A stretch of DNA of 64,000 nucleotides, from NCBI RefSeq assembly GCF_016405855.1, contig NZ_JAEFCA010000002.1, positions 567,031 to 631,030 on the forward strand. The letters are read 5' to 3'. Positions within the stretch are counted from its first letter, which is position 1. The number at the start of each line of letters is the position of its first letter. The DNA is from Flavobacterium sp. IB48 (GTDB taxonomy: Bacteria; Bacteroidota; Bacteroidia; Flavobacteriales; Flavobacteriaceae). The notes under the pieces are model-generated. The model saw only the letters and a program-made list of their open reading frames with translations, ran no database searches and was not told the DNA's origin. Of the stretch, positions 1 to 64,000 are shown one piece after another. The position numbers were made by a program, and so were the translations under genes.

Positions 1-37
1 ATTGTAGCTAAATTATAACACCATTTGCCCCCACGAT

Positions 38-73
38 AAAAAGGAATATTTCATGCTTGAAGTATTCCTTTTT
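38..73 (+). terminator. Hairpin terminator at left edge
   Basis: The arms AAAAAGGAATA and TATTCCTTTTT are perfect complements around a 14-nt loop, and the right arm continues into a T-rich run. This reads as an intrinsic terminator for a gene entering from the left of the window. The A-rich left arm means it could also work on the other strand. Confidence 0.6.
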
Positions 74-147
74 ATTTTTTATTGCAGTTTGTCCTTCGTT
101 TCTTCAAAATATTCTATATTTCGAAAAACAAATGAGGAATTGTATAA

Positions 148-621
148 ATGGAATTACGCGCTTATTTTGAAAAATATTCTGATGAGGCAACCTGTATTGA
201 AGAGCTCAAAAACAAACGTTTGGAGAATGGGCTTTTATGCAGAAAATGTGGGCATGATGAACACTCTTTCAGACAGAATGATTTAAAATTTCAATGCCGT
301 AAATGCGGAAGCCGTACAAGTCTTCGATCTGGAACTGTAATGGAAAATTCTAATCTTCCAATTCGGTACTGGATGATCTGCATTGAATTAATGACTCTTT
401 CGCATAGAAGAATGTCAATACTTAAAATTCAATATTTACTAGGACACAAAAGATATGAACCTATTTGGTTGATGGTGCAAAAAATTCGTTTGGTAATGAA
501 AATTAGAGACGAAAAATACCGATTAAGAGCTTACTCTGAATTTGACCCCGAATTTCTTCAGAAAATAGATAAACTTGCCATGCAGAAAAAAAAGCAAAAA
601 CTGAATGATGGTGAAATGTGA
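148..621 (+). pseudogene. Truncated or domesticated IS1595-like transposase, N-terminal domain
   Basis: This 157-residue product has a zinc ribbon (CRKCG near residue 31, CRKCG near residue 50) followed by a helical region containing RYWMICIELM and IWLMVQKIRLVM. That arrangement is the amino-terminal part of IS1595-family transposases, where ribbon and helices bind DNA. The DDE catalytic domain that normally follows, in proteins of about 300 residues, is absent, and the protein ends in a Lys-rich tail. No terminal inverted repeats or target duplication were seen. It is either an insertion-sequence remnant or a domesticated DNA-binding protein. The reading frame is intact, which mildly favours the second. 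Function is unknown. Confidence 0.6.
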
Positions 622-650
622 AATGTGAGATGAAAAAACTTTTGAATAAA

Positions 651-714
651 AAAGCCACAGATTACAAGATTAAAATGATTTTAAATCAGTGCTAATCCTG
701 TAATCTGTGGCTTT
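651..714. terminator. Bidirectional hairpin of the CACAGATTA family
   Basis: The 22-nt arms 651-672 and 693-714 pair with one mismatch, and the stem contains the word CCACAGATTAC. It sits between two convergent genes, the transposase fragment and the Lys-rich protein. It has A/T runs on both sides, so it can plausibly terminate both transcripts. Confidence 0.55.
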
Positions 715-745
715 ATAATTTTATTGTTATAATTGCTTTGGAAAA

Positions 746-781
746 ATTCACAATTAACCATTCACAATTCACAATTCACAA
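746..781. repeat. Short tandem repeat TTCACAA
   Basis: Four copies of ATTCACAA occur, three of them overlapping with a 7-nt period, just past the stop of the Lys-rich gene. The same word returns in the sdhA-sdhB gap near 52.86 kb. Confidence 0.6.
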
Positions 782-784
782 TTA

Positions 785-1303
785 TTATTTCTTCTTATTC
801 TTTTTTGCTTTAGATCTTTTCGCTTTGTTTTTAGCGATTTTTTTTGCTTTTGCTTTATCCTTAGCTTTTTTCGCTTTTGCTTTCTTTTTAGCTTTAGCTT
901 TTAGTTTTGCTTTTTTAGCTTTCTCTTTCTTTTTGTCTTTTGCTTTTTCTTTTTTCTTAGCAACAGCTTTTTTCTTTTTCTCTTTTTTCTCTTTTTCCTT
1001 TTCTTTTTCTTTCATTTTTTTACTCTTTTTAGATTTTGGCTGATTTTCGTTTTCTTCAGATGTTTCTTCTTCAGCCTCAGATGAAATTTCTTCTATTTGT
1101 GTTGATTCTTGCACTGCTTCCTCTACCGTATTATCCTCTTTTTCTGCTACTTTTTTTGGAGCTCTTTTAGGTTTTGGTTTTACTTCTGGAGTTTCAGCAG
1201 ATTCTAGAACTGGAGTCTCTTTTTGCTCGATTTCGTCATTTGAAATAACCGAAACAGCTTCTGCCTCCTGATTGATTTCATCAACAAGTATTTCTTTTGC
1301 CAT
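785..1303 (-). CDS. Lys/Ala-rich bipolar protein, histone H1-like tail
   Basis: The 172-residue product has an acidic, Glu-rich first half (about 1-88) and an extremely basic second half made of Lys, Ala and Glu (about 88-172, with units such as KAKAKKKAKAKK). The basic part resembles the tails of histone H1 and bacterial H1-like nucleoid proteins. Low complexity makes homology unreliable. There is no signal peptide, so it is probably cytoplasmic. Nucleic-acid binding is an inference from charge. The opposite frame is also open because Lys codons read as Phe codons backwards, but that frame is a Phe-rich artefact. The gene is real by its ATG start and isolated position, though its function is not known. 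Confidence 0.6.
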   Translation of the reverse strand: MAKEILVDEINQEAEAVSVISNDEIEQKETPVLESAETPEVKPKPKRAPKKVAEKEDNTVEEAVQESTQIEEISSEAEEETSEENENQPKSKKSKKMKEKEKEKEKKEKKKKAVAKKKEKAKDKKKEKAKKAKLKAKAKKKAKAKKAKDKAKAKKIAKNKAKRSKAKKNKKK

Positions 1304-1613
1304 TATTCTGTTAATTTTAAGAAATTGATTAAATTTATTTTGAATTAAACTAATTTTTAATGTTATTAAATCATTAAATTAACATCAAAAAATAATAAAC
1401 AAAGATAGATTGAAAAAGACATTCGCCAATGTTAAGTTTTTCATTGCAAGAAAAAACGACATCTAATATACTAAAAAACAACAACTTACCCAATGTTAAG
1501 TTTTTTATCACACTTTTTATCGAATTACAAAGTCTCTTATAAGCTTTCTATGAGCGATACTTTTAATAGAAATAAAGTACATTTTGTTTAATTTCACTTT
1601 AAAATTTGATAAA
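1304..1613. other. Divergent intergenic region with 16-bp direct repeat
   Basis: This AT-rich gap separates the minus-strand Lys-rich gene from the plus-strand AraC gene. The 16-nt sequence CCAATGTTAAGTTTTT occurs at 1426-1441 and again at 1490-1505, a spacing of 64 nt. It could be a binding site for a regulator such as the adjacent AraC protein. Nothing else was recognised in the gap. Confidence 0.45.
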
Positions 1614-2372
1614 ATGCATCACGATTTATCCTATCAATACATCAAACCCAACAAAAACCTTTCAGATTTTGTGGATAGTTTTTGGTGTATGGAAAATAAA
1701 TCGGATGAAAAACTGGAAACAATTGGTCTTCCAGACGGACGAATTGATTTATCGTTTATAAAAACAGCTGAAAATCCTTTTCAAATCAGGCTTCTGGGTT
1801 TAGGAACGCAACAGTATGAAAAAGGAATAATTCCAGCTAAAAGCTTAACGTTTGTTATTAGCTTTAAACTTCTTGCTGCTGAATATGTTTTTCACGAAAG
1901 TATTGCATCTCTTTTAAATTCAGGAAAAATACTCGAATCTGGCTTTTGGGATTTTGAAGAGCATGATTTGAAAAATTTTGAATTGTTCTGCGAAAAAGCA
2001 ACTTCAAAAATTAACTCCTTATTAATAAAGGAAGTCGATACTCGAAAGCAAAAACTATTTGGTCTTGTTTATGAAACTCATGGTGCAATGACTGTAAAAG
2101 AATTATCAGAACAATCTAACTGGAGCAGCCGTCAGATTAACAGGTATTTCAATCAGTATTTTGGAATTTCATTAAAAGGATATTGTTCCATACTTCGTTT
2201 TCGGGCTTCATTGGAACATATTGCAAAAGGTAAACTTTTTCCAGAAGAGAATTTTTCCGATCAGACGCATTTTATTAAAGAGATCAAGAAAATTTCGGGT
2301 TCACTTCCAAAAGAATTATTTCAAAACAAAAACGACCGATTTATACTATTATCTGCTCTTTCATCACAATAA
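1614..2372 (+). CDS. AraC-family transcriptional regulator
   Basis: The protein has 252 residues. The amino-terminal sensor-like half contains the FVDSFWCMEN and LPDGRIDLSF stretches seen in the DUF6597-type domain that precedes AraC HTH domains. The carboxy-terminal third carries the double helix-turn-helix, with VKELSEQSNWSSRQINRYFN as its first helix pair and FSDQTHFIKEIKK as part of the second. An in-frame TTG 30 nt upstream was rejected in favour of the ATG at 1614. The TetX-like monooxygenase begins 30 nt after the stop, so this regulator probably controls that gene, perhaps in response to its substrate. Confidence 0.85.
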   Translation: MHHDLSYQYIKPNKNLSDFVDSFWCMENKSDEKLETIGLPDGRIDLSFIKTAENPFQIRLLGLGTQQYEKGIIPAKSLTFVISFKLLAAEYVFHESIASLLNSGKILESGFWDFEEHDLKNFELFCEKATSKINSLLIKEVDTRKQKLFGLVYETHGAMTVKELSEQSNWSSRQINRYFNQYFGISLKGYCSILRFRASLEHIAKGKLFPEENFSDQTHFIKEIKKISGSLPKELFQNKNDRFILLSALSSQ

Positions 2373-2377
2373 TTTTG
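2370..2377 (+). promoter_or_regulatory. Possible Bacteroidota -7 box before the monooxygenase
   Basis: TAATTTTG matches the Bacteroidota -7 consensus TAnnTTTG and overlaps the AraC stop codon, 25 nt before the monooxygenase ATG. No clear TTTG -33 box was seen, so read-through from the AraC gene remains possible. Confidence 0.3.
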
Positions 2378-2402
2378 CAACATAGATTTTAAATACAAAA
2401 CT

Positions 2403-3605
2403 ATGTTACTAGAAAATAAACACGTTGCCATTGTTGGCGGCGGTATGGGCGGATTACTCTTGGCCCGTCTTTTACAACTACAGAATATAAATGTAAAAGT
2501 ATACGAAAGAGACCTCAACTCAAAAGTTCGCGTACAAGGTTCTCCATTAGATCTGCATGACGATTCAGGTTTAATAGCTATGGAAAAAGGAGGTTTATTA
2601 GATGAATTTTATAAAAATATTCGTCCAAATGCCAGTAAAGCCCGCATTGTGAATCAAAATTTAGAATTGAAGTTTGACGAGCATTCTATTACTAAAAGTT
2701 CTACTGAAGAAATTATAAACCCTAGCAAGGATTCGCTTCAGGATATTTCAAAACCTCGTCCAGAAATAGACCGCTCAGAGCTTCGAGCCATTTTATTGCA
2801 TTCGCTTAGGACTGAAACTATGGTTTGGGATAGTCAATTTCTTTCTATGGAAAAAGAAAATAATGGCTGGAGACTGTTCTTTAAAAATGGTATAAGTACT
2901 TATGCCGATTTGGTAATTGGTGCAGATGGAGCAAATTCTAAAATTCGTCCTTATGTAAGCGCACTTAAACCTATTTATTCTGGAATTACAATGATTGAAG
3001 GAACAATTTATAATGCCAAGAAAAATGCTCCTAATCTTTTTGAGTTTTCAAAAGGTGGAAAAGTACTGGCTTTAGGAAACGAACAAACCATTATGTACGG
3101 AACAAAAGGAGACGGTTCTTTAATGTTTTTGCTCAGCAGTAAAATTCTTGAAAATTGGATTTCAGAAAATGATCTAGATTTTAAAGACAATCAGAAGATT
3201 TTTGAATGGTTTAAAGAAATTTATCAAGATTGGAGTTCTGATTGGCATGAACTTTTTATGAGTGACGAATTGTATTTTATACCTCGTCCGCAATATTATT
3301 TTTCTCAGAATCAGTCTTGGGAAACGCAAGAAAATGTAACTATTATAGGCGATGCAGCGCATAGAATGCCTCCTTTTGCAGGAAAAGGCGCTAATTTAGC
3401 CATGCTCGATGCTGTTGAATTGGCTGATTTCTTAACTAATAATCAGTTTTCTGATTTAAAAACGACAATTTCTTATTTTGAAAAACGAATGCTCGAAAGA
3501 GCTGCAGAGGCTTTAGAAAATACTTTGAAAAACGGTGAAAAACTTCATGCCAAAGATGCTCTAGAAAAACTGGTTTCTATATTTAATCAAATAGCCAAAT
3601 CTTAA
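2403..3605 (+). CDS. TetX-like FAD-dependent monooxygenase
   Basis: This 400-residue class-A flavoprotein monooxygenase has the amino-terminal dinucleotide motif AIVGGGMGG (about 9-17), the FAD-binding arginine region RSELRAILLHSL (about 124) and the second FAD motif GDAAHRMPPFAGKGANLAM (about 316-334). Its overall layout, including SPLDLHDDSGLIAMEKGGLL, follows the TetX family, which hydroxylates tetracyclines. By recalled alignment, the TetX drug-contacting positions Gln192, His234 and Gly236 correspond here to Glu, Met and Leu. The substrate is therefore probably another aromatic compound. It lies directly after an AraC regulator. Confidence 0.85.
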   Translation: MLLENKHVAIVGGGMGGLLLARLLQLQNINVKVYERDLNSKVRVQGSPLDLHDDSGLIAMEKGGLLDEFYKNIRPNASKARIVNQNLELKFDEHSITKSSTEEIINPSKDSLQDISKPRPEIDRSELRAILLHSLRTETMVWDSQFLSMEKENNGWRLFFKNGISTYADLVIGADGANSKIRPYVSALKPIYSGITMIEGTIYNAKKNAPNLFEFSKGGKVLALGNEQTIMYGTKGDGSLMFLLSSKILENWISENDLDFKDNQKIFEWFKEIYQDWSSDWHELFMSDELYFIPRPQYYFSQNQSWETQENVTIIGDAAHRMPPFAGKGANLAMLDAVELADFLTNNQFSDLKTTISYFEKRMLERAAEALENTLKNGEKLHAKDALEKLVSIFNQIAKS

Positions 3606-3715
3606 TTTCTTTTATTTCAATTACTTACATTTTTTAATTAAATTTACAAGTACCTGAAAAGTGTTATTTACTTATTTATACATCTAATATAAGTTTCACT
3701 AAACAAATTTAGACC

Positions 3716-4783
3716 ATGAGGCATTTTCTACTCCTACTCTTTTTTACTTGTTTTATTTCTTCTTCTTTCGGACAAAAAATAACCGATTCTGTTCCAAAAA
3801 AAGCAAAAGAGAAGAAAATCGAACTTAGAGTAATGCCTTATTTGAGCTACAATAGAAATCTTGATTTTATGTTTGGGGTTATTCCAATGGCAATGTACAA
3901 AGTCAATCATAATGATACTATTTCTCCTAAATCATTATCTGGAATGTCGGCCATTTATACGACCAATAAATCTTATGTTTTGGTTTTCTTTAATAAATGG
4001 TACTTAAATGAGGACAAATGGCGTTTGAAATTTTTCTTTTTTACCGGAAATCAGAATTCCCAATTTTATGTTGATGATATAGATCAGCCTGATTTTTACG
4101 ATTACGGAACCAAAACAACTATTTTGAGTTTGGGCGGCCAGCGCAAAATTGCCGGAAAGTTTTATGGCGGACTTTCTTATACTTATGCACACTACAATAC
4201 AGTATATGAGGATAATGTTTCTCCTTCGTCGGTTTCACATAGTAATGCTTTGGTTGTAAACTTATTATTTGATACTAGAGATGCCGTTTATTATCCTACG
4301 ATAGGATACAAAATTAAACTGGACTGGTCTACGTATCCAAAATTTTTAGATAACGAACTGGCATCAAATCGAATATCCTTTCAAGCCAATAGATATATTC
4401 CAAGTAGAGATAATAAAGATGTTATTGCAGCTCGTGTTTTTGGAAAATTCGGACTTGGGAATGTTGCATTTGAACAGCAAAGCACTATTGGAGGAACAGA
4501 TATTCGCGGTTATTCTGAAGGAAAATACAGAGGAGCCGGATTAATGGATATTCAAGGTGAATACCGATACAACTTTGGAAAGAAAATGGGATTGGTTGGC
4601 TTTTTTGGTATCGCCACTATTTATGGTTCTGATACTCCAAGCTTTGATTGGAAAATGTATCCTGGAGGCGGTGTTGGTTATCGATACAATCCGTTCAAAA
4701 AATCAAAATTTAACGTTGGTTTAGATGGTGCAGTCGGAAAAGGAGATTGGGGAATTTATTTCAGAATCGGCGAAGCTTTCTAG
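3716..4783 (+). CDS. Omp85/BamA-type outer-membrane beta-barrel protein
   Basis: The 355-residue product has a signal peptide (MRHFLLLLFFTCFISSSFGQ) and a carboxy-terminal surface-antigen (D15/BamA) barrel. The diagnostic segment is IGGTDIRGYSEGKYRG, which matches the barrel loop 6 region with its RGY motif, and alternating Gly/aromatic strands follow to the terminal Phe. The POTRA domains of BamA and TamA are missing, so it is a short barrel-only homologue. It probably sits in the outer membrane, possibly in transport or assembly. It is monocistronic and closed by a terminator. Confidence 0.8.
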   Translation: MRHFLLLLFFTCFISSSFGQKITDSVPKKAKEKKIELRVMPYLSYNRNLDFMFGVIPMAMYKVNHNDTISPKSLSGMSAIYTTNKSYVLVFFNKWYLNEDKWRLKFFFFTGNQNSQFYVDDIDQPDFYDYGTKTTILSLGGQRKIAGKFYGGLSYTYAHYNTVYEDNVSPSSVSHSNALVVNLLFDTRDAVYYPTIGYKIKLDWSTYPKFLDNELASNRISFQANRYIPSRDNKDVIAARVFGKFGLGNVAFEQQSTIGGTDIRGYSEGKYRGAGLMDIQGEYRYNFGKKMGLVGFFGIATIYGSDTPSFDWKMYPGGGVGYRYNPFKKSKFNVGLDGAVGKGDWGIYFRIGEAF

Positions 4784-4799
4784 TTTTAAAAAATTATTT

Positions 4800-4832
4800 A
4801 AAAAGCCCTAAGTCTAAGATTTAGGGCTTTTT
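4800..4832 (+). terminator. Intrinsic terminator after Omp85-like gene
   Basis: The arms AAAAGCCCTAA and TTAGGGCTTTT flank a short loop, followed by TTT. It lies 17 nt after the barrel gene stop. Confidence 0.8.
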
Positions 4833-5026
4833 TATTGTTTCATCCTCTGTTTTCTTGTTTCATTTTATAATATGCAACATCGAAAAAAAAATTTCAAGGC
4901 TATCTTTCTTTAAATTTGAGTATCCCCAGATATATTCAAAAATCTTAACTAATTAATGCTCAAAATCAATTTATTAATTTAAGGCGGTTAAACATTAATT
5001 TGCCTCCTTTCTATTCCTGATTGCTT

Positions 5027-8000
5027 ATGGCACAATTTTATTTTTCTTGGAGAATCTGCACTTTATCAAAAAAACTAGCTTTTGCTGCATTGTTAATTTT
5101 TCTCACTTTTCAAACAAATGCACAAAACTGTACTGTAAACGCCGGAGTATTGAATATAACCATTTGCGCAACCGATGCAATGGTTTTAACTGGAAACAAT
5201 CCGAGTCCTATTATTGGCACAGTCAAATGGACTCAAATCTCTGGTCCAGCAGTAACTATTAATTCACCAACAAGCCCAAGTACAACCGTTTCTGGCTACA
5301 CAGGAGGAAATACCTATATTTTTAGATATAGCGCAACCTGTTCGGACGGAATTACAGCTTATCAGGATAAAGTTGTAAATGTTAAGCCTATTACTACTGC
5401 AATTGCAGGAAGCAACATAACAAGCTGTCCAAATAGTTCTGGAAATTTATCTATTACGGCAAATGCTCCTCAAAATACAGGAGAAACTGGCCGTTGGGAA
5501 ATCGTCGGAGCTAACAATGCCGGGGTAGTAATTAATTTTCCAGATCTGCCAACCTCAACTATAACTTTGCCTTCTACGAGTTGCGGTGTTACAACACTTC
5601 AATGGGTTATTGAAGGTCCTGAATATGCTCCAGGCCAGCGCTGTAGAACTACTTCGCAGATAACTGTAACCAATTATGGCGGTGTTAAACCTGTTTCAGC
5701 AGGGCCAGATCAAACGCTTAGCAATTGTTATACTACAACACAAAGCACCAATCTTAATGCAACTTATGGAGGTTGCGGCCTAAATGGACAAAATGGGCAA
5801 TGGACTTTTGTAAGTGGTCCAAATACGCCAACAATTGCCAATCCTAGTGCTAATAATACAGGAGTTTCAAATCTTGTACAGGGAACTTATACTTTTAGAT
5901 GGACTGTAACTGGTCCTTGTGCTTCTGGCAATGATACAGTTGTAATTAATGTTCCTGCCGCGACACAAGATGTTACGACTCTTCCTGGTGGCGATGAAAA
6001 TATTTTCTTTTGCGACAACAATATTAATCAAGTAACTTTAGTAGCACAAACTCCTTTATATGCAGGTGAAACCGTTCAATGGACACAGATAGCTGGAGAT
6101 ACTGGCGCTGTAATTGTTTCGCCAACAAATCCAACTACATTAGTTACAAATATATCTGATGCTGGTGATCCATATACATTTAGATATACGCTTACCAATA
6201 ACAATACGGGTTGTGTTTTTACTAAAGACTATCATGTAGAATATAACGGTGCAACAAGAAGTATTGTGGCCAATAATGGCGATGATATGGTTGGAAGCTG
6301 TAATGCAACTGTATTTACTATTCCGCTTACCGTAACAGGAACTGGAGTAAATCAATATCGAATTGTGACAGGACCAGACACTTCTCCGCTCGCCCCTTTC
6401 CCTACTGCATTACAAGATGCCGGAAATTCTTTGACTTTAACGCTTACTACACCAGGAGAATATACTGTCGAATTTATTAGAAGCCAAAACGGATCAATTC
6501 TTGCTGGCTGCGATTATGGCTTTGACACTCTAAATATTCTAGTTTCTGGTGATCCTACTCCATCTAATGCAGGATCTGATGTAAGTTTGCCTTGCGGTGA
6601 TACCAGTACAATGCTTTCTGGAGTTGTAACTGGCGAAGGCATGCATTTCTGGAGTCAGCTTAGCGGACCAAATCAGGCAGTGATTGCAGATAATTTTGCC
6701 ATAGATACTCAGGTCACCGGACTTATTCCTGGAAGTTATGTCTTTCAATATATAACCAAAGGGGGCGGCGCAACTTGTGGTTTTTCAGTTGCCACAGTAA
6801 CTATTTATGTATCTGATACGACATTGGGTACTCCAAATGCAGGACCGGATCAGATTGTTTGTGCCAATTCTCAAGTACGTCTTGGAGCTGCACCAGTTGA
6901 AGCAGGCGAAATTGGCACATGGAGTCAGGTCTCTGGACCAACTACAATTTCGTTTTCCAATGTTAACGACCCAAATGCGATAGCCTCAGGTTTTACGACA
7001 AATGTATCGCAATACGAATTACAATGGACTGTTTCTTATCTTCATCCTGGTCCATCTTGTAGTGCATCTGCTTCTGACAATGTAATAATCGTAACGAATA
7101 ATTCTACAGCAGCCTCAACCTCAGATGCAGGCCCAGATGCCTGTTATCCTTCTGGAACAACCTCTTTTAACCTCAGCGGTAATACTCCTGGCTTTTTAGA
7201 AATAGGACTTTGGTCTGTAACACCATCAGCTGGAGTTATTTTTGCCGATACCAGCGATCCAAACACCTTAGTTACCGTTCCTGGAAACGGAACCTATGTT
7301 TTCACGTGGTCTATAGAAACCATAACAAGACTTTGTGAACCAAATCAGAGCAACGTTTCTGTTACAATTGCCAATACTCCTCCTGCCGCAAATGCAGGTC
7401 CTGATCAAGAAATCTGTGGATCTACCATTACAATGGCCGCTACAACTAGCAGTGGAGCAATTGGAACTTGGACAAGAATTTCTGGTGTTGGAGACTATAC
7501 CATAAGCGATATTCATGACCCAAACGCAGTTTTTACTTTTACCTATAGTGGTTATTATATTTTTAGATGGACAGTAGATGCTTCGGTCTGCGGTCAAGCA
7601 TTCGACGACGTTAATTTAACAATTGGTATTCCGCCTCACCAAGCTGTTGCAGGACCAGACCAAAATGTCTGTGGCAATACTAGCGTTACAATGGCAGGAA
7701 GTACGTATGACAGTTTTTTTGAAACAGGACAATGGTCAGTTCTAACTGGTGCGCCAAATCAGCCCAATATTGTTGATCCGACTAATCCAAACACTGTCAT
7801 TAATGGGCTTGTAGCCGGAACTTATACCTTTAGATGGACCATAACTGCAAAAAGCATTTTCTTGTGCCAAGGAACTTTTGATGATATGGTTGTAGTGGTT
7901 ACCCCAGCGGCAAATGCAGGAGCTGATCAGACTTATTGTGATGTTACTAGCATTCAGCTTACAGGAAATAAAAATTCAACTGGAACCTGGACACTTACTA

Positions 8001-11000
8001 GCACGTCCGGAAATCCAGCAGATGTTCATATATCACAATCTCCGCCAAATAGTTATATTGCAAATGCTACAGTAGTTCCTGGAAATAGTTACGTTTTTAC
8101 CTATACCACTTCTAGTGCTACTTTTCCTAATGGATCAACTTGTCCAGGATCGTCTGATTCTGTAAATGTTGAAATTTTTAGTGGAGCAAGTATTCCGCCT
8201 GATGCAGGTCCAGATCAAACATTATGTATTTCTGATGTTAACGGAACTGCAACTTTACAAGGAAATATGCCTCCGCCAGATGTTGCTACTTTCGAATGGC
8301 GTTTTGCTTCTCAGCCCGCTGGAAGTGTAGCTGTAATCACAACTCCTACTGCTCCACTGACAACAGTTACAGGCTTAACAGTGCCAGGTTTATATATTTT
8401 GGAATGGGTTTTTGAAAGCCCTTCTTGCAGAACATTGTCTGATATTGTGAGAATCGTTATGAATGCACCTCCAAGTGCTGCAAATGCTGGCCCTGATGAC
8501 ACAGTAGCTTGTCAGACTACTTACAAAACGGCAGCTGTACCACCTACGGTAGGTATTGGTACATGGACATTTGCCTCTCAGCCTCCGGGAGGAGCGGCAG
8601 TAATTGACAATCCAAACAGTCCGGTTACTACATTATCCAATATTAATGTTTTAGGTACTTATGTCTTAACTTGGACAGTTACAAACGGTCCTTTTCCTAA
8701 TCCATCATTATGTCAGCCAACCTCAGACACAGTCAATATTACTTTTAACGATAATCCACCAACCGTAGCCAATGCAGGCCCTGATCAAGAAATGTGTAAT
8801 GTTACTACAGCAACTATGGCTGCAAATACTCCACTTATTGGCACTGGACTTTGGACTCAAGTTTCTGGACCTAATACGGCTACAATATCAGCTCCAAATA
8901 ATCCAAACTCGCTAATGTTAACTTTAATTCCTGGGACTTACATATTTAAATGGACAATAACAACAACCGGATGTATTTCTGAAGATACTGTTCAAGTTAC
9001 AATTTATGCAAATCCATCAACTGCAGAAGCAGGTCCAAATCAAAGAGTTCCTCAATTTACAGCAGTAAATATGAATGCAACTCCTCCAACAGTTGGTACT
9101 GGAGAATGGACTCAGGTTTCTGGACCAAGTACGGTAAGTTTTATGGATCCAACCTCACCAACGACAGCCATTACAGGAACTGTTCCTGGAATATATACTT
9201 TGCAATGGACCGTAAGCAATGGTAATTGTGCCGTTTCATCAGACACTATGAACCTAACCATTTTGTCGATTGCCGATCTTGAATTAACTAAAACAGTAAC
9301 GCCAACAACAGGAAGTATTGGCGATGTTGTTACTTTCAATATCAACGTTTTCAATAATAACGCACTAGGTGGGTCCGCTACCGCAACTAATGTTTCCATA
9401 CGTGATTTCATTCCGTTCGGTTTTGCACTTGTTGCTGGAACGGTTACTTCGGGAGGAGTATACAATGTTGGAGACAATACCATTACTTGGAGCGGTATCA
9501 CAATTCCTAGCGGAAGTATTTTAAATTTATCCTTTAAGGCTACAATTCTGGGCGGAGGATCTTATGTTAATACCGCAGAAGTTGTCGCATCAGATCAATT
9601 CGATCCTGATAGTACACCTAACAACCAAAATCCTGCAGAAGATGATCAGGATAGCGCAACAGTGGTGCTAGATGTAGCCGATTTATCATTACAGAAAACC
9701 GTTTCGCCCGCTACTGTAAGTATAAACGATAACGTCGTGTTTACAATTAGAGTTACCAACAGTGGTCCTAATAATGCTACTGGAATTACAGTTTCAGACA
9801 ATCTGCCACCTGGATATACGTATGTAAGCGATAATGGAGGCGGAAAATACAATAATACCACTGGAATTTGGAATGTTGGCAATCTGAATAATGGAAATTC
9901 TCTTGCTTTGCAAATTACAGCCAAAGTAAACGTTGTTTCATCAGCAAATAATTATATCAATACCACCGAAATACAAACTGCGCATCAATTTGATCCAGAC
10001 AGTACTCCAGGAAACGGATTACCTGAAGATGACATGGCTAGCGCTACAGTTTCTTTAAAACAAGCTGACTTAGAACTTACTAAAACGGTAACCCCAACTT
10101 CTGCCGCAGCTGGAGATCAGGTAACTTTTACAATTAATGTGCTTAACAGAGGACCTGGAAACGCGACTGGAGTTGCAGTAAAAGATGTTATTCCTGTGGG
10201 ATACACGCTTATTCCAGGATCAGTATCTGCTGGTGGAACCTACCAGGTTGCAACGGCAACACTTGAATGGAAAAATCTGTTAATACCTGCAAACTCTAAT
10301 GTCAATCTGACTTTTAACGCATTTGTTAATCCTTTAGGAAATTATCTAAATGTTGCACAAATTACAGCTAGTGATTTACCTGATCCCGATAGTGTACCAA
10401 ATAACAATGTTCCATCTGAAGATGATCAAGATGATGCTGAAATAACTTTTATCGGGCCTTCTGCCGACTTATCTTTAACCAAAAATGTAGTTACAGGTAA
10501 TACAAGTCCTGTGGTTGGAAGTCAAGTTTCATTTGAACTTAAAATAACAAATGACGGTCCAAATAATGCAACCGGAGTGCAAGTAACAGATTTATTGCCT
10601 TCTGGCTTTCAATACGTAAATTATAGTTCGTCTGCCGGAACATACGACAGTACTACTGGAATATGGAATGTTGGTACAGTTGATACTGGTGTTACTGAAT
10701 CACTTATTCTTGATGCAAAAGTATTGCCAACAGGAGATTACAAAAACATAACACAGGTTACCGCCAGTGATCTTCCTGATCCTGACAGTACGCCAAATAA
10801 TGACGATGGAGATCAAAGCGAAGATGATGAAGATAATGTGGTATTAACTCCTATACCGCCATCTGCAGATCTTTCATTAACAAAAACAGTAAGCAATGCT
10901 ACCCCGCTTGTTGGCTCTCTCGTAACGTTTACTATTATCACCACAAACAGTGGCCCGCAAGATGCAGCCCAAGTTCAAGTAACCGATTTACTGCCTTCTG

Positions 11001-14000
11001 GATATACTTTTGCTACTTTTAACGCCACAAGCGGAACTTATGATAGTACAAGTGGCTTATGGACTTTGGACATATTAGAAAGCAGTGAGTCTGAAACCTT
11101 ACAGATTAATGCGATAGTCAAAGCAACTGGAGATTATACCAATATTGCAGAGGTTACCAATAGTGATACTCCAGATCCTGACTCAACACCAAATAATGGA
11201 GTGCCAACAGAAGACGATTACGGAACAGCTACAACTACTCCTATTCAGCAGTCTTCAGATTTATCTTTGGCTAAAACTGTTAATAATGCTACACCATTAG
11301 TGGGTTCTCTGGTTACTTTTGAAGTAGTAGTGACCAATAACGGCCCACAAGATAATTTTGGCATACAAGTTACAGATGTGCTTCCGTCTGGTTATACTTT
11401 TACAGGATTTACCGTTTCTACAGGAACTTATGACACCGCTACAGGAATATGGACTGTGGGTAATTTAGTAGCTGGTGATGCAGAAACACTGCAAATTGTG
11501 GCAAAAGTAAACCCAAGTGGCGATTATTTAAACAAAGCCGAAATAACTGCCGCTAGTCTTCCTGATCCTGATTCTACTCCAAATAACGGAGTTACAACAG
11601 AAGACGATTATGCAGAAGCTACAACAGTTCCTATTCCAACATCAGCAGATTTATCACTAACTAAAACTGTTAGTAATGCTACTCCGCCAGTTGGTTCACA
11701 AGTAACGTTTAGTATTCAAGTCACAAATTCTGGTCCGCAGGAAGCAAATGGAGTTACTGTTACCGATTTACTGCCTTCTGGATATACTTATGTATCGTAT
11801 AGTGCAACGACAGGAAGCTATAATCCAGCAACGGGTCTTTGGACAGTTGGAAACATGCCTATTTCAGATTCTTATACTTTACAAATAACAGCTACAGTAA
11901 ACGCTTCTGGAAATTATACCAATAGTGCAGAAATTACAGCAAGTAGTCAGCCAGATCCTGATTCAACTCCAAATAATGGTGTTACAACAGAAGATGACTA
12001 TGCAGAAGCGACAACAGTTCCTGTACCAACATCGGCCGATTTATCGTTAACTAAAACAGTAGACAACACTACTCCACTTGTAGGCTCTCAAGTAACTTTT
12101 AGTCTTCAAGTAAGCAATGCAGGGCCTCAAGCTGCAGATGGCGTTGCTGTTACCGATTTACTACCTTCTGGTTATACTTATACATCTTACAGTGCAACTG
12201 CTGGAAGCTATAATTCGGCAACAGGTGTATGGACTGTTGGAAATGTCGCAATTGGTGTGACTCATACTTTACAAATAACAGCGGTAGTGAATGCTGCAGG
12301 AAATTACACAAATACTTCCGAAATTACAGCAAGCAATCAGCCAGATCCTGATTCAACTCCAAATAATGGAGTAACGACAGAAGATGATTATGCAGAAGTA
12401 TCAACAACACCTGTAACGCAATCATCTGATTTATCAATAACCAAAACAGTAAACAATACTACGCCTCTAGCCGGCTCACCAGTGACTTTTGCGGTTGTTG
12501 TTACCAATAATGGACCACAGGATAATACGGGAGTTCAAATAACCGACTTGTTACCTTCAGGGTATACATATAGCGGTTTCACACTTTCTAGAGGAACCTA
12601 TAATCCAACAACAGGTCTTTGGACAGTTGGTAATTTAGCCAATGGAGAATCTGAAACACTGCAAATTACAGCCATAGTAAATGATACTGGTGATTATCTT
12701 AATATTGCTGAAGTAACTGCAGCCGATCTTCCAGACCCTAATTCTACTCCAAATAATGGAGTTCCTACTGAAAATGATTATGCTACAGCAACTATTACTC
12801 CGACAGCACAATCTGCAGATTTATCATTGACCAAAACAGTAAGCAATAACACCCCATTAGTAGGTTCTTTGGTTACTTTTGAAGTCATTGTAACCAATAA
12901 CGGACCTCAAGATACTTCGGGTGTAACGGTTACCGATTTACTTCCAAGCGGCTACACTTATTCTAATTTCACGATTTCTACAGGAACTTATAATCCAACG
13001 ACTGGATTATGGACAGTTGGCAATTTAATCAATGGAAAATCAGAGACTTTACAAATTTTAGCAATAGTAAATCCGACAGGAAATTATGTAAACATTGCCG
13101 AAGTAACCGCAAGTGCGCTTCCTGACCCAGACTCAACGCCAAATAACGGGGTTGTAACAGAAGATGATTATGCAACGGCAACAGCCACTCCAAATGCTCA
13201 AGCCGCAGATTTATCTTTAACTAAAACAGTTAATAATACCACTCCATTAGTAGGGTCGCCAGTTATTTTTGAAATAATTGCAACAAACAATGGTCCACAG
13301 AATACTTCTGGTGTTGAAATAACCGATCTGCTGCCTACTGGATACACTTTTGTTACTTATAGTGCCACAAAAGGAGTCTATAACGCTGTGACAGGAAAAT
13401 GGACAATTGGCACATTTCTAAATGGAGATTCGCAAGTTTTAAGAATAACAGCTATTGTTAACCCAACAGGAAACTATGTAAATATTGCCGAGGTAACTGC
13501 AAGCAATCTGCCAGATCCTAATTCAACACCTGGAAACGGAGATCCAACTGAAAATGATTATGGAACGGCTACAACCTCACCGTTAGGACAATCTGCTGAT
13601 TTATCTTTAACCAAAACAGTTAATAATCCTACTCCATTAATTGGATCATCGGTAACTTTTGAAATCATTGTTTCAAATAACGGCCCGCAGAATACTTCTG
13701 GAGTTGAAGTGACTGACTTATTACCTACAGGATATACCTTTAGCGGTTTTACAGCAACAAAAGGAACATACAACAGCACCACAGGAAAATGGAATATTGG
13801 TTCTTTAGTTAATGGAGATTCTCAGACATTACAGTTAACCGCTATTGTAAATGCAACTGGCAATTATTTAAATACGGCCGAAGTTACTGCAAGCAGCCTT
13901 CCAGATCCAAATTCAACTCCAAACAACGGAGTTACTACTGAAAATGATTATGCAGAAATTGCAACTGTTCCTGTTCCTCCAATGGCAGATTTATCTCTTG

Positions 14001-16216
14001 TAAAAGCTGTAATTGGCGGAAATTTAAGCCCAATATTTGGAGCAACAATTACATTCCAAGTTACCGTAACCAACAGCGGTCCACAAGATGCTACTGGGGT
14101 AAAAGTACTCGATATGCTGCCAAGCGGTTACGAATATGTGGTATACAGTTCTACATCTGGACAATATTATAATACAACTGGAATTTGGGATATTGGCACT
14201 ATACCAAGTGGAGCTTCAGAGTCTTTACAAATAGGTGTCAAAGTCAATACAACCGGAGACTATCAAAACATTGCAGAGGTTTACGCTTCTAATGAATTGG
14301 ATCCAGATTCAACTCCAAATAACGGAGTTACTTCAGAAGATGACATCAGTTCTGTGTTATTGAGTCCTGTTCCAGCAGTAGCCGATCTTTCAATAGAGAA
14401 AAAAGTAATCAATAATATACTTAATCCTGCCGTAGGATCGCAAATTTCATTCTCTATTACAGTAACCAACTCAGGCCCTAGCAATTCTACTGGTGTTACC
14501 ATAAAAGATGTATTGCCTTCTGGATATGATTATATTTTCTATAATTCGACTTCGGGACCTTATAATCCTGTAACGGGCGAATGGACTCCGGGAATCATCC
14601 TTGCTGGAAATAGTCATACTTTAATTTTGAATGTTTTTGTAAAAAGTCCAACAGGTACTCCAGACGAATACTTAAATACAGCAGAAATTATGACTGCAGA
14701 TCAGCATGATCCGGACAGTACACCAGGTAACGGAGTTACGACTGAAGATGATTATGATAGTATTGCGGTTACACCGGTAATTGTAATGGCAGATTTGTCT
14801 ATTAAGAAAACAGCTCTTAATCAAGATGCCGTTCACGATGTAGGTTCAACGGTTATTTTTACTGTCACCGTAACCAATGATGGTCCTGCAGATGCCTCTG
14901 GTGTAAGAGTAAAAGACTTGCTTCCTCCTGGATTTACCTATCAGACCAGTAGTCCTACGAGCGGTTTATACAACTATGTGACAGGTATTTGGAATGTCGG
15001 AAATATTCCAACCGGAACCGATCAGTCATTGGATATTTATACAACAGTAAATAAGCCGTCAGGTATAGCAGGCGAATATACAAATATAACCGAGGTTATT
15101 GCCAGTAATCTGCCAGATCCAGATTCGACTCCAAATAATGGAGTCACGACCGAAGATGACTATGACAGTTTGCAAATCAAAGTTGCCGTTGCCGATTTAA
15201 GCCTGGAAAAAACAGCCAGCAACAAAAACGCAAATGTAAACGAAGTTGTCACATTCACCTTACAGCTTAACAATGAAGGCCCAAGCACCGCTACTGGTGT
15301 CGCTGTTGAAGACTTGATACCGCTTGGATTCAAGAATATATCGAATATCAATAATGGAGGTATATTCAGTAAGAACACAATCAAATGGGTTGACCTAACT
15401 GTTCCTGTCGGAGGTATTACATTGACCTATGAAGCAACTGTAGCGAATCCGCTCGGATTGGAAAGTGTTGATTATGTTAATATTGCTCAAGTAACTGCCA
15501 GTAATCAATTTGATCCAGATTCGACTCCAAATAATGATAACGGAGATCAGAGCGAAGACGATGAAGATTCTGAATCTATCAACATCCCTTCTACCGACGT
15601 AGCCATCAATAAAGAAGTCGATAAAACAGATGTTCCGATGGATAGCCAAGTAGTCTTTACCATAACGGCAGAAAATTTAGGCAATTTAACTGCAACAAAT
15701 GTAGAAGTGCAAGATGTATTGCCTAAAGGATATTCATTAGTAAACTCAGCGGTAACTTCTGGAACATACGACTCGAAAACGGGAATCTGGAGCATTCCAG
15801 CGATTACTAAAGGAACTCCTCAAACATTAACACTAACTGTTAAAGTGGTTGATTTTAATGATTATTTGAATAACGCTCATTTGGTTAAACTAGATCAGAT
15901 AGACACCAATTCGGCAAACAATCAGGATAGCGCGACCGTTTCGCCGAACTGTCTGAAAATCTATAATGAGTTTTCACCAAATGACGACGGCCAAAACGAT
16001 TTCTTCTACATTGATTGTATTGAAAGATATCCAAATAATCAGCTCGAAATCTTTAACCGCTGGGGTAATTTGGTTTACTACCAAAAAGGCTATAAAAATA
16101 CTTGGGACGGAAAAGCGGAAGGTTCTGCTAAAACGCTTCCTGAAGGCACCTATTTCTATATCCTTGATTTAGGAGACGGATCTAAAAAAACCTCTGGATG
16201 GGTTTACCTAAAATAA
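5027..16216 (+). CDS. Giant T9SS type-B surface adhesin with PKD-like and DUF11 arrays
   Basis: The protein is 3,729 residues from the ATG at 5027; an in-frame TTG lies two codons earlier. A signal peptide (LAFAALLIFLTFQTNAQ) precedes about 15 PKD/Ig-like modules marked by NAGPDQ-type starts (residues about 34-1415). Then come 17 DUF11 modules of about 132 residues, each opening ADLSLTKTV or similar (about 1416-3640). The last 89 residues are the gliding-motility-associated type-B sorting domain (FSPNDDGQNDFF, FNRWGNLVY, GTYFYIL). T9SS exports such proteins to the cell surface, where they serve in adhesion or gliding, as SprB does. The next gene is a PorP/SprF protein 55 nt downstream. Its ligand is unknown. 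Confidence 0.95.
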   Translation: MAQFYFSWRICTLSKKLAFAALLIFLTFQTNAQNCTVNAGVLNITICATDAMVLTGNNPSPIIGTVKWTQISGPAVTINSPTSPSTTVSGYTGGNTYIFRYSATCSDGITAYQDKVVNVKPITTAIAGSNITSCPNSSGNLSITANAPQNTGETGRWEIVGANNAGVVINFPDLPTSTITLPSTSCGVTTLQWVIEGPEYAPGQRCRTTSQITVTNYGGVKPVSAGPDQTLSNCYTTTQSTNLNATYGGCGLNGQNGQWTFVSGPNTPTIANPSANNTGVSNLVQGTYTFRWTVTGPCASGNDTVVINVPAATQDVTTLPGGDENIFFCDNNINQVTLVAQTPLYAGETVQWTQIAGDTGAVIVSPTNPTTLVTNISDAGDPYTFRYTLTNNNTGCVFTKDYHVEYNGATRSIVANNGDDMVGSCNATVFTIPLTVTGTGVNQYRIVTGPDTSPLAPFPTALQDAGNSLTLTLTTPGEYTVEFIRSQNGSILAGCDYGFDTLNILVSGDPTPSNAGSDVSLPCGDTSTMLSGVVTGEGMHFWSQLSGPNQAVIADNFAIDTQVTGLIPGSYVFQYITKGGGATCGFSVATVTIYVSDTTLGTPNAGPDQIVCANSQVRLGAAPVEAGEIGTWSQVSGPTTISFSNVNDPNAIASGFTTNVSQYELQWTVSYLHPGPSCSASASDNVIIVTNNSTAASTSDAGPDACYPSGTTSFNLSGNTPGFLEIGLWSVTPSAGVIFADTSDPNTLVTVPGNGTYVFTWSIETITRLCEPNQSNVSVTIANTPPAANAGPDQEICGSTITMAATTSSGAIGTWTRISGVGDYTISDIHDPNAVFTFTYSGYYIFRWTVDASVCGQAFDDVNLTIGIPPHQAVAGPDQNVCGNTSVTMAGSTYDSFFETGQWSVLTGAPNQPNIVDPTNPNTVINGLVAGTYTFRWTITAKSIFLCQGTFDDMVVVVTPAANAGADQTYCDVTSIQLTGNKNSTGTWTLTSTSGNPADVHISQSPPNSYIANATVVPGNSYVFTYTTSSATFPNGSTCPGSSDSVNVEIFSGASIPPDAGPDQTLCISDVNGTATLQGNMPPPDVATFEWRFASQPAGSVAVITTPTAPLTTVTGLTVPGLYILEWVFESPSCRTLSDIVRIVMNAPPSAANAGPDDTVACQTTYKTAAVPPTVGIGTWTFASQPPGGAAVIDNPNSPVTTLSNINVLGTYVLTWTVTNGPFPNPSLCQPTSDTVNITFNDNPPTVANAGPDQEMCNVTTATMAANTPLIGTGLWTQVSGPNTATISAPNNPNSLMLTLIPGTYIFKWTITTTGCISEDTVQVTIYANPSTAEAGPNQRVPQFTAVNMNATPPTVGTGEWTQVSGPSTVSFMDPTSPTTAITGTVPGIYTLQWTVSNGNCAVSSDTMNLTILSIADLELTKTVTPTTGSIGDVVTFNINVFNNNALGGSATATNVSIRDFIPFGFALVAGTVTSGGVYNVGDNTITWSGITIPSGSILNLSFKATILGGGSYVNTAEVVASDQFDPDSTPNNQNPAEDDQDSATVVLDVADLSLQKTVSPATVSINDNVVFTIRVTNSGPNNATGITVSDNLPPGYTYVSDNGGGKYNNTTGIWNVGNLNNGNSLALQITAKVNVVSSANNYINTTEIQTAHQFDPDSTPGNGLPEDDMASATVSLKQADLELTKTVTPTSAAAGDQVTFTINVLNRGPGNATGVAVKDVIPVGYTLIPGSVSAGGTYQVATATLEWKNLLIPANSNVNLTFNAFVNPLGNYLNVAQITASDLPDPDSVPNNNVPSEDDQDDAEITFIGPSADLSLTKNVVTGNTSPVVGSQVSFELKITNDGPNNATGVQVTDLLPSGFQYVNYSSSAGTYDSTTGIWNVGTVDTGVTESLILDAKVLPTGDYKNITQVTASDLPDPDSTPNNDDGDQSEDDEDNVVLTPIPPSADLSLTKTVSNATPLVGSLVTFTIITTNSGPQDAAQVQVTDLLPSGYTFATFNATSGTYDSTSGLWTLDILESSESETLQINAIVKATGDYTNIAEVTNSDTPDPDSTPNNGVPTEDDYGTATTTPIQQSSDLSLAKTVNNATPLVGSLVTFEVVVTNNGPQDNFGIQVTDVLPSGYTFTGFTVSTGTYDTATGIWTVGNLVAGDAETLQIVAKVNPSGDYLNKAEITAASLPDPDSTPNNGVTTEDDYAEATTVPIPTSADLSLTKTVSNATPPVGSQVTFSIQVTNSGPQEANGVTVTDLLPSGYTYVSYSATTGSYNPATGLWTVGNMPISDSYTLQITATVNASGNYTNSAEITASSQPDPDSTPNNGVTTEDDYAEATTVPVPTSADLSLTKTVDNTTPLVGSQVTFSLQVSNAGPQAADGVAVTDLLPSGYTYTSYSATAGSYNSATGVWTVGNVAIGVTHTLQITAVVNAAGNYTNTSEITASNQPDPDSTPNNGVTTEDDYAEVSTTPVTQSSDLSITKTVNNTTPLAGSPVTFAVVVTNNGPQDNTGVQITDLLPSGYTYSGFTLSRGTYNPTTGLWTVGNLANGESETLQITAIVNDTGDYLNIAEVTAADLPDPNSTPNNGVPTENDYATATITPTAQSADLSLTKTVSNNTPLVGSLVTFEVIVTNNGPQDTSGVTVTDLLPSGYTYSNFTISTGTYNPTTGLWTVGNLINGKSETLQILAIVNPTGNYVNIAEVTASALPDPDSTPNNGVVTEDDYATATATPNAQAADLSLTKTVNNTTPLVGSPVIFEIIATNNGPQNTSGVEITDLLPTGYTFVTYSATKGVYNAVTGKWTIGTFLNGDSQVLRITAIVNPTGNYVNIAEVTASNLPDPNSTPGNGDPTENDYGTATTSPLGQSADLSLTKTVNNPTPLIGSSVTFEIIVSNNGPQNTSGVEVTDLLPTGYTFSGFTATKGTYNSTTGKWNIGSLVNGDSQTLQLTAIVNATGNYLNTAEVTASSLPDPNSTPNNGVTTENDYAEIATVPVPPMADLSLVKAVIGGNLSPIFGATITFQVTVTNSGPQDATGVKVLDMLPSGYEYVVYSSTSGQYYNTTGIWDIGTIPSGASESLQIGVKVNTTGDYQNIAEVYASNELDPDSTPNNGVTSEDDISSVLLSPVPAVADLSIEKKVINNILNPAVGSQISFSITVTNSGPSNSTGVTIKDVLPSGYDYIFYNSTSGPYNPVTGEWTPGIILAGNSHTLILNVFVKSPTGTPDEYLNTAEIMTADQHDPDSTPGNGVTTEDDYDSIAVTPVIVMADLSIKKTALNQDAVHDVGSTVIFTVTVTNDGPADASGVRVKDLLPPGFTYQTSSPTSGLYNYVTGIWNVGNIPTGTDQSLDIYTTVNKPSGIAGEYTNITEVIASNLPDPDSTPNNGVTTEDDYDSLQIKVAVADLSLEKTASNKNANVNEVVTFTLQLNNEGPSTATGVAVEDLIPLGFKNISNINNGGIFSKNTIKWVDLTVPVGGITLTYEATVANPLGLESVDYVNIAQVTASNQFDPDSTPNNDNGDQSEDDEDSESINIPSTDVAINKEVDKTDVPMDSQVVFTITAENLGNLTATNVEVQDVLPKGYSLVNSAVTSGTYDSKTGIWSIPAITKGTPQTLTLTVKVVDFNDYLNNAHLVKLDQIDTNSANNQDSATVSPNCLKIYNEFSPNDDGQNDFFYIDCIERYPNNQLEIFNRWGNLVYYQKGYKNTWDGKAEGSAKTLPEGTYFYILDLGDGSKKTSGWVYLK
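5126..9271 (+). repeat. Array of about 15 PKD/Ig-like modules in the adhesin
   Basis: Modules of roughly 85-100 residues each begin with a motif close to NAGPDQxxC and carry GxWTQVSGP and YTFRWTVT strands. I counted 15 starts by eye, and the first few are more diverged. Paired Cys residues in most modules suggest disulfides. This is one third of the adhesin stalk. Confidence 0.8.
9272..15946 (+). repeat. Array of 17 DUF11 modules in the adhesin
   Basis: Seventeen modules with a mean spacing of about 395 bp were counted by their starts (ADLSLTKTV, SDLSITKTV and variants). Sixteen end with an acidic segment near DPDSTPNNGVTTEDD. The seventeenth (TDVAINKEV) is the most diverged and lacks it. 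Modules 5-12 are the most alike. Confidence 0.9.
15947..16213 (+). other. T9SS type-B C-terminal sorting domain
   Basis: The final 89 residues of the adhesin contain FSPNDDGQNDFFYIDCI, NQLEIFNRWGNLVY, NTWDGKAEG and LPEGTYFYILDLGDG. This is the gliding motility-associated C-terminal domain family that T9SS recognises as a type-B signal. Type-B cargo generally depends on a PorP/SprF partner, which is encoded next. Confidence 0.9.
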
Positions 16217-16271
16217 AACCATCCAGAAAAAAGAAAATTTAAGAATAGGATTAACCAAAATAAAATTGGCT

Positions 16272-17195
16272 ATGATTAAAAATATAAAAAAGGTTTTCGC
16301 GATAATAACTCTATTCTCGGTATATGGAGCCTTTGCACAGCAAGACCCGCAATACACGCAGTATATGTACAACACACTCACCGTAAACTCGGCTTATGCC
16401 GGTTCGCTGGGACATTTAGCTATAACAGGAATTTACAGAACACAATGGGTTGGTATTGAAGGCGCTCCAGACACTCAAAGTTTTTCTCTCGATACACCAG
16501 TCGGAAAAAATGTAGGTCTTGGAATTTCAATCGTAAACGAAGAAATCGGACCAACAGATGAGCAATATCTAGACGCCAATTTCTCTTATACCATTAAATC
16601 TGGAGAAAATCATAAACTTTCTTTTGGAGTAAAAGGAGGCGGACGTGTCATTAATATCGACTGGTCTAAAGGAAGTTATAAAGATCCCGATGTACAATTT
16701 CGTGAAAACATTACCAACAAATTCCTTCCCGTTATTGGAGCTGGATTGTATTGGCATGGAGAGAGAGATTATATCGGACTTTCTATTCCGAATTTTATGA
16801 CCCGCGAACGTTATACTTACGATGATATCAGCGAAGATTTGGTCAATCAGAGAATACACGTTTATCTTATTGGAGGTTATGTTTTTGACCTTTCGGCACA
16901 TACCAAATTCAAACCTGCTCTTTTCCTAAAATATGTGGCTGGCGCTCCTATGATTGCCGATATATCTGCCAATTTTATGTTCAATAACGCTCTTACACTT
17001 GGTGTTTCCTATCGTACATCAGATTCTGTGAGCGGTTTGGTCGGAATACAGATCACGCCAATGATTATGGCAGGTTACGCTTACGATTATACTACAACCG
17101 CTTTGCAGAATTACAATAGCGGTACGCACGAAATTATGCTTCGTTTTGAACTGGTTTCACGCAAAAAAGGACTAAAATCACCAAGATTCTTTTAA
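16272..17195 (+). CDS. PorP/SprF-family T9SS outer-membrane protein
   Basis: The 307-residue product starts at the ATG at 16272, which puts a clean signal peptide (IKKVFAIITLFSVYGAFAQ) first. The sequence then shows the family signature QDPQYTQYMYNTLTVNSAYA and a barrel rich in Gly and aromatic strands. PorP/SprF proteins sit in the outer membrane and are needed to secrete or anchor type-B cargo. SprF acts this way for SprB in Flavobacterium gliding. The gene lies 55 nt after the giant adhesin and 12 nt before the OmpA gene, so it is almost certainly the dedicated partner of this adhesin. Confidence 0.92.
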   Translation: MIKNIKKVFAIITLFSVYGAFAQQDPQYTQYMYNTLTVNSAYAGSLGHLAITGIYRTQWVGIEGAPDTQSFSLDTPVGKNVGLGISIVNEEIGPTDEQYLDANFSYTIKSGENHKLSFGVKGGGRVINIDWSKGSYKDPDVQFRENITNKFLPVIGAGLYWHGERDYIGLSIPNFMTRERYTYDDISEDLVNQRIHVYLIGGYVFDLSAHTKFKPALFLKYVAGAPMIADISANFMFNNALTLGVSYRTSDSVSGLVGIQITPMIMAGYAYDYTTTALQNYNSGTHEIMLRFELVSRKKGLKSPRFF

Positions 17196-17207
17196 TACGA
17201 ATAGTCT

Positions 17208-19136
17208 ATGAAAAGAACAATTACTATACTCGCATTATTGGTTTTACAGCTGATTCATTCGCAAACCAAAAACAAAACTGCCGATGCTCTTTTTGATAAG
17301 ATGTATTATGTTGAAGCCGCAAAATCGTATGAACTTTCCATCAACAATGGAGATGCTTCCAAAGAAACACTTCAGCGACTTGGAGACGCTTATTATTTCA
17401 ATACAAAAATGTCCAGTGCTTCAAAATGGTACGGAAAGCTAATTGCTGACTATCCGAATGAAGTTTCTGCGGAATATTTATTTCGTTACGCACAGTCGCT
17501 GCAAGGAATTCAGAATTATGAACTGGCAAAAAAATGGATGAAAAATTTCTCCGAAAAGCAAAAATCCACAGATCCTAGGGCTAAGAATTTTTCTCTTAAA
17601 AATGTCACTTTAGAAGATATTGAAAATATAAAACCTTCTTTTCTGCTAGAAAATTTAGACATAAATACTGCTAATTCCGATTTTGGACCAATGTATTACA
17701 AAGGCGACTTAGTTTATTCTACTACCGCCGATTCTTCCTATTTTAAAACTGAAAAATACGGATGGAACGATCAGCCTTATCTGAATATGCAACTGGGAAA
17801 AATAAGCGAAACGCAATCTAATGTCACTTTTAAAGAACGCTTCGGAAAGGACATTACAACAAAGTATCACGAGGCTTGTATCGCCTTTTCTCCTGACGAA
17901 AAAACGATTTATTTTACCCGAAATAACTATAACGGCAAATTAAAACGTGACAATAAAGGCATTAACAATCTAAAAATCTACTCGGCAACCGCTGTAGAAA
18001 ACCAAAACGGAACTACACAATGGACCGACATTAAAGAATTACCTTTTAACAGCGACAATTACTCAGTTGGGCATCCTTCCGTAAGCAAAGATGGTAAAAA
18101 GTTGTATTTCGTGTCAGATATGCCAGGAACAATTGGTTCTACCGATATTTTTGTAGTGGATATTTTAGGCAATAATCAATTCTCGGAACCTAAAAATTTA
18201 GGCGAAAAAATAAATACGACAGGACGTGAAATGTTCCCATACATTACCGATCAGGCGCTGTATTTTTCTTCTGACGGATTTTTAGGATTAGGAGGTTTAG
18301 ACGTATTTGAAAGCAGATTAAACGATGGCGCTTTTGACACACCAGCCAATCTAGGAGCGCCTTTAAACAGCAATAGAGATGATTTTGGTTATATCGTTAA
18401 CGAAGCCACTAACAAAGGTTTTGTGTGCTCAAACAGAAAAACAGGAAAAGGCGATGATGATATTTACTCTTTTGAAAGATCGTGCAACCAAGCCATAAGC
18501 GGTTATGTTTATGATGCTATTTCAAACAACAGAATTGCCGGTGCAATGGTAACGCTTAAAAATGCAAACGGAATAAAAGTAGCAGAAACCGTTTCTCAGC
18601 TCGACGGAAGATATGATTTTAACAACAACGTAAATTGCAATACTCCATATACAATTGAGGTTACAAAGGACAATTATAACACCAATACGAAAGCCATTGT
18701 TACGGCAAACAGCTCTGGAAAAACAGAAGCTCTTGTAGGTTTAGATCCTGCTTTAATTGCTCGGGAAAATGGAGTTCTGAAAATAAAAATCGGAATTATT
18801 TTCTTTGATTTAGACAAATCAAATATACGTTATGATGCTGCAATAGAATTAAATAAAGTAGTTCTCTTAATGCATCAGTATAACTCAATTGTTATAAAAA
18901 TTGAATCGCACACCGACTCTCGTGCCAATGATCAATACAACTTGGAATTATCTGATAGAAGAGCAAAAGCCACAAGAGATTATCTTATTTCCCAAGGAGT
19001 TGCTCCCGAAAGAATCGAAAGTGCAATTGGTTACGGAGAAACCCAATTAATCAATAATTGCTCCAATGGCGTTCCGTGTACAGAAGCGCAACATCAAGTC
19101 AATCGCCGAAGCGAATTCATCATAACAAAAATGTAA
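17208..19136 (+). CDS. OmpA-family protein with TPR, PD40 and carboxypeptidase-regulatory-like domains
   Basis: The 642-residue product has a signal peptide (TILALLVLQLIHSQ), a TPR-like helical region (about 25-115), PD40/WD-like propeller repeats (about 190-420, for example SPDEKTIYFTRNN and SKDGKKLYFVSD), a CarboxypepD-reg-like fold (about 435-500) and an OmpA peptidoglycan-binding domain (about 525-640: FFDLDKSNIR, SHTDSRANDQYN, LSDRRAKATRDYL, NRRSEF). Proteins of this layout, related to PorE/SprE accessory factors, anchor outer-membrane T9SS components to peptidoglycan. It is the last gene of the adhesin operon. Confidence 0.9.
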   Translation: MKRTITILALLVLQLIHSQTKNKTADALFDKMYYVEAAKSYELSINNGDASKETLQRLGDAYYFNTKMSSASKWYGKLIADYPNEVSAEYLFRYAQSLQGIQNYELAKKWMKNFSEKQKSTDPRAKNFSLKNVTLEDIENIKPSFLLENLDINTANSDFGPMYYKGDLVYSTTADSSYFKTEKYGWNDQPYLNMQLGKISETQSNVTFKERFGKDITTKYHEACIAFSPDEKTIYFTRNNYNGKLKRDNKGINNLKIYSATAVENQNGTTQWTDIKELPFNSDNYSVGHPSVSKDGKKLYFVSDMPGTIGSTDIFVVDILGNNQFSEPKNLGEKINTTGREMFPYITDQALYFSSDGFLGLGGLDVFESRLNDGAFDTPANLGAPLNSNRDDFGYIVNEATNKGFVCSNRKTGKGDDDIYSFERSCNQAISGYVYDAISNNRIAGAMVTLKNANGIKVAETVSQLDGRYDFNNNVNCNTPYTIEVTKDNYNTNTKAIVTANSSGKTEALVGLDPALIARENGVLKIKIGIIFFDLDKSNIRYDAAIELNKVVLLMHQYNSIVIKIESHTDSRANDQYNLELSDRRAKATRDYLISQGVAPERIESAIGYGETQLINNCSNGVPCTEAQHQVNRRSEFIITKM

Positions 19137-19137
19137 A

Positions 19138-19175
19138 AAAAAACGCCTTAAGAATCCAATCTCAAGGCGTTTTTC
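19138..19175 (+). terminator. Terminator of the adhesin operon
   Basis: AAACGCCTT pairs with AAGGCGTTT, extended by a GA/TC pairing beyond a small internal mismatch, and is followed by a T run. It starts immediately after the OmpA gene stop. Confidence 0.8.
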
Positions 19176-19210
19176 TATAATCTTTCTTCTTGCTTCTATT
19201 GTCTATTGTC

Positions 19211-19624
19211 TCACTGAAGCTTCACACACATCCATTCTCCTTTCATAATCAACTTATCTTCATCAAAGGCTTCACCAGATTGTTTTATGATTTTTTCGCT
19301 TGTACGAATGTTTTTTACGACAAATTTAACGAGCTTATTGAATTCAACACCTCCAAAAAACTCCACTTTATCTAAGCTAACCAATCCAAAAACGCCATCT
19401 GCGATTCCTAAAAGCTTTATTCCTGCACCACCACATTGCGCCATAGCTTCGATCAAAATAGTTCCCGGAACAAAATTAAAATCGGGAAAACTGCCCTGAA
19501 GCCAGGCATCTTTATCTGTAAACGTCTTTAAACCAACGATTGTGTCTGTTGTATAAGAAATAATTTCATCTACAAAGAGAAATGGAGCACGATGCGGAAT
19601 TAAGTCTTCTATTTTTTTAGTCAT
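19211..19624 (-). CDS. FabZ-like hotdog protein lacking the catalytic histidine
   Basis: The 137-residue product matches (3R)-hydroxyacyl-ACP dehydratase FabZ: LIPHRAPFLFVDEI near the start and FVPGTILIEAMAQCGGAG around 51-68. FabZ uses a His (QGHFP) and a Glu (LILEAMAQ). Here the Glu is kept (Glu59), but the His position reads QGSFP, so Ser45 replaces it. The codon is AGT, not a sequencing-ambiguous His codon. It may be inactive, act on another acyl thioester, or bind acyl chains. An ATG 15 codons upstream was rejected because the FabZ fold begins at MTKKIEDLIP. It stands alone. Confidence 0.8.
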   Translation of the reverse strand: MTKKIEDLIPHRAPFLFVDEIISYTTDTIVGLKTFTDKDAWLQGSFPDFNFVPGTILIEAMAQCGGAGIKLLGIADGVFGLVSLDKVEFFGGVEFNKLVKFVVKNIRTSEKIIKQSGEAFDEDKLIMKGEWMCVKLQ

Positions 19625-19710
19625 GTCTGTAATTTTTAACAATGTACGAATCTGAACTGAAATAGACAATATTAAAATGGCATCTGTGTTAAAAGCAGGT
19701 TAAAATGTTA

Positions 19711-19740
19711 AAAAAAGGCTGACTTAAAAACAAGTCAGCC
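19711..19740 (-). terminator. Intrinsic terminator at the end of the PUL operon
   Basis: Read on the minus strand, GGCTGACTT pairs with AAGTCAGCC around a 6-nt loop and ends in a run of seven T. It lies 29 nt beyond the stop of the last PUL gene. Confidence 0.85.
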
Positions 19741-19768
19741 CACGTTATCAACTCTAAAATCACAAGTT

Positions 19769-20749
19769 TTATTCTGTTAGCAAAACAAAACTTTTCGCAT
19801 CTGCTTTGATTTTATTTCCTTCAAAATCAATATCGATTATTGCTGCTTTTCTTGGAGAAACACCGCTATTGCTAAAATGCGTATGCAGCACATACTTCAT
19901 TTTTCCGTTTTTATCATAAAAAACATCGCCGTGACCCACTCCGTTTATGCCAACATCTTTTCTGCTAATTATCGGACTTTCAGTTGCTTTTTCCCAAGGT
20001 CCCATTGGACTTGAAGCTGTCGCATAACCCACTGCATAATCGGGATTTCTAAAATCGTTTGCAGAATAAATCATATAATACAGATTATTGTGTTTTAAAA
20101 CTGTCGGACCTTCTGTAACAGGCCATGAAACATTCTGGGTATTTTCCCACGGAAGAATACCAGAAATACATTCTTTCAGCGTTTCTTCTTTTATTCCAGA
20201 GAAATCATCATTCAATTCAGCTACAAAAATTCGGTTTCCATTAGTCAAACGCACGTGATAAAGGTACTTTTTGCCGTCCTGATCAACAAAAAAGAAAGGA
20301 TCAATCTGTTTGCCCGAATTAAACATTGAAGCCTTAGAATCGTTTTTAAATGGCCCAAGCGGACTATCGCTGCTTGCAATGGCAATATTCTCATCGGCAG
20401 TATAAATCATATAAAACTTATTGTTGCTTTTAAAAACTTGCGGTGCCCAAAAACCTTTCGTTCCATAAGCATCTCCTTTTTTTAGAGCCAGTCCATTTTG
20501 CGCTCCAACAGGACCTTTCCATTTTTTCAAATCGGAAGAAGTGTACACTTGAAAACCTTCTCCATTAGGAAAATCTCCCGTGGTTGTTCCGTACAAATAA
20601 TAAACTCCATTTTCATAAAAAATGGTTGGATCTGCCAACAAGATCGGTTGCTCTTTTGAAGTCGTTTTTTTAACCGTTTCTTTATCCTGAGAACAACAAA
20701 TAAAGGCACAAAACAGACTTAAAAGCGTAAAATATTTTTTTATTTTCAT
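19769..20749 (-). CDS. Family 43 glycoside hydrolase, lipoprotein
   Basis: The 326-residue product has a lipoprotein signal (LFCAFICCSQ) and a five-bladed beta-propeller typical of GH43. The three catalytic acids are visible: Asp40 in LLADPTIFYENG (base), Asp150 in KQIDPFFF (pKa modulator) and Glu213 in PVTEGPTVLK (acid). GH43 enzymes are mostly alpha-L-arabinofuranosidases, arabinanases or beta-xylosidases; which one this is cannot be told here. It is the last gene of the PUL, separated from the mutarotase by a 196-nt gap. Confidence 0.88.
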   Translation of the reverse strand: MKIKKYFTLLSLFCAFICCSQDKETVKKTTSKEQPILLADPTIFYENGVYYLYGTTTGDFPNGEGFQVYTSSDLKKWKGPVGAQNGLALKKGDAYGTKGFWAPQVFKSNNKFYMIYTADENIAIASSDSPLGPFKNDSKASMFNSGKQIDPFFFVDQDGKKYLYHVRLTNGNRIFVAELNDDFSGIKEETLKECISGILPWENTQNVSWPVTEGPTVLKHNNLYYMIYSANDFRNPDYAVGYATASSPMGPWEKATESPIISRKDVGINGVGHGDVFYDKNGKMKYVLHTHFSNSGVSPRKAAIIDIDFEGNKIKADAKSFVLLTE

Positions 20750-20945
20750 TATTAAACTTTTTATTTAATTAAATCAATTTAAAAGCTAAAAATCAATTAG
20801 TTAAAACAACACTATAGAAAACCTCTATGACGCAAATTTTGTTAAAACCCCGTCATTTCGCTTCAAAAAACTCCTTTTTATTTTTCACAAAAAAATCTTT
20901 CGCATAACGTTTTTCAACTTCTAATTTCCAACTCAAAACTCCTTA

Positions 20946-22121
20946 CTATTTAACCGAAAATTGATACAAAGAAACCGTATGATACTTCTCTCCTGCCTTT
21001 AAAGTTATTTGAGGGAATTTTGGCTGATTTGGCGCATCTGGAAAGTGCTGTGTTTCTAACGCAAAAGCAGTTCTAAAATCATCTTTAGCGCCTGATTTAA
21101 AGGCGTTTTTGCTCTGCATGAAGTTTCCACTATAAAACTGTAGTCCAGGCTCTTCTGTATAAATATCTAAAGTAATACCTGAAACATCACCTTTAATCGT
21201 TGCCGCATGAACAAATCCGTCTTTTTTAGTGCCATTAAGCACATAATTATGGTCATAACCTTTTCCGAATTTCAGCTGTTCGTCTTTGGTTTCTATTCTT
21301 TCGCCAATTTTATGTTTTGATGTAAAATCGAATGATGTATTTTTTACCGATTTCAATTCTCCAGTCGGAATCAAACCTTCATCAACTGGTGTAAATTTAT
21401 CTCCGTAAATCTGTAATTCGTGATTTAAAATTGTTCCGCTTCCTTCTCCATTCAAATTGAAAAAGGCATGATTGGTTAAATTAACAATCGTAGTTTTATC
21501 CGTTGTAGCTTCATATTCCATTTTTATTGCATGATCATCTGTAATAGAATAAGTTACTTTTACATTTAGATTTCCGGGAAAGCCTTGTTCTCCATCTGGC
21601 GAAGCATACGTAAAAACCAGCGTATTCTCATTTGTCTTTTCAGCATTCCAAACAACGTCTTGAAACCCTTTTATACCACCGTGCAGCGCATTTTTTCCGT
21701 TATTAAGCGGAATTTGATATTGCTTTCCTTCGAGCGTAAATTTGCCTAATGCAACTCTGTTGCCAACTCTTCCGATTGTAGCACCAAAGTAAGGTTCCGT
21801 GGAGTTTTTAAAGCCTTTTACGCTATTCATTCCGACTACGACATCGGTTGGTTTTCCATTTTTATCCTTAACCCATAAACCTACTAATCGCCCGCCATAG
21901 TTGGTAAAAGCAACTTTTATGTCTTTATTTTCGATCCAATACAAACTGACTTTTTTACCATCGATTATTGTGTCGAAGTTTTTAGTCTCTAAAACCGTTT
22001 TTACTGAATCTGATTTGATTTCCGAACTTTCTTTTGAAGCCGTATTTTCTTTTTTATTGTCTTTACAGTTAAATTGGAAAAGTACAAGCAACAAAACTGC
22101 AGCAATTTGAATATTTTTCAT
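20946..22121 (-). CDS. Galactose mutarotase (aldose 1-epimerase), lipoprotein
   Basis: The 391-residue product starts at the ATG at 22121, which gives a lipoprotein signal (AAVLLLVLFQFNCKDN). A longer frame upstream has no signal and overlaps the neighbour. Family motifs include FTNYGGRLVGLWV, GRVGNRVALGKF, NLTNHAFFNLNGEG (with the catalytic His) and LETQHFPDAPNQ. The enzyme equilibrates alpha and beta anomers of sugars such as galactose or arabinose released by the neighbouring hydrolases. It lies 22 nt after the GH43 gene in the PUL operon. Confidence 0.92.
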   Translation of the reverse strand: MKNIQIAAVLLLVLFQFNCKDNKKENTASKESSEIKSDSVKTVLETKNFDTIIDGKKVSLYWIENKDIKVAFTNYGGRLVGLWVKDKNGKPTDVVVGMNSVKGFKNSTEPYFGATIGRVGNRVALGKFTLEGKQYQIPLNNGKNALHGGIKGFQDVVWNAEKTNENTLVFTYASPDGEQGFPGNLNVKVTYSITDDHAIKMEYEATTDKTTIVNLTNHAFFNLNGEGSGTILNHELQIYGDKFTPVDEGLIPTGELKSVKNTSFDFTSKHKIGERIETKDEQLKFGKGYDHNYVLNGTKKDGFVHAATIKGDVSGITLDIYTEEPGLQFYSGNFMQSKNAFKSGAKDDFRTAFALETQHFPDAPNQPKFPQITLKAGEKYHTVSLYQFSVK

Positions 22122-22143
22122 TTTTATCTTTTTTGAAATGATT

Positions 22144-23166
22144 TTAATTTGACGGAATAGCCAATGGCATTCCTTCACTAACTGGCTCACCCAAAACTGG
22201 AAAACCGTTGGCGTCCCATTCTATTTTTTGCATTCTTGGCGATCTTTTGTTACCGCATCCCTCTCCTGGGTTTGAATTGGCATGATACAAAATCCAGTCT
22301 TCCTTTCCGTCAGGAGATTTAAAGAATGAATTATGTCCCGGCGCGTAAACTTTGTTTTTTTCTGATTGTTTGAAAATAGGCTCAGGAGATTTCTTCCAAG
22401 CATTTGCATCTAGCAAATTATCTGTGCCCGTAAAGGTTAACAGTCCTAAAGCATAGAAATCGGTCCAGCATCCACTTGCCGAAAACACAATGAAGATTTT
22501 TCCGTTTCTTTCTAAAAACTGTGGCCCTTCGTTCACATTTACCTGCGGCGGATTCACCTCATCGTGCAAAGCTCCGTGTGTTTCCCAATCGTTTGTTGGT
22601 GCAGAAATCATAACGCGATCGCCATCAATCTCTAACGGATTTTTCATTTTGGCAATGTAAATATTCTGCTGACCGTTTTTGTCTCCTTCCCAGCCTGCCC
22701 AAATCATGTACAGCTGTTTTTTATATTCAAAAACATTTCCGTCAATTGCCCATTTATCGGTTTTCGCAGCGATTTTGCCTTTAAATTCAAATTTCCCTTC
22801 AAACGGATCTGAAGATTTATTTTCTAAAACATACATTCTGTGATTGTTATTATCGCCATTATCTGCCGCGAAATAGCAATACCATTTTCCATTAATGATA
22901 TGAAACTCAGGCGCCCAGATTTCTGCCGAATAATTGGTGTTTTTGGGCGGTGTCCAAATCACTTTGCTTTCTGCATTTTTAATATCCGAAAGATCTTTTG
23001 TTTTCCACAAAACCAATTTGTTTCCAAGTGTGTTGGTGTAGTAATAGTAGCCTTTGTAATACGTACTGTAAGGATCTGCTCCCGACGGAAGGATTGGGTT
23101 AGTGAATGTTTTTTGCTGTGCGAAACTTATCGTTGTGAACAGGAAAAGGATTAGATATTTTTTCAT
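22144..23166 (-). CDS. Family 43 glycoside hydrolase, probable exo-acting arabinanase type
   Basis: The 340-residue product starts at the ATG at 23166, where a signal peptide begins (YLILFLFTTISFAQ). The GH43 catalytic set is clear: Asp31 in PSGADPYSTYYKG, Asp142 in WAIDGNVFEY and Glu213 in VNEGPQFLERNGK. Its layout is close to GH43 enzymes that release arabinose from alpha-1,5-arabinan, the subfamily 26 type, but that assignment is from memory. It is secreted or periplasmic. Together with the mutarotase it argues for arabinose-containing glycan use. Confidence 0.88.
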   Translation of the reverse strand: MKKYLILFLFTTISFAQQKTFTNPILPSGADPYSTYYKGYYYYTNTLGNKLVLWKTKDLSDIKNAESKVIWTPPKNTNYSAEIWAPEFHIINGKWYCYFAADNGDNNNHRMYVLENKSSDPFEGKFEFKGKIAAKTDKWAIDGNVFEYKKQLYMIWAGWEGDKNGQQNIYIAKMKNPLEIDGDRVMISAPTNDWETHGALHDEVNPPQVNVNEGPQFLERNGKIFIVFSASGCWTDFYALGLLTFTGTDNLLDANAWKKSPEPIFKQSEKNKVYAPGHNSFFKSPDGKEDWILYHANSNPGEGCGNKRSPRMQKIEWDANGFPVLGEPVSEGMPLAIPSN

Positions 23167-23194
23167 TTTTAGTTTTTTGTTAGTCTTTGAATTT

Positions 23195-23253
23195 TCTCTC
23201 GCAGATTTGGCAGATTTTTTTTTATCAGCATAATCTGCCAAATCTGCGAGAGA
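23195..23253. repeat. Perfect 22-bp inverted repeat, GCAGATTTGGCAGATT family
   Basis: The arms 23195-23216 and 23232-23253 are exact reverse complements around a 15-nt T-rich loop. It fills the gap between the GH2 and GH43 genes on the minus strand. As RNA it would form a long stable stem in the middle of the PUL operon. Confidence 0.85.
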
Positions 23254-23266
23254 AATAAATTTAATT

Positions 23267-25075
23267 TTAATTCAAAGCATTGATAACCTCCGTATTAATT
23301 TTGTTCACAGCTTTAAAATCCATTTTATCTACTTTTCTATCGTAAGTCATAAAACCGTTTACTTCGCCTTCAACATCGGTTGTTTGAGTATAGACTGCAG
23401 CCGAGAATCCCGTTTTAACGTATTTTCGAAGCGTTTCCGCGTACTTTTTGTATTCGGCGGTAACTTCTGCCTCATTCTTAAATTTGATGTATCCCCAGTT
23501 GTCATTTGCTCTCCAAAGATGTCCTTCTAACGGAAGACCGATTCCGCCATACTCTCCCAAGACGGTAACTCTTCTAGCATCGTACAAATACATATCTGGA
23601 CCAGGATAATTGTGTAAATCTAAAATATCGCCCGTTTGAAAGTGATTTCCTCCGCTTGCAGAATTAATCAGACGCGTTGAATCATGATTTTTGGTCCATT
23701 CTGTAATTTCAACAGTTTTAAATTGCCCCCAAGCTTCGTTAAACGGAACCCAAACCACAATACTTGGGTAGGAATACAGATGATCCATAATTTCACGCCA
23801 CTCTTTTCTGTAGATTTCTTCTGATTTTGCCGAACGCTGTAATTCTGTTCCTTCAAAATACTTTCTATTTTGCCAAACTGGCTGATCGTCTCCACTTGGC
23901 ATATCTTGCCAAACCAAAATTCCTAACTGATCGCAATGCGTATACCAGCGCTCCGGCTCGACTTTTACGTGTTTACGAATCATATTAAATCCTAGTTCTT
24001 TGGTTTTAACAATGTCGTATTTCAAAGCTTCATCAGTTGGCGCTGTATATAATCCGTCTGGCCACCAACCTTGGTCAAGAGGTCCGAATTGAAAATAATC
24101 TTTGTTGTTTAATTGCATTCTCACGATTCCGTTTTCATCGCGTTTAGAAGAGATTTTTCGCATCACAAAATAACTCTTTACCTCATCAACCACTTTGTTT
24201 TTGCTGATTAAGCGAATTTTTGTCTGATATAAAAACGGACTTTCAGGCGACCACAGTTTCGGATTATTCAAAACAATATCATTGCTTTCACCCACAACTG
24301 CTTTTTCTTTAGCAATCTCTTTTCCGTTATCGAAAACAGAAATTTCTACCAAATCGCCTTTTTCTGCTCCATTTACCTCAGCTTTTATACTAATCGTATT
24401 TTGATCAATATTTGGCGTTGTTTTTAATGCTAAAATGTTTTTAGCATTTACAGGCTCAATCCAAACCGTTTGCCAGATTCCAGTAACGGGCGTGTACCAA
24501 ATTCCTTCTGGATTTTTGACTTGTTTTCCTCTTGGCTGAGGCCCATCGTTGGAAGGATCCCAAACTTTCACAACCAGTTTCTGATTTTTTCCTTTTTGAA
24601 TGAATGGCGTAATGTCAAACGAAAACGGCGTATAACCTCCCGTATGCGAACCTACTTTTACATCATTCACAAAAACTTCTGTTTTCCAATCGACAGCACC
24701 AAAATGCAAAAGGATGTTTTTTCCGTTCCAGCCCGATTCAATCGAAAATTGAGTTTCGTACCAAAGTTCGTTTTTAGCACCAACTTCTTTCATCACGCCA
24801 GACAGACTCGATTCGGCTGCAAACGGAACCAGAATCTGCCCGTCATATTTTGAAGGCGCTGCTTTTCCAAATTCTTGAATGCTATAATTCCACAAACCAT
24901 TCAGATTTTTCCATTGGCCGCGCTCCATAATCGGACGGGGATATTCGGGTAAAGTTTTCTTCGGATCAACCTGCTCTGCCCATTTGGTCTTGATTTTATC
25001 ACCTTGTGGTTTCCATTGCGCATTAGCCGCAAACATGGACAACAAGGCTAAAAAAAGGATGCTTTTTCTTTTCAT
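23267..25075 (-). CDS. Family 2 glycoside hydrolase (beta-galactosidase/glucuronidase type)
   Basis: The 602-residue product has a signal peptide (SILFLALLSMFAANAQ), an amino-terminal sugar-binding jelly roll (about 40-200), an Ig-like domain (about 205-310) and a TIM barrel. The acid/base is Glu447 in VPFNEAWGQ, and the likely nucleophile is Glu508 in VTVLGEYGGIG. The family covers beta-galactosidases, glucuronidases, mannosidases and some arabinosidases. At about 600 residues it is the short form without extra carboxy-terminal domains. It is a member of the PUL operon. Confidence 0.9.
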   Translation of the reverse strand: MKRKSILFLALLSMFAANAQWKPQGDKIKTKWAEQVDPKKTLPEYPRPIMERGQWKNLNGLWNYSIQEFGKAAPSKYDGQILVPFAAESSLSGVMKEVGAKNELWYETQFSIESGWNGKNILLHFGAVDWKTEVFVNDVKVGSHTGGYTPFSFDITPFIQKGKNQKLVVKVWDPSNDGPQPRGKQVKNPEGIWYTPVTGIWQTVWIEPVNAKNILALKTTPNIDQNTISIKAEVNGAEKGDLVEISVFDNGKEIAKEKAVVGESNDIVLNNPKLWSPESPFLYQTKIRLISKNKVVDEVKSYFVMRKISSKRDENGIVRMQLNNKDYFQFGPLDQGWWPDGLYTAPTDEALKYDIVKTKELGFNMIRKHVKVEPERWYTHCDQLGILVWQDMPSGDDQPVWQNRKYFEGTELQRSAKSEEIYRKEWREIMDHLYSYPSIVVWVPFNEAWGQFKTVEITEWTKNHDSTRLINSASGGNHFQTGDILDLHNYPGPDMYLYDARRVTVLGEYGGIGLPLEGHLWRANDNWGYIKFKNEAEVTAEYKKYAETLRKYVKTGFSAAVYTQTTDVEGEVNGFMTYDRKVDKMDFKAVNKINTEVINALN

Positions 25076-25089
25076 GTTTTATATTTTTA

Positions 25090-25160
25090 GGCATTTAATG
25101 AATGCCATGATTTTCTTCTAAATCAAAATGAATTACCGGGCTCATCTCCACATAAGCCCG
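25090..25160 (-). promoter_or_regulatory. Two small hairpins upstream of the GH2 gene
   Basis: GGCATT pairs with AATGCC at 25090-25106, and CGGGCT pairs with AGCCCG across 25137-25160. Both are in the leader of the GH2 gene. They could be RNA-processing or attenuation structures inside the operon. The reading is from pairing only. Confidence 0.35.
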
Positions 25161-25200
25161 ATAATTACTGAACTAAACTAACTTAACTAACCAATTTTTT

Positions 25201-25319
25201 GAGTTATGAGTTTTGAGTTAGAAGTTATGAGTTCTTGCTAATTGTTATTTTATTCCTCAATAAATAACCAGCTAGTCATCACAACAAAAACTCATAACTT
25301 CTAATTCATAACTTATAAC
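25201..25319. repeat. Inverted GAGTTATGA/TCATAACTC repeat region
   Basis: The left block (25201-25233) repeats GAGTTATGAG and GAGTTAGAAGTTATGAGTT. The right block (25286-25319) carries the reverse complement words AACTCATAACTTCTAATTCA. The two can pair into a long imperfect stem. It sits between two PUL genes, and the right arm overlaps the stop of the upstream GH43-like gene. Confidence 0.6.
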
Positions 25320-26353
25320 TTCTTCGTAAGGCCGAATTTCTTCACCAAACTGTCGTATTCTTTTTTAGAGATTGTAATCATGCAGCCGTGGCGTACTTTT
25401 TCCGGAAGACTGTATTTGTCCCAATCTGAGAAAAAAGTGTAGCCTGAGGCTTGAAACCAAGGTCCGTTTAGGTTGTCTGCAATCGATAATCCGTAGGAAA
25501 CACCTGGATATTGTTCGTAATACATGTACCATATTTTGTCATCTGGAGAAGGAATTAACATTGGCGCTTCTCTGAAGTTTGGACTGATAGATTGCTGGGG
25601 CAAAGAATAAGGTCCTAAAAGATTTTTTGATTTGGCAATTCGGATGGTCTTTCCGGTTGTCCAATACAAAGTCGGATACGTTTCGTCTTTAATCACGGCG
25701 TAGTAAGAATCGCCAACTTTACGAATAAAAACATCAATCGTTCCCATATCCCAATCGAATAAACGTTTTGGAGTTCCTTCGAAAGTTTTTAAATCTTTAG
25801 ACAAAACATACAAAGTACGCTGACTTGCCCAATAACGTTCTCCGTCTTCTTTTGTTCCTTCTAAATGTGGCGTATGCCAAGTCATGATGAACTTTTGAGA
25901 AGGTTCATCATAATACAATTTTGGAGCACCAATTCGCTGTAAAGCATTTGAATAATCTGGCGTACTTTTTAAATCGGGCGTATAATCGGAATGTTTTTTC
26001 CAAGTGATTAAATCATCCGAAACCCAGATATTAATGCTTTTGGCATCGTCTCCTGTATTTCCTGCAATGTAATATTTCCCGTCTGGACCTTTGCAGATAT
26101 CGGGATGTCCCTTATAATCTTCAAAAACGCGTTTTCCATTGTTCAGATTTTCCCAATGAAGTCCATCCAAACTAACCGAATAATACAATCTGCCGTAATC
26201 GTTATGCGTCATATGCGCAAAAAGATAGGCTTCGTTTTTTGGTTTTTCGTTTCCTTTTACTTGTCCGGGTGGGTCTGGCTGTTGCGCATTTGCTGAAAAC
26301 CCAACAACGATTACCATCGCCAAGAAAAGATTTTTTATTGTATTTTTTTTCAT
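25313..26353 (-). CDS. GH43-like beta-propeller glycosidase
   Basis: The 346-residue product has a signal peptide (NLFLAMVIVVGFSANAQ) and propeller blades typical of clan GH-F: YYSVSLDGLHWENL, GHPDICKGPDGKYYIAGN, GAPKLYYDE, GTIDVFIRKVGDSYYAVI and REAPMLIPSPDDKIWYMYYEQ. Candidate catalytic acids are Asp in HPDICKG, Asp in GTIDVFI and Glu in FREAPML, in the usual GH43/GH117-like order. The subfamily could not be assigned and substrate is unknown. It lies in the PUL operon between the GH5-like and GH2 genes. Confidence 0.75.
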   Translation of the reverse strand: MKKNTIKNLFLAMVIVVGFSANAQQPDPPGQVKGNEKPKNEAYLFAHMTHNDYGRLYYSVSLDGLHWENLNNGKRVFEDYKGHPDICKGPDGKYYIAGNTGDDAKSINIWVSDDLITWKKHSDYTPDLKSTPDYSNALQRIGAPKLYYDEPSQKFIMTWHTPHLEGTKEDGERYWASQRTLYVLSKDLKTFEGTPKRLFDWDMGTIDVFIRKVGDSYYAVIKDETYPTLYWTTGKTIRIAKSKNLLGPYSLPQQSISPNFREAPMLIPSPDDKIWYMYYEQYPGVSYGLSIADNLNGPWFQASGYTFFSDWDKYSLPEKVRHGCMITISKKEYDSLVKKFGLTKKL

Positions 26354-26413
26354 GTTGCTTAAGAATTGTTTTTTGCCACTAATTCCACTAATTCACACTA
26401 ATTCTTTTTTTTT

Positions 26414-26631
26414 GCCACAGATTAATGGATTAAAATGATTTAATCTTTGGGCTGAAAATTTAAACATATAGAAACATAGATTTTATTCTTTCTGTTCAAG
26501 ATTACCAAAAAAAAGCTCGCTTTTACACATAGAACTATGTGCTTTATTTGCAATGAAATGCCTTTTTCATAGACAATCAAAAACTATGTTTCTATGTGTT
26601 TAAAATCCTTTTAATCCTTTTAATCTGTGGC
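26414..26631. repeat. Nested composite inverted repeat, CCACAGATTA family
   Basis: The outer arms GCCACAGATTAATGGATTAA (26414 on) and its imperfect complement ending at 26631 enclose a second pair, AAACATATAGAAACATAG and CTATGTTTCTATGTGTTT. These enclose a small CACATAG/CTATGTG stem near 26527. All lie between the GH5-like and GH43-like genes. The nesting is exact enough to form one long RNA stem. Confidence 0.75.
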
Positions 26632-26638
26632 TTAAAAA

Positions 26639-27811
26639 CTATTTTTTATTCGCCTCAGCAGTCATTTTTTTAATCAAATCGGTTTCCGCCTGAATGTATG
26701 GCGTTCCGTCTGTATGTAAAACATCGTGAAACCATAATTTTGGTTCTGCTGTGTATGTTTTTGTCCAACTATCCCAAGCATATTTCGTTTGTGTTTTTCC
26801 GTCTACAAATCCCCAATTGATCATTCCTACGTTGTATTTTCTCGCAATTGGAAGGAATCCTTCAAAAGTGCTTCCGTTTGGTCTTGCCATATATTCTGTA
26901 CAGATTAGTGGTTTTCCATAACGCTGTAATTGTTTGATTACTTTTTCGAAATCCTGAGGCGTGTTGTAATTGTGGAAAGAAACAATATCAGACTGCTCGA
27001 TCTGCATTTTGTGCATTGGTTTCATCTTTGCTTCGTCGCTCCAATCTCCTACCCAAACTCCAGAAGTCAGTGGCTGAGAAGGATTGCTCTCTCTTGCCCA
27101 CGCAAAAACATCTTTTAAAAGCGGTAAAATCAAATCGACTTTGTTTTTAATTTCTACTTTTTCGTAAGATGGTCCTGTCATGTTATCTGGTTCGTTCCAA
27201 ACATCCCAGCCTAAAATTCGTTTGTCATCTTTAAAATGAGAAACTGTTTCTTTTACATATTTCTCTAAACGTGGATATTGTGTTTTATCCTGAAGCGCCT
27301 TTTGTCCCGGAGCTTGCACCCAACCTGAATTATGTGTGTGTGGTTTTGGAGCACGCTGTTTTCCTAAAGCAGGAAACGGATCCCAACAAGAATCAAACAA
27401 AACAAAAAGGGTTTTGATGTGATGTTTATCAGCAATTTCTAAAAACTGATCCATACGTTTGTAAAGTCCTTCTGCATCTTGCTGATGCAATAAGTCGTGC
27501 AGATACACGCGCATTACATTCATACCAAGACCTTCAGCCCAGCCCAATTCCTGATCAATTCGTTTTGGATCAAAAGTATCTTCCTGCCACATCTCTAACT
27601 GATTTATAGCTGTGCTAGGAGAATAATTTGCCCCAACCAACCAAGGCTGTTCTGCGTACCATTTATTGGCCTGATCTTTTGTCCAGATTTCTCTTTTTTC
27701 TATTGAGGCGACTTCGCTTTCCTTTTCTTCAGGATTATTTTTTTTATTGTTGCAGCTAAGCAATACGAGTCCTGCTAACATAAATGTCAGACACAATTTT
27801 ACTTTCTTCAT
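26639..27811 (-). CDS. GH5-like (clan GH-A) glycoside hydrolase, lipoprotein
   Basis: The 390-residue product has a lipobox ending at Cys20 (AGLVLLSCNN) and a TIM barrel with GANYSPS and NVMRVYLHD near the start. The two catalytic glutamates are Glu207 in WDVWNEPDN and Glu306 in PLICTEYMAR, the pattern of clan GH-A families 2, 5 and relatives. Database entries of this kind are often labelled beta-xylanase, but the sequence does not fix the substrate. The lipid anchor suggests a cell-surface or periplasmic role. It is the first hydrolase after SusD in the operon. Confidence 0.8.
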   Translation of the reverse strand: MKKVKLCLTFMLAGLVLLSCNNKKNNPEEKESEVASIEKREIWTKDQANKWYAEQPWLVGANYSPSTAINQLEMWQEDTFDPKRIDQELGWAEGLGMNVMRVYLHDLLHQQDAEGLYKRMDQFLEIADKHHIKTLFVLFDSCWDPFPALGKQRAPKPHTHNSGWVQAPGQKALQDKTQYPRLEKYVKETVSHFKDDKRILGWDVWNEPDNMTGPSYEKVEIKNKVDLILPLLKDVFAWARESNPSQPLTSGVWVGDWSDEAKMKPMHKMQIEQSDIVSFHNYNTPQDFEKVIKQLQRYGKPLICTEYMARPNGSTFEGFLPIARKYNVGMINWGFVDGKTQTKYAWDSWTKTYTAEPKLWFHDVLHTDGTPYIQAETDLIKKMTAEANKK

Positions 27812-27849
27812 TTCAATTTTATTTTTTTGAACAATCGTTCTTTATGATA

Positions 27850-27880
27850 AGGGAACCAGACTTTTACATCTGATTCCCTC
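27850..27880 (-). promoter_or_regulatory. Stem-loop between susD-like and hydrolase genes
   Basis: GGGAACCAGA (27851-27860) pairs with TCTGATTCCC with one mismatch. No T run follows on the minus strand, so it is more likely an RNA-stabilising or attenuating stem than a full terminator. Such stems often set SusC/SusD expression above that of the downstream enzymes. Confidence 0.5.
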
Positions 27881-27892
27881 AAAAAATCAGTT

Positions 27893-29416
27893 TTAATATC
27901 CAGAGTTCTGCTCTAGATTTGGATTATTATCTACATCACTTTGCGGAATTGGCATTCTGTGATTTTTTCCAACTGTGAAGTTTTTAAAATCTGGATCACG
28001 AAGCGCAATTTTATCAACAGAAGCTTGAGAATTTAAATCTCCCCAACGTTTTAAATCTTCCCAACGCACGCTTTCGCCACACAATTCCAAAACTCTTTCC
28101 ATTTTCAAACGCTCTAGGAATTTGTCGTGATCGTTTCCAATTTCAGGATGTGCTGTCGCCAATGCATTCATATTTGCACGAGCTCTAACTAAATCAACAT
28201 ACTGATACGCTTGAGCAGTATTTCCTAATTCGTTTAAAACTTCCGCGTAGCGCAATAAAATATCCGCATAACGAACCAATCTGTAGTTTACTTGGTTGTA
28301 GTAATCTTCGTTATTTCTGTAATAATCGCGGCTTCCTTTTCTAAACCAAGCTTCATTATTGTTCCATTCCCAGTTTCTTCCGTATGTTTTGTCTCCAAAA
28401 TCGGCTAATAACTGAGGGTAGAATAAAGTCCATCTTAACCTTTCATCCAATTTTCCGTCTTTATTGTTTTCTTGTTTAAAAGCATCCACTAACCAAATAC
28501 GCGCTTGTCCGTCAGACCATCCAATTCCTCTTGGCGCGAAAAACTGAGAACGGTTGCTAGAAACTGCTGCATTTTGCGCTTCATCAGTTCCTCCTTTTCT
28601 TTGGTCTCCAAACTGGATTTCAAAAACAGATTCGGCATTATTTTCATTTGTATCCGTAAAATTATCTCTGTAGTTAGATACCAAACTGTACTTCGCTCCT
28701 GCTCCAGAAATTAAAAACTCAAGAGCTCCTTTTGCTTCATTCCATTTGTGCTGTTGCATATATACTTTGGCAAGAAAGGCCTTTGCGGCACCTTTATCTG
28801 GTCTTCCTAATTGATCAGCTGACCAATCTCTTGGCAAATCTTCAAAAGCTTCATTCAAATCTTTTTCTACTTGAGCCCATATTTCGTCTACCTTTACTTG
28901 TTTTGGCAAATCTGCTGGCGTAGACGGATCTAAAACCAATGGCACATCTTCCCAAATTACACCTGCATAATAGTAGTGTAATGCTCTAAAGAATTTAGCC
29001 TGCGCGATAATTTTCTTTTTATCATCTTCATTCTGAAAAGTGATATTCGGAACATTAGCCAAAACCTGATTACATCTAAAAATAGCTTTATAAGTATCTC
29101 TCCACGTTACGGCATTTCCTTCCCAAAAATTATAATTGATATAATTGAATCTAGTCCAATCTGCCAATTCTGTCCACGGACTCACGCTATAACCTTCATC
29201 AGAAGTTAAATCCAGACGGAAATAAATCCATCTCGCCCACAAACCGTCTTTATAAAACATGGCATAAATAGAGTTTACACCGGCTTGTGCATCACTTTCA
29301 GTTTTCCAATATTGGTCTACTGTAATATCATTTGGGCTATTCAAGTCCAATTCGTTTTCACAAGCGGTAAAAACAAGACCTAGAAAAGCTGCTGTTATAA
29401 TTATTATTTTTTTCAT
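27893..29416 (-). CDS. SusD/RagB-family glycan-binding lipoprotein
   Basis: The 507-residue product has a lipobox ending at Cys19 (LGLVFTACEN). SusD-family signatures include PNDITVDQYWKTESDAQAGVN near the start, FFRALHYYYAGVIWEDVPLV, AKAFLAKVYMQQHKWNEA and the carboxy-terminal YADILLRYAEVLNELG, RVLELCGESVRWEDLKRW and MPIPQSDVDNNPNLEQNSGY. SusD proteins sit on the outer face of the outer membrane and cap the SusC channel, binding oligosaccharides for import. It lies 16 nt after SusC. Confidence 0.97.
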   Translation of the reverse strand: MKKIIIITAAFLGLVFTACENELDLNSPNDITVDQYWKTESDAQAGVNSIYAMFYKDGLWARWIYFRLDLTSDEGYSVSPWTELADWTRFNYINYNFWEGNAVTWRDTYKAIFRCNQVLANVPNITFQNEDDKKKIIAQAKFFRALHYYYAGVIWEDVPLVLDPSTPADLPKQVKVDEIWAQVEKDLNEAFEDLPRDWSADQLGRPDKGAAKAFLAKVYMQQHKWNEAKGALEFLISGAGAKYSLVSNYRDNFTDTNENNAESVFEIQFGDQRKGGTDEAQNAAVSSNRSQFFAPRGIGWSDGQARIWLVDAFKQENNKDGKLDERLRWTLFYPQLLADFGDKTYGRNWEWNNNEAWFRKGSRDYYRNNEDYYNQVNYRLVRYADILLRYAEVLNELGNTAQAYQYVDLVRARANMNALATAHPEIGNDHDKFLERLKMERVLELCGESVRWEDLKRWGDLNSQASVDKIALRDPDFKNFTVGKNHRMPIPQSDVDNNPNLEQNSGY

Positions 29417-29432
29417 TACGCTGTTTTTTTAA

Positions 29433-32400
29433 TTAAAAGCTAAACTCTACACCCAAAGAATATGTTCTAAGATTTGGGAATGCCCCATTATCTACACCTC
29501 TTTCAAAAATATTACTGTTGGTAAACTCAGGATCCAATCCTTTATACTTAGTAATCGTTATAATGTTCTGTGCAGATAATGTTAATCTTGCTCTCGAAAT
29601 ACCCGAATCTTTCAAGACACTTTGCGGAAAATTATATCCAAATCCGATGTATTTCAATCTGATAAAATCGCCATTTTCTAAGAAACGGTCTGTATCTCCT
29701 CTTGAATTTAAAGTTGATCCTTTTGTAATTCTAGGAAAATCGGTATTTGGATTTTCAGGTGTCCAAGGCTGAATGCCTCTTCTGTAGTTACTATTGTCAT
29801 CAAAACGATCTACAACACTTCTAAATCCGTCATAAACAGTAGCTCCATGAGAAGCAATCCAGTTCATAGAAAAATCAAAGCCTTTATATTCAGCTCCAGC
29901 GTTTAAACCCATTTCAAATTCTGGCCACGGACTTCCAACGATTGTTTTATCTTCATTAGTAATTTGTCCGTCTCCATTGTTATCCTTAAAACGAATATCT
30001 CCAGGAACAGCATTTGGCATGATTACTTTTCCGTCAGCATTTTTGTAATTATTAATTTCTTGCTGATTTTGGAATAATCCATCTGTTTGCAATACATACC
30101 ACATTCCTACTGGCAAACCAGCTCTTGTTACTGTATTTCCTGAGTAGTTTTCATTTTGTCCGTTACCCAATGAAACCAGTTTGTTGTTTATTTTGGTAAA
30201 GTTGACAGAAGCGTTAAATGAGAAATCATTGATTTTTTTGCTATAAGCCAATTCCAATTCAAAACCTTTATTTTCTACAGTTGCAGCGTTAGAAATTGGG
30301 TTTCCTCCGTCGTTTCCTGTAGTCAATAAAATTGGGAAACCAAATAATACGTCTTCAGTACGAGCAATAAAATAATCTGCTGTAAAACGTAAATCATTAT
30401 TTAAAACTCCTAAATCCAATCCGAAGTTGGTTTGTTTTAGTTTTTCCCAACGCAATTCAGAATTTGATAATTTTACTTGAGTGGCAGAAGGATATAAAGT
30501 CTGGTCTTTTCCTAATACAATTTGTCCAAAATTATTTACGAAGCTTTTGTACTCGTAATTTCCAATATTTCCAGATCCTAATTCTCCATAACTTGCTCTT
30601 AATTTTAAATCTTTAATGAATTCTGATTTAAAGAAAGATTCGTTGCTTATTCTCCATCCTGCAGAAATAGATGGAAAATTCCCCCATTTATTGCCATCGC
30701 TGAATCTTGAAGATCCGTCACGTCTGATTACGGCATTGAATAAATAACGATTATCATAATTGTATTCTAATCTTCCTAAATACGACGTTAAAGCCGCTTC
30801 ATTAATAAAACCTCCAACAACTGGCGAATCTCCTTGGTTTAAAACTTCATAATATTCTCCAGTTCCAGAATTCATCGGAAGATTTCTTTTTGTTCCGTAA
30901 ATCTGATTGTAATTGTCTTTTTGATAGGTCTGACCAACTAAAACCGTGATATCATGCTTTCCAAATTCTTTCTTGAAAGTCAATGTATTTTCGAACAATA
31001 AAGTTTCTGATCTTCCTTTGTTTTGGTCTGTCTGAGAAGGATCCTCAGGCTGGTTTAAAGTCCAGCTTCCTTTTTTTCTCATGTATTTATAAGAATCAAA
31101 ACTTGTTTCATAACCAAAATTAAAACGGTATTTCAACCAAGGCACAAATTTTAATTCAGACCAAATGTTACCTCTAATTCTAAAGTTTTCGTTTGTTGTG
31201 TTAGAAAAATCAGCTAACGCCAAAGGGTTTGTTCCAAAAGTATCGGCAACTCCTTGTTTTCCGTAACCATATCCGCCTGGATTAGAAGCGTCATAAAGCG
31301 GAATTGTAGGCGTCATTCTGTATACATCAATAATTGGATTTCCAGACATTTCATCTGTTTTAGAATTACTAATGGCTAAATTTTCTCCAATGCTAAAAAT
31401 TCCTTTTGTACCGCTTGAATTCACACGGAATGAAATTCTGTCAAAATCAGTTCCGATAACAGTACCTTGATTTCCAAAATAATTTCCAGACATAAAGAAT
31501 GAAGAATTCTCACTTCCTCCAGAAAAACTAGCATTATAATCTTGCATCATTCCCGTTTTAAAAACAGCATCTTGCCAATCTGTATTTACAGCCATATTTA
31601 AGTTTTGTCTCGGAAGTCCAGCATTGTCATACGCCATATTGTTGTATTTAGCAAACTCTTCGGTTCCCATTAAATCATAGCGAGGCATAGAGGTAAAACT
31701 GCTTTTTGCTGATACTTCAACCTGAAGCGGCCCTTTTTTACCTTTTTTAGTCGTAATGATAATGACACCATTTGCCGCTCTAGAACCATAGATTGCTGCT
31801 GCAGAAGCATCTTTTAAAACCTGAATCGATTCGATATCGTTTGGGTTAAAATCTCTGTTTGCAGAAGTTACCAAACCGTCAATTACGTATAATGGGTTTG
31901 TATTTTGAAGATTCTTAAGTCCGCGAATTTCAACATTGGCTTCTTGGCCTGGGCGTCCGCCACCGCGAACTTTAACTCCCGTAACCAAGCCTTGAAGTCC
32001 GTCTGCAACTGTTGTAACTTGTCTTTTCTGAATTTCTTCTGGTTTAACTAATGCAACAGCTCCTGTAAGGTCTTTTTTCTGTTGCGATCCATAACCTACA
32101 ACAACTATCTCGTCCAATTTCATGGCATTTTCTTCCATAGTAACATTTACAGAAGTTTTGTTGTTGATTGCAATTTCGATTGTTTTGTAGCCTTGCGAAC
32201 TAAAAACTAGTGTCTGATTTCCACTGGCGGTAATTTTATAGCTTCCGTCAAAGTCTGTAACGGCACCATTTTGGGATCCTTTTATTAAAACATTCGCAAA
32301 AGGAACCGATTCGCCAGTTGCGGTAGTAACTTTTCCCGTAACAGTAATCTGCTGGGCAAAAGCGGACTGCAGTAATAAACTAAAGAAAACCAAGAGGTGA

Positions 32401-32450
32401 TATCTCTTCGTTAAAAAGTGAGTGAACTTTGTTTTCATTGATTTTTGCAT
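29433..32450 (-). CDS. SusC/RagA-family TonB-dependent receptor
   Basis: The 1,005-residue product has a signal peptide, a CarboxypepD-reg-like domain (about 35-110: VTGKVTTATGESVPFANV), a plug domain (about 120-240: LDEIVVVGYGSQQKKDLTGAV, GLQGLVTGVKV, AAIYGSRAANGVIIITTKKG) and a 22-strand barrel ending in Phe. It imports oligosaccharides with energy from TonB-ExbBD. There is no STN domain, so signalling is through the HTCS rather than an anti-sigma factor. A second Met four codons in (32438) is an alternative start. It is the first gene of the PUL operon. Confidence 0.97.
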   Translation of the reverse strand: MQKSMKTKFTHFLTKRYHLLVFFSLLLQSAFAQQITVTGKVTTATGESVPFANVLIKGSQNGAVTDFDGSYKITASGNQTLVFSSQGYKTIEIAINNKTSVNVTMEENAMKLDEIVVVGYGSQQKKDLTGAVALVKPEEIQKRQVTTVADGLQGLVTGVKVRGGGRPGQEANVEIRGLKNLQNTNPLYVIDGLVTSANRDFNPNDIESIQVLKDASAAAIYGSRAANGVIIITTKKGKKGPLQVEVSAKSSFTSMPRYDLMGTEEFAKYNNMAYDNAGLPRQNLNMAVNTDWQDAVFKTGMMQDYNASFSGGSENSSFFMSGNYFGNQGTVIGTDFDRISFRVNSSGTKGIFSIGENLAISNSKTDEMSGNPIIDVYRMTPTIPLYDASNPGGYGYGKQGVADTFGTNPLALADFSNTTNENFRIRGNIWSELKFVPWLKYRFNFGYETSFDSYKYMRKKGSWTLNQPEDPSQTDQNKGRSETLLFENTLTFKKEFGKHDITVLVGQTYQKDNYNQIYGTKRNLPMNSGTGEYYEVLNQGDSPVVGGFINEAALTSYLGRLEYNYDNRYLFNAVIRRDGSSRFSDGNKWGNFPSISAGWRISNESFFKSEFIKDLKLRASYGELGSGNIGNYEYKSFVNNFGQIVLGKDQTLYPSATQVKLSNSELRWEKLKQTNFGLDLGVLNNDLRFTADYFIARTEDVLFGFPILLTTGNDGGNPISNAATVENKGFELELAYSKKINDFSFNASVNFTKINNKLVSLGNGQNENYSGNTVTRAGLPVGMWYVLQTDGLFQNQQEINNYKNADGKVIMPNAVPGDIRFKDNNGDGQITNEDKTIVGSPWPEFEMGLNAGAEYKGFDFSMNWIASHGATVYDGFRSVVDRFDDNSNYRRGIQPWTPENPNTDFPRITKGSTLNSRGDTDRFLENGDFIRLKYIGFGYNFPQSVLKDSGISRARLTLSAQNIITITKYKGLDPEFTNSNIFERGVDNGAFPNLRTYSLGVEFSF

Positions 32451-32833
32451 TTTAGATAGTTTTATTTCTTTTTGTGGTTTGGTTTAATGAAATATTGCTC
32501 TTTTTTATCCGTCTGGAATACGGGCAAAAAAAGAATTAATATTCTTTGGTTCTAATAAATTGTTCATTTTGTTTCAAAATTATTAATGGTTAGATTTTTC
32601 AAACTTTATTTTATTGATAGTATATTTTTAACCTTAAAATTTTATCAATATCGTTTATTTGAAAATTCAAATTAGGCGCTTTTTATTCAAAATAAAATGC
32701 TTCATTTGTGTCAATATCTCTCTCAAATGATTCAAATTGTATTAAAAACAGTCCGTTTTCATTCAGATGCAACATTTTGTAGAATATTGAGACGATATGC
32801 AGAAATATTGATTTAAGCCTTATAAATACACCT
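32451..32833. other. Divergent PUL control region (susC-like and HTCS)
   Basis: This 383-nt AT-rich gap separates the minus-strand SusC operon from the plus-strand HTCS regulator. It contains the candidate SusC promoter at 32575-32603. No obvious paired HTCS operator could be picked out by eye, and no promoter for HTCS was clear. The regulator probably binds upstream of 32603. Confidence 0.6.
32575..32603 (-). promoter_or_regulatory. Putative Bacteroidota promoter of the PUL operon
   Basis: On the minus strand TTTG (32600-32603) is followed 17 nt later by TAATTTTG (32575-32582), matching the -33 TTTG and -7 TAnnTTTG consensus of the Bacteroidota sigma factor. The predicted leader before the SusC ATG is roughly 115 nt. 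Confidence 0.55.
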
Positions 32834-35800
32834 ATGCGTAAATTCTTTCTTTTTTTATGTTTCAGCTTTTTTTCGATAAATTTTTCGAATGCGCAAGATT
32901 ATTATTTTAAACATTTTCAGGTTGAAGAAGGACTTTCCAACAATACCGTTTTAACCTCCATTCAAGACAATGATGGTTTTATGTGGTTTGGAACCAAAGA
33001 TGGTCTAAATCGTTTTGATGGCTATCGTTTTAAAACCTACAGAAGCAATGGAGATCCTATACATAGTTTAGGAAGCAATTATATACAATCGCTGCATGAA
33101 CACAACGGCACGATTTGGGTTGGAACGGACAAAGGTTTGTATCATTACGATAAAAAGCTGGACAACTTTACGATTTTGAACGAAGCCATAAATGATCGTA
33201 TCAATGACATCAATCACGATCAAAAAGACAACATTTGGTTTGTTTCGGGCAACATTTTGTATAAATATTCTCCAAAAAAGAAAGAAACGACCACTTTTAA
33301 TCCAAACAAATATTTTATCACTACTTCGATAACAAAGGATTATAAAGGCGAAATCTGGGCTTCTTCTTTAAATAAAATCTATCATTATTCTGAAGAAAAC
33401 CTTTCTTTTGAAAATATTGCTCTAAATCCGCCTGCTGATAAAGCCAATTTTAGAATCACTGTTATTTATGCTGTTGATCGCGAAAACATAGTAATTGGCA
33501 CGCTCGATCACGGCGTACTCCTATATAATAGAAAAGATAAAACGACAAGCGAACTTAAATTTGGAATTAAAGAACCGGTTTTCGTGCGTCAATTCAGAAA
33601 AAAAGGAAACGACGAACTTTGGATTGCGAGCGAATCGGGTGTTTACGTGTATAATCTGAAAACCAAAACGGCTGTAAATCTGAAGAAAAATTACAACGAT
33701 CCGTATGCGATTTCAGACAATGCGGCCTACTCTATTACCATCGATAAAGAAAACGGAATCTGGATTGGGACTTATTTTGGCGGTGTCAATTACCATCAGA
33801 AACAATATACGCAGTTTAAAAAGTACTTTCCGCAGAACAATCAAAATTCCATTAGCGGAAGCGCAGTTCGAGAAATTCATAAGGACGATCATGGCGATTT
33901 ATGGATCGGAACCGAAGATGCTGGCGTGAATCGTTTTAATCCGAAAACACAAAAATTTACATCTTATCCTGTTTCCTACTATAATATTCATGCTTTAATG
34001 CCTCGAAAAGACAAAATCTGGGTGGGAACTTTTGAGCATGGTTTGGATGTTTTGGATAGAAATTCTGGAGCAGTTTTAAAACATTACAGCGCAAATGACG
34101 GACGAAGCGGACTTCATAGCAATTTTATCTTTTCTTTCTACGAAATGAAAAACAAGGAGCTGATTGTTGTAACAACATCAGGACTTTATCGCTACAACGA
34201 ACAAGCCGATAATTTTGAAATTCTAAAGTTCTTTCCAGAAACGTATCATTATACGAATATGAAGGAAGACAGCGATGGCAATCTTTGGGCAGGAAGTTAT
34301 CGTGACGGATTATTATTTTATAATCCGAAAACCAAGAAAAAAGAGGTTTTTACGTATGACTATAAAAATCCGAATGGAATAAGCAACAATACCATCAACG
34401 CCATTTTTGAAGACAGTTTTAAGAACCTATGGATCGCCACTGAAAACGGATTGAATCTCGTAAACAGACAGAATCATACTTTTACCAAATTCACAACCAA
34501 AAACGGAATGCCGAGCAATGTTTTCTATTCTATTTTGGAAGACGATTCTAAAAATCTCTGGCTGACAACTTCTAAAGGTTTGGTAAAATTTGGTCCAGAT
34601 CATAAAACCATCAAGATTTTTACCACTGCAAACGGATTACTGAGCGATCAGTTCAATTATAATTCGGCTTTTAAAGATGCAAACGGCGATATGTATTTTG
34701 GAAACCTAAACGGAATGATCAGTTTTAATCCGAAGCACTTTAGTAAAAACAAATACACGCCTTTTATTTACATTACCAATCTACAAATTAACAATAAGGA
34801 TATTGAGGTTAACAGCCCAGACTCTCCTATTTCACAATCTATTTCGTTTGTGGACGAATTGGAGCTCAACAACAATCAGTCAACTTTTAATCTGGAATTT
34901 GCTTCTTTGAACTATACCGCACCAGAATTGACAGAATATTGGTTTCAGCTCGAAAACGTCAATAATGATTGGGTTTATTTAGGAAGAAACAACAAAGTTT
35001 TCTTTACCGAACTGGCTCCTGGAGATTATGTTTTTAAAGTAAAATCATTGAATAGTTTTGGGGTTTGGAGTAAAGAAATAAAACTTAAAATTACCATTCT
35101 GCCTCCATTTTACGCCAGCACTTATGCCTATATTTTGTACTTTATATTGTGCTGTGCTGGATTCTATTACATTATTCGCTATTCTCAAAATCTGACTCAG
35201 ATTAAAAATAACCGTAAAATAAAGCATCTAAACGACGAAAAAGAAAAAGAAATCTATCAGGCAAAAATTGACTTTTTTACCAATGTAGCACACGAAATCA
35301 GAACGCCTCTGACTTTAATAAAAGGTCCGCTAGAAAAGCTTTTGGGAATGAAATACGAATCGGAAGAAGTGCCTCAGCATCTTTCGATTATGAAGAAAAA
35401 TACTTCGCGCTTATTGAAGCTCGTAAATGAATTGCTTGATTTTAGAAAATCGGAAATTGGAGGTTTGAAATTGACTTTCGTCGAAGCGAATATTTCTTCG
35501 ATGGTTCGAAATTTTCATTTGAGATTCAGCCAATTAATTGAAGAGCGCGGATTGGAATTTGACTTGGAATTGGGCGAAAAAGACATTCATGCTTTTGTCG
35601 ATAAAGAAGCTTTTAAAAAGATTCTCAGCAATTTGATCAACAACGCTATTAAATATTCAAACAAAAAGGTTTCCATTTCTTTATTTAGAGATGAAAAGAA
35701 ACTGCATTTGATTGTAAAAAATGATGGAAACATTATTCCTATTCATTTAAAAAATAAGATTTTCGAACCGTTTTTCAGGGTTGATGACAGCAGTACGGCT

Positions 35801-36763
35801 TCAGGAACTGGAATCGGACTTTCGTTAGCACATTCTTTGGCGCAATTGCATAACGGAAGTTTAGAATTGATTGAAGATGCTAGTTACAATATTTTCGAAT
35901 TGGTTGTTCCGTTACATCAGGAAGAAGAATTTATGCTTTATGCCGATGCTGAAAAAGAACAGACAGAAAATGAAACGCCAAAAGAAGCTGTTGAAATTAA
36001 AAACGAAAAAGCGCAGGTTTTGGTTGTAGAGGATAATGAAGATCTTTTGAGTTTTATTACTACCGAATTGGCTGGAACATACACGATTTTAAAAGCAGAA
36101 AATGGCGAAGAAGCACTCAAAATCATTCATAACGAAAACATCCAACTTGTTATTTCAGATGTAACGATGCCTGTTATGGACGGAATTACGATGTGCAAAA
36201 AGATTAAAACTAATCTGGAAACGAGTCATATTCCGGTTATTTTATTAACTGCCAAAAATTCGCTAAAATCTCAAATCGACGGACTTGAAGTTGGTGCCGA
36301 CGCTTATGTGGCAAAACCTTTTTCTATGGATTATCTGAAAGTACAAGCAAACAACTTGATTGAAAACCGCAGACAGATTATGAATTATTATGCGAGTTCT
36401 CCCCTTTCGCACATTAAAAGCATTGCTCACAATAAAACCGACGAAAAGTTCTTGAAAAAACTCGACGACGAAATTCTTAAAAACATTACAGATCAGGATT
36501 TGAGTGTAGAATCGCTTGCCGAAATCATGAATATGAGCCGTTCTACTTTATACCGAAAAATTAAAGACATCACAAACTTGAGTCCGAACGAATTAATCAA
36601 TATTGTACGATTAAAAAGAGCCGCAGAGTTATTATTAAACGAAAACTACAAAATGTACGAAATCGCAGAAATGGTAGGCTATAAATCGCAAACGAGCTTT
36701 GGACGTAATTTCCAGAAGCATTTTAATATGTCGCCAACGGATTATATTCAGAAAAATCGTTGA
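32834..36763 (+). CDS. Hybrid two-component system (HTCS) PUL regulator
   Basis: The 1,309-residue single-chain regulator has a signal peptide, an extracytoplasmic double beta-propeller of Reg_prop repeats (about 30-640: WVGTDKGLYHYD, LWIGTEDAGVNRF), a Y_Y_Y domain (about 690-750) and a TM helix (about 758-782). It continues with HisKA (His820 in FFTNVAHEIRTPL), HATPase (NLINNAIKYS, GTGIGLSLAH), a receiver (Asp1109 in LVISDVTMPVMDG) and a carboxy-terminal AraC HTH (MSRSTLYRKI, VGYKSQTSFGRNF). It senses an oligosaccharide in the periplasm and activates the divergent SusC operon. All key residues are intact. Confidence 0.97.
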   Translation: MRKFFLFLCFSFFSINFSNAQDYYFKHFQVEEGLSNNTVLTSIQDNDGFMWFGTKDGLNRFDGYRFKTYRSNGDPIHSLGSNYIQSLHEHNGTIWVGTDKGLYHYDKKLDNFTILNEAINDRINDINHDQKDNIWFVSGNILYKYSPKKKETTTFNPNKYFITTSITKDYKGEIWASSLNKIYHYSEENLSFENIALNPPADKANFRITVIYAVDRENIVIGTLDHGVLLYNRKDKTTSELKFGIKEPVFVRQFRKKGNDELWIASESGVYVYNLKTKTAVNLKKNYNDPYAISDNAAYSITIDKENGIWIGTYFGGVNYHQKQYTQFKKYFPQNNQNSISGSAVREIHKDDHGDLWIGTEDAGVNRFNPKTQKFTSYPVSYYNIHALMPRKDKIWVGTFEHGLDVLDRNSGAVLKHYSANDGRSGLHSNFIFSFYEMKNKELIVVTTSGLYRYNEQADNFEILKFFPETYHYTNMKEDSDGNLWAGSYRDGLLFYNPKTKKKEVFTYDYKNPNGISNNTINAIFEDSFKNLWIATENGLNLVNRQNHTFTKFTTKNGMPSNVFYSILEDDSKNLWLTTSKGLVKFGPDHKTIKIFTTANGLLSDQFNYNSAFKDANGDMYFGNLNGMISFNPKHFSKNKYTPFIYITNLQINNKDIEVNSPDSPISQSISFVDELELNNNQSTFNLEFASLNYTAPELTEYWFQLENVNNDWVYLGRNNKVFFTELAPGDYVFKVKSLNSFGVWSKEIKLKITILPPFYASTYAYILYFILCCAGFYYIIRYSQNLTQIKNNRKIKHLNDEKEKEIYQAKIDFFTNVAHEIRTPLTLIKGPLEKLLGMKYESEEVPQHLSIMKKNTSRLLKLVNELLDFRKSEIGGLKLTFVEANISSMVRNFHLRFSQLIEERGLEFDLELGEKDIHAFVDKEAFKKILSNLINNAIKYSNKKVSISLFRDEKKLHLIVKNDGNIIPIHLKNKIFEPFFRVDDSSTASGTGIGLSLAHSLAQLHNGSLELIEDASYNIFELVVPLHQEEEFMLYADAEKEQTENETPKEAVEIKNEKAQVLVVEDNEDLLSFITTELAGTYTILKAENGEEALKIIHNENIQLVISDVTMPVMDGITMCKKIKTNLETSHIPVILLTAKNSLKSQIDGLEVGADAYVAKPFSMDYLKVQANNLIENRRQIMNYYASSPLSHIKSIAHNKTDEKFLKKLDDEILKNITDQDLSVESLAEIMNMSRSTLYRKIKDITNLSPNELINIVRLKRAAELLLNENYKMYEIAEMVGYKSQTSFGRNFQKHFNMSPTDYIQKNR

Positions 36764-36767
36764 TTAT

Positions 36768-36932
36768 TTAACCACAAAGTTCGCAAAGAGTTTACGCAAA
36801 GCTCACGAAGTTTTTTAAGCTAATATTAAGTCCACAAAGTTTTTCAAGTTCAGCCTTTGTGGACTTAAAATAAAATGCAATAACTAAACTTTGCGTTTCT
36901 TTGCGTAAACTCTTTGCGAACTTTGCGGTTAA
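36768..36932. repeat. Nested 34-bp inverted repeat, GCAAAGAGTTTACGC family
   Basis: The outer arms 36768-36801 and 36899-36932 pair over 34 nt with a single mismatch. An inner pair, TAAGTCCACAAAG (36827-36839) and CTTTGTGGACTTA (36855-36867), is exact. It lies between the convergent HTCS and TonB receptor genes and could end both transcripts. Confidence 0.85.
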
Positions 36933-36979
36933 AAAACTTTTTAATTCCATGATGTCCACGCGGCATTTAATAAATTCCC

Positions 36980-39184
36980 CTACCACATATATTTCAAAAT
37001 CAAACGCGCATTAAACGGCGTTCCTGCTGTAAAATGAATTTCTTCTACAGGATCCGTTTCATTTGCCAATCTTGATTCGGTTAAGAATTGTGTTTCTTTC
37101 CATTTGGTGTTGAAAATATTGTCGATGTTTACTCCAATCGAAACTTTCTTAATCTGATAATTTACAGAGAAATCGGTAATGCAATAGCCTTTTGCTACAA
37201 CCGAATTGTCTTCGTTTGCTGGTCTGTCTCCTAAGAAACGAGTTCTTATGCTTCCTGAGAAACCTTTTAAATCTTTAACCGAAATTCCGTTCATTAAAGT
37301 ATTTTTTGGAGCCAATGGCAGATAATCGTTTCCTTTAGGCTCATCTATTGCTCTTGCATGCGTGTACGTGTAATCGGTATTCCAGAACAACCAATTGGTC
37401 AATTGATATCTGAAGCCAAAATCGAAACCTTTTCTTTCTGTTTTCCCGCTTGGTTCAACAACCGCTTCGTCTCCTACATAAACAAATTCCTGCGCTAAAT
37501 ACAAATACCAAATTGCTGAATTAACAATCATGCGCGGAAATGGTTTCCAGTTGATTCCTAAATCTGCTCCGTAGGTCTCTGGAAGAATTTTTTCCCCTTT
37601 TTGCGCCACTACTACACGCGTATCATTGCTATGAAATCCTTTTCCTAATTTCAAGAAATAGTTTAATTTATCATTTTGAGTATACAAAAAGTTCAGTTTC
37701 GGACTCACAATTGCTTTTGTCTGTGTCTGATTCGTGTAGGTTGCCGCCAATTGATCTTCGTAACCAAATTTGAAATAATCTAAACGCAAACCTCCATTTA
37801 TCAGCCATTTTCCAGATGTAAAATCAAGACTTGAATACGTAAATAAATTGGTCTGATTTACAGTTCCTAAACTCAAATAGTCTAAAACTGTCTTTCTGTT
37901 TAAAGTATGCGATAATTCTACATCTTTATTATTATCGTTTCGAAGCCCAGCACCCAATTTAAAACGCCATTGATTGTTTAATTTCTGATCGTATTCTGAC
38001 TGAAAACCTACAATCGTTCTGTTTTCTTTCTGTTTGATTTGATCGCCGTTTACAGGATCATTTAAGAAAAAAGTAAAATTAGAATACAGTTCAAAATCAT
38101 ATTTGCTTAAATAAGCACTGCTTTTAATATGCGTATTGTCGTCAATTTTCGCATCATACTGCAAATTGAAATTAGTTCTATCGGTATTTCCTCCTTCATT
38201 TGGATCGATTGCTCCATAATGCGAAATAGTTCCATCGTTTACAGCGCGATCTGGAATCTGTCCGCTAGCATCCCATTGGCTTTTAAAATGCGAAACCGAG
38301 ATAGCCAAACGATCTCCATTTTCCATTTTAGCATTGTATTTTCCAAACAAATTAATTCGGTTAAAGTTTTGCGGAGCATCAAAATAACCATCGGTCATCA
38401 TGTATTCTCCCGCAAAATAAGCCGACTGGTTTTCTTTATTCAATAAATTAAACATGGCAACAGTACGAAAAGTATCAAACTGTCCGCCCTCAAAAGAAAT
38501 AGAACTATTTTGCAAAGCATTTTTAGTATTAAAACCAACATATCCTGCAGTGGTAAAATCGCCTTTATCCGCAAAATAAGCCCCTTTATCAAAATCAATA
38601 TTATCAACCGTTTCAGGAATTACAAAATGCAAATCCGAATATCCTTGTCCGTGTGCGTGCGAAACCATATTTACTGGCATTCCGTCTACAGTAATATTGA
38701 TATCGGTTCCGTGATCACAATCAAAACCTCTTAAAAAGATTTGTTCTGCTTTTCCTCCACCAGCATGCTGACCTATGAAAAGTCCTGGAACTTTACGCAA
38801 TAAATCCTGAGAATTTGAAATAGGCTGAATTTCAAAATCAATTTTAGAAATAGTATTCAGATATTTTAGATTATTGCCAATCTTAACTTCTTCTAGCAAA
38901 AACGGCTTTTCTTCTAAAGAAATCGTCAGAAAATCTAAAGAAGTCAGTTTTATTTTTTGAGTAGAGAATCCTTTTTTGGTAATAACCAAACTATCATTTA
39001 CCTGAACGCCTTCTAAGGTAAACTTTCCGTTTGCATCGCTATGTGCGTGTGTTTTTGAATTTAGGTTTCGAATTAAAACTTCTGATGATGCTTTTCCGTC
39101 AGCGTCGTTTACAATACCATTTAGAGATTGAGCATTAATTGCAAAAGAAAAAATAAAGAGGATAAAGGAGAATAAGAACTTCAT
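36980..39184 (-). CDS. TonB-dependent outer-membrane receptor
   Basis: The 734-residue product has a signal peptide (FSFILFIFSFAINAQ), a CarboxypepD-reg-like domain (about 20-95), a plug with QPISNSQDLLRKVPGLFIGQ and IFLRGFDCDHGTDINITVDG, and a barrel. The plug carries the His-containing stretch VSHAHGQGYSDLHFV, and the amino-terminal domain carries KTHAHSDANG. This plug subtype recurs in Bacteroidota and may handle a metal or small cofactor, but the ligand is not known. It has no partner SusD and appears monocistronic. Confidence 0.88.
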   Translation of the reverse strand: MKFLFSFILFIFSFAINAQSLNGIVNDADGKASSEVLIRNLNSKTHAHSDANGKFTLEGVQVNDSLVITKKGFSTQKIKLTSLDFLTISLEEKPFLLEEVKIGNNLKYLNTISKIDFEIQPISNSQDLLRKVPGLFIGQHAGGGKAEQIFLRGFDCDHGTDINITVDGMPVNMVSHAHGQGYSDLHFVIPETVDNIDFDKGAYFADKGDFTTAGYVGFNTKNALQNSSISFEGGQFDTFRTVAMFNLLNKENQSAYFAGEYMMTDGYFDAPQNFNRINLFGKYNAKMENGDRLAISVSHFKSQWDASGQIPDRAVNDGTISHYGAIDPNEGGNTDRTNFNLQYDAKIDDNTHIKSSAYLSKYDFELYSNFTFFLNDPVNGDQIKQKENRTIVGFQSEYDQKLNNQWRFKLGAGLRNDNNKDVELSHTLNRKTVLDYLSLGTVNQTNLFTYSSLDFTSGKWLINGGLRLDYFKFGYEDQLAATYTNQTQTKAIVSPKLNFLYTQNDKLNYFLKLGKGFHSNDTRVVVAQKGEKILPETYGADLGINWKPFPRMIVNSAIWYLYLAQEFVYVGDEAVVEPSGKTERKGFDFGFRYQLTNWLFWNTDYTYTHARAIDEPKGNDYLPLAPKNTLMNGISVKDLKGFSGSIRTRFLGDRPANEDNSVVAKGYCITDFSVNYQIKKVSIGVNIDNIFNTKWKETQFLTESRLANETDPVEEIHFTAGTPFNARLILKYMW

Positions 39185-39218
39185 TGCTATTTTGATAATT
39201 ATTGGGGTAGTATGAACA

Positions 39219-39226
39219 CAAAAATA
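39219..39226 (-). promoter_or_regulatory. Possible -7 box of the TonB receptor
   Basis: TATTTTTG on the minus strand matches TAnnTTTG, 34 nt upstream of the ATG. A TTTG box at the expected -33 distance was not found. Confidence 0.35.
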
Positions 39227-39251
39227 GCATAATTAAAAGAATAACCATAAA

Positions 39252-39282
39252 AAAAGCTCTAAATCAAAAATTTAGAGCTTTT
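39252..39282 (-). terminator. Intrinsic terminator of the DoxX gene
   Basis: AAAAGCTCTAAAT and ATTTAGAGCTTTT are exact complements around a 5-nt loop, 31 nt past the DoxX stop on the minus strand. A/T flanks allow function in either direction. Confidence 0.8.
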
Positions 39283-39312
39283 CTATATAGTAAACCTTTT
39301 ACTTTGAGAAAA

Positions 39313-39699
39313 TTAATCCCATGTATTGGTTTTAGAAACGGCATATTTACCAGCTCCTGTAAAGAACAATGCTAGAGCACCAAACAGATAAAGCCCCAAT
39401 AATTCTAAAGCGTAACCTCCATGATCGCTAATTGTAAAGAGTTCATTAGCATGTACCGTTGCAACTGCTACGATACAAGTTATTGCCAACAGAACTGCAG
39501 CAATTCTAGTTCTAAATCCTAATAAAATGGCAATTGGAGCTAAAACTTCGCCAATGTAAACCGCATAGCCAAATGCGCCCATGTTTTCTACAAGGAACGA
39601 AATTCCGTGAATCAGTTTAGAAACACCGTGAAAAAGCATTAATCCACCAGTACTTAAACGCAATAGCAATAATCCAAGGTCTGTGTTTTTTGAAATCAT
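39313..39699 (-). CDS. DoxX-family membrane protein
   Basis: The 128-residue product has four predicted membrane helices, with the DoxX signature LGLLLLRLSTGGLMLFHGVSKL at the start and GEVLAPIAILLGFRTRIAAV in the middle. DoxX proteins are inner-membrane and often linked to quinone or thiol redox. The exact role here is unknown. It is followed by its own terminator, and no co-transcribed neighbour is evident. Confidence 0.88.
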   Translation of the reverse strand: MISKNTDLGLLLLRLSTGGLMLFHGVSKLIHGISFLVENMGAFGYAVYIGEVLAPIAILLGFRTRIAAVLLAITCIVAVATVHANELFTISDHGGYALELLGLYLFGALALFFTGAGKYAVSKTNTWD

Positions 39700-39842
39700 A
39701 AATAATTTTGTTTAGGTTAAAAATTTATATCAATTGGGTTTGTAAGCCGACTAAAATACAAAAATTTCCTATTTAAAAATAATATTATTTAAAACAATTC
39801 CAAATAACCGTTTTTAGGCTATCACAAAGCTCATTTAGAGCT

Positions 39843-40856
39843 TTAAAACTTAATGGCAATCTTTCCAATTGTTCGTCCCGACTCCAAAAATTCGTGCGCT
39901 TTCTTAAGATTTTCGGCTGAAAGTCCGTTTAAGGTTGTGTTTAAAGTTGTTTTCAAAATGCCATCATCCAACAAATCTGCCACGATATTTAAGATATTAT
40001 GCTGTTCTACCATATCTTCAGTTTGGTACATAGATCGGGTGTACATCAATTCCCAAGAAAAAGACACGCTTTTGCTCTTTAATTTGGTTAATGCAACAGG
40101 ATCGCTGCTTCCGGTAATAGAGGCAATATGTCCTTGAGGTTTAATTAATTCTACCATTGTATCCCAATAAGCATTGGTATCTACGAAATCTAAAATAAAG
40201 TCAACATACTCAAAACCTGCTTCTCGAACAGATGAAACCAAATCTTTATGATCTACCACAAAATCAGCTCCTTGCTGTTTGCACCAAGCAATTGTTTCTG
40301 GACGCGACGCTGTTGCAATAACAGTTAAACCCGCTATTTTCTTAGCCAATTGAATCGCGATAGAGCCTACTCCTCCTGCTCCGCCAATAATCAGAATCGA
40401 TTTTCCTTTATCTTTATCTGCCGTAATTCTGATTCTGTCAAATAAAATTTCCCAAGCGGTTAAAGCGGTTAACGGAATTACAGCTGCTTCTTCGATACTT
40501 AACGATTTTGGCTTTCTGCCCACAATTCTTTCGTCAATAATCTGATATTCGGCATTGCTCCCCTGTTTGGTAATATCTCCTGCATAATATACAGGATCTC
40601 CAACTTCAAACAAAGTAACATCTTGTCCGACAGCCTGAACAATTCCGACAGCATCCCAACCAATAATTTTGGGAGTTTCAAGAACAGTATCTTTCGCACT
40701 ATTCTGGCGAATTTTAAAATCGACTGGATTTACTGAAATCGCATCAATTTTAACTAATAAATCGTGTGGCCCTGGAATTGGTTTTACGGCTTCAAATTCG
40801 ATAAAACTTTCTGGGTTTTCTATGGGTAATGATGTTTTAAATCCTATTGCTTTCAT
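39843..40856 (-). CDS. Zinc-independent quinone oxidoreductase (MDR family)
   Basis: The 337-residue product belongs to the medium-chain dehydrogenase/reductase superfamily. It has a GroES-like amino half (DAISVNPVDFKIRQ, IIGWDAVGIVQAVG) and a Rossmann half with IIGGAGGVGSIAIQLAKKI and ATASRPETIAWCKQQGADFV. The catalytic and structural zinc ligands of classical alcohol dehydrogenases are absent. It likely reduces quinones or enones using NADPH. The gene is monocistronic on the minus strand. Confidence 0.9.
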   Translation of the reverse strand: MKAIGFKTSLPIENPESFIEFEAVKPIPGPHDLLVKIDAISVNPVDFKIRQNSAKDTVLETPKIIGWDAVGIVQAVGQDVTLFEVGDPVYYAGDITKQGSNAEYQIIDERIVGRKPKSLSIEEAAVIPLTALTAWEILFDRIRITADKDKGKSILIIGGAGGVGSIAIQLAKKIAGLTVIATASRPETIAWCKQQGADFVVDHKDLVSSVREAGFEYVDFILDFVDTNAYWDTMVELIKPQGHIASITGSSDPVALTKLKSKSVSFSWELMYTRSMYQTEDMVEQHNILNIVADLLDDGILKTTLNTTLNGLSAENLKKAHEFLESGRTIGKIAIKF

Positions 40857-40888
40857 TTCTTTTTAATATTTAAATTAAAACTATACCA

Positions 40889-40896
40889 CAAATATA
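40889..40896 (-). promoter_or_regulatory. Possible -7 box of the quinone oxidoreductase
   Basis: TATATTTG on the minus strand matches TAnnTTTG, 32 nt upstream of the ATG. No -33 TTTG was found at the expected distance. Confidence 0.35.
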
Positions 40897-40959
40897 AGAC
40901 GAGTTGAAATCTCTTAATTGGTATATATTGAGCGTATATTTGTATATTTTTTTCAAAGC

Positions 40960-40991
40960 TACTAAGATACTAAGGTGCTAAGTTGCTAAGT
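40960..40991. repeat. Four 8-bp tandem units, TACTAAGA type
   Basis: The run reads TACTAAGA, TACTAAGG, TGCTAAGT, TGCTAAGT. The reverse-complement words (CTTAGTATCTTAGCATCTTA) occur once more at 46708-46727, so it belongs to the intergenic word family of the window. Confidence 0.65.
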
Positions 40992-41112
40992 TTTTTTTTG
41001 CGCAAAGCTTTAGATCAATTACTTTGTGTATTTTAAACAATTGAAACACCTTTAATCTTAAAAGAAAAACTATCTCCGATAGCTAACGAAACTATGTGTT
41101 TAAATAAAGCCT

Positions 41113-41120
41113 TAAATTTG
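41113..41120 (+). promoter_or_regulatory. Possible -7 box of the GNAT gene
   Basis: TAAATTTG matches TAnnTTTG and ends 16 nt before the ATG, implying a very short leader. A -33 box is unclear. Confidence 0.35.
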
Positions 41121-41136
41121 CTAAAAATACTACACT

Positions 41137-41694
41137 ATGAATATCAGAAAAGCCGAAAAATCAGACTCAAAATATATTGCTCCTATATTATTATTAGCAA
41201 TGGAGGATATTATCTATAAATTTATTGCAAAGGAAGATTACGCTGTAGCGAAAGATTTTCTGCAGCATTTTGTCGAAAGTGATAACAATCAGTATTCTTA
41301 TCAAAATTGTTTTGTGGCAGAAGAGAATAACGAAATTATTGGTGCAGTAAATATTTATAATGGTGCAGACATTGAAGAATTGCGCGCTCCAATAATCGAA
41401 TACGTTCGCAAACACTACAATCCTGACTTTGATCCAGAATTGGAAACCCGTGCTGGAGAATATTATATTGATTCTTTAGGCGTGAATCCGAAATATCAGG
41501 GAAAAGGAATTGGTTCTCAATTATTGCAATTTTTGATTGATAAATACGTTCATAAAAATAAAGAGGTTTTAGGTCTCCTGGTTGAAGAGGACAATCCGAG
41601 TGCTAAAAAACTGTATTTAAAGCTTGGTTTTAAAGTAGTTGGAAACAAAACTTTGGTTAAGAAGAACCTAGAACATCTTCAAATCAAAAATTAA
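41137..41694 (+). CDS. GNAT-family N-acetyltransferase
   Basis: The 185-residue product has the full GNAT fold: an amino-terminal MNIRKAEKSDSKYI strand, the acetyl-CoA binding loop in YIDSLGVNPKYQGKGIGSQL (about 111-130) with the Q-x-x-G-x-G core, and a carboxy-terminal VEEDNPSAKKLYLKLGF. It transfers an acetyl group from acetyl-CoA to an amine of unknown identity. The next gene, a DoxX protein, starts 7 nt after its stop, so the two form an operon. Confidence 0.92.
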   Translation: MNIRKAEKSDSKYIAPILLLAMEDIIYKFIAKEDYAVAKDFLQHFVESDNNQYSYQNCFVAEENNEIIGAVNIYNGADIEELRAPIIEYVRKHYNPDFDPELETRAGEYYIDSLGVNPKYQGKGIGSQLLQFLIDKYVHKNKEVLGLLVEEDNPSAKKLYLKLGFKVVGNKTLVKKNLEHLQIKN

Positions 41695-41701
41695 TTATAG
41701 A

Positions 41702-42136
41702 ATGAAAAACATCACAATATTAGAAGCAGGTTTAATTTTAAGAATAGTTTTAGGAATCACAATGCTTTCGGCCGTAGCAGACCGATTTGGAGTTTGGGGC
41801 GCACCGGGATCTAACGCAGTCGCCTGGGGAAATTGGGAAAACTTTGTTATCTACACACAAACCCTAAATTCTTTTGCCAACAGAGCCACAGCAGAAGTTC
41901 TTGCAGGAGTTGCCACTTTCTTTGAAGTTTTACTGAGTCTTCTACTATTATTTGGTTTCAAAACCAGACTTGCCGCTTTAGGAACTACCATTTTAATGTT
42001 CTTTTTTGCTTTTGCCATGTCGGTTTCCGTTTCTGTAAAAGCGCCTCTTGATTATTCTGTTTGGACAAGTTGTGCGGCAGCTTTACTATTGGCTAATATT
42101 GGAAAAACGTCTTACGCTGTTGACAATAGAATATAG
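41702..42136 (+). CDS. DoxX-like membrane protein
   Basis: The 144-residue product has four hydrophobic helices and the DoxX-type sequence EAGLILRIVLGITMLSAVAD, then EVLAGVATFFEVLLSLLLLFG and AALGTTILMFFFAFAMSVSV. It is in the inner membrane. The function of this branch is not known; relatives are linked to quinone-dependent redox. It is the second gene of the GNAT operon and is followed by a strong inverted repeat. Confidence 0.85.
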   Translation: MKNITILEAGLILRIVLGITMLSAVADRFGVWGAPGSNAVAWGNWENFVIYTQTLNSFANRATAEVLAGVATFFEVLLSLLLLFGFKTRLAALGTTILMFFFAFAMSVSVSVKAPLDYSVWTSCAAALLLANIGKTSYAVDNRI

Positions 42137-42141
42137 CTTTT

Positions 42142-42227
42142 TGAGTTGATGGTTTTTGGTTGATAGTTGATGGGGTAAAAATTTTTCCTAACAACCAAAA
42201 ACTATCAACTATCAACCAAAAAATCAA
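42142..42227. repeat. Inverted GGTTGATAGTTGAT repeat between convergent genes
   Basis: The left arm TTTTTGGTTGATAGTTGAT (near 42152-42172) pairs with ATCAACTATCAACCAAAAA (near 42202-42220), with further pairing outside. The word repeats internally. It lies between the convergent DoxX and degenerate GNAT genes and is probably a bidirectional terminator. Confidence 0.75.
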
Positions 42228-42228
42228 T

Positions 42229-42729
42229 TCACATCTTTTTTCGGAAATAAATTCGTTTTGGAAATTGATCTTCTATGCTTTCCTCCAAATCAAATTCTTC
42301 GTAATTCAATAATCGTAAATTGTCGATTAAAGCATTGTCTATGGCAAAAGCTTTCACCCAGATTAGATCGTGTTTTCGCTGGTAAGCAATTTCTTCGGCA
42401 CGTTTAATAAGCGCTTTTAAATCTTCTTCATCAAAATAAATAATCTCACTTAGATTAATTGCTTTTGACGCTCCTAGATTTTCGTTTAATATTCTCGACG
42501 AATCCAATTTTAAATAAGATTGTGGTGCTTCACCAAGATATGCCATTAGAATTTCGATCGAAAAATCATTCTGAATTCGAAACAATTCTTTTTGAGAAAG
42601 ATGCTGCTCTGCATATTTTTCTCCCAAATCTTTTTCCCTAAATAAATTGGTATAAAACTGAACGGCTTTGTCTTCCATCCAAGAGACATTATCATTAATA
42701 ATGACAACAAATTTTGCAATTCTACTCAT
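42229..42729 (-). CDS. GNAT-like protein without the acetyl-CoA loop
   Basis: The 166-residue product starts at the ATG at 42729, preceded by AAAAGGAAAAG; a longer upstream frame lacks support. The order of segments follows GNAT enzymes: DFSIEILMAYLGEAPQSYLKL like the central sheet, EIIYF then an alpha helix (KALIKRAEEIAYQRKHDLIW), and AIDNALIDNLRLLNYEEF like the final N-x-x-A-x-x-x-Y-x-x-x-GF. The acetyl-CoA loop between EIIYF and the helix is missing. It may be a binding protein or a degenerate enzyme. This is inference from pattern, not an established family. Confidence 0.5.
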   Translation of the reverse strand: MSRIAKFVVIINDNVSWMEDKAVQFYTNLFREKDLGEKYAEQHLSQKELFRIQNDFSIEILMAYLGEAPQSYLKLDSSRILNENLGASKAINLSEIIYFDEEDLKALIKRAEEIAYQRKHDLIWVKAFAIDNALIDNLRLLNYEEFDLEESIEDQFPKRIYFRKKM

Positions 42730-42828
42730 TTCTTTTCCTTTTAATAAAAGAGCAAAGTTGTACCGATTATAGGTCCGAAAAAAGAGCGATACGGCTTCAA
42801 AATTGTACAAAATGTCGGAAACCCTATT

Positions 42829-43713
42829 TTAATCGTTTTGTTTTTTCCGATATTCTAAAGGCGAAATTCCTTCGTAGTTTTTAAAGAATCTTCCAAAAGC
42901 AGATTGATCAGTAAAATGGAGCAAATCGCTTATCTGATTGATGGACATTTTTTTATGCTGCAATAAAACTTTAGCTTCCAGAATCACCATTTCGCTAATC
43001 CAGTCACTCGCAGTCTTTCCGCTGTGTTTTTTAATGACTTCAGACAAATATTTTCGGCTTACATTTAGTTTATCAGCATAATGTTGTACCGTTCTAAAAT
43101 TCAAAAAATCCTTAAATAGCAGTTCTTTAAACTGTTCGAATAAAGGATTGTGCGTTTCTATAATGCTCTTTTGTTCCTGAATAGCATCAATTTCATAAAT
43201 TAAAATATACAGATAACTTCTCAAAATAGAAGCTTGATTCTTGTATCTGTTTTCTGATGCTTCTTTAATTAAATTAAAAATGCGTTCAAATTTATTTTCA
43301 TCTGTTTTTGCAAGTTGAGACAAATGACTATGATGGTTTTCAAAGAAATCATATTGGGCAAGAAAAAACACATTTGTCTGATTTTCGAGAAAAAAATGCG
43401 GCTTAAAAAATATAATATCAATTAAAATTTCGTCATCGTTTTTAGAAAAACTCCTAATTACAGATGGTCCCAAAGTAATAAGAGCTGGAGCATGAACGAC
43501 TTTTTTTTCGAGTCCCGTCTGCATGATTATGCTTCCTTTTCTCAGAAATTCAATTGCATAACTTTCTGCACGATAAGGTTCGCTAATATATGGATGCTCG
43601 CTTGTCTGAATATAGAAATACTCTTTCTGATCTGCATTAGAAAACAAACTCTTATGATGCGTTAAGGAATAAGTGAGGATTTTATTCTTCAAGACTCTTT
43701 TTTTGGTAATCAT
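42829..43713 (-). CDS. AraC-family transcriptional regulator
   Basis: The 294-residue product has an amino-terminal cupin-like sensor (RAESYAIEFLRKGSIIMQTG) and a carboxy-terminal AraC DNA-binding domain: LNVSRKYLSEVIKKHSG as the first HTH, INQISDLLHFTDQSAFGRFF as the second, and ending GISPLEYRKKQND. It is next to the degenerate GNAT gene, with a 99-nt gap and the same direction. Its targets are not evident; the divergent TauE pair is one candidate. Confidence 0.9.
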   Translation of the reverse strand: MITKKRVLKNKILTYSLTHHKSLFSNADQKEYFYIQTSEHPYISEPYRAESYAIEFLRKGSIIMQTGLEKKVVHAPALITLGPSVIRSFSKNDDEILIDIIFFKPHFFLENQTNVFFLAQYDFFENHHSHLSQLAKTDENKFERIFNLIKEASENRYKNQASILRSYLYILIYEIDAIQEQKSIIETHNPLFEQFKELLFKDFLNFRTVQHYADKLNVSRKYLSEVIKKHSGKTASDWISEMVILEAKVLLQHKKMSINQISDLLHFTDQSAFGRFFKNYEGISPLEYRKKQND

Positions 43714-43742
43714 TGTTTTTTCAAATATACCTTTTTTTTAGT

Positions 43743-43914
43743 TTGCAGTCGCAGTTTTTAGTCTCAGTCGCAGTCTCAGTTTGCGGTCTTTGCAGTAAGA
43801 ACAGGTGTCTTTGTAAAAGTTTGAAACTTTGACAAAGCTTCTCTACTCTAAAGCTAACTGAGACTGAAAACTAAAAAACTGAACACTGAGACTGAGACTG
43901 AAAACTAAAAAAAT
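43743..43914. repeat. Inverted repeat of ACTGAGACTGAAAACT words
   Basis: The left block (43743-43785) carries CAGTCGCAGTTTTTAGTCTC and CAGTCGCAGTCTCAGTTTGC. The right block (43857-43914) carries ACTGAGACTGAAAACT twice in the inverse sense. They can pair into an imperfect stem of about 35 nt around a 70-nt loop. It fills the divergent gap between AraC and TauE. Confidence 0.65.
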
Positions 43915-43995
43915 TTTTAAGGTATATTTAAGGTCATAAAGCTGTTTCTAACAAATTTGTATTCGTAAATTAGCAAATACAAAAACATATCTTAA

Positions 43996-44832
43996 ATGAC
44001 AATACTTACCTTTACGCTTATAATGATTCTAGGAGCTTTTTTAGCTGGTTTTATCGGTTCATTATCAGGCTTGGGCGGAGGAATTATCATCATTCCGCTT
44101 CTCACAATTATTCTCGGTGTCGATATTCATTATGCCATTGGAGCTGCTTTAGTCTCTGTTATCGCCACTTCTTCAGGTTCTGCTGCAGCTTATGTAAAAG
44201 AAGGAATCACCAACATGCGAATGGGAATTTTTCTCGAAATCGCCACTACAATTGGAGCGGTTTGCGGAGCCTTGCTTTCGACTATTGCCCCTACTTCTTT
44301 TATAGCCGTTTTGTTTGGTTTAACGCTGATTTTCTCTGCTATTAATTCTCTTCGAAAAAAAGAAGAACATATCGTACTAGAATCTAGTCCGCTGGCTAAA
44401 AAGCTAAAATTAGAAGGAACTTATCCTACTCACGACGGCGAAGTTGTAAAATACGGAACCAAAAATGTTATTGGCGGTTTTAGTATGATGGGTGTTGCCG
44501 GAATGATGTCTGGATTGCTCGGAATTGGTTCTGGTGCTTTTAAAGTAATTGCAATGGACAATATTATGCGTGTTCCTTTTAAAGTTTCTACCACAACTAG
44601 TAATTTTATGATGGGTGTTACGGCAATGGCGAGTTCTGTAATTTATATTCAGAAAGGATATATTGAACCCGGAATCTGTATGCCAGTTGTAATTGGAGTT
44701 TTGTTTGGAGCTATGGCTGGAGCCAAAATATTGGTACGAACAAATCCGAAGAAATTGAGAATATTTTTTGCCTGCTTGATTTTTGTTTTGGCAATCAATA
44801 TGATTTATAACGGACTAAATGGAAAAATCTAA
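43996..44832 (+). CDS. TauE/SafE-family sulfite or anion exporter
   Basis: The 278-residue integral membrane protein has about eight helices in two halves. The amino-terminal motif GFIGSLSGLGGGIIIIPLL and the internal repeat GVAGMMSGLLGIGSGAFKVI are the paired signatures of the TauE/SafE family. Members export sulfite, sulfoacetate or related organic anions. It overlaps the next gene by 14 nt, giving translational coupling with the DUF1634 protein. Confidence 0.92.
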   Translation: MTILTFTLIMILGAFLAGFIGSLSGLGGGIIIIPLLTIILGVDIHYAIGAALVSVIATSSGSAAAYVKEGITNMRMGIFLEIATTIGAVCGALLSTIAPTSFIAVLFGLTLIFSAINSLRKKEEHIVLESSPLAKKLKLEGTYPTHDGEVVKYGTKNVIGGFSMMGVAGMMSGLLGIGSGAFKVIAMDNIMRVPFKVSTTTSNFMMGVTAMASSVIYIQKGYIEPGICMPVVIGVLFGAMAGAKILVRTNPKKLRIFFACLIFVLAINMIYNGLNGKI

Positions 44833-45226
44833 TATGGTACAGGAAGAAAAATTTGGAGAAAAAGATTTTCAGACAATTATAGGAAACTTGCTTCGTTACG
44901 GAGTTTGGATTTCGTTATCTGTAGCCTTCATTGGCGGAATCGTTTATTTGATTCATAACGGAAATCAGATTGAGGATTATTCTGTTTTTAAAGAAAATGA
45001 TCGCAATATATTTGAAGTAATCGCCACAATTTACAATGGAGCAATTCAAGGAAACGGAGAATCATTAATATTTACAGGAATTATTTTCTTGTTTATGACA
45101 CCTGTTTTACGTGTGCTGCTTTCGTTATTTTCGTTTTTATTGGAAAAAGATTACTTATACGTTGGCATTACATTAATTGTAATACTGATTATCATTATCA
45201 GTATATCCTTTGGTTTCTCACATTAA
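44819..45226 (+). CDS. DUF1634 membrane protein
   Basis: The 135-residue product has three helices: YGVWISLSVAFIGGIVYLI, GIIFLFMTPVLRVLLSLFSF and YVGITLIVILIIIISISFGF. DUF1634 proteins are commonly found next to TauE/SafE transporters and are presumed subunits or regulators. Its start lies inside the TauE stop region, typical of coupled partners. A second Met five codons later is an alternative start. Biochemical function is not known. Confidence 0.88.
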   Translation: MEKSNMVQEEKFGEKDFQTIIGNLLRYGVWISLSVAFIGGIVYLIHNGNQIEDYSVFKENDRNIFEVIATIYNGAIQGNGESLIFTGIIFLFMTPVLRVLLSLFSFLLEKDYLYVGITLIVILIIIISISFGFSH

Positions 45227-45230
45227 AAAA

Positions 45231-45280
45231 ATTGTAGAATTTAGATTTAAGATTGTAGAATTTGGAATTTAAATATTGAA
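45231..45280. repeat. Two 21-bp units, ATTGTAGAATTT type
   Basis: ATTGTAGAATTT occurs at 45231-45242 and at 45252-45263, each followed by an A/T-rich remainder of similar sequence. It is immediately upstream of the LLM oxidoreductase start and is another example of short intergenic quasi-repeats. Confidence 0.55.
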
Positions 45281-45290
45281 ATTTAAAAAT

Positions 45291-46313
45291 ATGGAAATAG
45301 GAATAGACAGTTTTGCTTCGGCAATGTATGGCGATAACAATACTCTGAGCAGTGTTGATGCTATGGAACAGCTACTACAGCGAATTGAATTTGCAGATCA
45401 GGCTGGTCTAGATGTCTTCGGAATTGGAGAACATCATAAAAAAGAGTTTTTAGATTCTGCTACGGTTGTTATTTTGAGTGCGGCGGCGGCAAGAACAAAA
45501 AATATTCGACTGGCAAGCGCTGTTTCTGTTTTAAGTGCTGCAGATCCTGTAAGAGTTTATCAGAGTTTTGCGACTTTAGATTTAATTTCAAAGGGAAGAG
45601 CCGAAATTGTAGTTGGTCGTGGTTCTTCTATTGAAGCTTATCCCCTTTTTGGATTTAATCTGAATGATTATGATAAGCTATTTAGCGAAAAACTAGACTT
45701 GCTTTTACAGATTCGGGACAACGAGTTTGTAAACTGGGAAGGGAAATTTCGTCCTGCCATAAATAATTTACCTGTTTATCCTAGAGCAATACAAGAGAAA
45801 TTGCCTATCTGGCTTGGAGTTGGCGGTACTCCAGAATCTTTTATAAGAGCTGGATCACTTGGGCTTCCGTTAATGGTTGCTGTTATTGGCGGACAAACAC
45901 ATCGTTTTAAACCTTTAGTTGATTTATATCGTGAAGCAGGAAAAGCTGCGGGTTATAAACCAAATGAATTAAAAGTCGGTTTGCATTCGCCTGGCTATGT
46001 GGGCACTACAACAGAAAAAGCAATTGAAGAATACTATCCCGGTTATGCCGAATTATGGACTAAATTAGGATATGAAAGAGGCTGGCCACCTGTAACAAAA
46101 GGCAAATTTGATGGTTTAATTGATGATCTAGGCGTTTTAATTGTTGGAGGTCCAGAAAGAGCTGCAGAGAAAATCCTTCGTCATAGTGAGGCACTTGGAG
46201 GCGTAGATCGATTTACTTTCCAAATGGATAATGCTGGATTAACGCATAAACAATTAATGAATGCGATTGAATTGATTGGCACAAAATTGATTCCTTTGAT
46301 TAAGAAGGGATAG
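45291..46313 (+). CDS. LLM-class flavin-dependent oxidoreductase
   Basis: The 340-residue product starts at the ATG at 45291; an in-frame TTG at 45276 was rejected. It has the luciferase-like TIM barrel: MEIGIDSFASAMYGD at the start, GLDVFGIGEHHKKEFLDSAT (substrate/FMN face), TKNIRLASAVSVLSAADPVR, GRAEIVVGRGSSIEAYPLFG and LPIWLGVGGTPESF. This resembles the Atu2307/SP_0267 branch. It would use FMNH2 and oxygen, or act as an F420/FMN dehydrogenase-like enzyme on an unknown substrate. Its position after TauE suggests, but does not show, a role in organosulfur use. Confidence 0.9.
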   Translation: MEIGIDSFASAMYGDNNTLSSVDAMEQLLQRIEFADQAGLDVFGIGEHHKKEFLDSATVVILSAAAARTKNIRLASAVSVLSAADPVRVYQSFATLDLISKGRAEIVVGRGSSIEAYPLFGFNLNDYDKLFSEKLDLLLQIRDNEFVNWEGKFRPAINNLPVYPRAIQEKLPIWLGVGGTPESFIRAGSLGLPLMVAVIGGQTHRFKPLVDLYREAGKAAGYKPNELKVGLHSPGYVGTTTEKAIEEYYPGYAELWTKLGYERGWPPVTKGKFDGLIDDLGVLIVGGPERAAEKILRHSEALGGVDRFTFQMDNAGLTHKQLMNAIELIGTKLIPLIKKG

Positions 46314-46544
46314 TTTTTTTGCCACAGATTGCACAGATTAAAAGGATTTTTTCTTTTTATTCCTTATTTTATAGATTGCTATTGTTATTAAAATTTGTGA
46401 AATTTTCACGCAGATTTAAAATGATTTTGGTACATGAAGCAAATCATTATTTATGAATTAAAAAATCTGCACGATCTGCAAAATCTGCGAGAAAAGATGG
46501 TTTTACTAATAGAATTTTAAAATCTCTCCAATAATTAAGTAGCG

Positions 46545-46707
46545 TCCAGCTTCAGCTGGATGGAAAATATAGCAAAATCTAAAAGGCTTTAGCCAAACAT
46601 CACTAGTTTGGCTAAAGCCTTTTTTTTAAATCTTTATTTGTTGCCTCCAGTTAAAACTGGAGGCAATTCAAAGGAATTACACTTCTAAGAACCTTTGTAC
46701 TTAGAAG
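46545..46707. repeat. REP-like cluster of four hairpins
   Basis: Hairpins are: TCCAGC/GCTGGA (46545-46560); an 18-bp perfect stem AAAAGGCTTTAGCCAAAC with its complement (46581-46598 and 46606-46623) followed by a T run; a 12-bp stem TTGCCTCCAGTT with its complement (46641-46652 and 46655-46666); and CTTCTAAG/CTTAGAAG (46683-46707). The dense stem chain resembles REP/BIME elements rather than a single terminator. Confidence 0.75.
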
Positions 46708-46731
46708 CTTAGTATCTTAGCATCTTAAAAA

Positions 46732-46761
46732 AAAAGCATCGCCAATTAAGACGATGCTTTT
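46732..46761 (-). terminator. Terminator of the siderophore receptor
   Basis: AAAAGCATCG and CGATGCTTTT are exact complements around a 10-nt loop, 38 nt past the stop of the minus-strand receptor, with a T-run on the minus strand. Confidence 0.8.
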
Positions 46762-46798
46762 GTTATGATTTGCAATTTTTCAACGATAACAAACCAAT

Positions 46799-49198
46799 TT
46801 AGAATTTATAAGTAAGACCAACTCTAAAGTTTCGTCCTGGTTCTGCCTGCCAATAGTAAGCTTGTAACCACTCATAATAAGAACCACTGTATAGATATTT
46901 GTCTAGGATATTAAATACATTTGCTGTTACTTTAATTTTTCCAATTTCGTAAGATAGTCCTCCATCTAACTTAAAGTAAGTAGGCAATCTTTCAAGACCT
47001 TCACCCCAAGTATCTGTTTGGCGTCCATCAAGGAATGTACCGCCTATAGAAGCTCCAAATCCTTTTAATTTACCATTTTGAATAGTATAATTTAGCCATG
47101 CATTCGCAGTATGTTTTGAATAACCAGGAACAATATCACCTTTTTCAATACCTTCCACATTAGATTTTGTTACAATAGATTCTGTAAAAGCATAATTTGC
47201 AATAAGATTAAGACCATCAAATATTTTTCCTCTTAAATCAAACTCAAACCCTTGCGCTCTTTTTTCTCCCAATACAATTTTTGTCGGATTCGACGGAGTA
47301 CTTAAAGGATCACTAGTTAATTCATTCTTTTTCAAAATATTATAAACAGACAAAGTAGTATTCCAAGAACCGTCAAACCAATCTTTTTTGATACCAAATT
47401 CAACGTTATTACCTGTTAATGGCTTCAACTCACCATCTCTAACAACACCAGATTGCGGTGTAAAAGCTTGATCGTATAACCCGTAAACAGCAAAATCATT
47501 AGTGATAGAATAGCTTACTCCAAAACGTGGTGTAATATGACTATCTTCTTGTGGGTCGTCATAGCTGCTAGTCTGTTTAATCCATGTATATCTTGCTGCA
47601 AGTGTTACTCTCAGCTTATTTTCAAAAAATCCAAGTTCATCCTGAATATATCCTGCTGCATATTTTGATCCATAAAGTCCTCCTGCTCTTTGGCTTAAAG
47701 GTGTATCGTGATCAAATTGCGGAAAACCATTCGAAGGAGTTCCATAATTAGGGTTATAAATGTTAAAAGGATTATCAACAGTATCAAGATCATGAGACTG
47801 TCCCCAATCTGCCATATAATCTTTGTCACCTAAATCTACACCTCCCAAAACTTTATGAGAAATGGCTCCTGTATTAAATTTTCCATTCACGAAAATTTGT
47901 CCCAAAAACATATTACTATCTGCATCCCAAATACCCACATTTCTAATAATATCTCCGTTACCAATGTCTCCATTTGCAGTTGTTGCTGGCCCTACAGCAG
48001 ATGGCCAAGAACTATATCCTTGTTGAATATATTTGAAATAAGAAGTCTGAGCTGTCAATTTCCAGTTTTCGTCAAATTTATGTTCAAATTGCAAATAACC
48101 ACTGTGATCTTGAATATTAGTATCTGGCAAACCTGGCGCCGTCATAGTAAAATCACGTGGCAAAGTAGCATAACCACCCGCTTTAGGTCCAAAAACATAG
48201 TAAGAACCAACTTCTGTCATGTTTGCATATTGAAAATTATACTCAAAAGTCAATTTTGTTCTATCATCAAATTGGTATGAAATAACTGGCGCAATAACAT
48301 AACGGTCATTGTGCTCAAACGGACGATGAGAACCTTTCTTTTGTGCTGCTCCATTAAATCTATAAAGCAATTTTCCTTTTTTATCTAATTTTCCGTCAAG
48401 ATCGACACTCACTCTATAAAAATCATAACTTCCGCCAAGAACACTTACTTCGCCTTTTGTAACTCCTGTCGGTTTTTTAGTCACCACATTATACAATCCG
48501 CTTGGATCTCCGCTTGAAAGCATGAATCCTGCTGGACCTTTTACAAACTCAATATGATCTACAAAACTCATATCTTCCGTTAATGGTCCCCAGAAAGAAG
48601 AAACTACATTAAATCCGTTTCTAAAAGCCTGAATTTGAGAACCTCTCATTGTAATATTGGTATACAAATCTCCCCAATGCTCCAAACGTACAGCACCACT
48701 CACATTTCGGATTACACCGTCGCTCATACTTGTAATTTGCTGATCTTTTAAGGTTTGACCACTTACAATTTGTATGTTTTGAGGAATTTCTAAAACTGGT
48801 GTTTGAAGACGTAATGACAATGAAGGCTTATCTTGCTTGTATTTATTCTTTTTAATCACTACTTCATCAAGATCTTCCTGGCTTTCTGAAAGAGAAAAAT
48901 TCTTAGTTGTCACTTGTTTTGAATTAACTACGATTTTATCCTCAATAGGCTGAATTCCTACTCCATTTAATACGATAGTATAAGTTCCTGGTTTTACATT
49001 TTTAATTTCGTAATGTCCTGAAACAGTCGTAATATCTGAATATTTTGTTCCTTTTAAAGCTACAGCAATATTTTCTGCAGGTTTATTGCCACTCAAAGAA
49101 ACTTTCCCGTTTACAGTTCCAAGCTGTTGCGCCATCATATTTAATGAGCTCAAAAGCAGTACGAAAAAGTAAACTTTTGGATTAAAAATTATTTTCAT
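46799..49198 (-). CDS. TonB-dependent siderophore-type receptor
   Basis: The 799-residue product has a signal peptide (YFFVLLLSSLNMMAQQ), a CarboxypepD-reg-like domain (about 25-110), a plug (about 125-250: PVLEIPQNIQIVSGQTLKDQ, VKGPAGFMLSSGDPSGLYNV) and a barrel of FhuA/FpvA type (FEYNFQYANMTEVG, DEGxF-like strands, carboxy-terminal FRVGLTYKF). The plug layout matches ferric-siderophore receptors. It is not paired with a SusD. It diverges from the thiolase-sdhAB genes. Confidence 0.93.
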   Translation of the reverse strand: MKIIFNPKVYFFVLLLSSLNMMAQQLGTVNGKVSLSGNKPAENIAVALKGTKYSDITTVSGHYEIKNVKPGTYTIVLNGVGIQPIEDKIVVNSKQVTTKNFSLSESQEDLDEVVIKKNKYKQDKPSLSLRLQTPVLEIPQNIQIVSGQTLKDQQITSMSDGVIRNVSGAVRLEHWGDLYTNITMRGSQIQAFRNGFNVVSSFWGPLTEDMSFVDHIEFVKGPAGFMLSSGDPSGLYNVVTKKPTGVTKGEVSVLGGSYDFYRVSVDLDGKLDKKGKLLYRFNGAAQKKGSHRPFEHNDRYVIAPVISYQFDDRTKLTFEYNFQYANMTEVGSYYVFGPKAGGYATLPRDFTMTAPGLPDTNIQDHSGYLQFEHKFDENWKLTAQTSYFKYIQQGYSSWPSAVGPATTANGDIGNGDIIRNVGIWDADSNMFLGQIFVNGKFNTGAISHKVLGGVDLGDKDYMADWGQSHDLDTVDNPFNIYNPNYGTPSNGFPQFDHDTPLSQRAGGLYGSKYAAGYIQDELGFFENKLRVTLAARYTWIKQTSSYDDPQEDSHITPRFGVSYSITNDFAVYGLYDQAFTPQSGVVRDGELKPLTGNNVEFGIKKDWFDGSWNTTLSVYNILKKNELTSDPLSTPSNPTKIVLGEKRAQGFEFDLRGKIFDGLNLIANYAFTESIVTKSNVEGIEKGDIVPGYSKHTANAWLNYTIQNGKLKGFGASIGGTFLDGRQTDTWGEGLERLPTYFKLDGGLSYEIGKIKVTANVFNILDKYLYSGSYYEWLQAYYWQAEPGRNFRVGLTYKF

Positions 49199-49223
49199 TT
49201 GGTTTTGATTTTAAATTGAGCGA

Positions 49224-49255
49224 CAAAAGTATGTGCTAATCTCAACTTTTCCAAA
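49224..49255 (-). promoter_or_regulatory. Putative promoter of the siderophore receptor
   Basis: On the minus strand TTTG (49252-49255) is followed after 20 nt by TACTTTTG (49224-49231), matching the -33 and -7 boxes of Bacteroidota promoters. The leader would be short, about 20 nt. No Fur box was confidently seen. Confidence 0.55.
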
Positions 49256-49434
49256 TTATTTTTATCCATTCTAAATAAATACAACAAAATAAAGAAGATC
49301 AGTAGAAATAATTCTAAAAACTTTAATTCTCAGTTATTTCCTGATAATCTTAATCTGCATTAAGAAGGAAACCAAAATCTATTTCTATCTTTATATTTCG
49401 AAATTTCAAAACCAAAAACAAATAACTTCCTGAT

Positions 49435-50712
49435 ATGAAATCAAATACAATAAGAAAAGTTGCCATTGTAGGCTATAACAGAATTCCTTTTGCAAGAGCT
49501 AATACAGCCTATTCTAATGTGGGAAATAAAGAAATGATGACCGCTGCACTCAATGGTCTTATTGATAAATACAATCTAAAAGGAAAATTATTAGGCGAAG
49601 TTGCGGGAGGTGCAGTAATTAAACATACTTATGACAACAATTTGATTCGAGAATGCGTCATGCAAACCAGTCTAGATCCTGCAACACCTGCATGTGATTT
49701 GCAGCAGGCTTGCGATACCGGAATTGAAAGTGCTATTTATATTGCCAATAAAATTGCGCTTGGACAAATTGATTCTGGAATTGCTGGAGGTGTAGATTCC
49801 ATCAGTGATATGCCGATTGCTGTAAGCGAAAAACTTAGAAAAATATTGTTAGAAGCCAGACAAGCAAAGTCTTTGGGTGAGAAAATCAAAACGTTTTTAA
49901 AACTTCGTCCAAAAGATCTTAGTCCATTGGTTCCTAAAAATGAGGAATCGCAAACTGGACTCTCTATGGGCGGACATACTGAGATTACAGCAAAATATTA
50001 TAAAATTTCGCGTGAAGACCAAGATGAGTTTGCTTTAAGAAGTCATTTGAATATGGCAAAAGCTTATGATGAAGGCTTTTTTGATGATATGATTACACCT
50101 TTCAACGGATTGGATAAAGACAATAATCTTAGAAGAGACAGTACAATTGAAAAATTAGCGAAATTAAGACCAGCCTTTGATAAAGTAAATGGTACTTTGA
50201 CCGCCGGAAATTCAACACCTTTAACAGATGGAGCTTCTTGCATTCTTCTGGCTAACGAAGAATGGGCAAAAGAGCAAGGACTTCCTATTTTAGCTTACAT
50301 AACTTTTGCAGAAATTGCAGCAATTGAATACGTTAAAAATCAACAGAATCTACTATTGGCACCTTTATTTGCAGCTTCAAGAATGTTAGAAAAAGCGGAA
50401 TTAAACCTGCAAGATTTTGATTATTACGAAATTCACGAAGCTTTTGCTGCTCAGACTTTAGCAACTTTAAAAATTTGGGAAAGTCCTGAATTAAGTGCCG
50501 AAATTGGCTTAAAGAAAACGTTAGGCGCAATAGATCAAAATAAATTGAACGTAAAAGGAAGCAGCTTAGCAGCCGCTCACCCATTTGCCGCAACTGGCGG
50601 AAGAATTATTGGCGTAATGGCCAAATTATTGAACGAAAAAGGTTCAGGAAGAGGCTTAATTTCTATTTGTGCTGCAGGCGGTCAAGGAGTTACCATGATA
50701 ATCGAAAAATAA
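49435..50712 (+). CDS. Thiolase, FadI-like acetyl-CoA C-acyltransferase
   Basis: The 425-residue product has the thiolase triad: Cys93 in LQQACDTGIESA (nucleophile), His in YYEIHEAFAAQ and the carboxy-terminal Cys in ICAAGGQGVTM. The ASLAAAHPFAATGGR-like stretch GSSLAAAHPFAATGGRII is also diagnostic. Length suits the FadI/long-chain acyl type. It cleaves 3-ketoacyl-CoA in beta-oxidation or condenses acetyl-CoA units. No FadJ, dehydrogenase or transferase is nearby. It precedes sdhA by 211 nt on the same strand. Confidence 0.9.
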   Translation: MKSNTIRKVAIVGYNRIPFARANTAYSNVGNKEMMTAALNGLIDKYNLKGKLLGEVAGGAVIKHTYDNNLIRECVMQTSLDPATPACDLQQACDTGIESAIYIANKIALGQIDSGIAGGVDSISDMPIAVSEKLRKILLEARQAKSLGEKIKTFLKLRPKDLSPLVPKNEESQTGLSMGGHTEITAKYYKISREDQDEFALRSHLNMAKAYDEGFFDDMITPFNGLDKDNNLRRDSTIEKLAKLRPAFDKVNGTLTAGNSTPLTDGASCILLANEEWAKEQGLPILAYITFAEIAAIEYVKNQQNLLLAPLFAASRMLEKAELNLQDFDYYEIHEAFAAQTLATLKIWESPELSAEIGLKKTLGAIDQNKLNVKGSSLAAAHPFAATGGRIIGVMAKLLNEKGSGRGLISICAAGGQGVTMIIEK

Positions 50713-50742
50713 TTTTTTAAAAATATTTCAATTCAATTTTAT

Positions 50743-50789
50743 AAATCTGCAATAATCAGCTTAAATCTTTTTAATCTGCGTGAAAAATG
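50743..50789. repeat. AATCTGC-word repeats between thiolase and sdhA
   Basis: Words AAATCTGCAATAATCAGC and TTAATCTGCG repeat one after the other, in the same family as the CAGATTA intergenic elements. No long inverted partner is present, so this is one arm only. Confidence 0.45.
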
Positions 50790-50923
50790 TAAACATGTAA
50801 CTGTACTTAAAATCCATTTTTTATTTAAATATATTCATACAAAAACAGCTAAATATCAATATTTTATACTAAATTTAGTTTTCTATTTAAGCTTTTGTAT
50901 CAATTCATTTTAAACCACTAAAA

Positions 50924-52834
50924 ATGATGGAATCAAAAATACCCGAAGGTCCTCTTGCTGATAAATGGAGTCTTTACAAGTCTAAAGCCAAATTAGTCAA
51001 TCCCGCAAACCGAAAAAAACTAAATATTATAGTAGTCGGAACAGGTCTTGCGGGCGCTTCGTGCGCGGCTTCTCTTGCTGAACAAGGATATAATATTAAA
51101 TCTTTCTGCTTTCAGGATTCTCCACGACGCGCGCATTCTGTTGCCGCTCAAGGCGGAGTAAATGCTGCCAAAAACTACAAAAATGATGGCGATAGCACTT
51201 ATAGAATGTTTTATGATACTATAAAAGGTGGCGATTTTAGATCTCGTGAAGCCAATGTTTATCGTTTAGCCGAATGTTCTGCTCATCTTATAGACCACGC
51301 AGTTGCACAAGGGGTTCCTTTTGCAAGAGAATATGCGGGATATTTAAATAATAGATCTTTTGGAGGTGTTCAGGTTTCTCGAACTTTTTATGCCAGAGGC
51401 CAAACCGGACAACAACTTTTATTGGGCGCTTATCAAGCCTTAGAACGTCAAGCATTTTTAGGAAAAGTTGATTTGTATACTCGTCACGAAATGCTTGAAC
51501 TCGTGGTTATTGATGGCAAAGCCAAAGGAATAATCGCTCGAAATCTTGAAACAGGAATTTTAGAACGTCATGCCGCCGATGCCGTAGTTTTGGCTTCTGG
51601 AGGTTACGGAAAAGTATATTATTTGTCTACATTGGCAATGGGTTGTAATAGCTCTGCACTTTGGAGGGCGTATAAAAAAGGAGCTTTCATGGCTGGTGTA
51701 AGTTGGATTCAGTTTCACCCTACTTCACTTCCACAACATGGTGAAAACCAATCTAAATTGACTTTAATGTCGGAATCGCTTCGAAATGACGGACGTATCT
51801 GGGTTCCTAAAAAAGCCGCAGATGAACGAACTGCAAATGCCATTCCCGAAGAAGAACGCGATTATTACTTAGAACGCCGTTATCCTTCATTTGGAAATCT
51901 AGCGCCAAGAGATATTTCTTCAAGAGCAGCAAAAGAAAGAATTGATGCTGGTCATGGTGTTGGACCTATGAAAAATGCGATTTATCTCGATTTCTCGGAT
52001 GCCATTAAAGCGCAGGGAAAAGATAAAATCGAAGCCAAATACAGCAATCTTTTTGCGATGTACGAAAAGATCACAGGCATAAACGCTTATAAAGAACCTA
52101 TGCTGATTTCACCCTCAGCACATTTCACAATGGGCGGACTTTGGGTTGATTATGAGCTTATGACTACAATTCCTGGTTTGTTCGCCTTAGGCGAAGCTAA
52201 TTTTGCCGATCATGGAGCCAATCGTCTCGGTGCCAATTCGCTGCTTCAGGCTTGTGTCGACGGCTATTTTATTGCGCCATATACAATCCCGAATTATTTG
52301 GCAGGCGAATTGAATTTACCCAAATCTGATATTTCACATCCGGCTTTTGAAGAAGCGGAGAAAGTAGTGAGAAGACAGTTGGATCGCTTTTTACATACTA
52401 ACGGAACACTTTCTGCAGATTATTTCCATAAAAAAATCGGACGTCTTTTGTATGAAAAATGCGGTCTTTCGCGAAGCAGAAAAAAATTGGAAGAAGCCTT
52501 AATCGAAATTCGTGAACTGAAAGCTTCATTTGAAAAAGACCTTAGAATTACAGGAGATAATACTTTAAACAGCGAACTAGAAAAAGCTGGACGAATAGCC
52601 GATTATATAGAATTAGCCGAATTAATGTGTTACGATGCCTTACAACGTGAAGAATCCTGCGGTGCACATTTTAGAGAAGAATATCAAACCGCTGATGGCG
52701 AAGCTGTCCGCAATGACAATGAATTCTGCTACGTTTCTGCTTGGGAATGGAAAGGTTTAAATAATGAACCAGAACTTCACAAAGAACCTTTAACCTTTGA
52801 ATCGGTAGAACTTGCGGTGAGAAGCTATAAATAA
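50924..52834 (+). CDS. sdhA: Succinate dehydrogenase/fumarate reductase flavoprotein subunit
   Basis: The 636-residue product has the FAD-binding start ([20 protein letters not shown]) and the covalent-FAD His in [11 protein letters not shown]. The catalytic region includes [38 protein letters not shown] (active-site His) and [20 protein letters not shown] (Arg). Residues for both FAD and dicarboxylate binding are intact. It oxidises succinate or reduces fumarate as part of complex II. The usual Bacteroidota order is cytochrome b, then sdhA, then sdhB, but no cytochrome b gene lies upstream here. Confidence 0.95.
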
Positions 52835-52845
52835 ATGGTGAATAT

Positions 52846-52907
52846 TAATTGTAAATTATTAATTCACAATACTCATTCATAATTAACAATTCATAATTAA
52901 CAATTAT
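52846..52907. repeat. AATTAACAATTCATAATT word repeats between sdhA and sdhB
   Basis: The gap is built from TTCACAA, TTCATAATTAACAA and TTAATTGT words, partly inverted. It is A/T rich and may be one arm of a weak stem. Confidence 0.45.
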
Positions 52908-52909
52908 AT

Positions 52910-53656
52910 ATGAAACTTTATCTAAAAATATGGCGGCAGTTTAATTCTTCAACTAAAGGAGAAATGACAGATTATGAAATTGATGGAGTATCTGAACATA
53001 TGTCGTTTCTAGAAATGTTGGATCTTTTAAACGAATCTCTAATTCAAAATGGAGAACGAGTAATCGAATTTGATCACGACTGCCGTGAAGGAATCTGCGG
53101 TCAATGCGGTGTAATGATAAACGGACGCGCTCACGGGCCTTTAAAAAACACTACAACCTGCCAACTCCATATGAGAAGTTTTAAGGATGGAGATACTATT
53201 TATATTGAACCTTTTCGCGCTAAAGCTTTTCCTGTTCTACGCGATTTAAAAATTGACCGAAAAGCATTTGATTCTATCATTGCTTCGGGAGGTTTTATTG
53301 GCGCTGCTACGGGTCAGGCGCCAGAAGCAAACAGTATTCCGATTTCATACGAAACTGCAGAAGCTGCTTTTGATGCTGCTGCCTGTATTGGGTGCGGAGC
53401 TTGTGTGGCTTCGTGCAAAAATGCCAGCGCTGCTTTGTTTGTTGGTGCCAAAATAACGCATTTAGCACTTTTGCCACAAGGAAAATTAGAAGCCCAAACA
53501 CGTGCGGTTTCGATGGCAAAACAAATGGATGAAGAAGGTTTTGGAGCTTGTTCTGATACGAGAGCCTGCGAAATCGAATGTCCGCAGGGAATTTCGGTGC
53601 TTTCAATTGCTAAAATGAATTTAGAATATATGAAGGCTTTGACTTTTAGGAAATAA
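52910..53656 (+). CDS. sdhB: Succinate dehydrogenase/fumarate reductase iron-sulfur subunit
   Basis: The 248-residue product has the plant-type 2Fe-2S domain with CREGICGQCGVMINGRAHGP and a fourth Cys in TTCQLHM. It also has a ferredoxin-type segment CIGCGACVASCKNASAA and a final ACSDTRACEIECPQGIS Cys set, as needed for 4Fe-4S and 3Fe-4S centres. It carries electrons from SdhA to the quinone site. It lies 75 nt after sdhA. The cytochrome b partner is not in the window after it. Confidence 0.95.
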   Translation: MKLYLKIWRQFNSSTKGEMTDYEIDGVSEHMSFLEMLDLLNESLIQNGERVIEFDHDCREGICGQCGVMINGRAHGPLKNTTTCQLHMRSFKDGDTIYIEPFRAKAFPVLRDLKIDRKAFDSIIASGGFIGAATGQAPEANSIPISYETAEAAFDAAACIGCGACVASCKNASAALFVGAKITHLALLPQGKLEAQTRAVSMAKQMDEEGFGACSDTRACEIECPQGISVLSIAKMNLEYMKALTFRK

Positions 53657-53664
53657 GTTTTTTT

Positions 53665-53867
53665 TGCCACAAAGACGCAAAGACGCAAAGTTTTTCTTTT
53701 TTAAGTTTTAAAACTTTGCGTCTTTGCGAGATTAAAAAATACTTTAAATACATTGCGCTTATCCTTCGACTTCGCTCAGGAAGACAAATAGCGATTCAAC
53801 TATTTTCAATAAAAAACTTTGCGAGATTAAAAAAAACTTAGTGCCTTTGTGTCTTAGCGGCAAAAAA
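53665..53867. repeat. Inverted repeat of GCAAAGAC words plus CCTTCGACTTCGCTCAGG
   Basis: The left arm CGCAAAGACGCAAAGTTT (53676-53693) and right arm 53711-53728 are exact 18-nt complements. Further right, CCTTCGACTTCGCTCAGG (53763-53780) is a different semi-palindromic intergenic word. Near 53840, GTGCCTTTGTGTCTTAGCGGC pairs back toward the left arm. It lies between convergent sdhB and the DapB-like gene. Confidence 0.7.
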
Positions 53868-53872
53868 CAAAC

Positions 53873-54622
53873 TTAAACCGTAAAATAAGGTGTCAAGATA
53901 TCTTCAAAATTATAAAGCCCTTTTTCTTTTCCTTTTAGATTTTCAGCTACAAAAATGACTCCGTTTCCGAAGGCTTCTCTCGAAATCGATTCGTGTATTA
54001 AACGTACGGTTTGAAAAGGGAAACCAAAAATAACCTCGTGTTTACCAACTATTCCTCCTGCCCTAACAACATTTATATTTTCTTTATCGACATCAAGTGC
54101 TTCAGCAATTTTTACTGCTGTTCCAGATGTTCCTTCTTTGGCTTTAAAATGCTCTTCGTTTACTTCAATATCAACCCAAGGAGCAATTTTCTTTAAAAAT
54201 TTCGCTGCAAACAATAAATAGTTAACTCCCAACGTAATATTTGGTGACCAAAATACTGTTGTTTTATCTGATAGTTTCTTGAGTAATTTTAGTTCTTTTT
54301 CCTTGTAATGGGAAATTGCCGAAATAATTTTTACTTTATATTTTGCTGCTGTTTCTCCATAAGTATAAATTCCTTCGTTAGAAGAAAAATCGATAATTAC
54401 ATCTACCGGATGTTTTTCTAATAATTCTTCAACAGAGGTATGAGAACTAGAATAGATTAATCCGGGTTCATCTGACTGGATTCCAAAAAACTCAGGAACC
54501 GATCTGTGTTCCAAAACATTGCTTTGTCTTAAAACCCATTCAAGGCTGAATTTTTTATTTTCTAATAGTATTGAAGCTACTGATTTTCCAGTTTTTCCGA
54601 ATCCGATTAATCCTATTTTCAT
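53873..54622 (-). CDS. DapB-like dihydrodipicolinate reductase homologue
   Basis: The 249-residue product starts with the Rossmann motif MKIGLIGFGKTGKSVAS and has the DapB carboxy-terminal signature region NEEHFKAKEGTSGTAVKIAEAL. Canonical DapB reads EAHHRHKxDAPSGTA, with the His pair and Lys at the active site. Here the second His is Phe and one residue is missing before SGTA. NAD(P)H binding is likely; activity on tetrahydrodipicolinate is uncertain. A second Met two codons upstream was rejected. It may be a paralogue of the housekeeping dapB. Confidence 0.78.
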   Translation of the reverse strand: MKIGLIGFGKTGKSVASILLENKKFSLEWVLRQSNVLEHRSVPEFFGIQSDEPGLIYSSSHTSVEELLEKHPVDVIIDFSSNEGIYTYGETAAKYKVKIISAISHYKEKELKLLKKLSDKTTVFWSPNITLGVNYLLFAAKFLKKIAPWVDIEVNEEHFKAKEGTSGTAVKIAEALDVDKENINVVRAGGIVGKHEVIFGFPFQTVRLIHESISREAFGNGVIFVAENLKGKEKGLYNFEDILTPYFTV

Positions 54623-54984
54623 AAGCATTTATTTTTTTATGGGCGAAGCGTGCCCGGTTGAAAATATTGATATTGTAAAGTGGCCAATATCAATCCTAAT
54701 TTTAATTTTTTAAGGCAGTTTTAGAACCGCCTGTTCATAAAAATAGGAAAATCATAACAGAATAACCAACAAAATCTTCATTTTATAACAATAAAAATAG
54801 TTATTAGTACGATTCCATTTGTTAATACAAGATGCAAGCGTCATATAATACACTTAAACGTTCTTTTAAATTATTCTATTTAAAATGTTAAAAAATGACT
54901 TTAAAAAAAAGATTTGATGATATACAAGTAAACATATTTTAACTAGATTTATGACCTGATATCCCCAAATTAATATCGTAAATA
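54623..54984. other. Intergenic region between DapB-like and DUF1810 genes
   Basis: The region is A/T-rich. One inverted pair, ATTGATATT (54666-54674) and AATATCAAT (54686-54694), could be a dimeric operator upstream of the minus-strand DapB-like gene. A weaker hairpin lies near 54712-54732 (GGCAGTT with AACCGCC). No gene was recognised. Confidence 0.4.
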
Positions 54985-55416
54985 ATGGCTTACAATAACA
55001 ATGGATTACTTCGTTTTCTTGATGCTCAAAACAAATTGTATTTAACAGCTCTGGACGAAATCAAAAATGGCAAAAAAGAATCTCCTTGGATGTGGTTTAT
55101 TTTTCCTCAAATAAAAGGAATGGGTTCGAGTGATACTTCTAAATTTTACGAAATCAAAAATGCTGATGAAGCAATTGCCTTTCTTGAGCATCCAATTCTA
55201 GGAAAACATCTTGTAGAAATTACCTCAGAACTTGTCAAAAAAGAAGAAAATGTTGCTGATATTTTCGAAAGTATTGATATAGAAAAGCTTCAATCGTGTA
55301 TGACTTTGTTTGCAAGTGTTCAAAACAGCGAACCAATTTTTCAGGAAGTCCTGCATAAATATTTCGATGGTTCATCTGATTTTCATACGCTGCAGCTATT
55401 ATATAGCAATCTTTAA
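54985..55416 (+). CDS. DUF1810 protein
   Basis: The 143-residue cytoplasmic product matches DUF1810 by FLDAQNKLYLTALDEIKNGK near the start and by SPWMWFIFPQIKGMGSS. DUF1810 members are uncharacterised small alpha-helical proteins, sometimes near nucleotide or stress genes. No catalytic residue can be assigned here. It is monocistronic between two A/T-rich gaps. Confidence 0.85.
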   Translation: MAYNNNGLLRFLDAQNKLYLTALDEIKNGKKESPWMWFIFPQIKGMGSSDTSKFYEIKNADEAIAFLEHPILGKHLVEITSELVKKEENVADIFESIDIEKLQSCMTLFASVQNSEPIFQEVLHKYFDGSSDFHTLQLLYSNL

Positions 55417-55619
55417 AATTTTAGAAATATAGAATTGACAAATAAGATAAATAAGTCTGTAAAGACCTTTTTAACAAGGCTTTAGTGTCTTTCTTTTTGG
55501 ATAAAACTCATTTTAAAAAACTTAACAAACTTTAATGTAAAATAAACTGCCATTTTACTATTTTTGGCCAAATTTTTAGAAAAATCTCAACAAAACAATA
55601 TTTGCACAAATTAAAATTA

Positions 55620-56237
55620 ATGAAAAAACTACTTTTTATAAGCATTTTATTAGTCCTTGCAATTTATGTATTCAGAGAAACGGTTTATAAACCTTATCTA
55701 TGGAAAGAAGCTATGGAAACTCCAGAGCATAAACTAAAACTAGGAAGTTTTGTTTTTAGCAAACAAAGAGATGAAAATGGAAATAGTGGAACAGCAAAAA
55801 AATATTTTGTTTTTAAAGTCACCGAAATAAATGGCGATTATGTACGTTTTTCGATAGTTCGCAAATTATCTGAAAAAGGAACTAACAAATCTTCTGATTT
55901 TTCAATGCCAAGGGAGACTTATAGAAGTTTTAAACGCAATATCAAAAAAGTTACGGTAACAGGAATTTTACGTGAAGATTTAAATAAGGAAGGTGGACAT
56001 ACTGCAAACGATTATCTTTTAAAAAAATATCCTTCGTTAAAAAAATCGCTTTACTATTACGAGGAGATTCCTAAAACGGAAGAAAATATTAATGAACCTA
56101 AAGAATATTTTAATCTCGTTTATTCAAAAGAAAAAATCATCGAGAAGAGAAAGCTCATCCCGTATATTGTCTCAGACAATAATATTCCTGAACTAGCAAG
56201 GCATTTATCTCAAAGAGTATGTGTAATTCTAAATTAA
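55620..56237 (+). CDS. Small membrane-anchored protein of unknown function
   Basis: The 205-residue product starts at the ATG at 55620, with a single amino-terminal helix (LLFISILLVLAIYVF) and no lipobox. The rest is a soluble, Lys-rich extracytoplasmic domain with alternating beta-type stretches (KLKLGSFVFSKQ, YFVFKVTEINGDYVRFSIVR). No family was recognised. It is followed directly by a strong terminator, so it is probably transcribed alone. Confidence 0.6.
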   Translation: MKKLLFISILLVLAIYVFRETVYKPYLWKEAMETPEHKLKLGSFVFSKQRDENGNSGTAKKYFVFKVTEINGDYVRFSIVRKLSEKGTNKSSDFSMPRETYRSFKRNIKKVTVTGILREDLNKEGGHTANDYLLKKYPSLKKSLYYYEEIPKTEENINEPKEYFNLVYSKEKIIEKRKLIPYIVSDNNIPELARHLSQRVCVILN

Positions 56238-56242
56238 ACTAA

Positions 56243-56276
56243 GAACTCCCAATCGTTATAATTGGGAGTTTTTTTT
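56243..56276 (+). terminator. Intrinsic terminator before the sigma-factor operon
   Basis: AACTCCCAAT and ATTGGGAGTT are exact complements around a loop CGTTATA-type, followed by a T8 run. It lies 6 nt after the previous stop. Confidence 0.85.
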
Positions 56277-56381
56277 TGAAAGTTTTCATCAAAAAGAATC
56301 TCTTTCTAAACCTATTCTGAATAATTTTTTGAGAAACGAGTAATAATTTTATTTTATTTAGAATTAATATAAATAAACTTT

Positions 56382-56389
56382 TATATTTG
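56382..56389 (+). promoter_or_regulatory. Possible -7 box of the sigma-factor operon
   Basis: TATATTTG matches TAnnTTTG. It is 73 nt before the ATG of the sigma factor. The expected -33 TTTG is degenerate (TTTA near 56357). Confidence 0.4.
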
Positions 56390-56462
56390 CCGCTTTCTGA
56401 GCAAAATTGAGTAATTCTTTAAACTTACCCTCTATTGCTTTTTTCAAAGTAAATTTCATTTA

Positions 56463-57062
56463 ATGAACAATAATGCCCGTTTCGAATTAGATCTTTTTCT
56501 TTCCTTTAAGGAAGGCGACGAAACTGCATTTAAGTTTTTTTACGACAAATATTTTAGAAGAATCCAGTCTTTCAGCGTTCAGTTTATTTATGATCAAGAC
56601 GAAGCTGAAAATCTTGCTCAGGAAGCCTTACTACATCTATGGCAAAATAAAGAAAACGTAGAATCTGTTAACGGAATTCAAGCTTTCTTATTTACTTATG
56701 CCAAATCAAAATGCTTGAATTTAATTCGTCATAATAAAGTGAAGGATAAATTCAAAAATGACCTCTTAAACCACAAAGAAAGAGAATTAGATATCGAAGT
56801 TTTAAATTCGATTCAGTTCGACACTTTAGAATTAACCGAATTAGAACGAATAATTCAGGAATCTATCAGCGAATTGCCTCCTAAAACTCGAGAAGTTTTC
56901 ATCAAAAAACGTTTCGAGAATAAAAAAAATGCAGAAATCGCCGAAGAGTTGGGAGTTTCTTTAAAAGCTGTTGAAGCCCATATGACAAAGGCTTTAAAGA
57001 TTTTAAAAACCAAATTATCTGATTATTTGTTCTTGATTTTTATCCTTATTTATAATAATTAA
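56463..57062 (+). CDS. ECF RNA polymerase sigma factor
   Basis: The 199-residue product has sigma region 2 (KFFYDKYFRRIQSFSVQFIY, DEAENLAQEALLHLW) and region 4 (LPPKTREVFIKKRFENKKNA, ELGVSLKAVEAHMTKALK), and lacks regions 1 and 3, as in ECF sigma factors. The next gene is a FecR anti-sigma factor 67 nt downstream, then a SusC with a signalling STN domain. This is the Bacteroidota trans-envelope loop in which receptor occupancy frees the sigma factor. Confidence 0.95.
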   Translation: MNNNARFELDLFLSFKEGDETAFKFFYDKYFRRIQSFSVQFIYDQDEAENLAQEALLHLWQNKENVESVNGIQAFLFTYAKSKCLNLIRHNKVKDKFKNDLLNHKERELDIEVLNSIQFDTLELTELERIIQESISELPPKTREVFIKKRFENKKNAEIAEELGVSLKAVEAHMTKALKILKTKLSDYLFLIFILIYNN

Positions 57063-57129
57063 GAATAAAAGGTAGGGTATTTTAATTCTGAGGTGTACTT
57101 ATAATGGCGAGAAGTTTTAAAAAGCATAT

Positions 57130-58233
57130 ATGACATCGGAAATAATAAATAAATACCTTTCTAACGAAGCTTCAGAACAAGAAGTTCAGGCACTTTTTGA
57201 TTGGATTGAAGCATCTGAAGAAAACAAACAGCAATTTTTAAAGACTAAGAAAATTTGGGCATTAAGCACACTTTCTTCCGATTTAACAATTGAAACTATT
57301 CCGGTCATTCAAATGAAACCGAAAAACAAAATCAGACAGTATTTACAATATGCTGCAGTATTTTTAGTATTTCTAGGTTTGGGTACGACTATTTATTTAT
57401 TTAATGGTCAGCCAGAAACTCCAAAAGAAATTGTTCTAGAATTGGGCGACGGCCGTCTGGAATATTTCTCAGGAAAAAACCAGACTACTCTTTTAAATGA
57501 CAAAGGCGATTTGATTGCCAAAAAATTTCCGACCGAGATTGTTTACTTTGGCAAAGTTCACGATCATAAAGTAATTTATAATACGCTTTCAATTCCGTAC
57601 GGAAAACGTTTCAAACTTAAACTTTCAGATGGTACCGTTGTGAGTTTAAATTCTGGAACAACTTTACGCTATCCGGAGCAATTTGGCTTAAACGGAAATA
57701 GAAATGTTTACTTAACTGGTGAAGCATTTTTTGAAGTTGCCAAAGACAAAATGCATCCGTTCATTGTTCATGCAAATCAGGCAGACATCGAAGTTCTCGG
57801 GACAACATTTAATGTGAGCGCTTATCCTGAAAATCCTACAGTTAATAGTACATTAATTGAAGGAAGCATTCGAATGTCTGAAGCTGTTAATCCTTCTAAT
57901 GCTATTTTGCTAGAGCCAAACCAAATGGCTACATGGCAAAATAATTCTAAAAAACTGGTCTTAAAAGAAGTCGATCCAACCTTTTACGCTGCCTGGACAA
58001 AAGGCGAACTTGCTTTTAAAGACACTCCATTTTCTACAATCGCTAAAATTATTCAGCGTACTTATGATGTTGAAATTATCAACGAAAATTCTGATTTGGC
58101 CAAACAGAATTTTACGGGTACGATTAAAATCAGCGAATCTAGTGTCGAGAACATTTTAGACCTGCTAAAACGTGACACGCCTTTTAATTATTCTATTCAA
58201 CAAAAAACCATTACAATCACCAATCCGCGATAA
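57130..58233 (+). CDS. FecR-family anti-sigma factor
   Basis: The 367-residue product has an amino-terminal cytoplasmic helical region (SNEASEQEVQALFDWIEASE), one TM helix (about 76-97: YAAVFLVFLGLGTTIYLF), a periplasmic FecR domain (SIPYGKRFKLKLSDGTVVSL, GEAFFEVAKDKMHPFIV, EVLGTTFNVSAYP) and a DUF4974 carboxy-terminal domain (ELAFKDTPFSTIAKIIQRTY, VENILDLLKRDTPFNYSI). It holds the ECF sigma until the STN domain of the SusC receptor signals. Next gene is 10 nt away. Confidence 0.95.
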   Translation: MTSEIINKYLSNEASEQEVQALFDWIEASEENKQQFLKTKKIWALSTLSSDLTIETIPVIQMKPKNKIRQYLQYAAVFLVFLGLGTTIYLFNGQPETPKEIVLELGDGRLEYFSGKNQTTLLNDKGDLIAKKFPTEIVYFGKVHDHKVIYNTLSIPYGKRFKLKLSDGTVVSLNSGTTLRYPEQFGLNGNRNVYLTGEAFFEVAKDKMHPFIVHANQADIEVLGTTFNVSAYPENPTVNSTLIEGSIRMSEAVNPSNAILLEPNQMATWQNNSKKLVLKEVDPTFYAAWTKGELAFKDTPFSTIAKIIQRTYDVEIINENSDLAKQNFTGTIKISESSVENILDLLKRDTPFNYSIQQKTITITNPR

Positions 58234-58243
58234 ATAAACAAAC

Positions 58244-61200
58244 ATGACATTTACGATACAACCCGTTTTAAGAAAAATTCTGTTTTTCTTAGCTATTCTC
58301 ATATCTGGATTTAAAGGATTTTCTCAGAATAAACTCATCAATATTCACGTAAAAAACAAACCTATAAGCCTAATTATCAAATCTATTGAGGAACAAAGTG
58401 ATTTTAGAATCATTTATAATGCAAAAAAAATAGACACCGAGCAGCTGGCTGATTTAGATGTTAATGATGCTACTTTGGAAGTTGCTTTAAAGAAACTACT
58501 TAAAGGCACAGATATCTCGTACTACATTCAGAAAAAGCAAGTTTTATTAACCAACGCTGCTCCTGTTGACAGATCTAAATCTGCTGTTCAGGAAACAGAA
58601 CGCATTATTAAAGGAACGGTTTACAGTGCAAAAGACAGACAGCCTCTTCCTGGTGCCACTATTCGTGTAAACGGAACTGGAATGGGTGCAATAACTGATG
58701 CAAACGGAAAATTTGCTTATGAACTAAAAGGCGATAATATTAAAGAACAAACTCTTGAAGTTGCTTATTTAGGAATGGAATCGCAATCGCAAATTGCTGG
58801 CTACAAAAAAGAATTTGTCTTTTATCTTCAAGAAGTTACAGACGAATTGGAGCAAGTTATTATTACTTCTTCATACGGAACTACTAAATTAAAAGAAGAA
58901 ATTGTTGGAAGTATTTCGACTTTGCAAGCCAAAGATATTGCGGTGGAGCAAGCTTCTGAAAGTTTTGACAAAATGATCACGGGACAAATTGCTGGAGTTA
59001 TGGTAGAAAATACTTCTGGTATTGGCGGTCCTGTAAAAATTAATATTCGTGGTCAGGGCACATTATCTTCTTTAAGCGGAGCAATTTCTGGAACTTCATC
59101 GCAACCGCTTATTATTGTTGATGGTGTTGTAATGAGCGAAGAATATGCTATTGATAGCAGCTTGTTTAACGGAAGCGGTGATTTTTCAGAAAACCTAGCT
59201 AATCCTTTAATGAAAATTGCTCCAGAAAATATCGAAACCATATCTGTTTTAAAAGATGCCGCTGCTGTAGGTATTTATGGTGCCGATGGAGCAAACGGAG
59301 TAATTTTAATTACAACTAAAAAGGGTAAAAAAGGAAAAACACAATTTGGCTTTTCAAATCAGCTTGGAGTTTCTTCTGCCGTTAATCAAATTAAATACTT
59401 AAACGGAGAACAATATACTGAACTGCGAAATGAGTATATGAAAAATACCACTCCTGGTTATGTTCCTGTTTCTTATAACGGAATAAATACAGATTGGTTT
59501 AATATATTAAATAGATCAGGTATTTATAACAAATACAATTTTAATGTTTCGGGTTCGACATCTAAATTTTCATACCGCACTAATGTTAGTTATACCAAAA
59601 TCGATGAACCGCAAATTGGAAACGAAACAAAACAATTAAACGCAGGAATTAATTTAGGTTACAGCTCTGGCAAATGGGATATTAATTTAATGCTTAATCC
59701 TAGTTTTGTACAAAAAGATGCACCAAATATCTTTTATAATTTCGCTTATCTTCCTACTCTCGCAGTTTATAATGCCGATGGTTCTTATGCTGATTTGGGT
59801 GTAAGCGGCGCAACCAGAGGAAATCCTCTAGCTGCTATTGAGCAAAATAAAAACGAAGCGCAAACTTTTGGTCTCTTAGGAAGCTTCAATGTATCTTATA
59901 AACTTAATGACAACATTAAATTCTCTACTCTTTTTGGTATGGATTATACCGATAAAGACCAAGATCGCTACTTTTCTGCAGCAAATGAAAGCGGACAGTT
60001 TAACGGAACTTTTGTTTTGGATAAAATTACCTATCCAGCTTGGGGACGACGCGTTATAAATCAGCGAAATTCTACTAAATGGAACTGGCAAGGACAAGCT
60101 TTATTTGATAAAAAATTGAACGAAAGCAATGAAATTGATGGTGTAGTTGGTTTTGAACTTGCAGAAGATAAAGCTGATTTTAATTTCAAATCTGGAGTAG
60201 GTTTCTTAAATCCTGAACAGATTCATAATGTTACAGATGCCATAAGAGATGACAATCCAGATACACCAGCAGACGAATCTAAAGGCGGTCAAACTTACAA
60301 AAGCGAAATTAGCTATAACTCTAGAGTTTCTTTATTCTCTCAGATAAATTATAACTACAAAAAACGTTATTTTTTATTGGCCAATTACCGTCGTGACCAG
60401 AGTTCTGTCTTTGGAGATGATACTGATGTGGCTCATAATGGAGGTTTTGGTGCTGGATGGATTATTAGCAATGAAAATTTTCTAAAATCTAACTCTTGGA
60501 TTGATTTTTTTAAATTAAAAGCCAGCTACGGTACAACCGGAAACTCTAAAATTGGTTCGTATAGATCTAAAGGTCTTTATAATATAAGCCAAAACGAATA
60601 CAATGGTTCTATTGGAGCAACTACTGGAGCTTCGCCAAATGGCAAATTAAGCTGGGAAAAAAACACAAAATTCAATGCAGGATTTGATTTTAATGTTTTT
60701 AAAAGAGTAGAATTAACATTAGAATATTATTATGATGATAAAAGCAATTTAATTGCTGCGAGAGACATTCCTACAGAAAACGGTTATAATTCTATTCAAT
60801 TAAATGCTGCTAGTATGTACAATAAAGGTTTTGAACTTACTACAAGAATCAAATGGATAAAAAGCAACGCTTTTAGATGGACAACGGCATTTAATATTTC
60901 TACAATAAATAATAAAGTAACTCATTTAAAAAGTTTAGGAAGCGATTATTCTCAGGCCAATATTGCAATGGCACAGAAAGTAGGTTACAGTACAACAACA
61001 TTTTGGGGAATTAAATGGGCCGGCGTAGATCCTGCAACAGGTAGAGATCTTGTCGAAAAAAACGGTAAAATTTACGATGCTAAAACCTACGGCGAACTAT
61101 ATACCGTTGCAGACTGGGAACCTATTGGAGACAAAACAGCAGATGCTTATGGAGGTTTTTATAACACTTTTACTTTCTATAACAATCTTACTTTATCTGT

Positions 61201-61603
61201 TAGAGGTGATTATCAAATTGGTGGCGATTTACTAGCTTCAAGTATTCTTATCGATCAATATAATGTAACAACAAACAGAAATCTTTCTGTAAATGCTTAC
61301 GATTATTGGAGAAACCCTGGAGATAATGTTTCGCAGTCAGCTGTAACCCTTTCGCCTATTCTTCCTAATTTAAGCAAGTATGTTTATGATGCTACATATA
61401 TCAGAATCAGCAATATTAATTTAAGTTATAATGTACCGCTAAAAAATACTTTTCTAGATGCTCTTTCTGTTTTTGCAGATGCTACAAATGTGGCGTATTG
61501 GTACAAAGAAAAGAGCCCAAAAGGAATTAACGGAGTACGTGAGTACAATTATATTTATCCGCAAGCTAGAACAATTTCGCTAGGAGTTAATGCTAAATTT
61601 TAA
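58244..61603 (+). CDS. SusC/RagA TonB-dependent receptor with STN signalling domain
   Basis: The 1,119-residue product has a signal sequence (ILFFLAILISGFKGFSQ), an STN domain (about 30-105: INIHVKNKPISLIIKSIEEQ, LEVALKKLLKGTDISYYIQ), a CarboxypepD-reg-like domain (about 121-205), a plug (about 215-365: ASESFDKMITGQIAGVMVEN, AAVGIYGADGANGVILITTK) and a barrel. The STN domain speaks to the FecR partner. It imports a glycan or peptide substrate with SusD. Substrate unknown; no glycoside hydrolase is in the window beside it. Confidence 0.96.
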   Translation: MTFTIQPVLRKILFFLAILISGFKGFSQNKLINIHVKNKPISLIIKSIEEQSDFRIIYNAKKIDTEQLADLDVNDATLEVALKKLLKGTDISYYIQKKQVLLTNAAPVDRSKSAVQETERIIKGTVYSAKDRQPLPGATIRVNGTGMGAITDANGKFAYELKGDNIKEQTLEVAYLGMESQSQIAGYKKEFVFYLQEVTDELEQVIITSSYGTTKLKEEIVGSISTLQAKDIAVEQASESFDKMITGQIAGVMVENTSGIGGPVKINIRGQGTLSSLSGAISGTSSQPLIIVDGVVMSEEYAIDSSLFNGSGDFSENLANPLMKIAPENIETISVLKDAAAVGIYGADGANGVILITTKKGKKGKTQFGFSNQLGVSSAVNQIKYLNGEQYTELRNEYMKNTTPGYVPVSYNGINTDWFNILNRSGIYNKYNFNVSGSTSKFSYRTNVSYTKIDEPQIGNETKQLNAGINLGYSSGKWDINLMLNPSFVQKDAPNIFYNFAYLPTLAVYNADGSYADLGVSGATRGNPLAAIEQNKNEAQTFGLLGSFNVSYKLNDNIKFSTLFGMDYTDKDQDRYFSAANESGQFNGTFVLDKITYPAWGRRVINQRNSTKWNWQGQALFDKKLNESNEIDGVVGFELAEDKADFNFKSGVGFLNPEQIHNVTDAIRDDNPDTPADESKGGQTYKSEISYNSRVSLFSQINYNYKKRYFLLANYRRDQSSVFGDDTDVAHNGGFGAGWIISNENFLKSNSWIDFFKLKASYGTTGNSKIGSYRSKGLYNISQNEYNGSIGATTGASPNGKLSWEKNTKFNAGFDFNVFKRVELTLEYYYDDKSNLIAARDIPTENGYNSIQLNAASMYNKGFELTTRIKWIKSNAFRWTTAFNISTINNKVTHLKSLGSDYSQANIAMAQKVGYSTTTFWGIKWAGVDPATGRDLVEKNGKIYDAKTYGELYTVADWEPIGDKTADAYGGFYNTFTFYNNLTLSVRGDYQIGGDLLASSILIDQYNVTTNRNLSVNAYDYWRNPGDNVSQSAVTLSPILPNLSKYVYDATYIRISNINLSYNVPLKNTFLDALSVFADATNVAYWYKEKSPKGINGVREYNYIYPQARTISLGVNAKF

Positions 61604-61607
61604 GAAA

Positions 61608-63068
61608 ATGAAATATTCAAAATACCTCTCTATATTTTTTCTAATGCTTTCATTACAAAGCTGTAGTGACTTTTTAGAACAGGAACCAGGAACGCAAACA
61701 TCTATAGATGAACTTTTAAAAACCAAAACAGGAGTTTTACAGGCTCTTACAGGCCTGTACTCTGAAGTTGACGGCAATCTGCGTCCAGAAATATATGCTG
61801 TATATGCTGATCTGCAAGGTGGCAATATAAAATTTACACCTATTGCAACAGGAAGTCTTAAGGGACAAATCACCACACCATCATTAATTGAACAAGCCTA
61901 TTCTTTTAATGATGTGGCAATTAGTAGTAATTATAAATCATTTTATGATAGCAGTTACGATATAATAAATCAGGCTAATTTAATTTTAGAATATACTCCT
62001 AAATTAACAGATGCTACTATTGCAGAGAAAAATCAAATACAAGCGCAGGCGTTGGCAATAAGAGCTTACACACATTTTCTTTTATCTCTTGTTTATGGTC
62101 AGGATTACAAATATACTGCCGATGCATCGCATTTAGGAGTTGTTTATAGCACCGAATCTATTAAATCTGGCATACAATACCCGATAAGAAAAACTATGGC
62201 AGAAACCTACGATTTAATTATCGCCGATTTAAAAAATGCCATCGATAATTATTCAGGCGCTACAGTGCTTGCTGGTCCAGAATATTCTTTTTTTAACCAA
62301 AAAAATACAAAAGCATTATTGGCAAGAGTTTATCTTCAAAAAGGAGATTGGGCAAATGCTTATGAAGTTGCAAATGATGTCATTACCAATTCTGGCGTTG
62401 TTTTAACCAGCAAAGAAAGCTTAATTTCAGAATGGGTAAAACCAGATCTTCCAATATCAGAAATTCTGCTTGAATTTACACCTAGAAAAGATGGCGAAGG
62501 AAATGTTTCATCATCTATGTCTCAAACTTTCGGTTATACTACAGATGTAAGCTTTCAAAAATACGCTGCTTCAAACGATTTGATTGATCTATACGAAAAC
62601 ACTGACTTAAGAAAACAATTGTTTCTTGTTAAACCGCTTTTTACTCTTGTAAATGGTGTACAAACTTATGTTGACTACAGTTTTACAAGAAAATATCAGG
62701 ATAATGCCGGTTATGTGGCTTTCAGACTTAGCGAAATGTACTTAATTCGTGGCGAAGCTGCACTTGAAACCAACAGAGCCGATTTAGCAATGGCCGATAT
62801 TAATATCATTCGTGCTCGTGCCAATGCATCATTACTAACCAATACAGCTAATCTTAAAGAAAACATCTTTTTAGAAAGAAGAAAAGAACTCTGTTTTGAA
62901 GGCTTTTTATTCTTTGATATTGCCAGAATGCATAAAGATGTTTCAAGAAATGACGGTTGTATGGCAACTGTTTGCAGTTTGACTTATCCGTCTTTAAAAT
63001 TTGTATTGCCAATACCAACATTCAACACTAATCTTAACCCAAACTTGCACCAAAATGACTCGTATTAA
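61608..63068 (+). CDS. SusD/RagB-family lipoprotein
   Basis: The 486-residue product starts at the ATG at 61608, giving a lipoprotein signal ending SLQSCSDFLEQ; an in-frame ATG at 61590 overlaps the SusC end and is less likely. Features include ELLKTKTGVLQALTGLYSEV, QALAIRAYTHFLLSLVYGQD, NTKALLARVYLQKGDWANAY, RLSEMYLIRGEAALETNRAD and ERRKELCFEGFLFFDIARMH. It binds the substrate at the cell surface with SusC. The next lipoprotein gene overlaps its end by 14 nt. Confidence 0.95.
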   Translation: MKYSKYLSIFFLMLSLQSCSDFLEQEPGTQTSIDELLKTKTGVLQALTGLYSEVDGNLRPEIYAVYADLQGGNIKFTPIATGSLKGQITTPSLIEQAYSFNDVAISSNYKSFYDSSYDIINQANLILEYTPKLTDATIAEKNQIQAQALAIRAYTHFLLSLVYGQDYKYTADASHLGVVYSTESIKSGIQYPIRKTMAETYDLIIADLKNAIDNYSGATVLAGPEYSFFNQKNTKALLARVYLQKGDWANAYEVANDVITNSGVVLTSKESLISEWVKPDLPISEILLEFTPRKDGEGNVSSSMSQTFGYTTDVSFQKYAASNDLIDLYENTDLRKQLFLVKPLFTLVNGVQTYVDYSFTRKYQDNAGYVAFRLSEMYLIRGEAALETNRADLAMADINIIRARANASLLTNTANLKENIFLERRKELCFEGFLFFDIARMHKDVSRNDGCMATVCSLTYPSLKFVLPIPTFNTNLNPNLHQNDSY

Positions 63069-64000
63069 GATATTCAGTATATTATTTACAGCCCTATTAT
63101 ACATTTCATGTTCTAAAGATGATTATAAAATAGGCTCTGAAATTGATCCTTACTTAAGATTTAATTTTTTAGTAAAAAGCGATAACACACCTCTAGAATA
63201 CCCAGCTGTAAACGGAAATTTAGTTCCGCAATCAACTTATGAAAACAAAGCCATAAAAACCTTAAAAGTTCCTGTAGCCTTAACCACACGTGCCTTAAAA
63301 GGAACTGTTACTGCCAATTTTAGTGCCGAAACAAATGGTGCTAGTGACAGTTTTAGCTTAAAGCCTGCTAATCAGCTTTCATTTCAGGGAAGCAAAATAA
63401 CCGATACTATTTTTGTATCATTCGATAAAAGATGGACTAAAGACCAAAGTATTACGCTAAAATTGGAAACCGTTTCTGATCCTGATATTCACATTGGAAA
63501 TCTGAATACAGAATATCCAAACAATACTTTCAAAATCGATTTAACAAGCGTTGCGACTAATTATACATTTCCTGTAACGCAATACAATATAAAAGGCGAA
63601 ATAGGCGAAAAAATAGATTTTAAAGTAAATTATCCAAATGGATTTTTTCCTGAAGAAATTGAAAATGTCGAAATTTTTAAATTTCAAAATGGATTCGAAT
63701 ATTCCTTAACACATGACGATTACCGAGATAATAGAACTTCTGTAACCTATCATCTAACCCTTTTAGAGGATCTTCAAAATGATGATGTTCGATACGAGTC
63801 AAAATTAACGTTAATCAATATTCCTAATTATACTGCTACAGGAAACATCAACTTAACTATTGCAAAACCTATAAAATCAGAAAGAGACGTTCAAGCATAT
63901 CCAGCATCTAAATTTACAGATCCTACCAATGCCTTTTTTTTAACGTATGGAGAGCACTGGTTTAATAATAATGGAAATTGCGCATGGATGACTTTCAATG
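63055..64000 (+). CDS. Surface lipoprotein downstream of SusD, partial (runs off window)
   Basis: This frame starts at the ATG at 63055, overlaps the SusD end by 14 nt, and is open to the window edge (315 codons seen). It starts with a lipoprotein signal (FSILFTALLYISCSKDD). The visible part is beta-rich with no recognised catalytic motif (YKIGSEIDPYLRFNFLVKSD, FVSFDKRWTKDQSITLKLET). Such genes after SusD are often accessory surface glycan- or peptide-binding lipoproteins. The carboxy-terminal end is not in the window. Confidence 0.7.
   Translation, partial: MTRIKIFSILFTALLYISCSKDDYKIGSEIDPYLRFNFLVKSDNTPLEYPAVNGNLVPQSTYENKAIKTLKVPVALTTRALKGTVTANFSAETNGASDSFSLKPANQLSFQGSKITDTIFVSFDKRWTKDQSITLKLETVSDPDIHIGNLNTEYPNNTFKIDLTSVATNYTFPVTQYNIKGEIGEKIDFKVNYPNGFFPEEIENVEIFKFQNGFEYSLTHDDYRDNRTSVTYHLTLLEDLQNDDVRYESKLTLINIPNYTATGNINLTIAKPIKSERDVQAYPASKFTDPTNAFFLTYGEHWFNNNGNCAWMTFN

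Follow-up and report, generated by a model that had tools for sequence, protein, structure and literature searches.

In the usual textbook account complex II is bound to the membrane, and its anchor carries electrons from SdhAB to quinone. In the SdhABE enzymes SdhAB works with a non-cytochrome partner, and TfrAB is the soluble fumarate reductase of methanogens, with a CCG domain carried by TfrB. The QFR of Prevotella bryantii, a member of the b558 family, is described as the canonical Bacteroidota example of type B complex II (PMC10739449), while SdhABE, or methylmenaquinol:fumarate reductase (MFR), is described from Wolinella and Campylobacter (PMC2680327), and flavocytochrome c and Osm1 are soluble fumarate reductases homologous to SdhA alone (PMC10238741). 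Topic searches of the literature gave nothing, among their best-ranked papers, on an sdhA-sdhB pair lacking sdhC such as the one analyzed here, or on the porin-DASS-sdhCAB operon to which it is related.

The pair lies in a stretch of 64,000 nucleotides from Flavobacterium sp. IB48 (here referred to as "the window"). The gene sdhA2, for the flavoprotein subunit of the second copy (636 aa), occupies 50924..52834, and sdhB2, for its iron-sulfur subunit (248 aa), occupies 52910..53656, both on the + strand and 75 bp apart. These ORFs cover exactly the span 50924-53656 that the initial annotation had assigned to an sdhA-sdhB pair, and curated NCBIfam models agree with that assignment above their cut-offs: SdhA2 scores 1112 bits to NF005749 (cut-off 866) and 919 bits to TIGR01811 (cut-off 541), and SdhB2 scores 405 bits to NF005746 (cut-off 243). 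The host genome (5.60 Mb, 36 contigs, 100% complete) carries a canonical sdhC-sdhA-sdhB operon on a separate contig, whose SdhA and SdhB are 59% and 63% identical to SdhA2 and SdhB2. We refer to the canonical genes as copy 1, to the window pair and its relatives in other genomes as copy 2, and to copy-2 pairs without sdhC as orphans.

That no cytochrome b gene accompanies the pair, and that the pair is a second SdhAB, had also been proposed, and both points were borne out. With three SdhC proteins as tblastn queries, nothing better than E 0.65 was obtained in the whole 64-kb window, and with them the genome's canonical sdhC was recovered at E 6e-24 to 1e-148. There is no ORF of at least 60 codons with two hydrophobic segments in 49001-55000, and neither an sdhC relic nor a multi-helix membrane ORF was found beside sdhAB2. 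Nor was a split sdhC present in the window; the single TIGR02046 match of the whole genome sits within the canonical sdhCAB. Because this separate operon holds the one sdhC of TIGR02046 type in the genome, the pair is not an only sdhAB whose sdhC lies elsewhere. The window pair is confirmed as an intact second SdhA/SdhB without sdhC, and the linked diheme cytochrome b SdhC that marks the type B succinate:quinone oxidoreductase holoenzyme is missing at sdhAB2.

Upstream of sdhA2 lies an acetyl-CoA C-acetyltransferase gene (thiolase; 49435..50712, + strand), which is a conserved neighbour by synteny only. The initial annotation had called it a FadI-type thiolase; the thiolase part stands, but the type does not, as the best curated match is PRK09268 with 690 bits (cut-off 539) and both FadI models remain under cut-off. 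Among the 80 named loci compared below, the thiolase is present at 32 of the 33 orphan loci of the Flavobacterium group. At several orphan loci other genes separate it from sdhA, for example one for a protein of about 970 aa with GSDH, CBM6, PKD and Por-tail (T9SS-tail) regions; the thiolase is therefore unlike an sdhC replacement, and we rejected it as a functional partner of SdhAB2, regarding it as no more than a neighbour. On the opposite strand, 3' of sdhB2, follows a gene that by eye is dapB-like. The 211-bp gap between thiolase and sdhA (50713..50923, + strand) may hold a putative leader or promoter of sdhA2's own, and its last 60 bp or so look alike among the orphans (15 of 34 upstream sequences, compared by eye without statistics). 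For the 160 bp upstream and the sdhA-sdhB gap we tried a few patterns taken to represent CRP/FNR-like palindromes and the Bacteroidota promoter: neither a full palindrome nor a promoter match occurs there, and only half sites of the palindromes were found, mostly in A-T-rich repeats of the sdhA-sdhB gap. Oxygen regulation of sdhAB2 is therefore unsupported by any full regulator site. A plasmid search gave a best match of 60%.

In wider Bacteroidota the second operon reads porin - DASS Na+/dicarboxylate symporter - sdhC - sdhA - sdhB. Among the 80 named loci, sdhC lies directly upstream of sdhA2 in 46, and 38 of these 46 have the DASS symporter gene, plus a porin gene, further upstream. At the 34 loci without sdhC, 33 belong to one Flavobacterium group, which we loosely label the F. 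johnsoniae group, and one to Dyadobacter jiangsuensis, whose locus reads porin-DASS-sdhA-sdhB and has DASS and sdhA about 50 bp apart. The nearest named relatives by SdhA2 are Flavobacterium tagetis, Flavobacterium sp. LHD-85, F. tistrianum and F. ginsenosidimutans; F. johnsoniae CI04 (L090) also has the orphan pair. Within the genus, a full copy-2 SdhB was found in 23 of 121 Flavobacterium genomes, 14 of them at 88-100% identity to the window and nine at 66-85%, with G028 (7% contamination; its two SdhB are both of canonical type) and G074 (one such SdhB and part of another) left out of the count. The 14 are orphan genomes, five of them assembled in 1-2 contigs, and each has exactly one TIGR02046 match; each of the nine lower-identity genomes has two or three, although some canonical genes match in two pieces. 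A separate canonical-type SdhA is present in all 25 genomes sampled; TIGR02046 matches once in each of the six orphan genomes among them and two or three times in each of the remaining nineteen.

Beyond the genus, SdhA of the copy-2 type occurs in 21 of 395 phylum genomes (E <= 1e-280), a draw in which some genomes duplicate named loci. Six of these are orphans of the window's genus (the window, G049, G063, G386, G457 and G465), and of the remaining 15, 14 have sdhC and one, G341, does not. The latter, assembled as a single contig, has aspartate ammonia-lyase (aspA)-sdhA-sdhB without sdhC at the locus and one sdhC elsewhere in the genome, and is a third, distant lineage without sdhC. A second SdhB was found in two of 48 Dyadobacter genomes; besides D. 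jiangsuensis this is G577, whose locus is ordered alike and also lacks sdhC, and whose genome has one sdhC.

The phylogenetic check suggested for SdhA was run on 116 concatenated SdhA+SdhB sequences with FastTree, in which the window pair descends from the second sdhCAB operon found across Bacteroidota. The 34 orphans of the Flavobacterium group (window included) form one clade with support of 0.914, nested with support of 1.0 in a group with three sdhC-bearing Flavobacterium, and Dyadobacter branches apart from them. A single orphan clade was rejected by maximum likelihood with 43 chosen rows and the loop columns excluded (p-AU 3.9e-6, on a quick tree and with a test that assumes the group to be named beforehand), and two changes are needed. 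By these trees, sdhC was lost independently in the Flavobacterium group and in Dyadobacter. In the flanking stretch compared, the thiolase-dapB neighbours are missing from all five sdhC-bearing Flavobacterium loci (L096-L100) that are nearest among the named ones, so the move to the thiolase-dapB locus and the loss of sdhC may have been one event. Porin and symporter are absent from the flanks of the Flavobacterium-group orphans, and because four of the same five relatives also lack porin and DASS in the flanking stretch compared, both genes were perhaps lost before sdhC.

The median pairwise dN/dS among 33 orphans was 0.039 for sdhA and 0.044 for sdhB (527 and 520 of 528 pairs) at a median dS (1.3-1.4) close to saturation, and the close pair of the window and L066 gave 0.019 for sdhA and 0.025 for sdhB. 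Judged from these comparisons of codons, the orphan genes are shown to be under purifying selection. Between the window and L066, dS was 0.18 for the canonical sdhA versus 0.59 for copy 2, which suggests that copy 2 may be expressed less than the canonical copy. One orphan, L078, has an in-frame stop in sdhB; it was kept in the tree and in the loop count and left out of the dN/dS, V353, exclusive-state and conserved-site analyses and of the cysteine count.

This stop bears on the possibility that the anchorless pair is a neutral or nearly neutral relic in decay. G015 retains only a remnant of the pair, with stops, and together with the stop of L078 this means that the pair is dispensable in some strains; the patchy presence of a full copy-2 SdhB in the genus (23 of 121 genomes, 14 of them orphans) and a gap of 66-293 bp between sdhA and sdhB in 26 of 33 orphans (stop codon subtracted) point the same way. 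However, both frames are intact in 33 of the 34 Flavobacterium-group orphans, median dN/dS is about 0.04 at the median dS given above, and the cluster cysteines are all kept. The frameshifts of G088, of the same species, were rejected as a case of decay: they are indels of one base each, spread over four genes (TonB receptor, thiolase, sdhA and dapB), and hence probably assembly errors. When dN of copy 2 is divided by dN of copy 1, the ratio is higher in six orphan species (medians of 2.7 and 3.7) than in eight sdhC2-bearing species (1.5 and 1.8), but it gives no verdict on relaxed selection, because divergence is uneven across the species pairs and dS is often saturated. We regard a decaying leftover as very doubtful.

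The residues of the catalytic pair are well kept. With roles assigned by motif after PMC10739449 rather than from structure, and the dicarboxylate-site Phe left out of the count, H71 (FAD attachment) and R329, H400 and R434 (dicarboxylate site) are conserved in at least 115 of 116 aligned SdhA, and the 11 cluster cysteines of SdhB in all 34 orphan rows (33 of the Flavobacterium group and D. jiangsuensis). SdhAB2 thus has, by motif, the covalent-FAD His, the Arg/His/Arg set and the 11 cysteines of a complex II catalytic pair, and with them the means for succinate/fumarate chemistry and for electron transfer within the pair. The [3Fe-4S] cysteines are described as sitting in the SdhB domain that touches the anchor subunit (PMC10739449), and it is here that the orphans differ. 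The loop of SdhB2 reads C214-S-D216-T-R218-A-C220 (53549..53569, + strand), with the D216 codon at 53555-53557 and the R218 codon at 53561-53563 on the same strand. Asn occupies position 216 in all 53 sdhC-linked copy-2 rows and in 27 of 28 canonical rows (one Ser), and both sets have Glu, Asp or Gly at position 218, whereas all 34 Flavobacterium-group orphans and D. jiangsuensis have Asp at 216 and Arg at 218. We take this loop to correspond to quinone-site residues of E. coli SdhB, an equivalence that we did not count as evidence. In PMC3334918 nothing usable on the [3Fe-4S] loop was found.

Further loci show where the pattern ends. The second Dyadobacter orphan, G577, combines D216 with E218, and R218 is thus not general among orphans; Asn216 is found in 13 of 14 further sdhC-linked loci and Tyr218 in three of the 14, and F216 occurs both in the sdhC-linked G445 and in the G341 orphan. 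Positions 216 and 218 are the sole SdhB states exclusive to the Flavobacterium clade plus D. jiangsuensis, and SdhA has no exclusive shared state for the same two. Among control clade/tip pairs for SdhB, 24 of 2384 share at least one exclusive state and one of 2384 shares two; column 216 was picked post hoc from the alignment, the control clades are nested so that pairs are not independent, and the informative sdhC losses for convergence of the loop number only two. Overall convergence between the Flavobacterium clade and Dyadobacter, with non-exclusive states allowed, is not raised: L116 matches 3 of 6 SdhB and 3 of 8 SdhA derived states, and other lineages reach at most 3 and 4. In DNA form the loop motif occurs in six of the 395 phylum genomes, which are exactly the six orphans of the window's genus, and in one of 48 Dyadobacter genomes, D. 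jiangsuensis. The loop Arg codon is AGA in the window and CGT in Dyadobacter, which argues against recent transfer of the loop. V353 of SdhA is Ile in all 33 orphans and not in Dyadobacter. We read N216D and E218R in the [3Fe-4S] loop as a probable adaptation of an exposed face.

The same region of SdhB is where sharing of the canonical anchor can be judged, namely that SdhAB2 docks on canonical SdhC as an alternative catalytic head of the membrane complex II, an isoform that differs in kinetics or regulation. One canonical sdhC, on which it could dock, is kept in every orphan genome checked, the catalytic residues are intact, and the anchor-facing region is mostly conserved: among the otherwise conserved sites of SdhB 169-232, changes were counted at 3 of 33 in the orphans and at 1 of 35 and 0 of 33 in two sdhC-linked control groups; for the rest of SdhB the figures are 1 of 82 in the orphans and 4 of 89 and 2 of 84 in the controls. 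On these small numbers the change in orphan SdhB appears shifted toward the anchor-facing part, most of which is unchanged, and its 30 unchanged sites out of 33 conserved ones would also fit docking to some membrane protein. Yet drift toward canonical residues is slight, as the columns diagnostic for copy 1 and copy 2 are copy-2-like in the orphans in 30 of 30 cases for SdhA and 4 of 6 for SdhB (of the other two, 178 is canonical-like and 218 is new), and the two SdhC types are only 29-35% identical. Moreover, Asn216, which the orphans of both genera have replaced by Asp, is common to the SdhB of both SdhC types, and simple use of canonical SdhC is disfavoured for this reason. We consider such sharing rather unlikely.

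The reading that we prefer, at about an even chance, is that SdhAB2 would be the surviving half of a second complex II, still live with a partner other than SdhC in a cytosolic or peripheral position. The alternative partner suggested in the initial annotation thus receives indirect support, from two independent losses of sdhC, purifying selection and the convergent change of the loop. In the ancestor of one Flavobacterium group, as tree and flanks show, sdhA-sdhB was retained without sdhC, and the pair now sits at the thiolase locus. SdhAB2 would then act as a cytosolic or peripheral succinate/fumarate oxidoreductase: the succinate/fumarate chemistry would take place at the FAD of SdhA2, electrons would pass through [2Fe-2S] and [4Fe-4S] to a [3Fe-4S] without a cytochrome b/heme cap, and at this last cluster they could be exchanged with another donor or acceptor, such as ferredoxin, flavodoxin or another Fe-S protein. 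Fumarate reduction seems the more likely direction, because the G341 pair lies directly behind aspartate ammonia-lyase, which converts aspartate to fumarate, and because related operons carry a dicarboxylate symporter. Partner, solubility or location, and direction are in each case what we infer. The broader idea that complex II heads of Bacteroidota have repeatedly shed the heme-b/quinone anchor, giving free SdhAB that may serve a soluble carrier via a [3Fe-4S] cluster re-tuned by N216D and act as a cytosolic succinate/fumarate valve, is put forward tentatively, at somewhat less than even probability.

A dedicated anchor of another kind, encoded away from the pair, for instance a CCG-domain (SdhE-like) or membrane Fe-S protein, was also considered. 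The window's genome has two CCG proteins on other contigs, one of them beside a protein of 445 aa that by eye resembles a membrane Fe-S protein. The other, however, lies in what by eye is a lutABC-like operon, and SdhA2/SdhB2 fall far under the cut-offs of the SdhABE-type models NF042982/NF042952, so we hold an unlinked anchor to be quite improbable. If the preferred reading of a non-SdhC partner is true, a conserved pair under selection that shed its anchor two or more times, with an identical change in the cluster loop that would be exposed, would be a natural experiment on the release of a respiratory enzyme from the membrane. It also touches annotation: the models that such pairs match carry only the name succinate dehydrogenase / fumarate reductase, and respiration models built from such annotation would presuppose a link to quinone that is perhaps absent.

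Compared with known systems, SdhAB2 shares the SdhA/SdhB families, the FAD His, the Arg/His/Arg set and the cluster cysteines with canonical Bacteroidota sdhCAB/frdCAB, but differs from these in having no cytochrome b subunit, a separate locus, and N216D with E/G218R in the loop. The nearest solved chains to SdhA2/SdhB2 are 9lay_A/9lay_B, and 9lay_B has Asn at 216, unlike SdhB2. Its relatives by the tree are the second-operon sdhCAB of Pedobacter, Sphingobacterium, Mucilaginibacter, Chitinophaga, Chryseobacterium, Elizabethkingia and others, mostly preceded by porin and DASS, whose SdhA are 74-87% identical to SdhA2; these relatives have sdhC (46 of 80 named loci), whereas the window's copy is without it. 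In Elizabethkingia one succinate dehydrogenase gene is listed among iron-regulated genes (PMC7221216), which we do not link to the second operon here. From SdhABE/MFR the pair differs in its protein families, scoring 218 bits against a cut-off of 1100 for SdhA2 and 42.5 against 600 for SdhB2, and it has neither the linked CCG-domain SdhE nor the MFR-type SdhA and SdhB of that type. It is likewise distinct from TfrAB, as SdhB2, with 248 aa, has no CCG match in Pfam and reaches 66.7 bits to the TfrB model (cut-off 385). TfrAB, flavocytochrome c and Osm1 are related to complex II, and all three function with no quinone anchor.

The orphan pair, the copy-2 sdhA-sdhB genes without a linked sdhC, is undergoing loss in some strains: one orphan sdhB (L078:10073-10816) is full apart from an in-frame stop, and another genome retains only a short, stop-bearing sdhB remnant (G015:C9:306150-306422), flanked by a C6-type gene and dapB. 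In the window, the gap between the two genes occupies 52835-52909. Among 33 orphans of the Flavobacterium group, this gap, with the stop codon excluded, measures 66-293 bp in 26 and 15-17 bp in the remaining seven, and short A-T-rich repeats predominate in the gap sequences inspected in orphan loci.

Two other loci in the window can be described. The region 5021-19136 encodes a 3731-aa protein that contains 17 DUF11 stretches and carries a CHU_C T9SS tail. PorP/SprF-like and OmpA-like genes come after it, and together they may form a cluster for surface adhesion. Genes for an ECF sigma factor, a FecR-like anti-sigma factor and SusC-like and SusD-like proteins, all named by eye, lie at 56463-63068, a predicted ordinary locus for nutrient uptake.

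The arrangement around copy 2 also varies. In Myroides (L130) the porin gene lies downstream of sdhB2, not upstream. Five genomes from the window's genus (L055-L059) share this position of the porin gene, and in four of these five the DASS gene is downstream as well. As for the canonical operon, in many genomes of the genus (e.g. G027:C28 and G120:C1) the sdhC frame of about 273-323 codons gives a two-piece match to TIGR02046, the sdhC profile, and therefore an insertion within the cytochrome b subunit is suggested.

A third lineage without sdhC is represented by G341, a one-contig genome of the same family, in which the gene order is aspA-sdhA-sdhB (L248:6155-10495) and the single sdhC is located elsewhere. 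The neighboring aspA suggests a possible route from aspartate through fumarate to succinate. In G445, a related sdhCAB (L249:5369-10367) is situated between two universal-stress-protein-like genes (one with a weak UspE match, otherwise identified by eye), with V-type ATPase-like genes, also recognized by eye, nearby. Its SdhB carries Phe at position 216, in the [3Fe-4S] loop, where most sdhC-linked copies have Asn.
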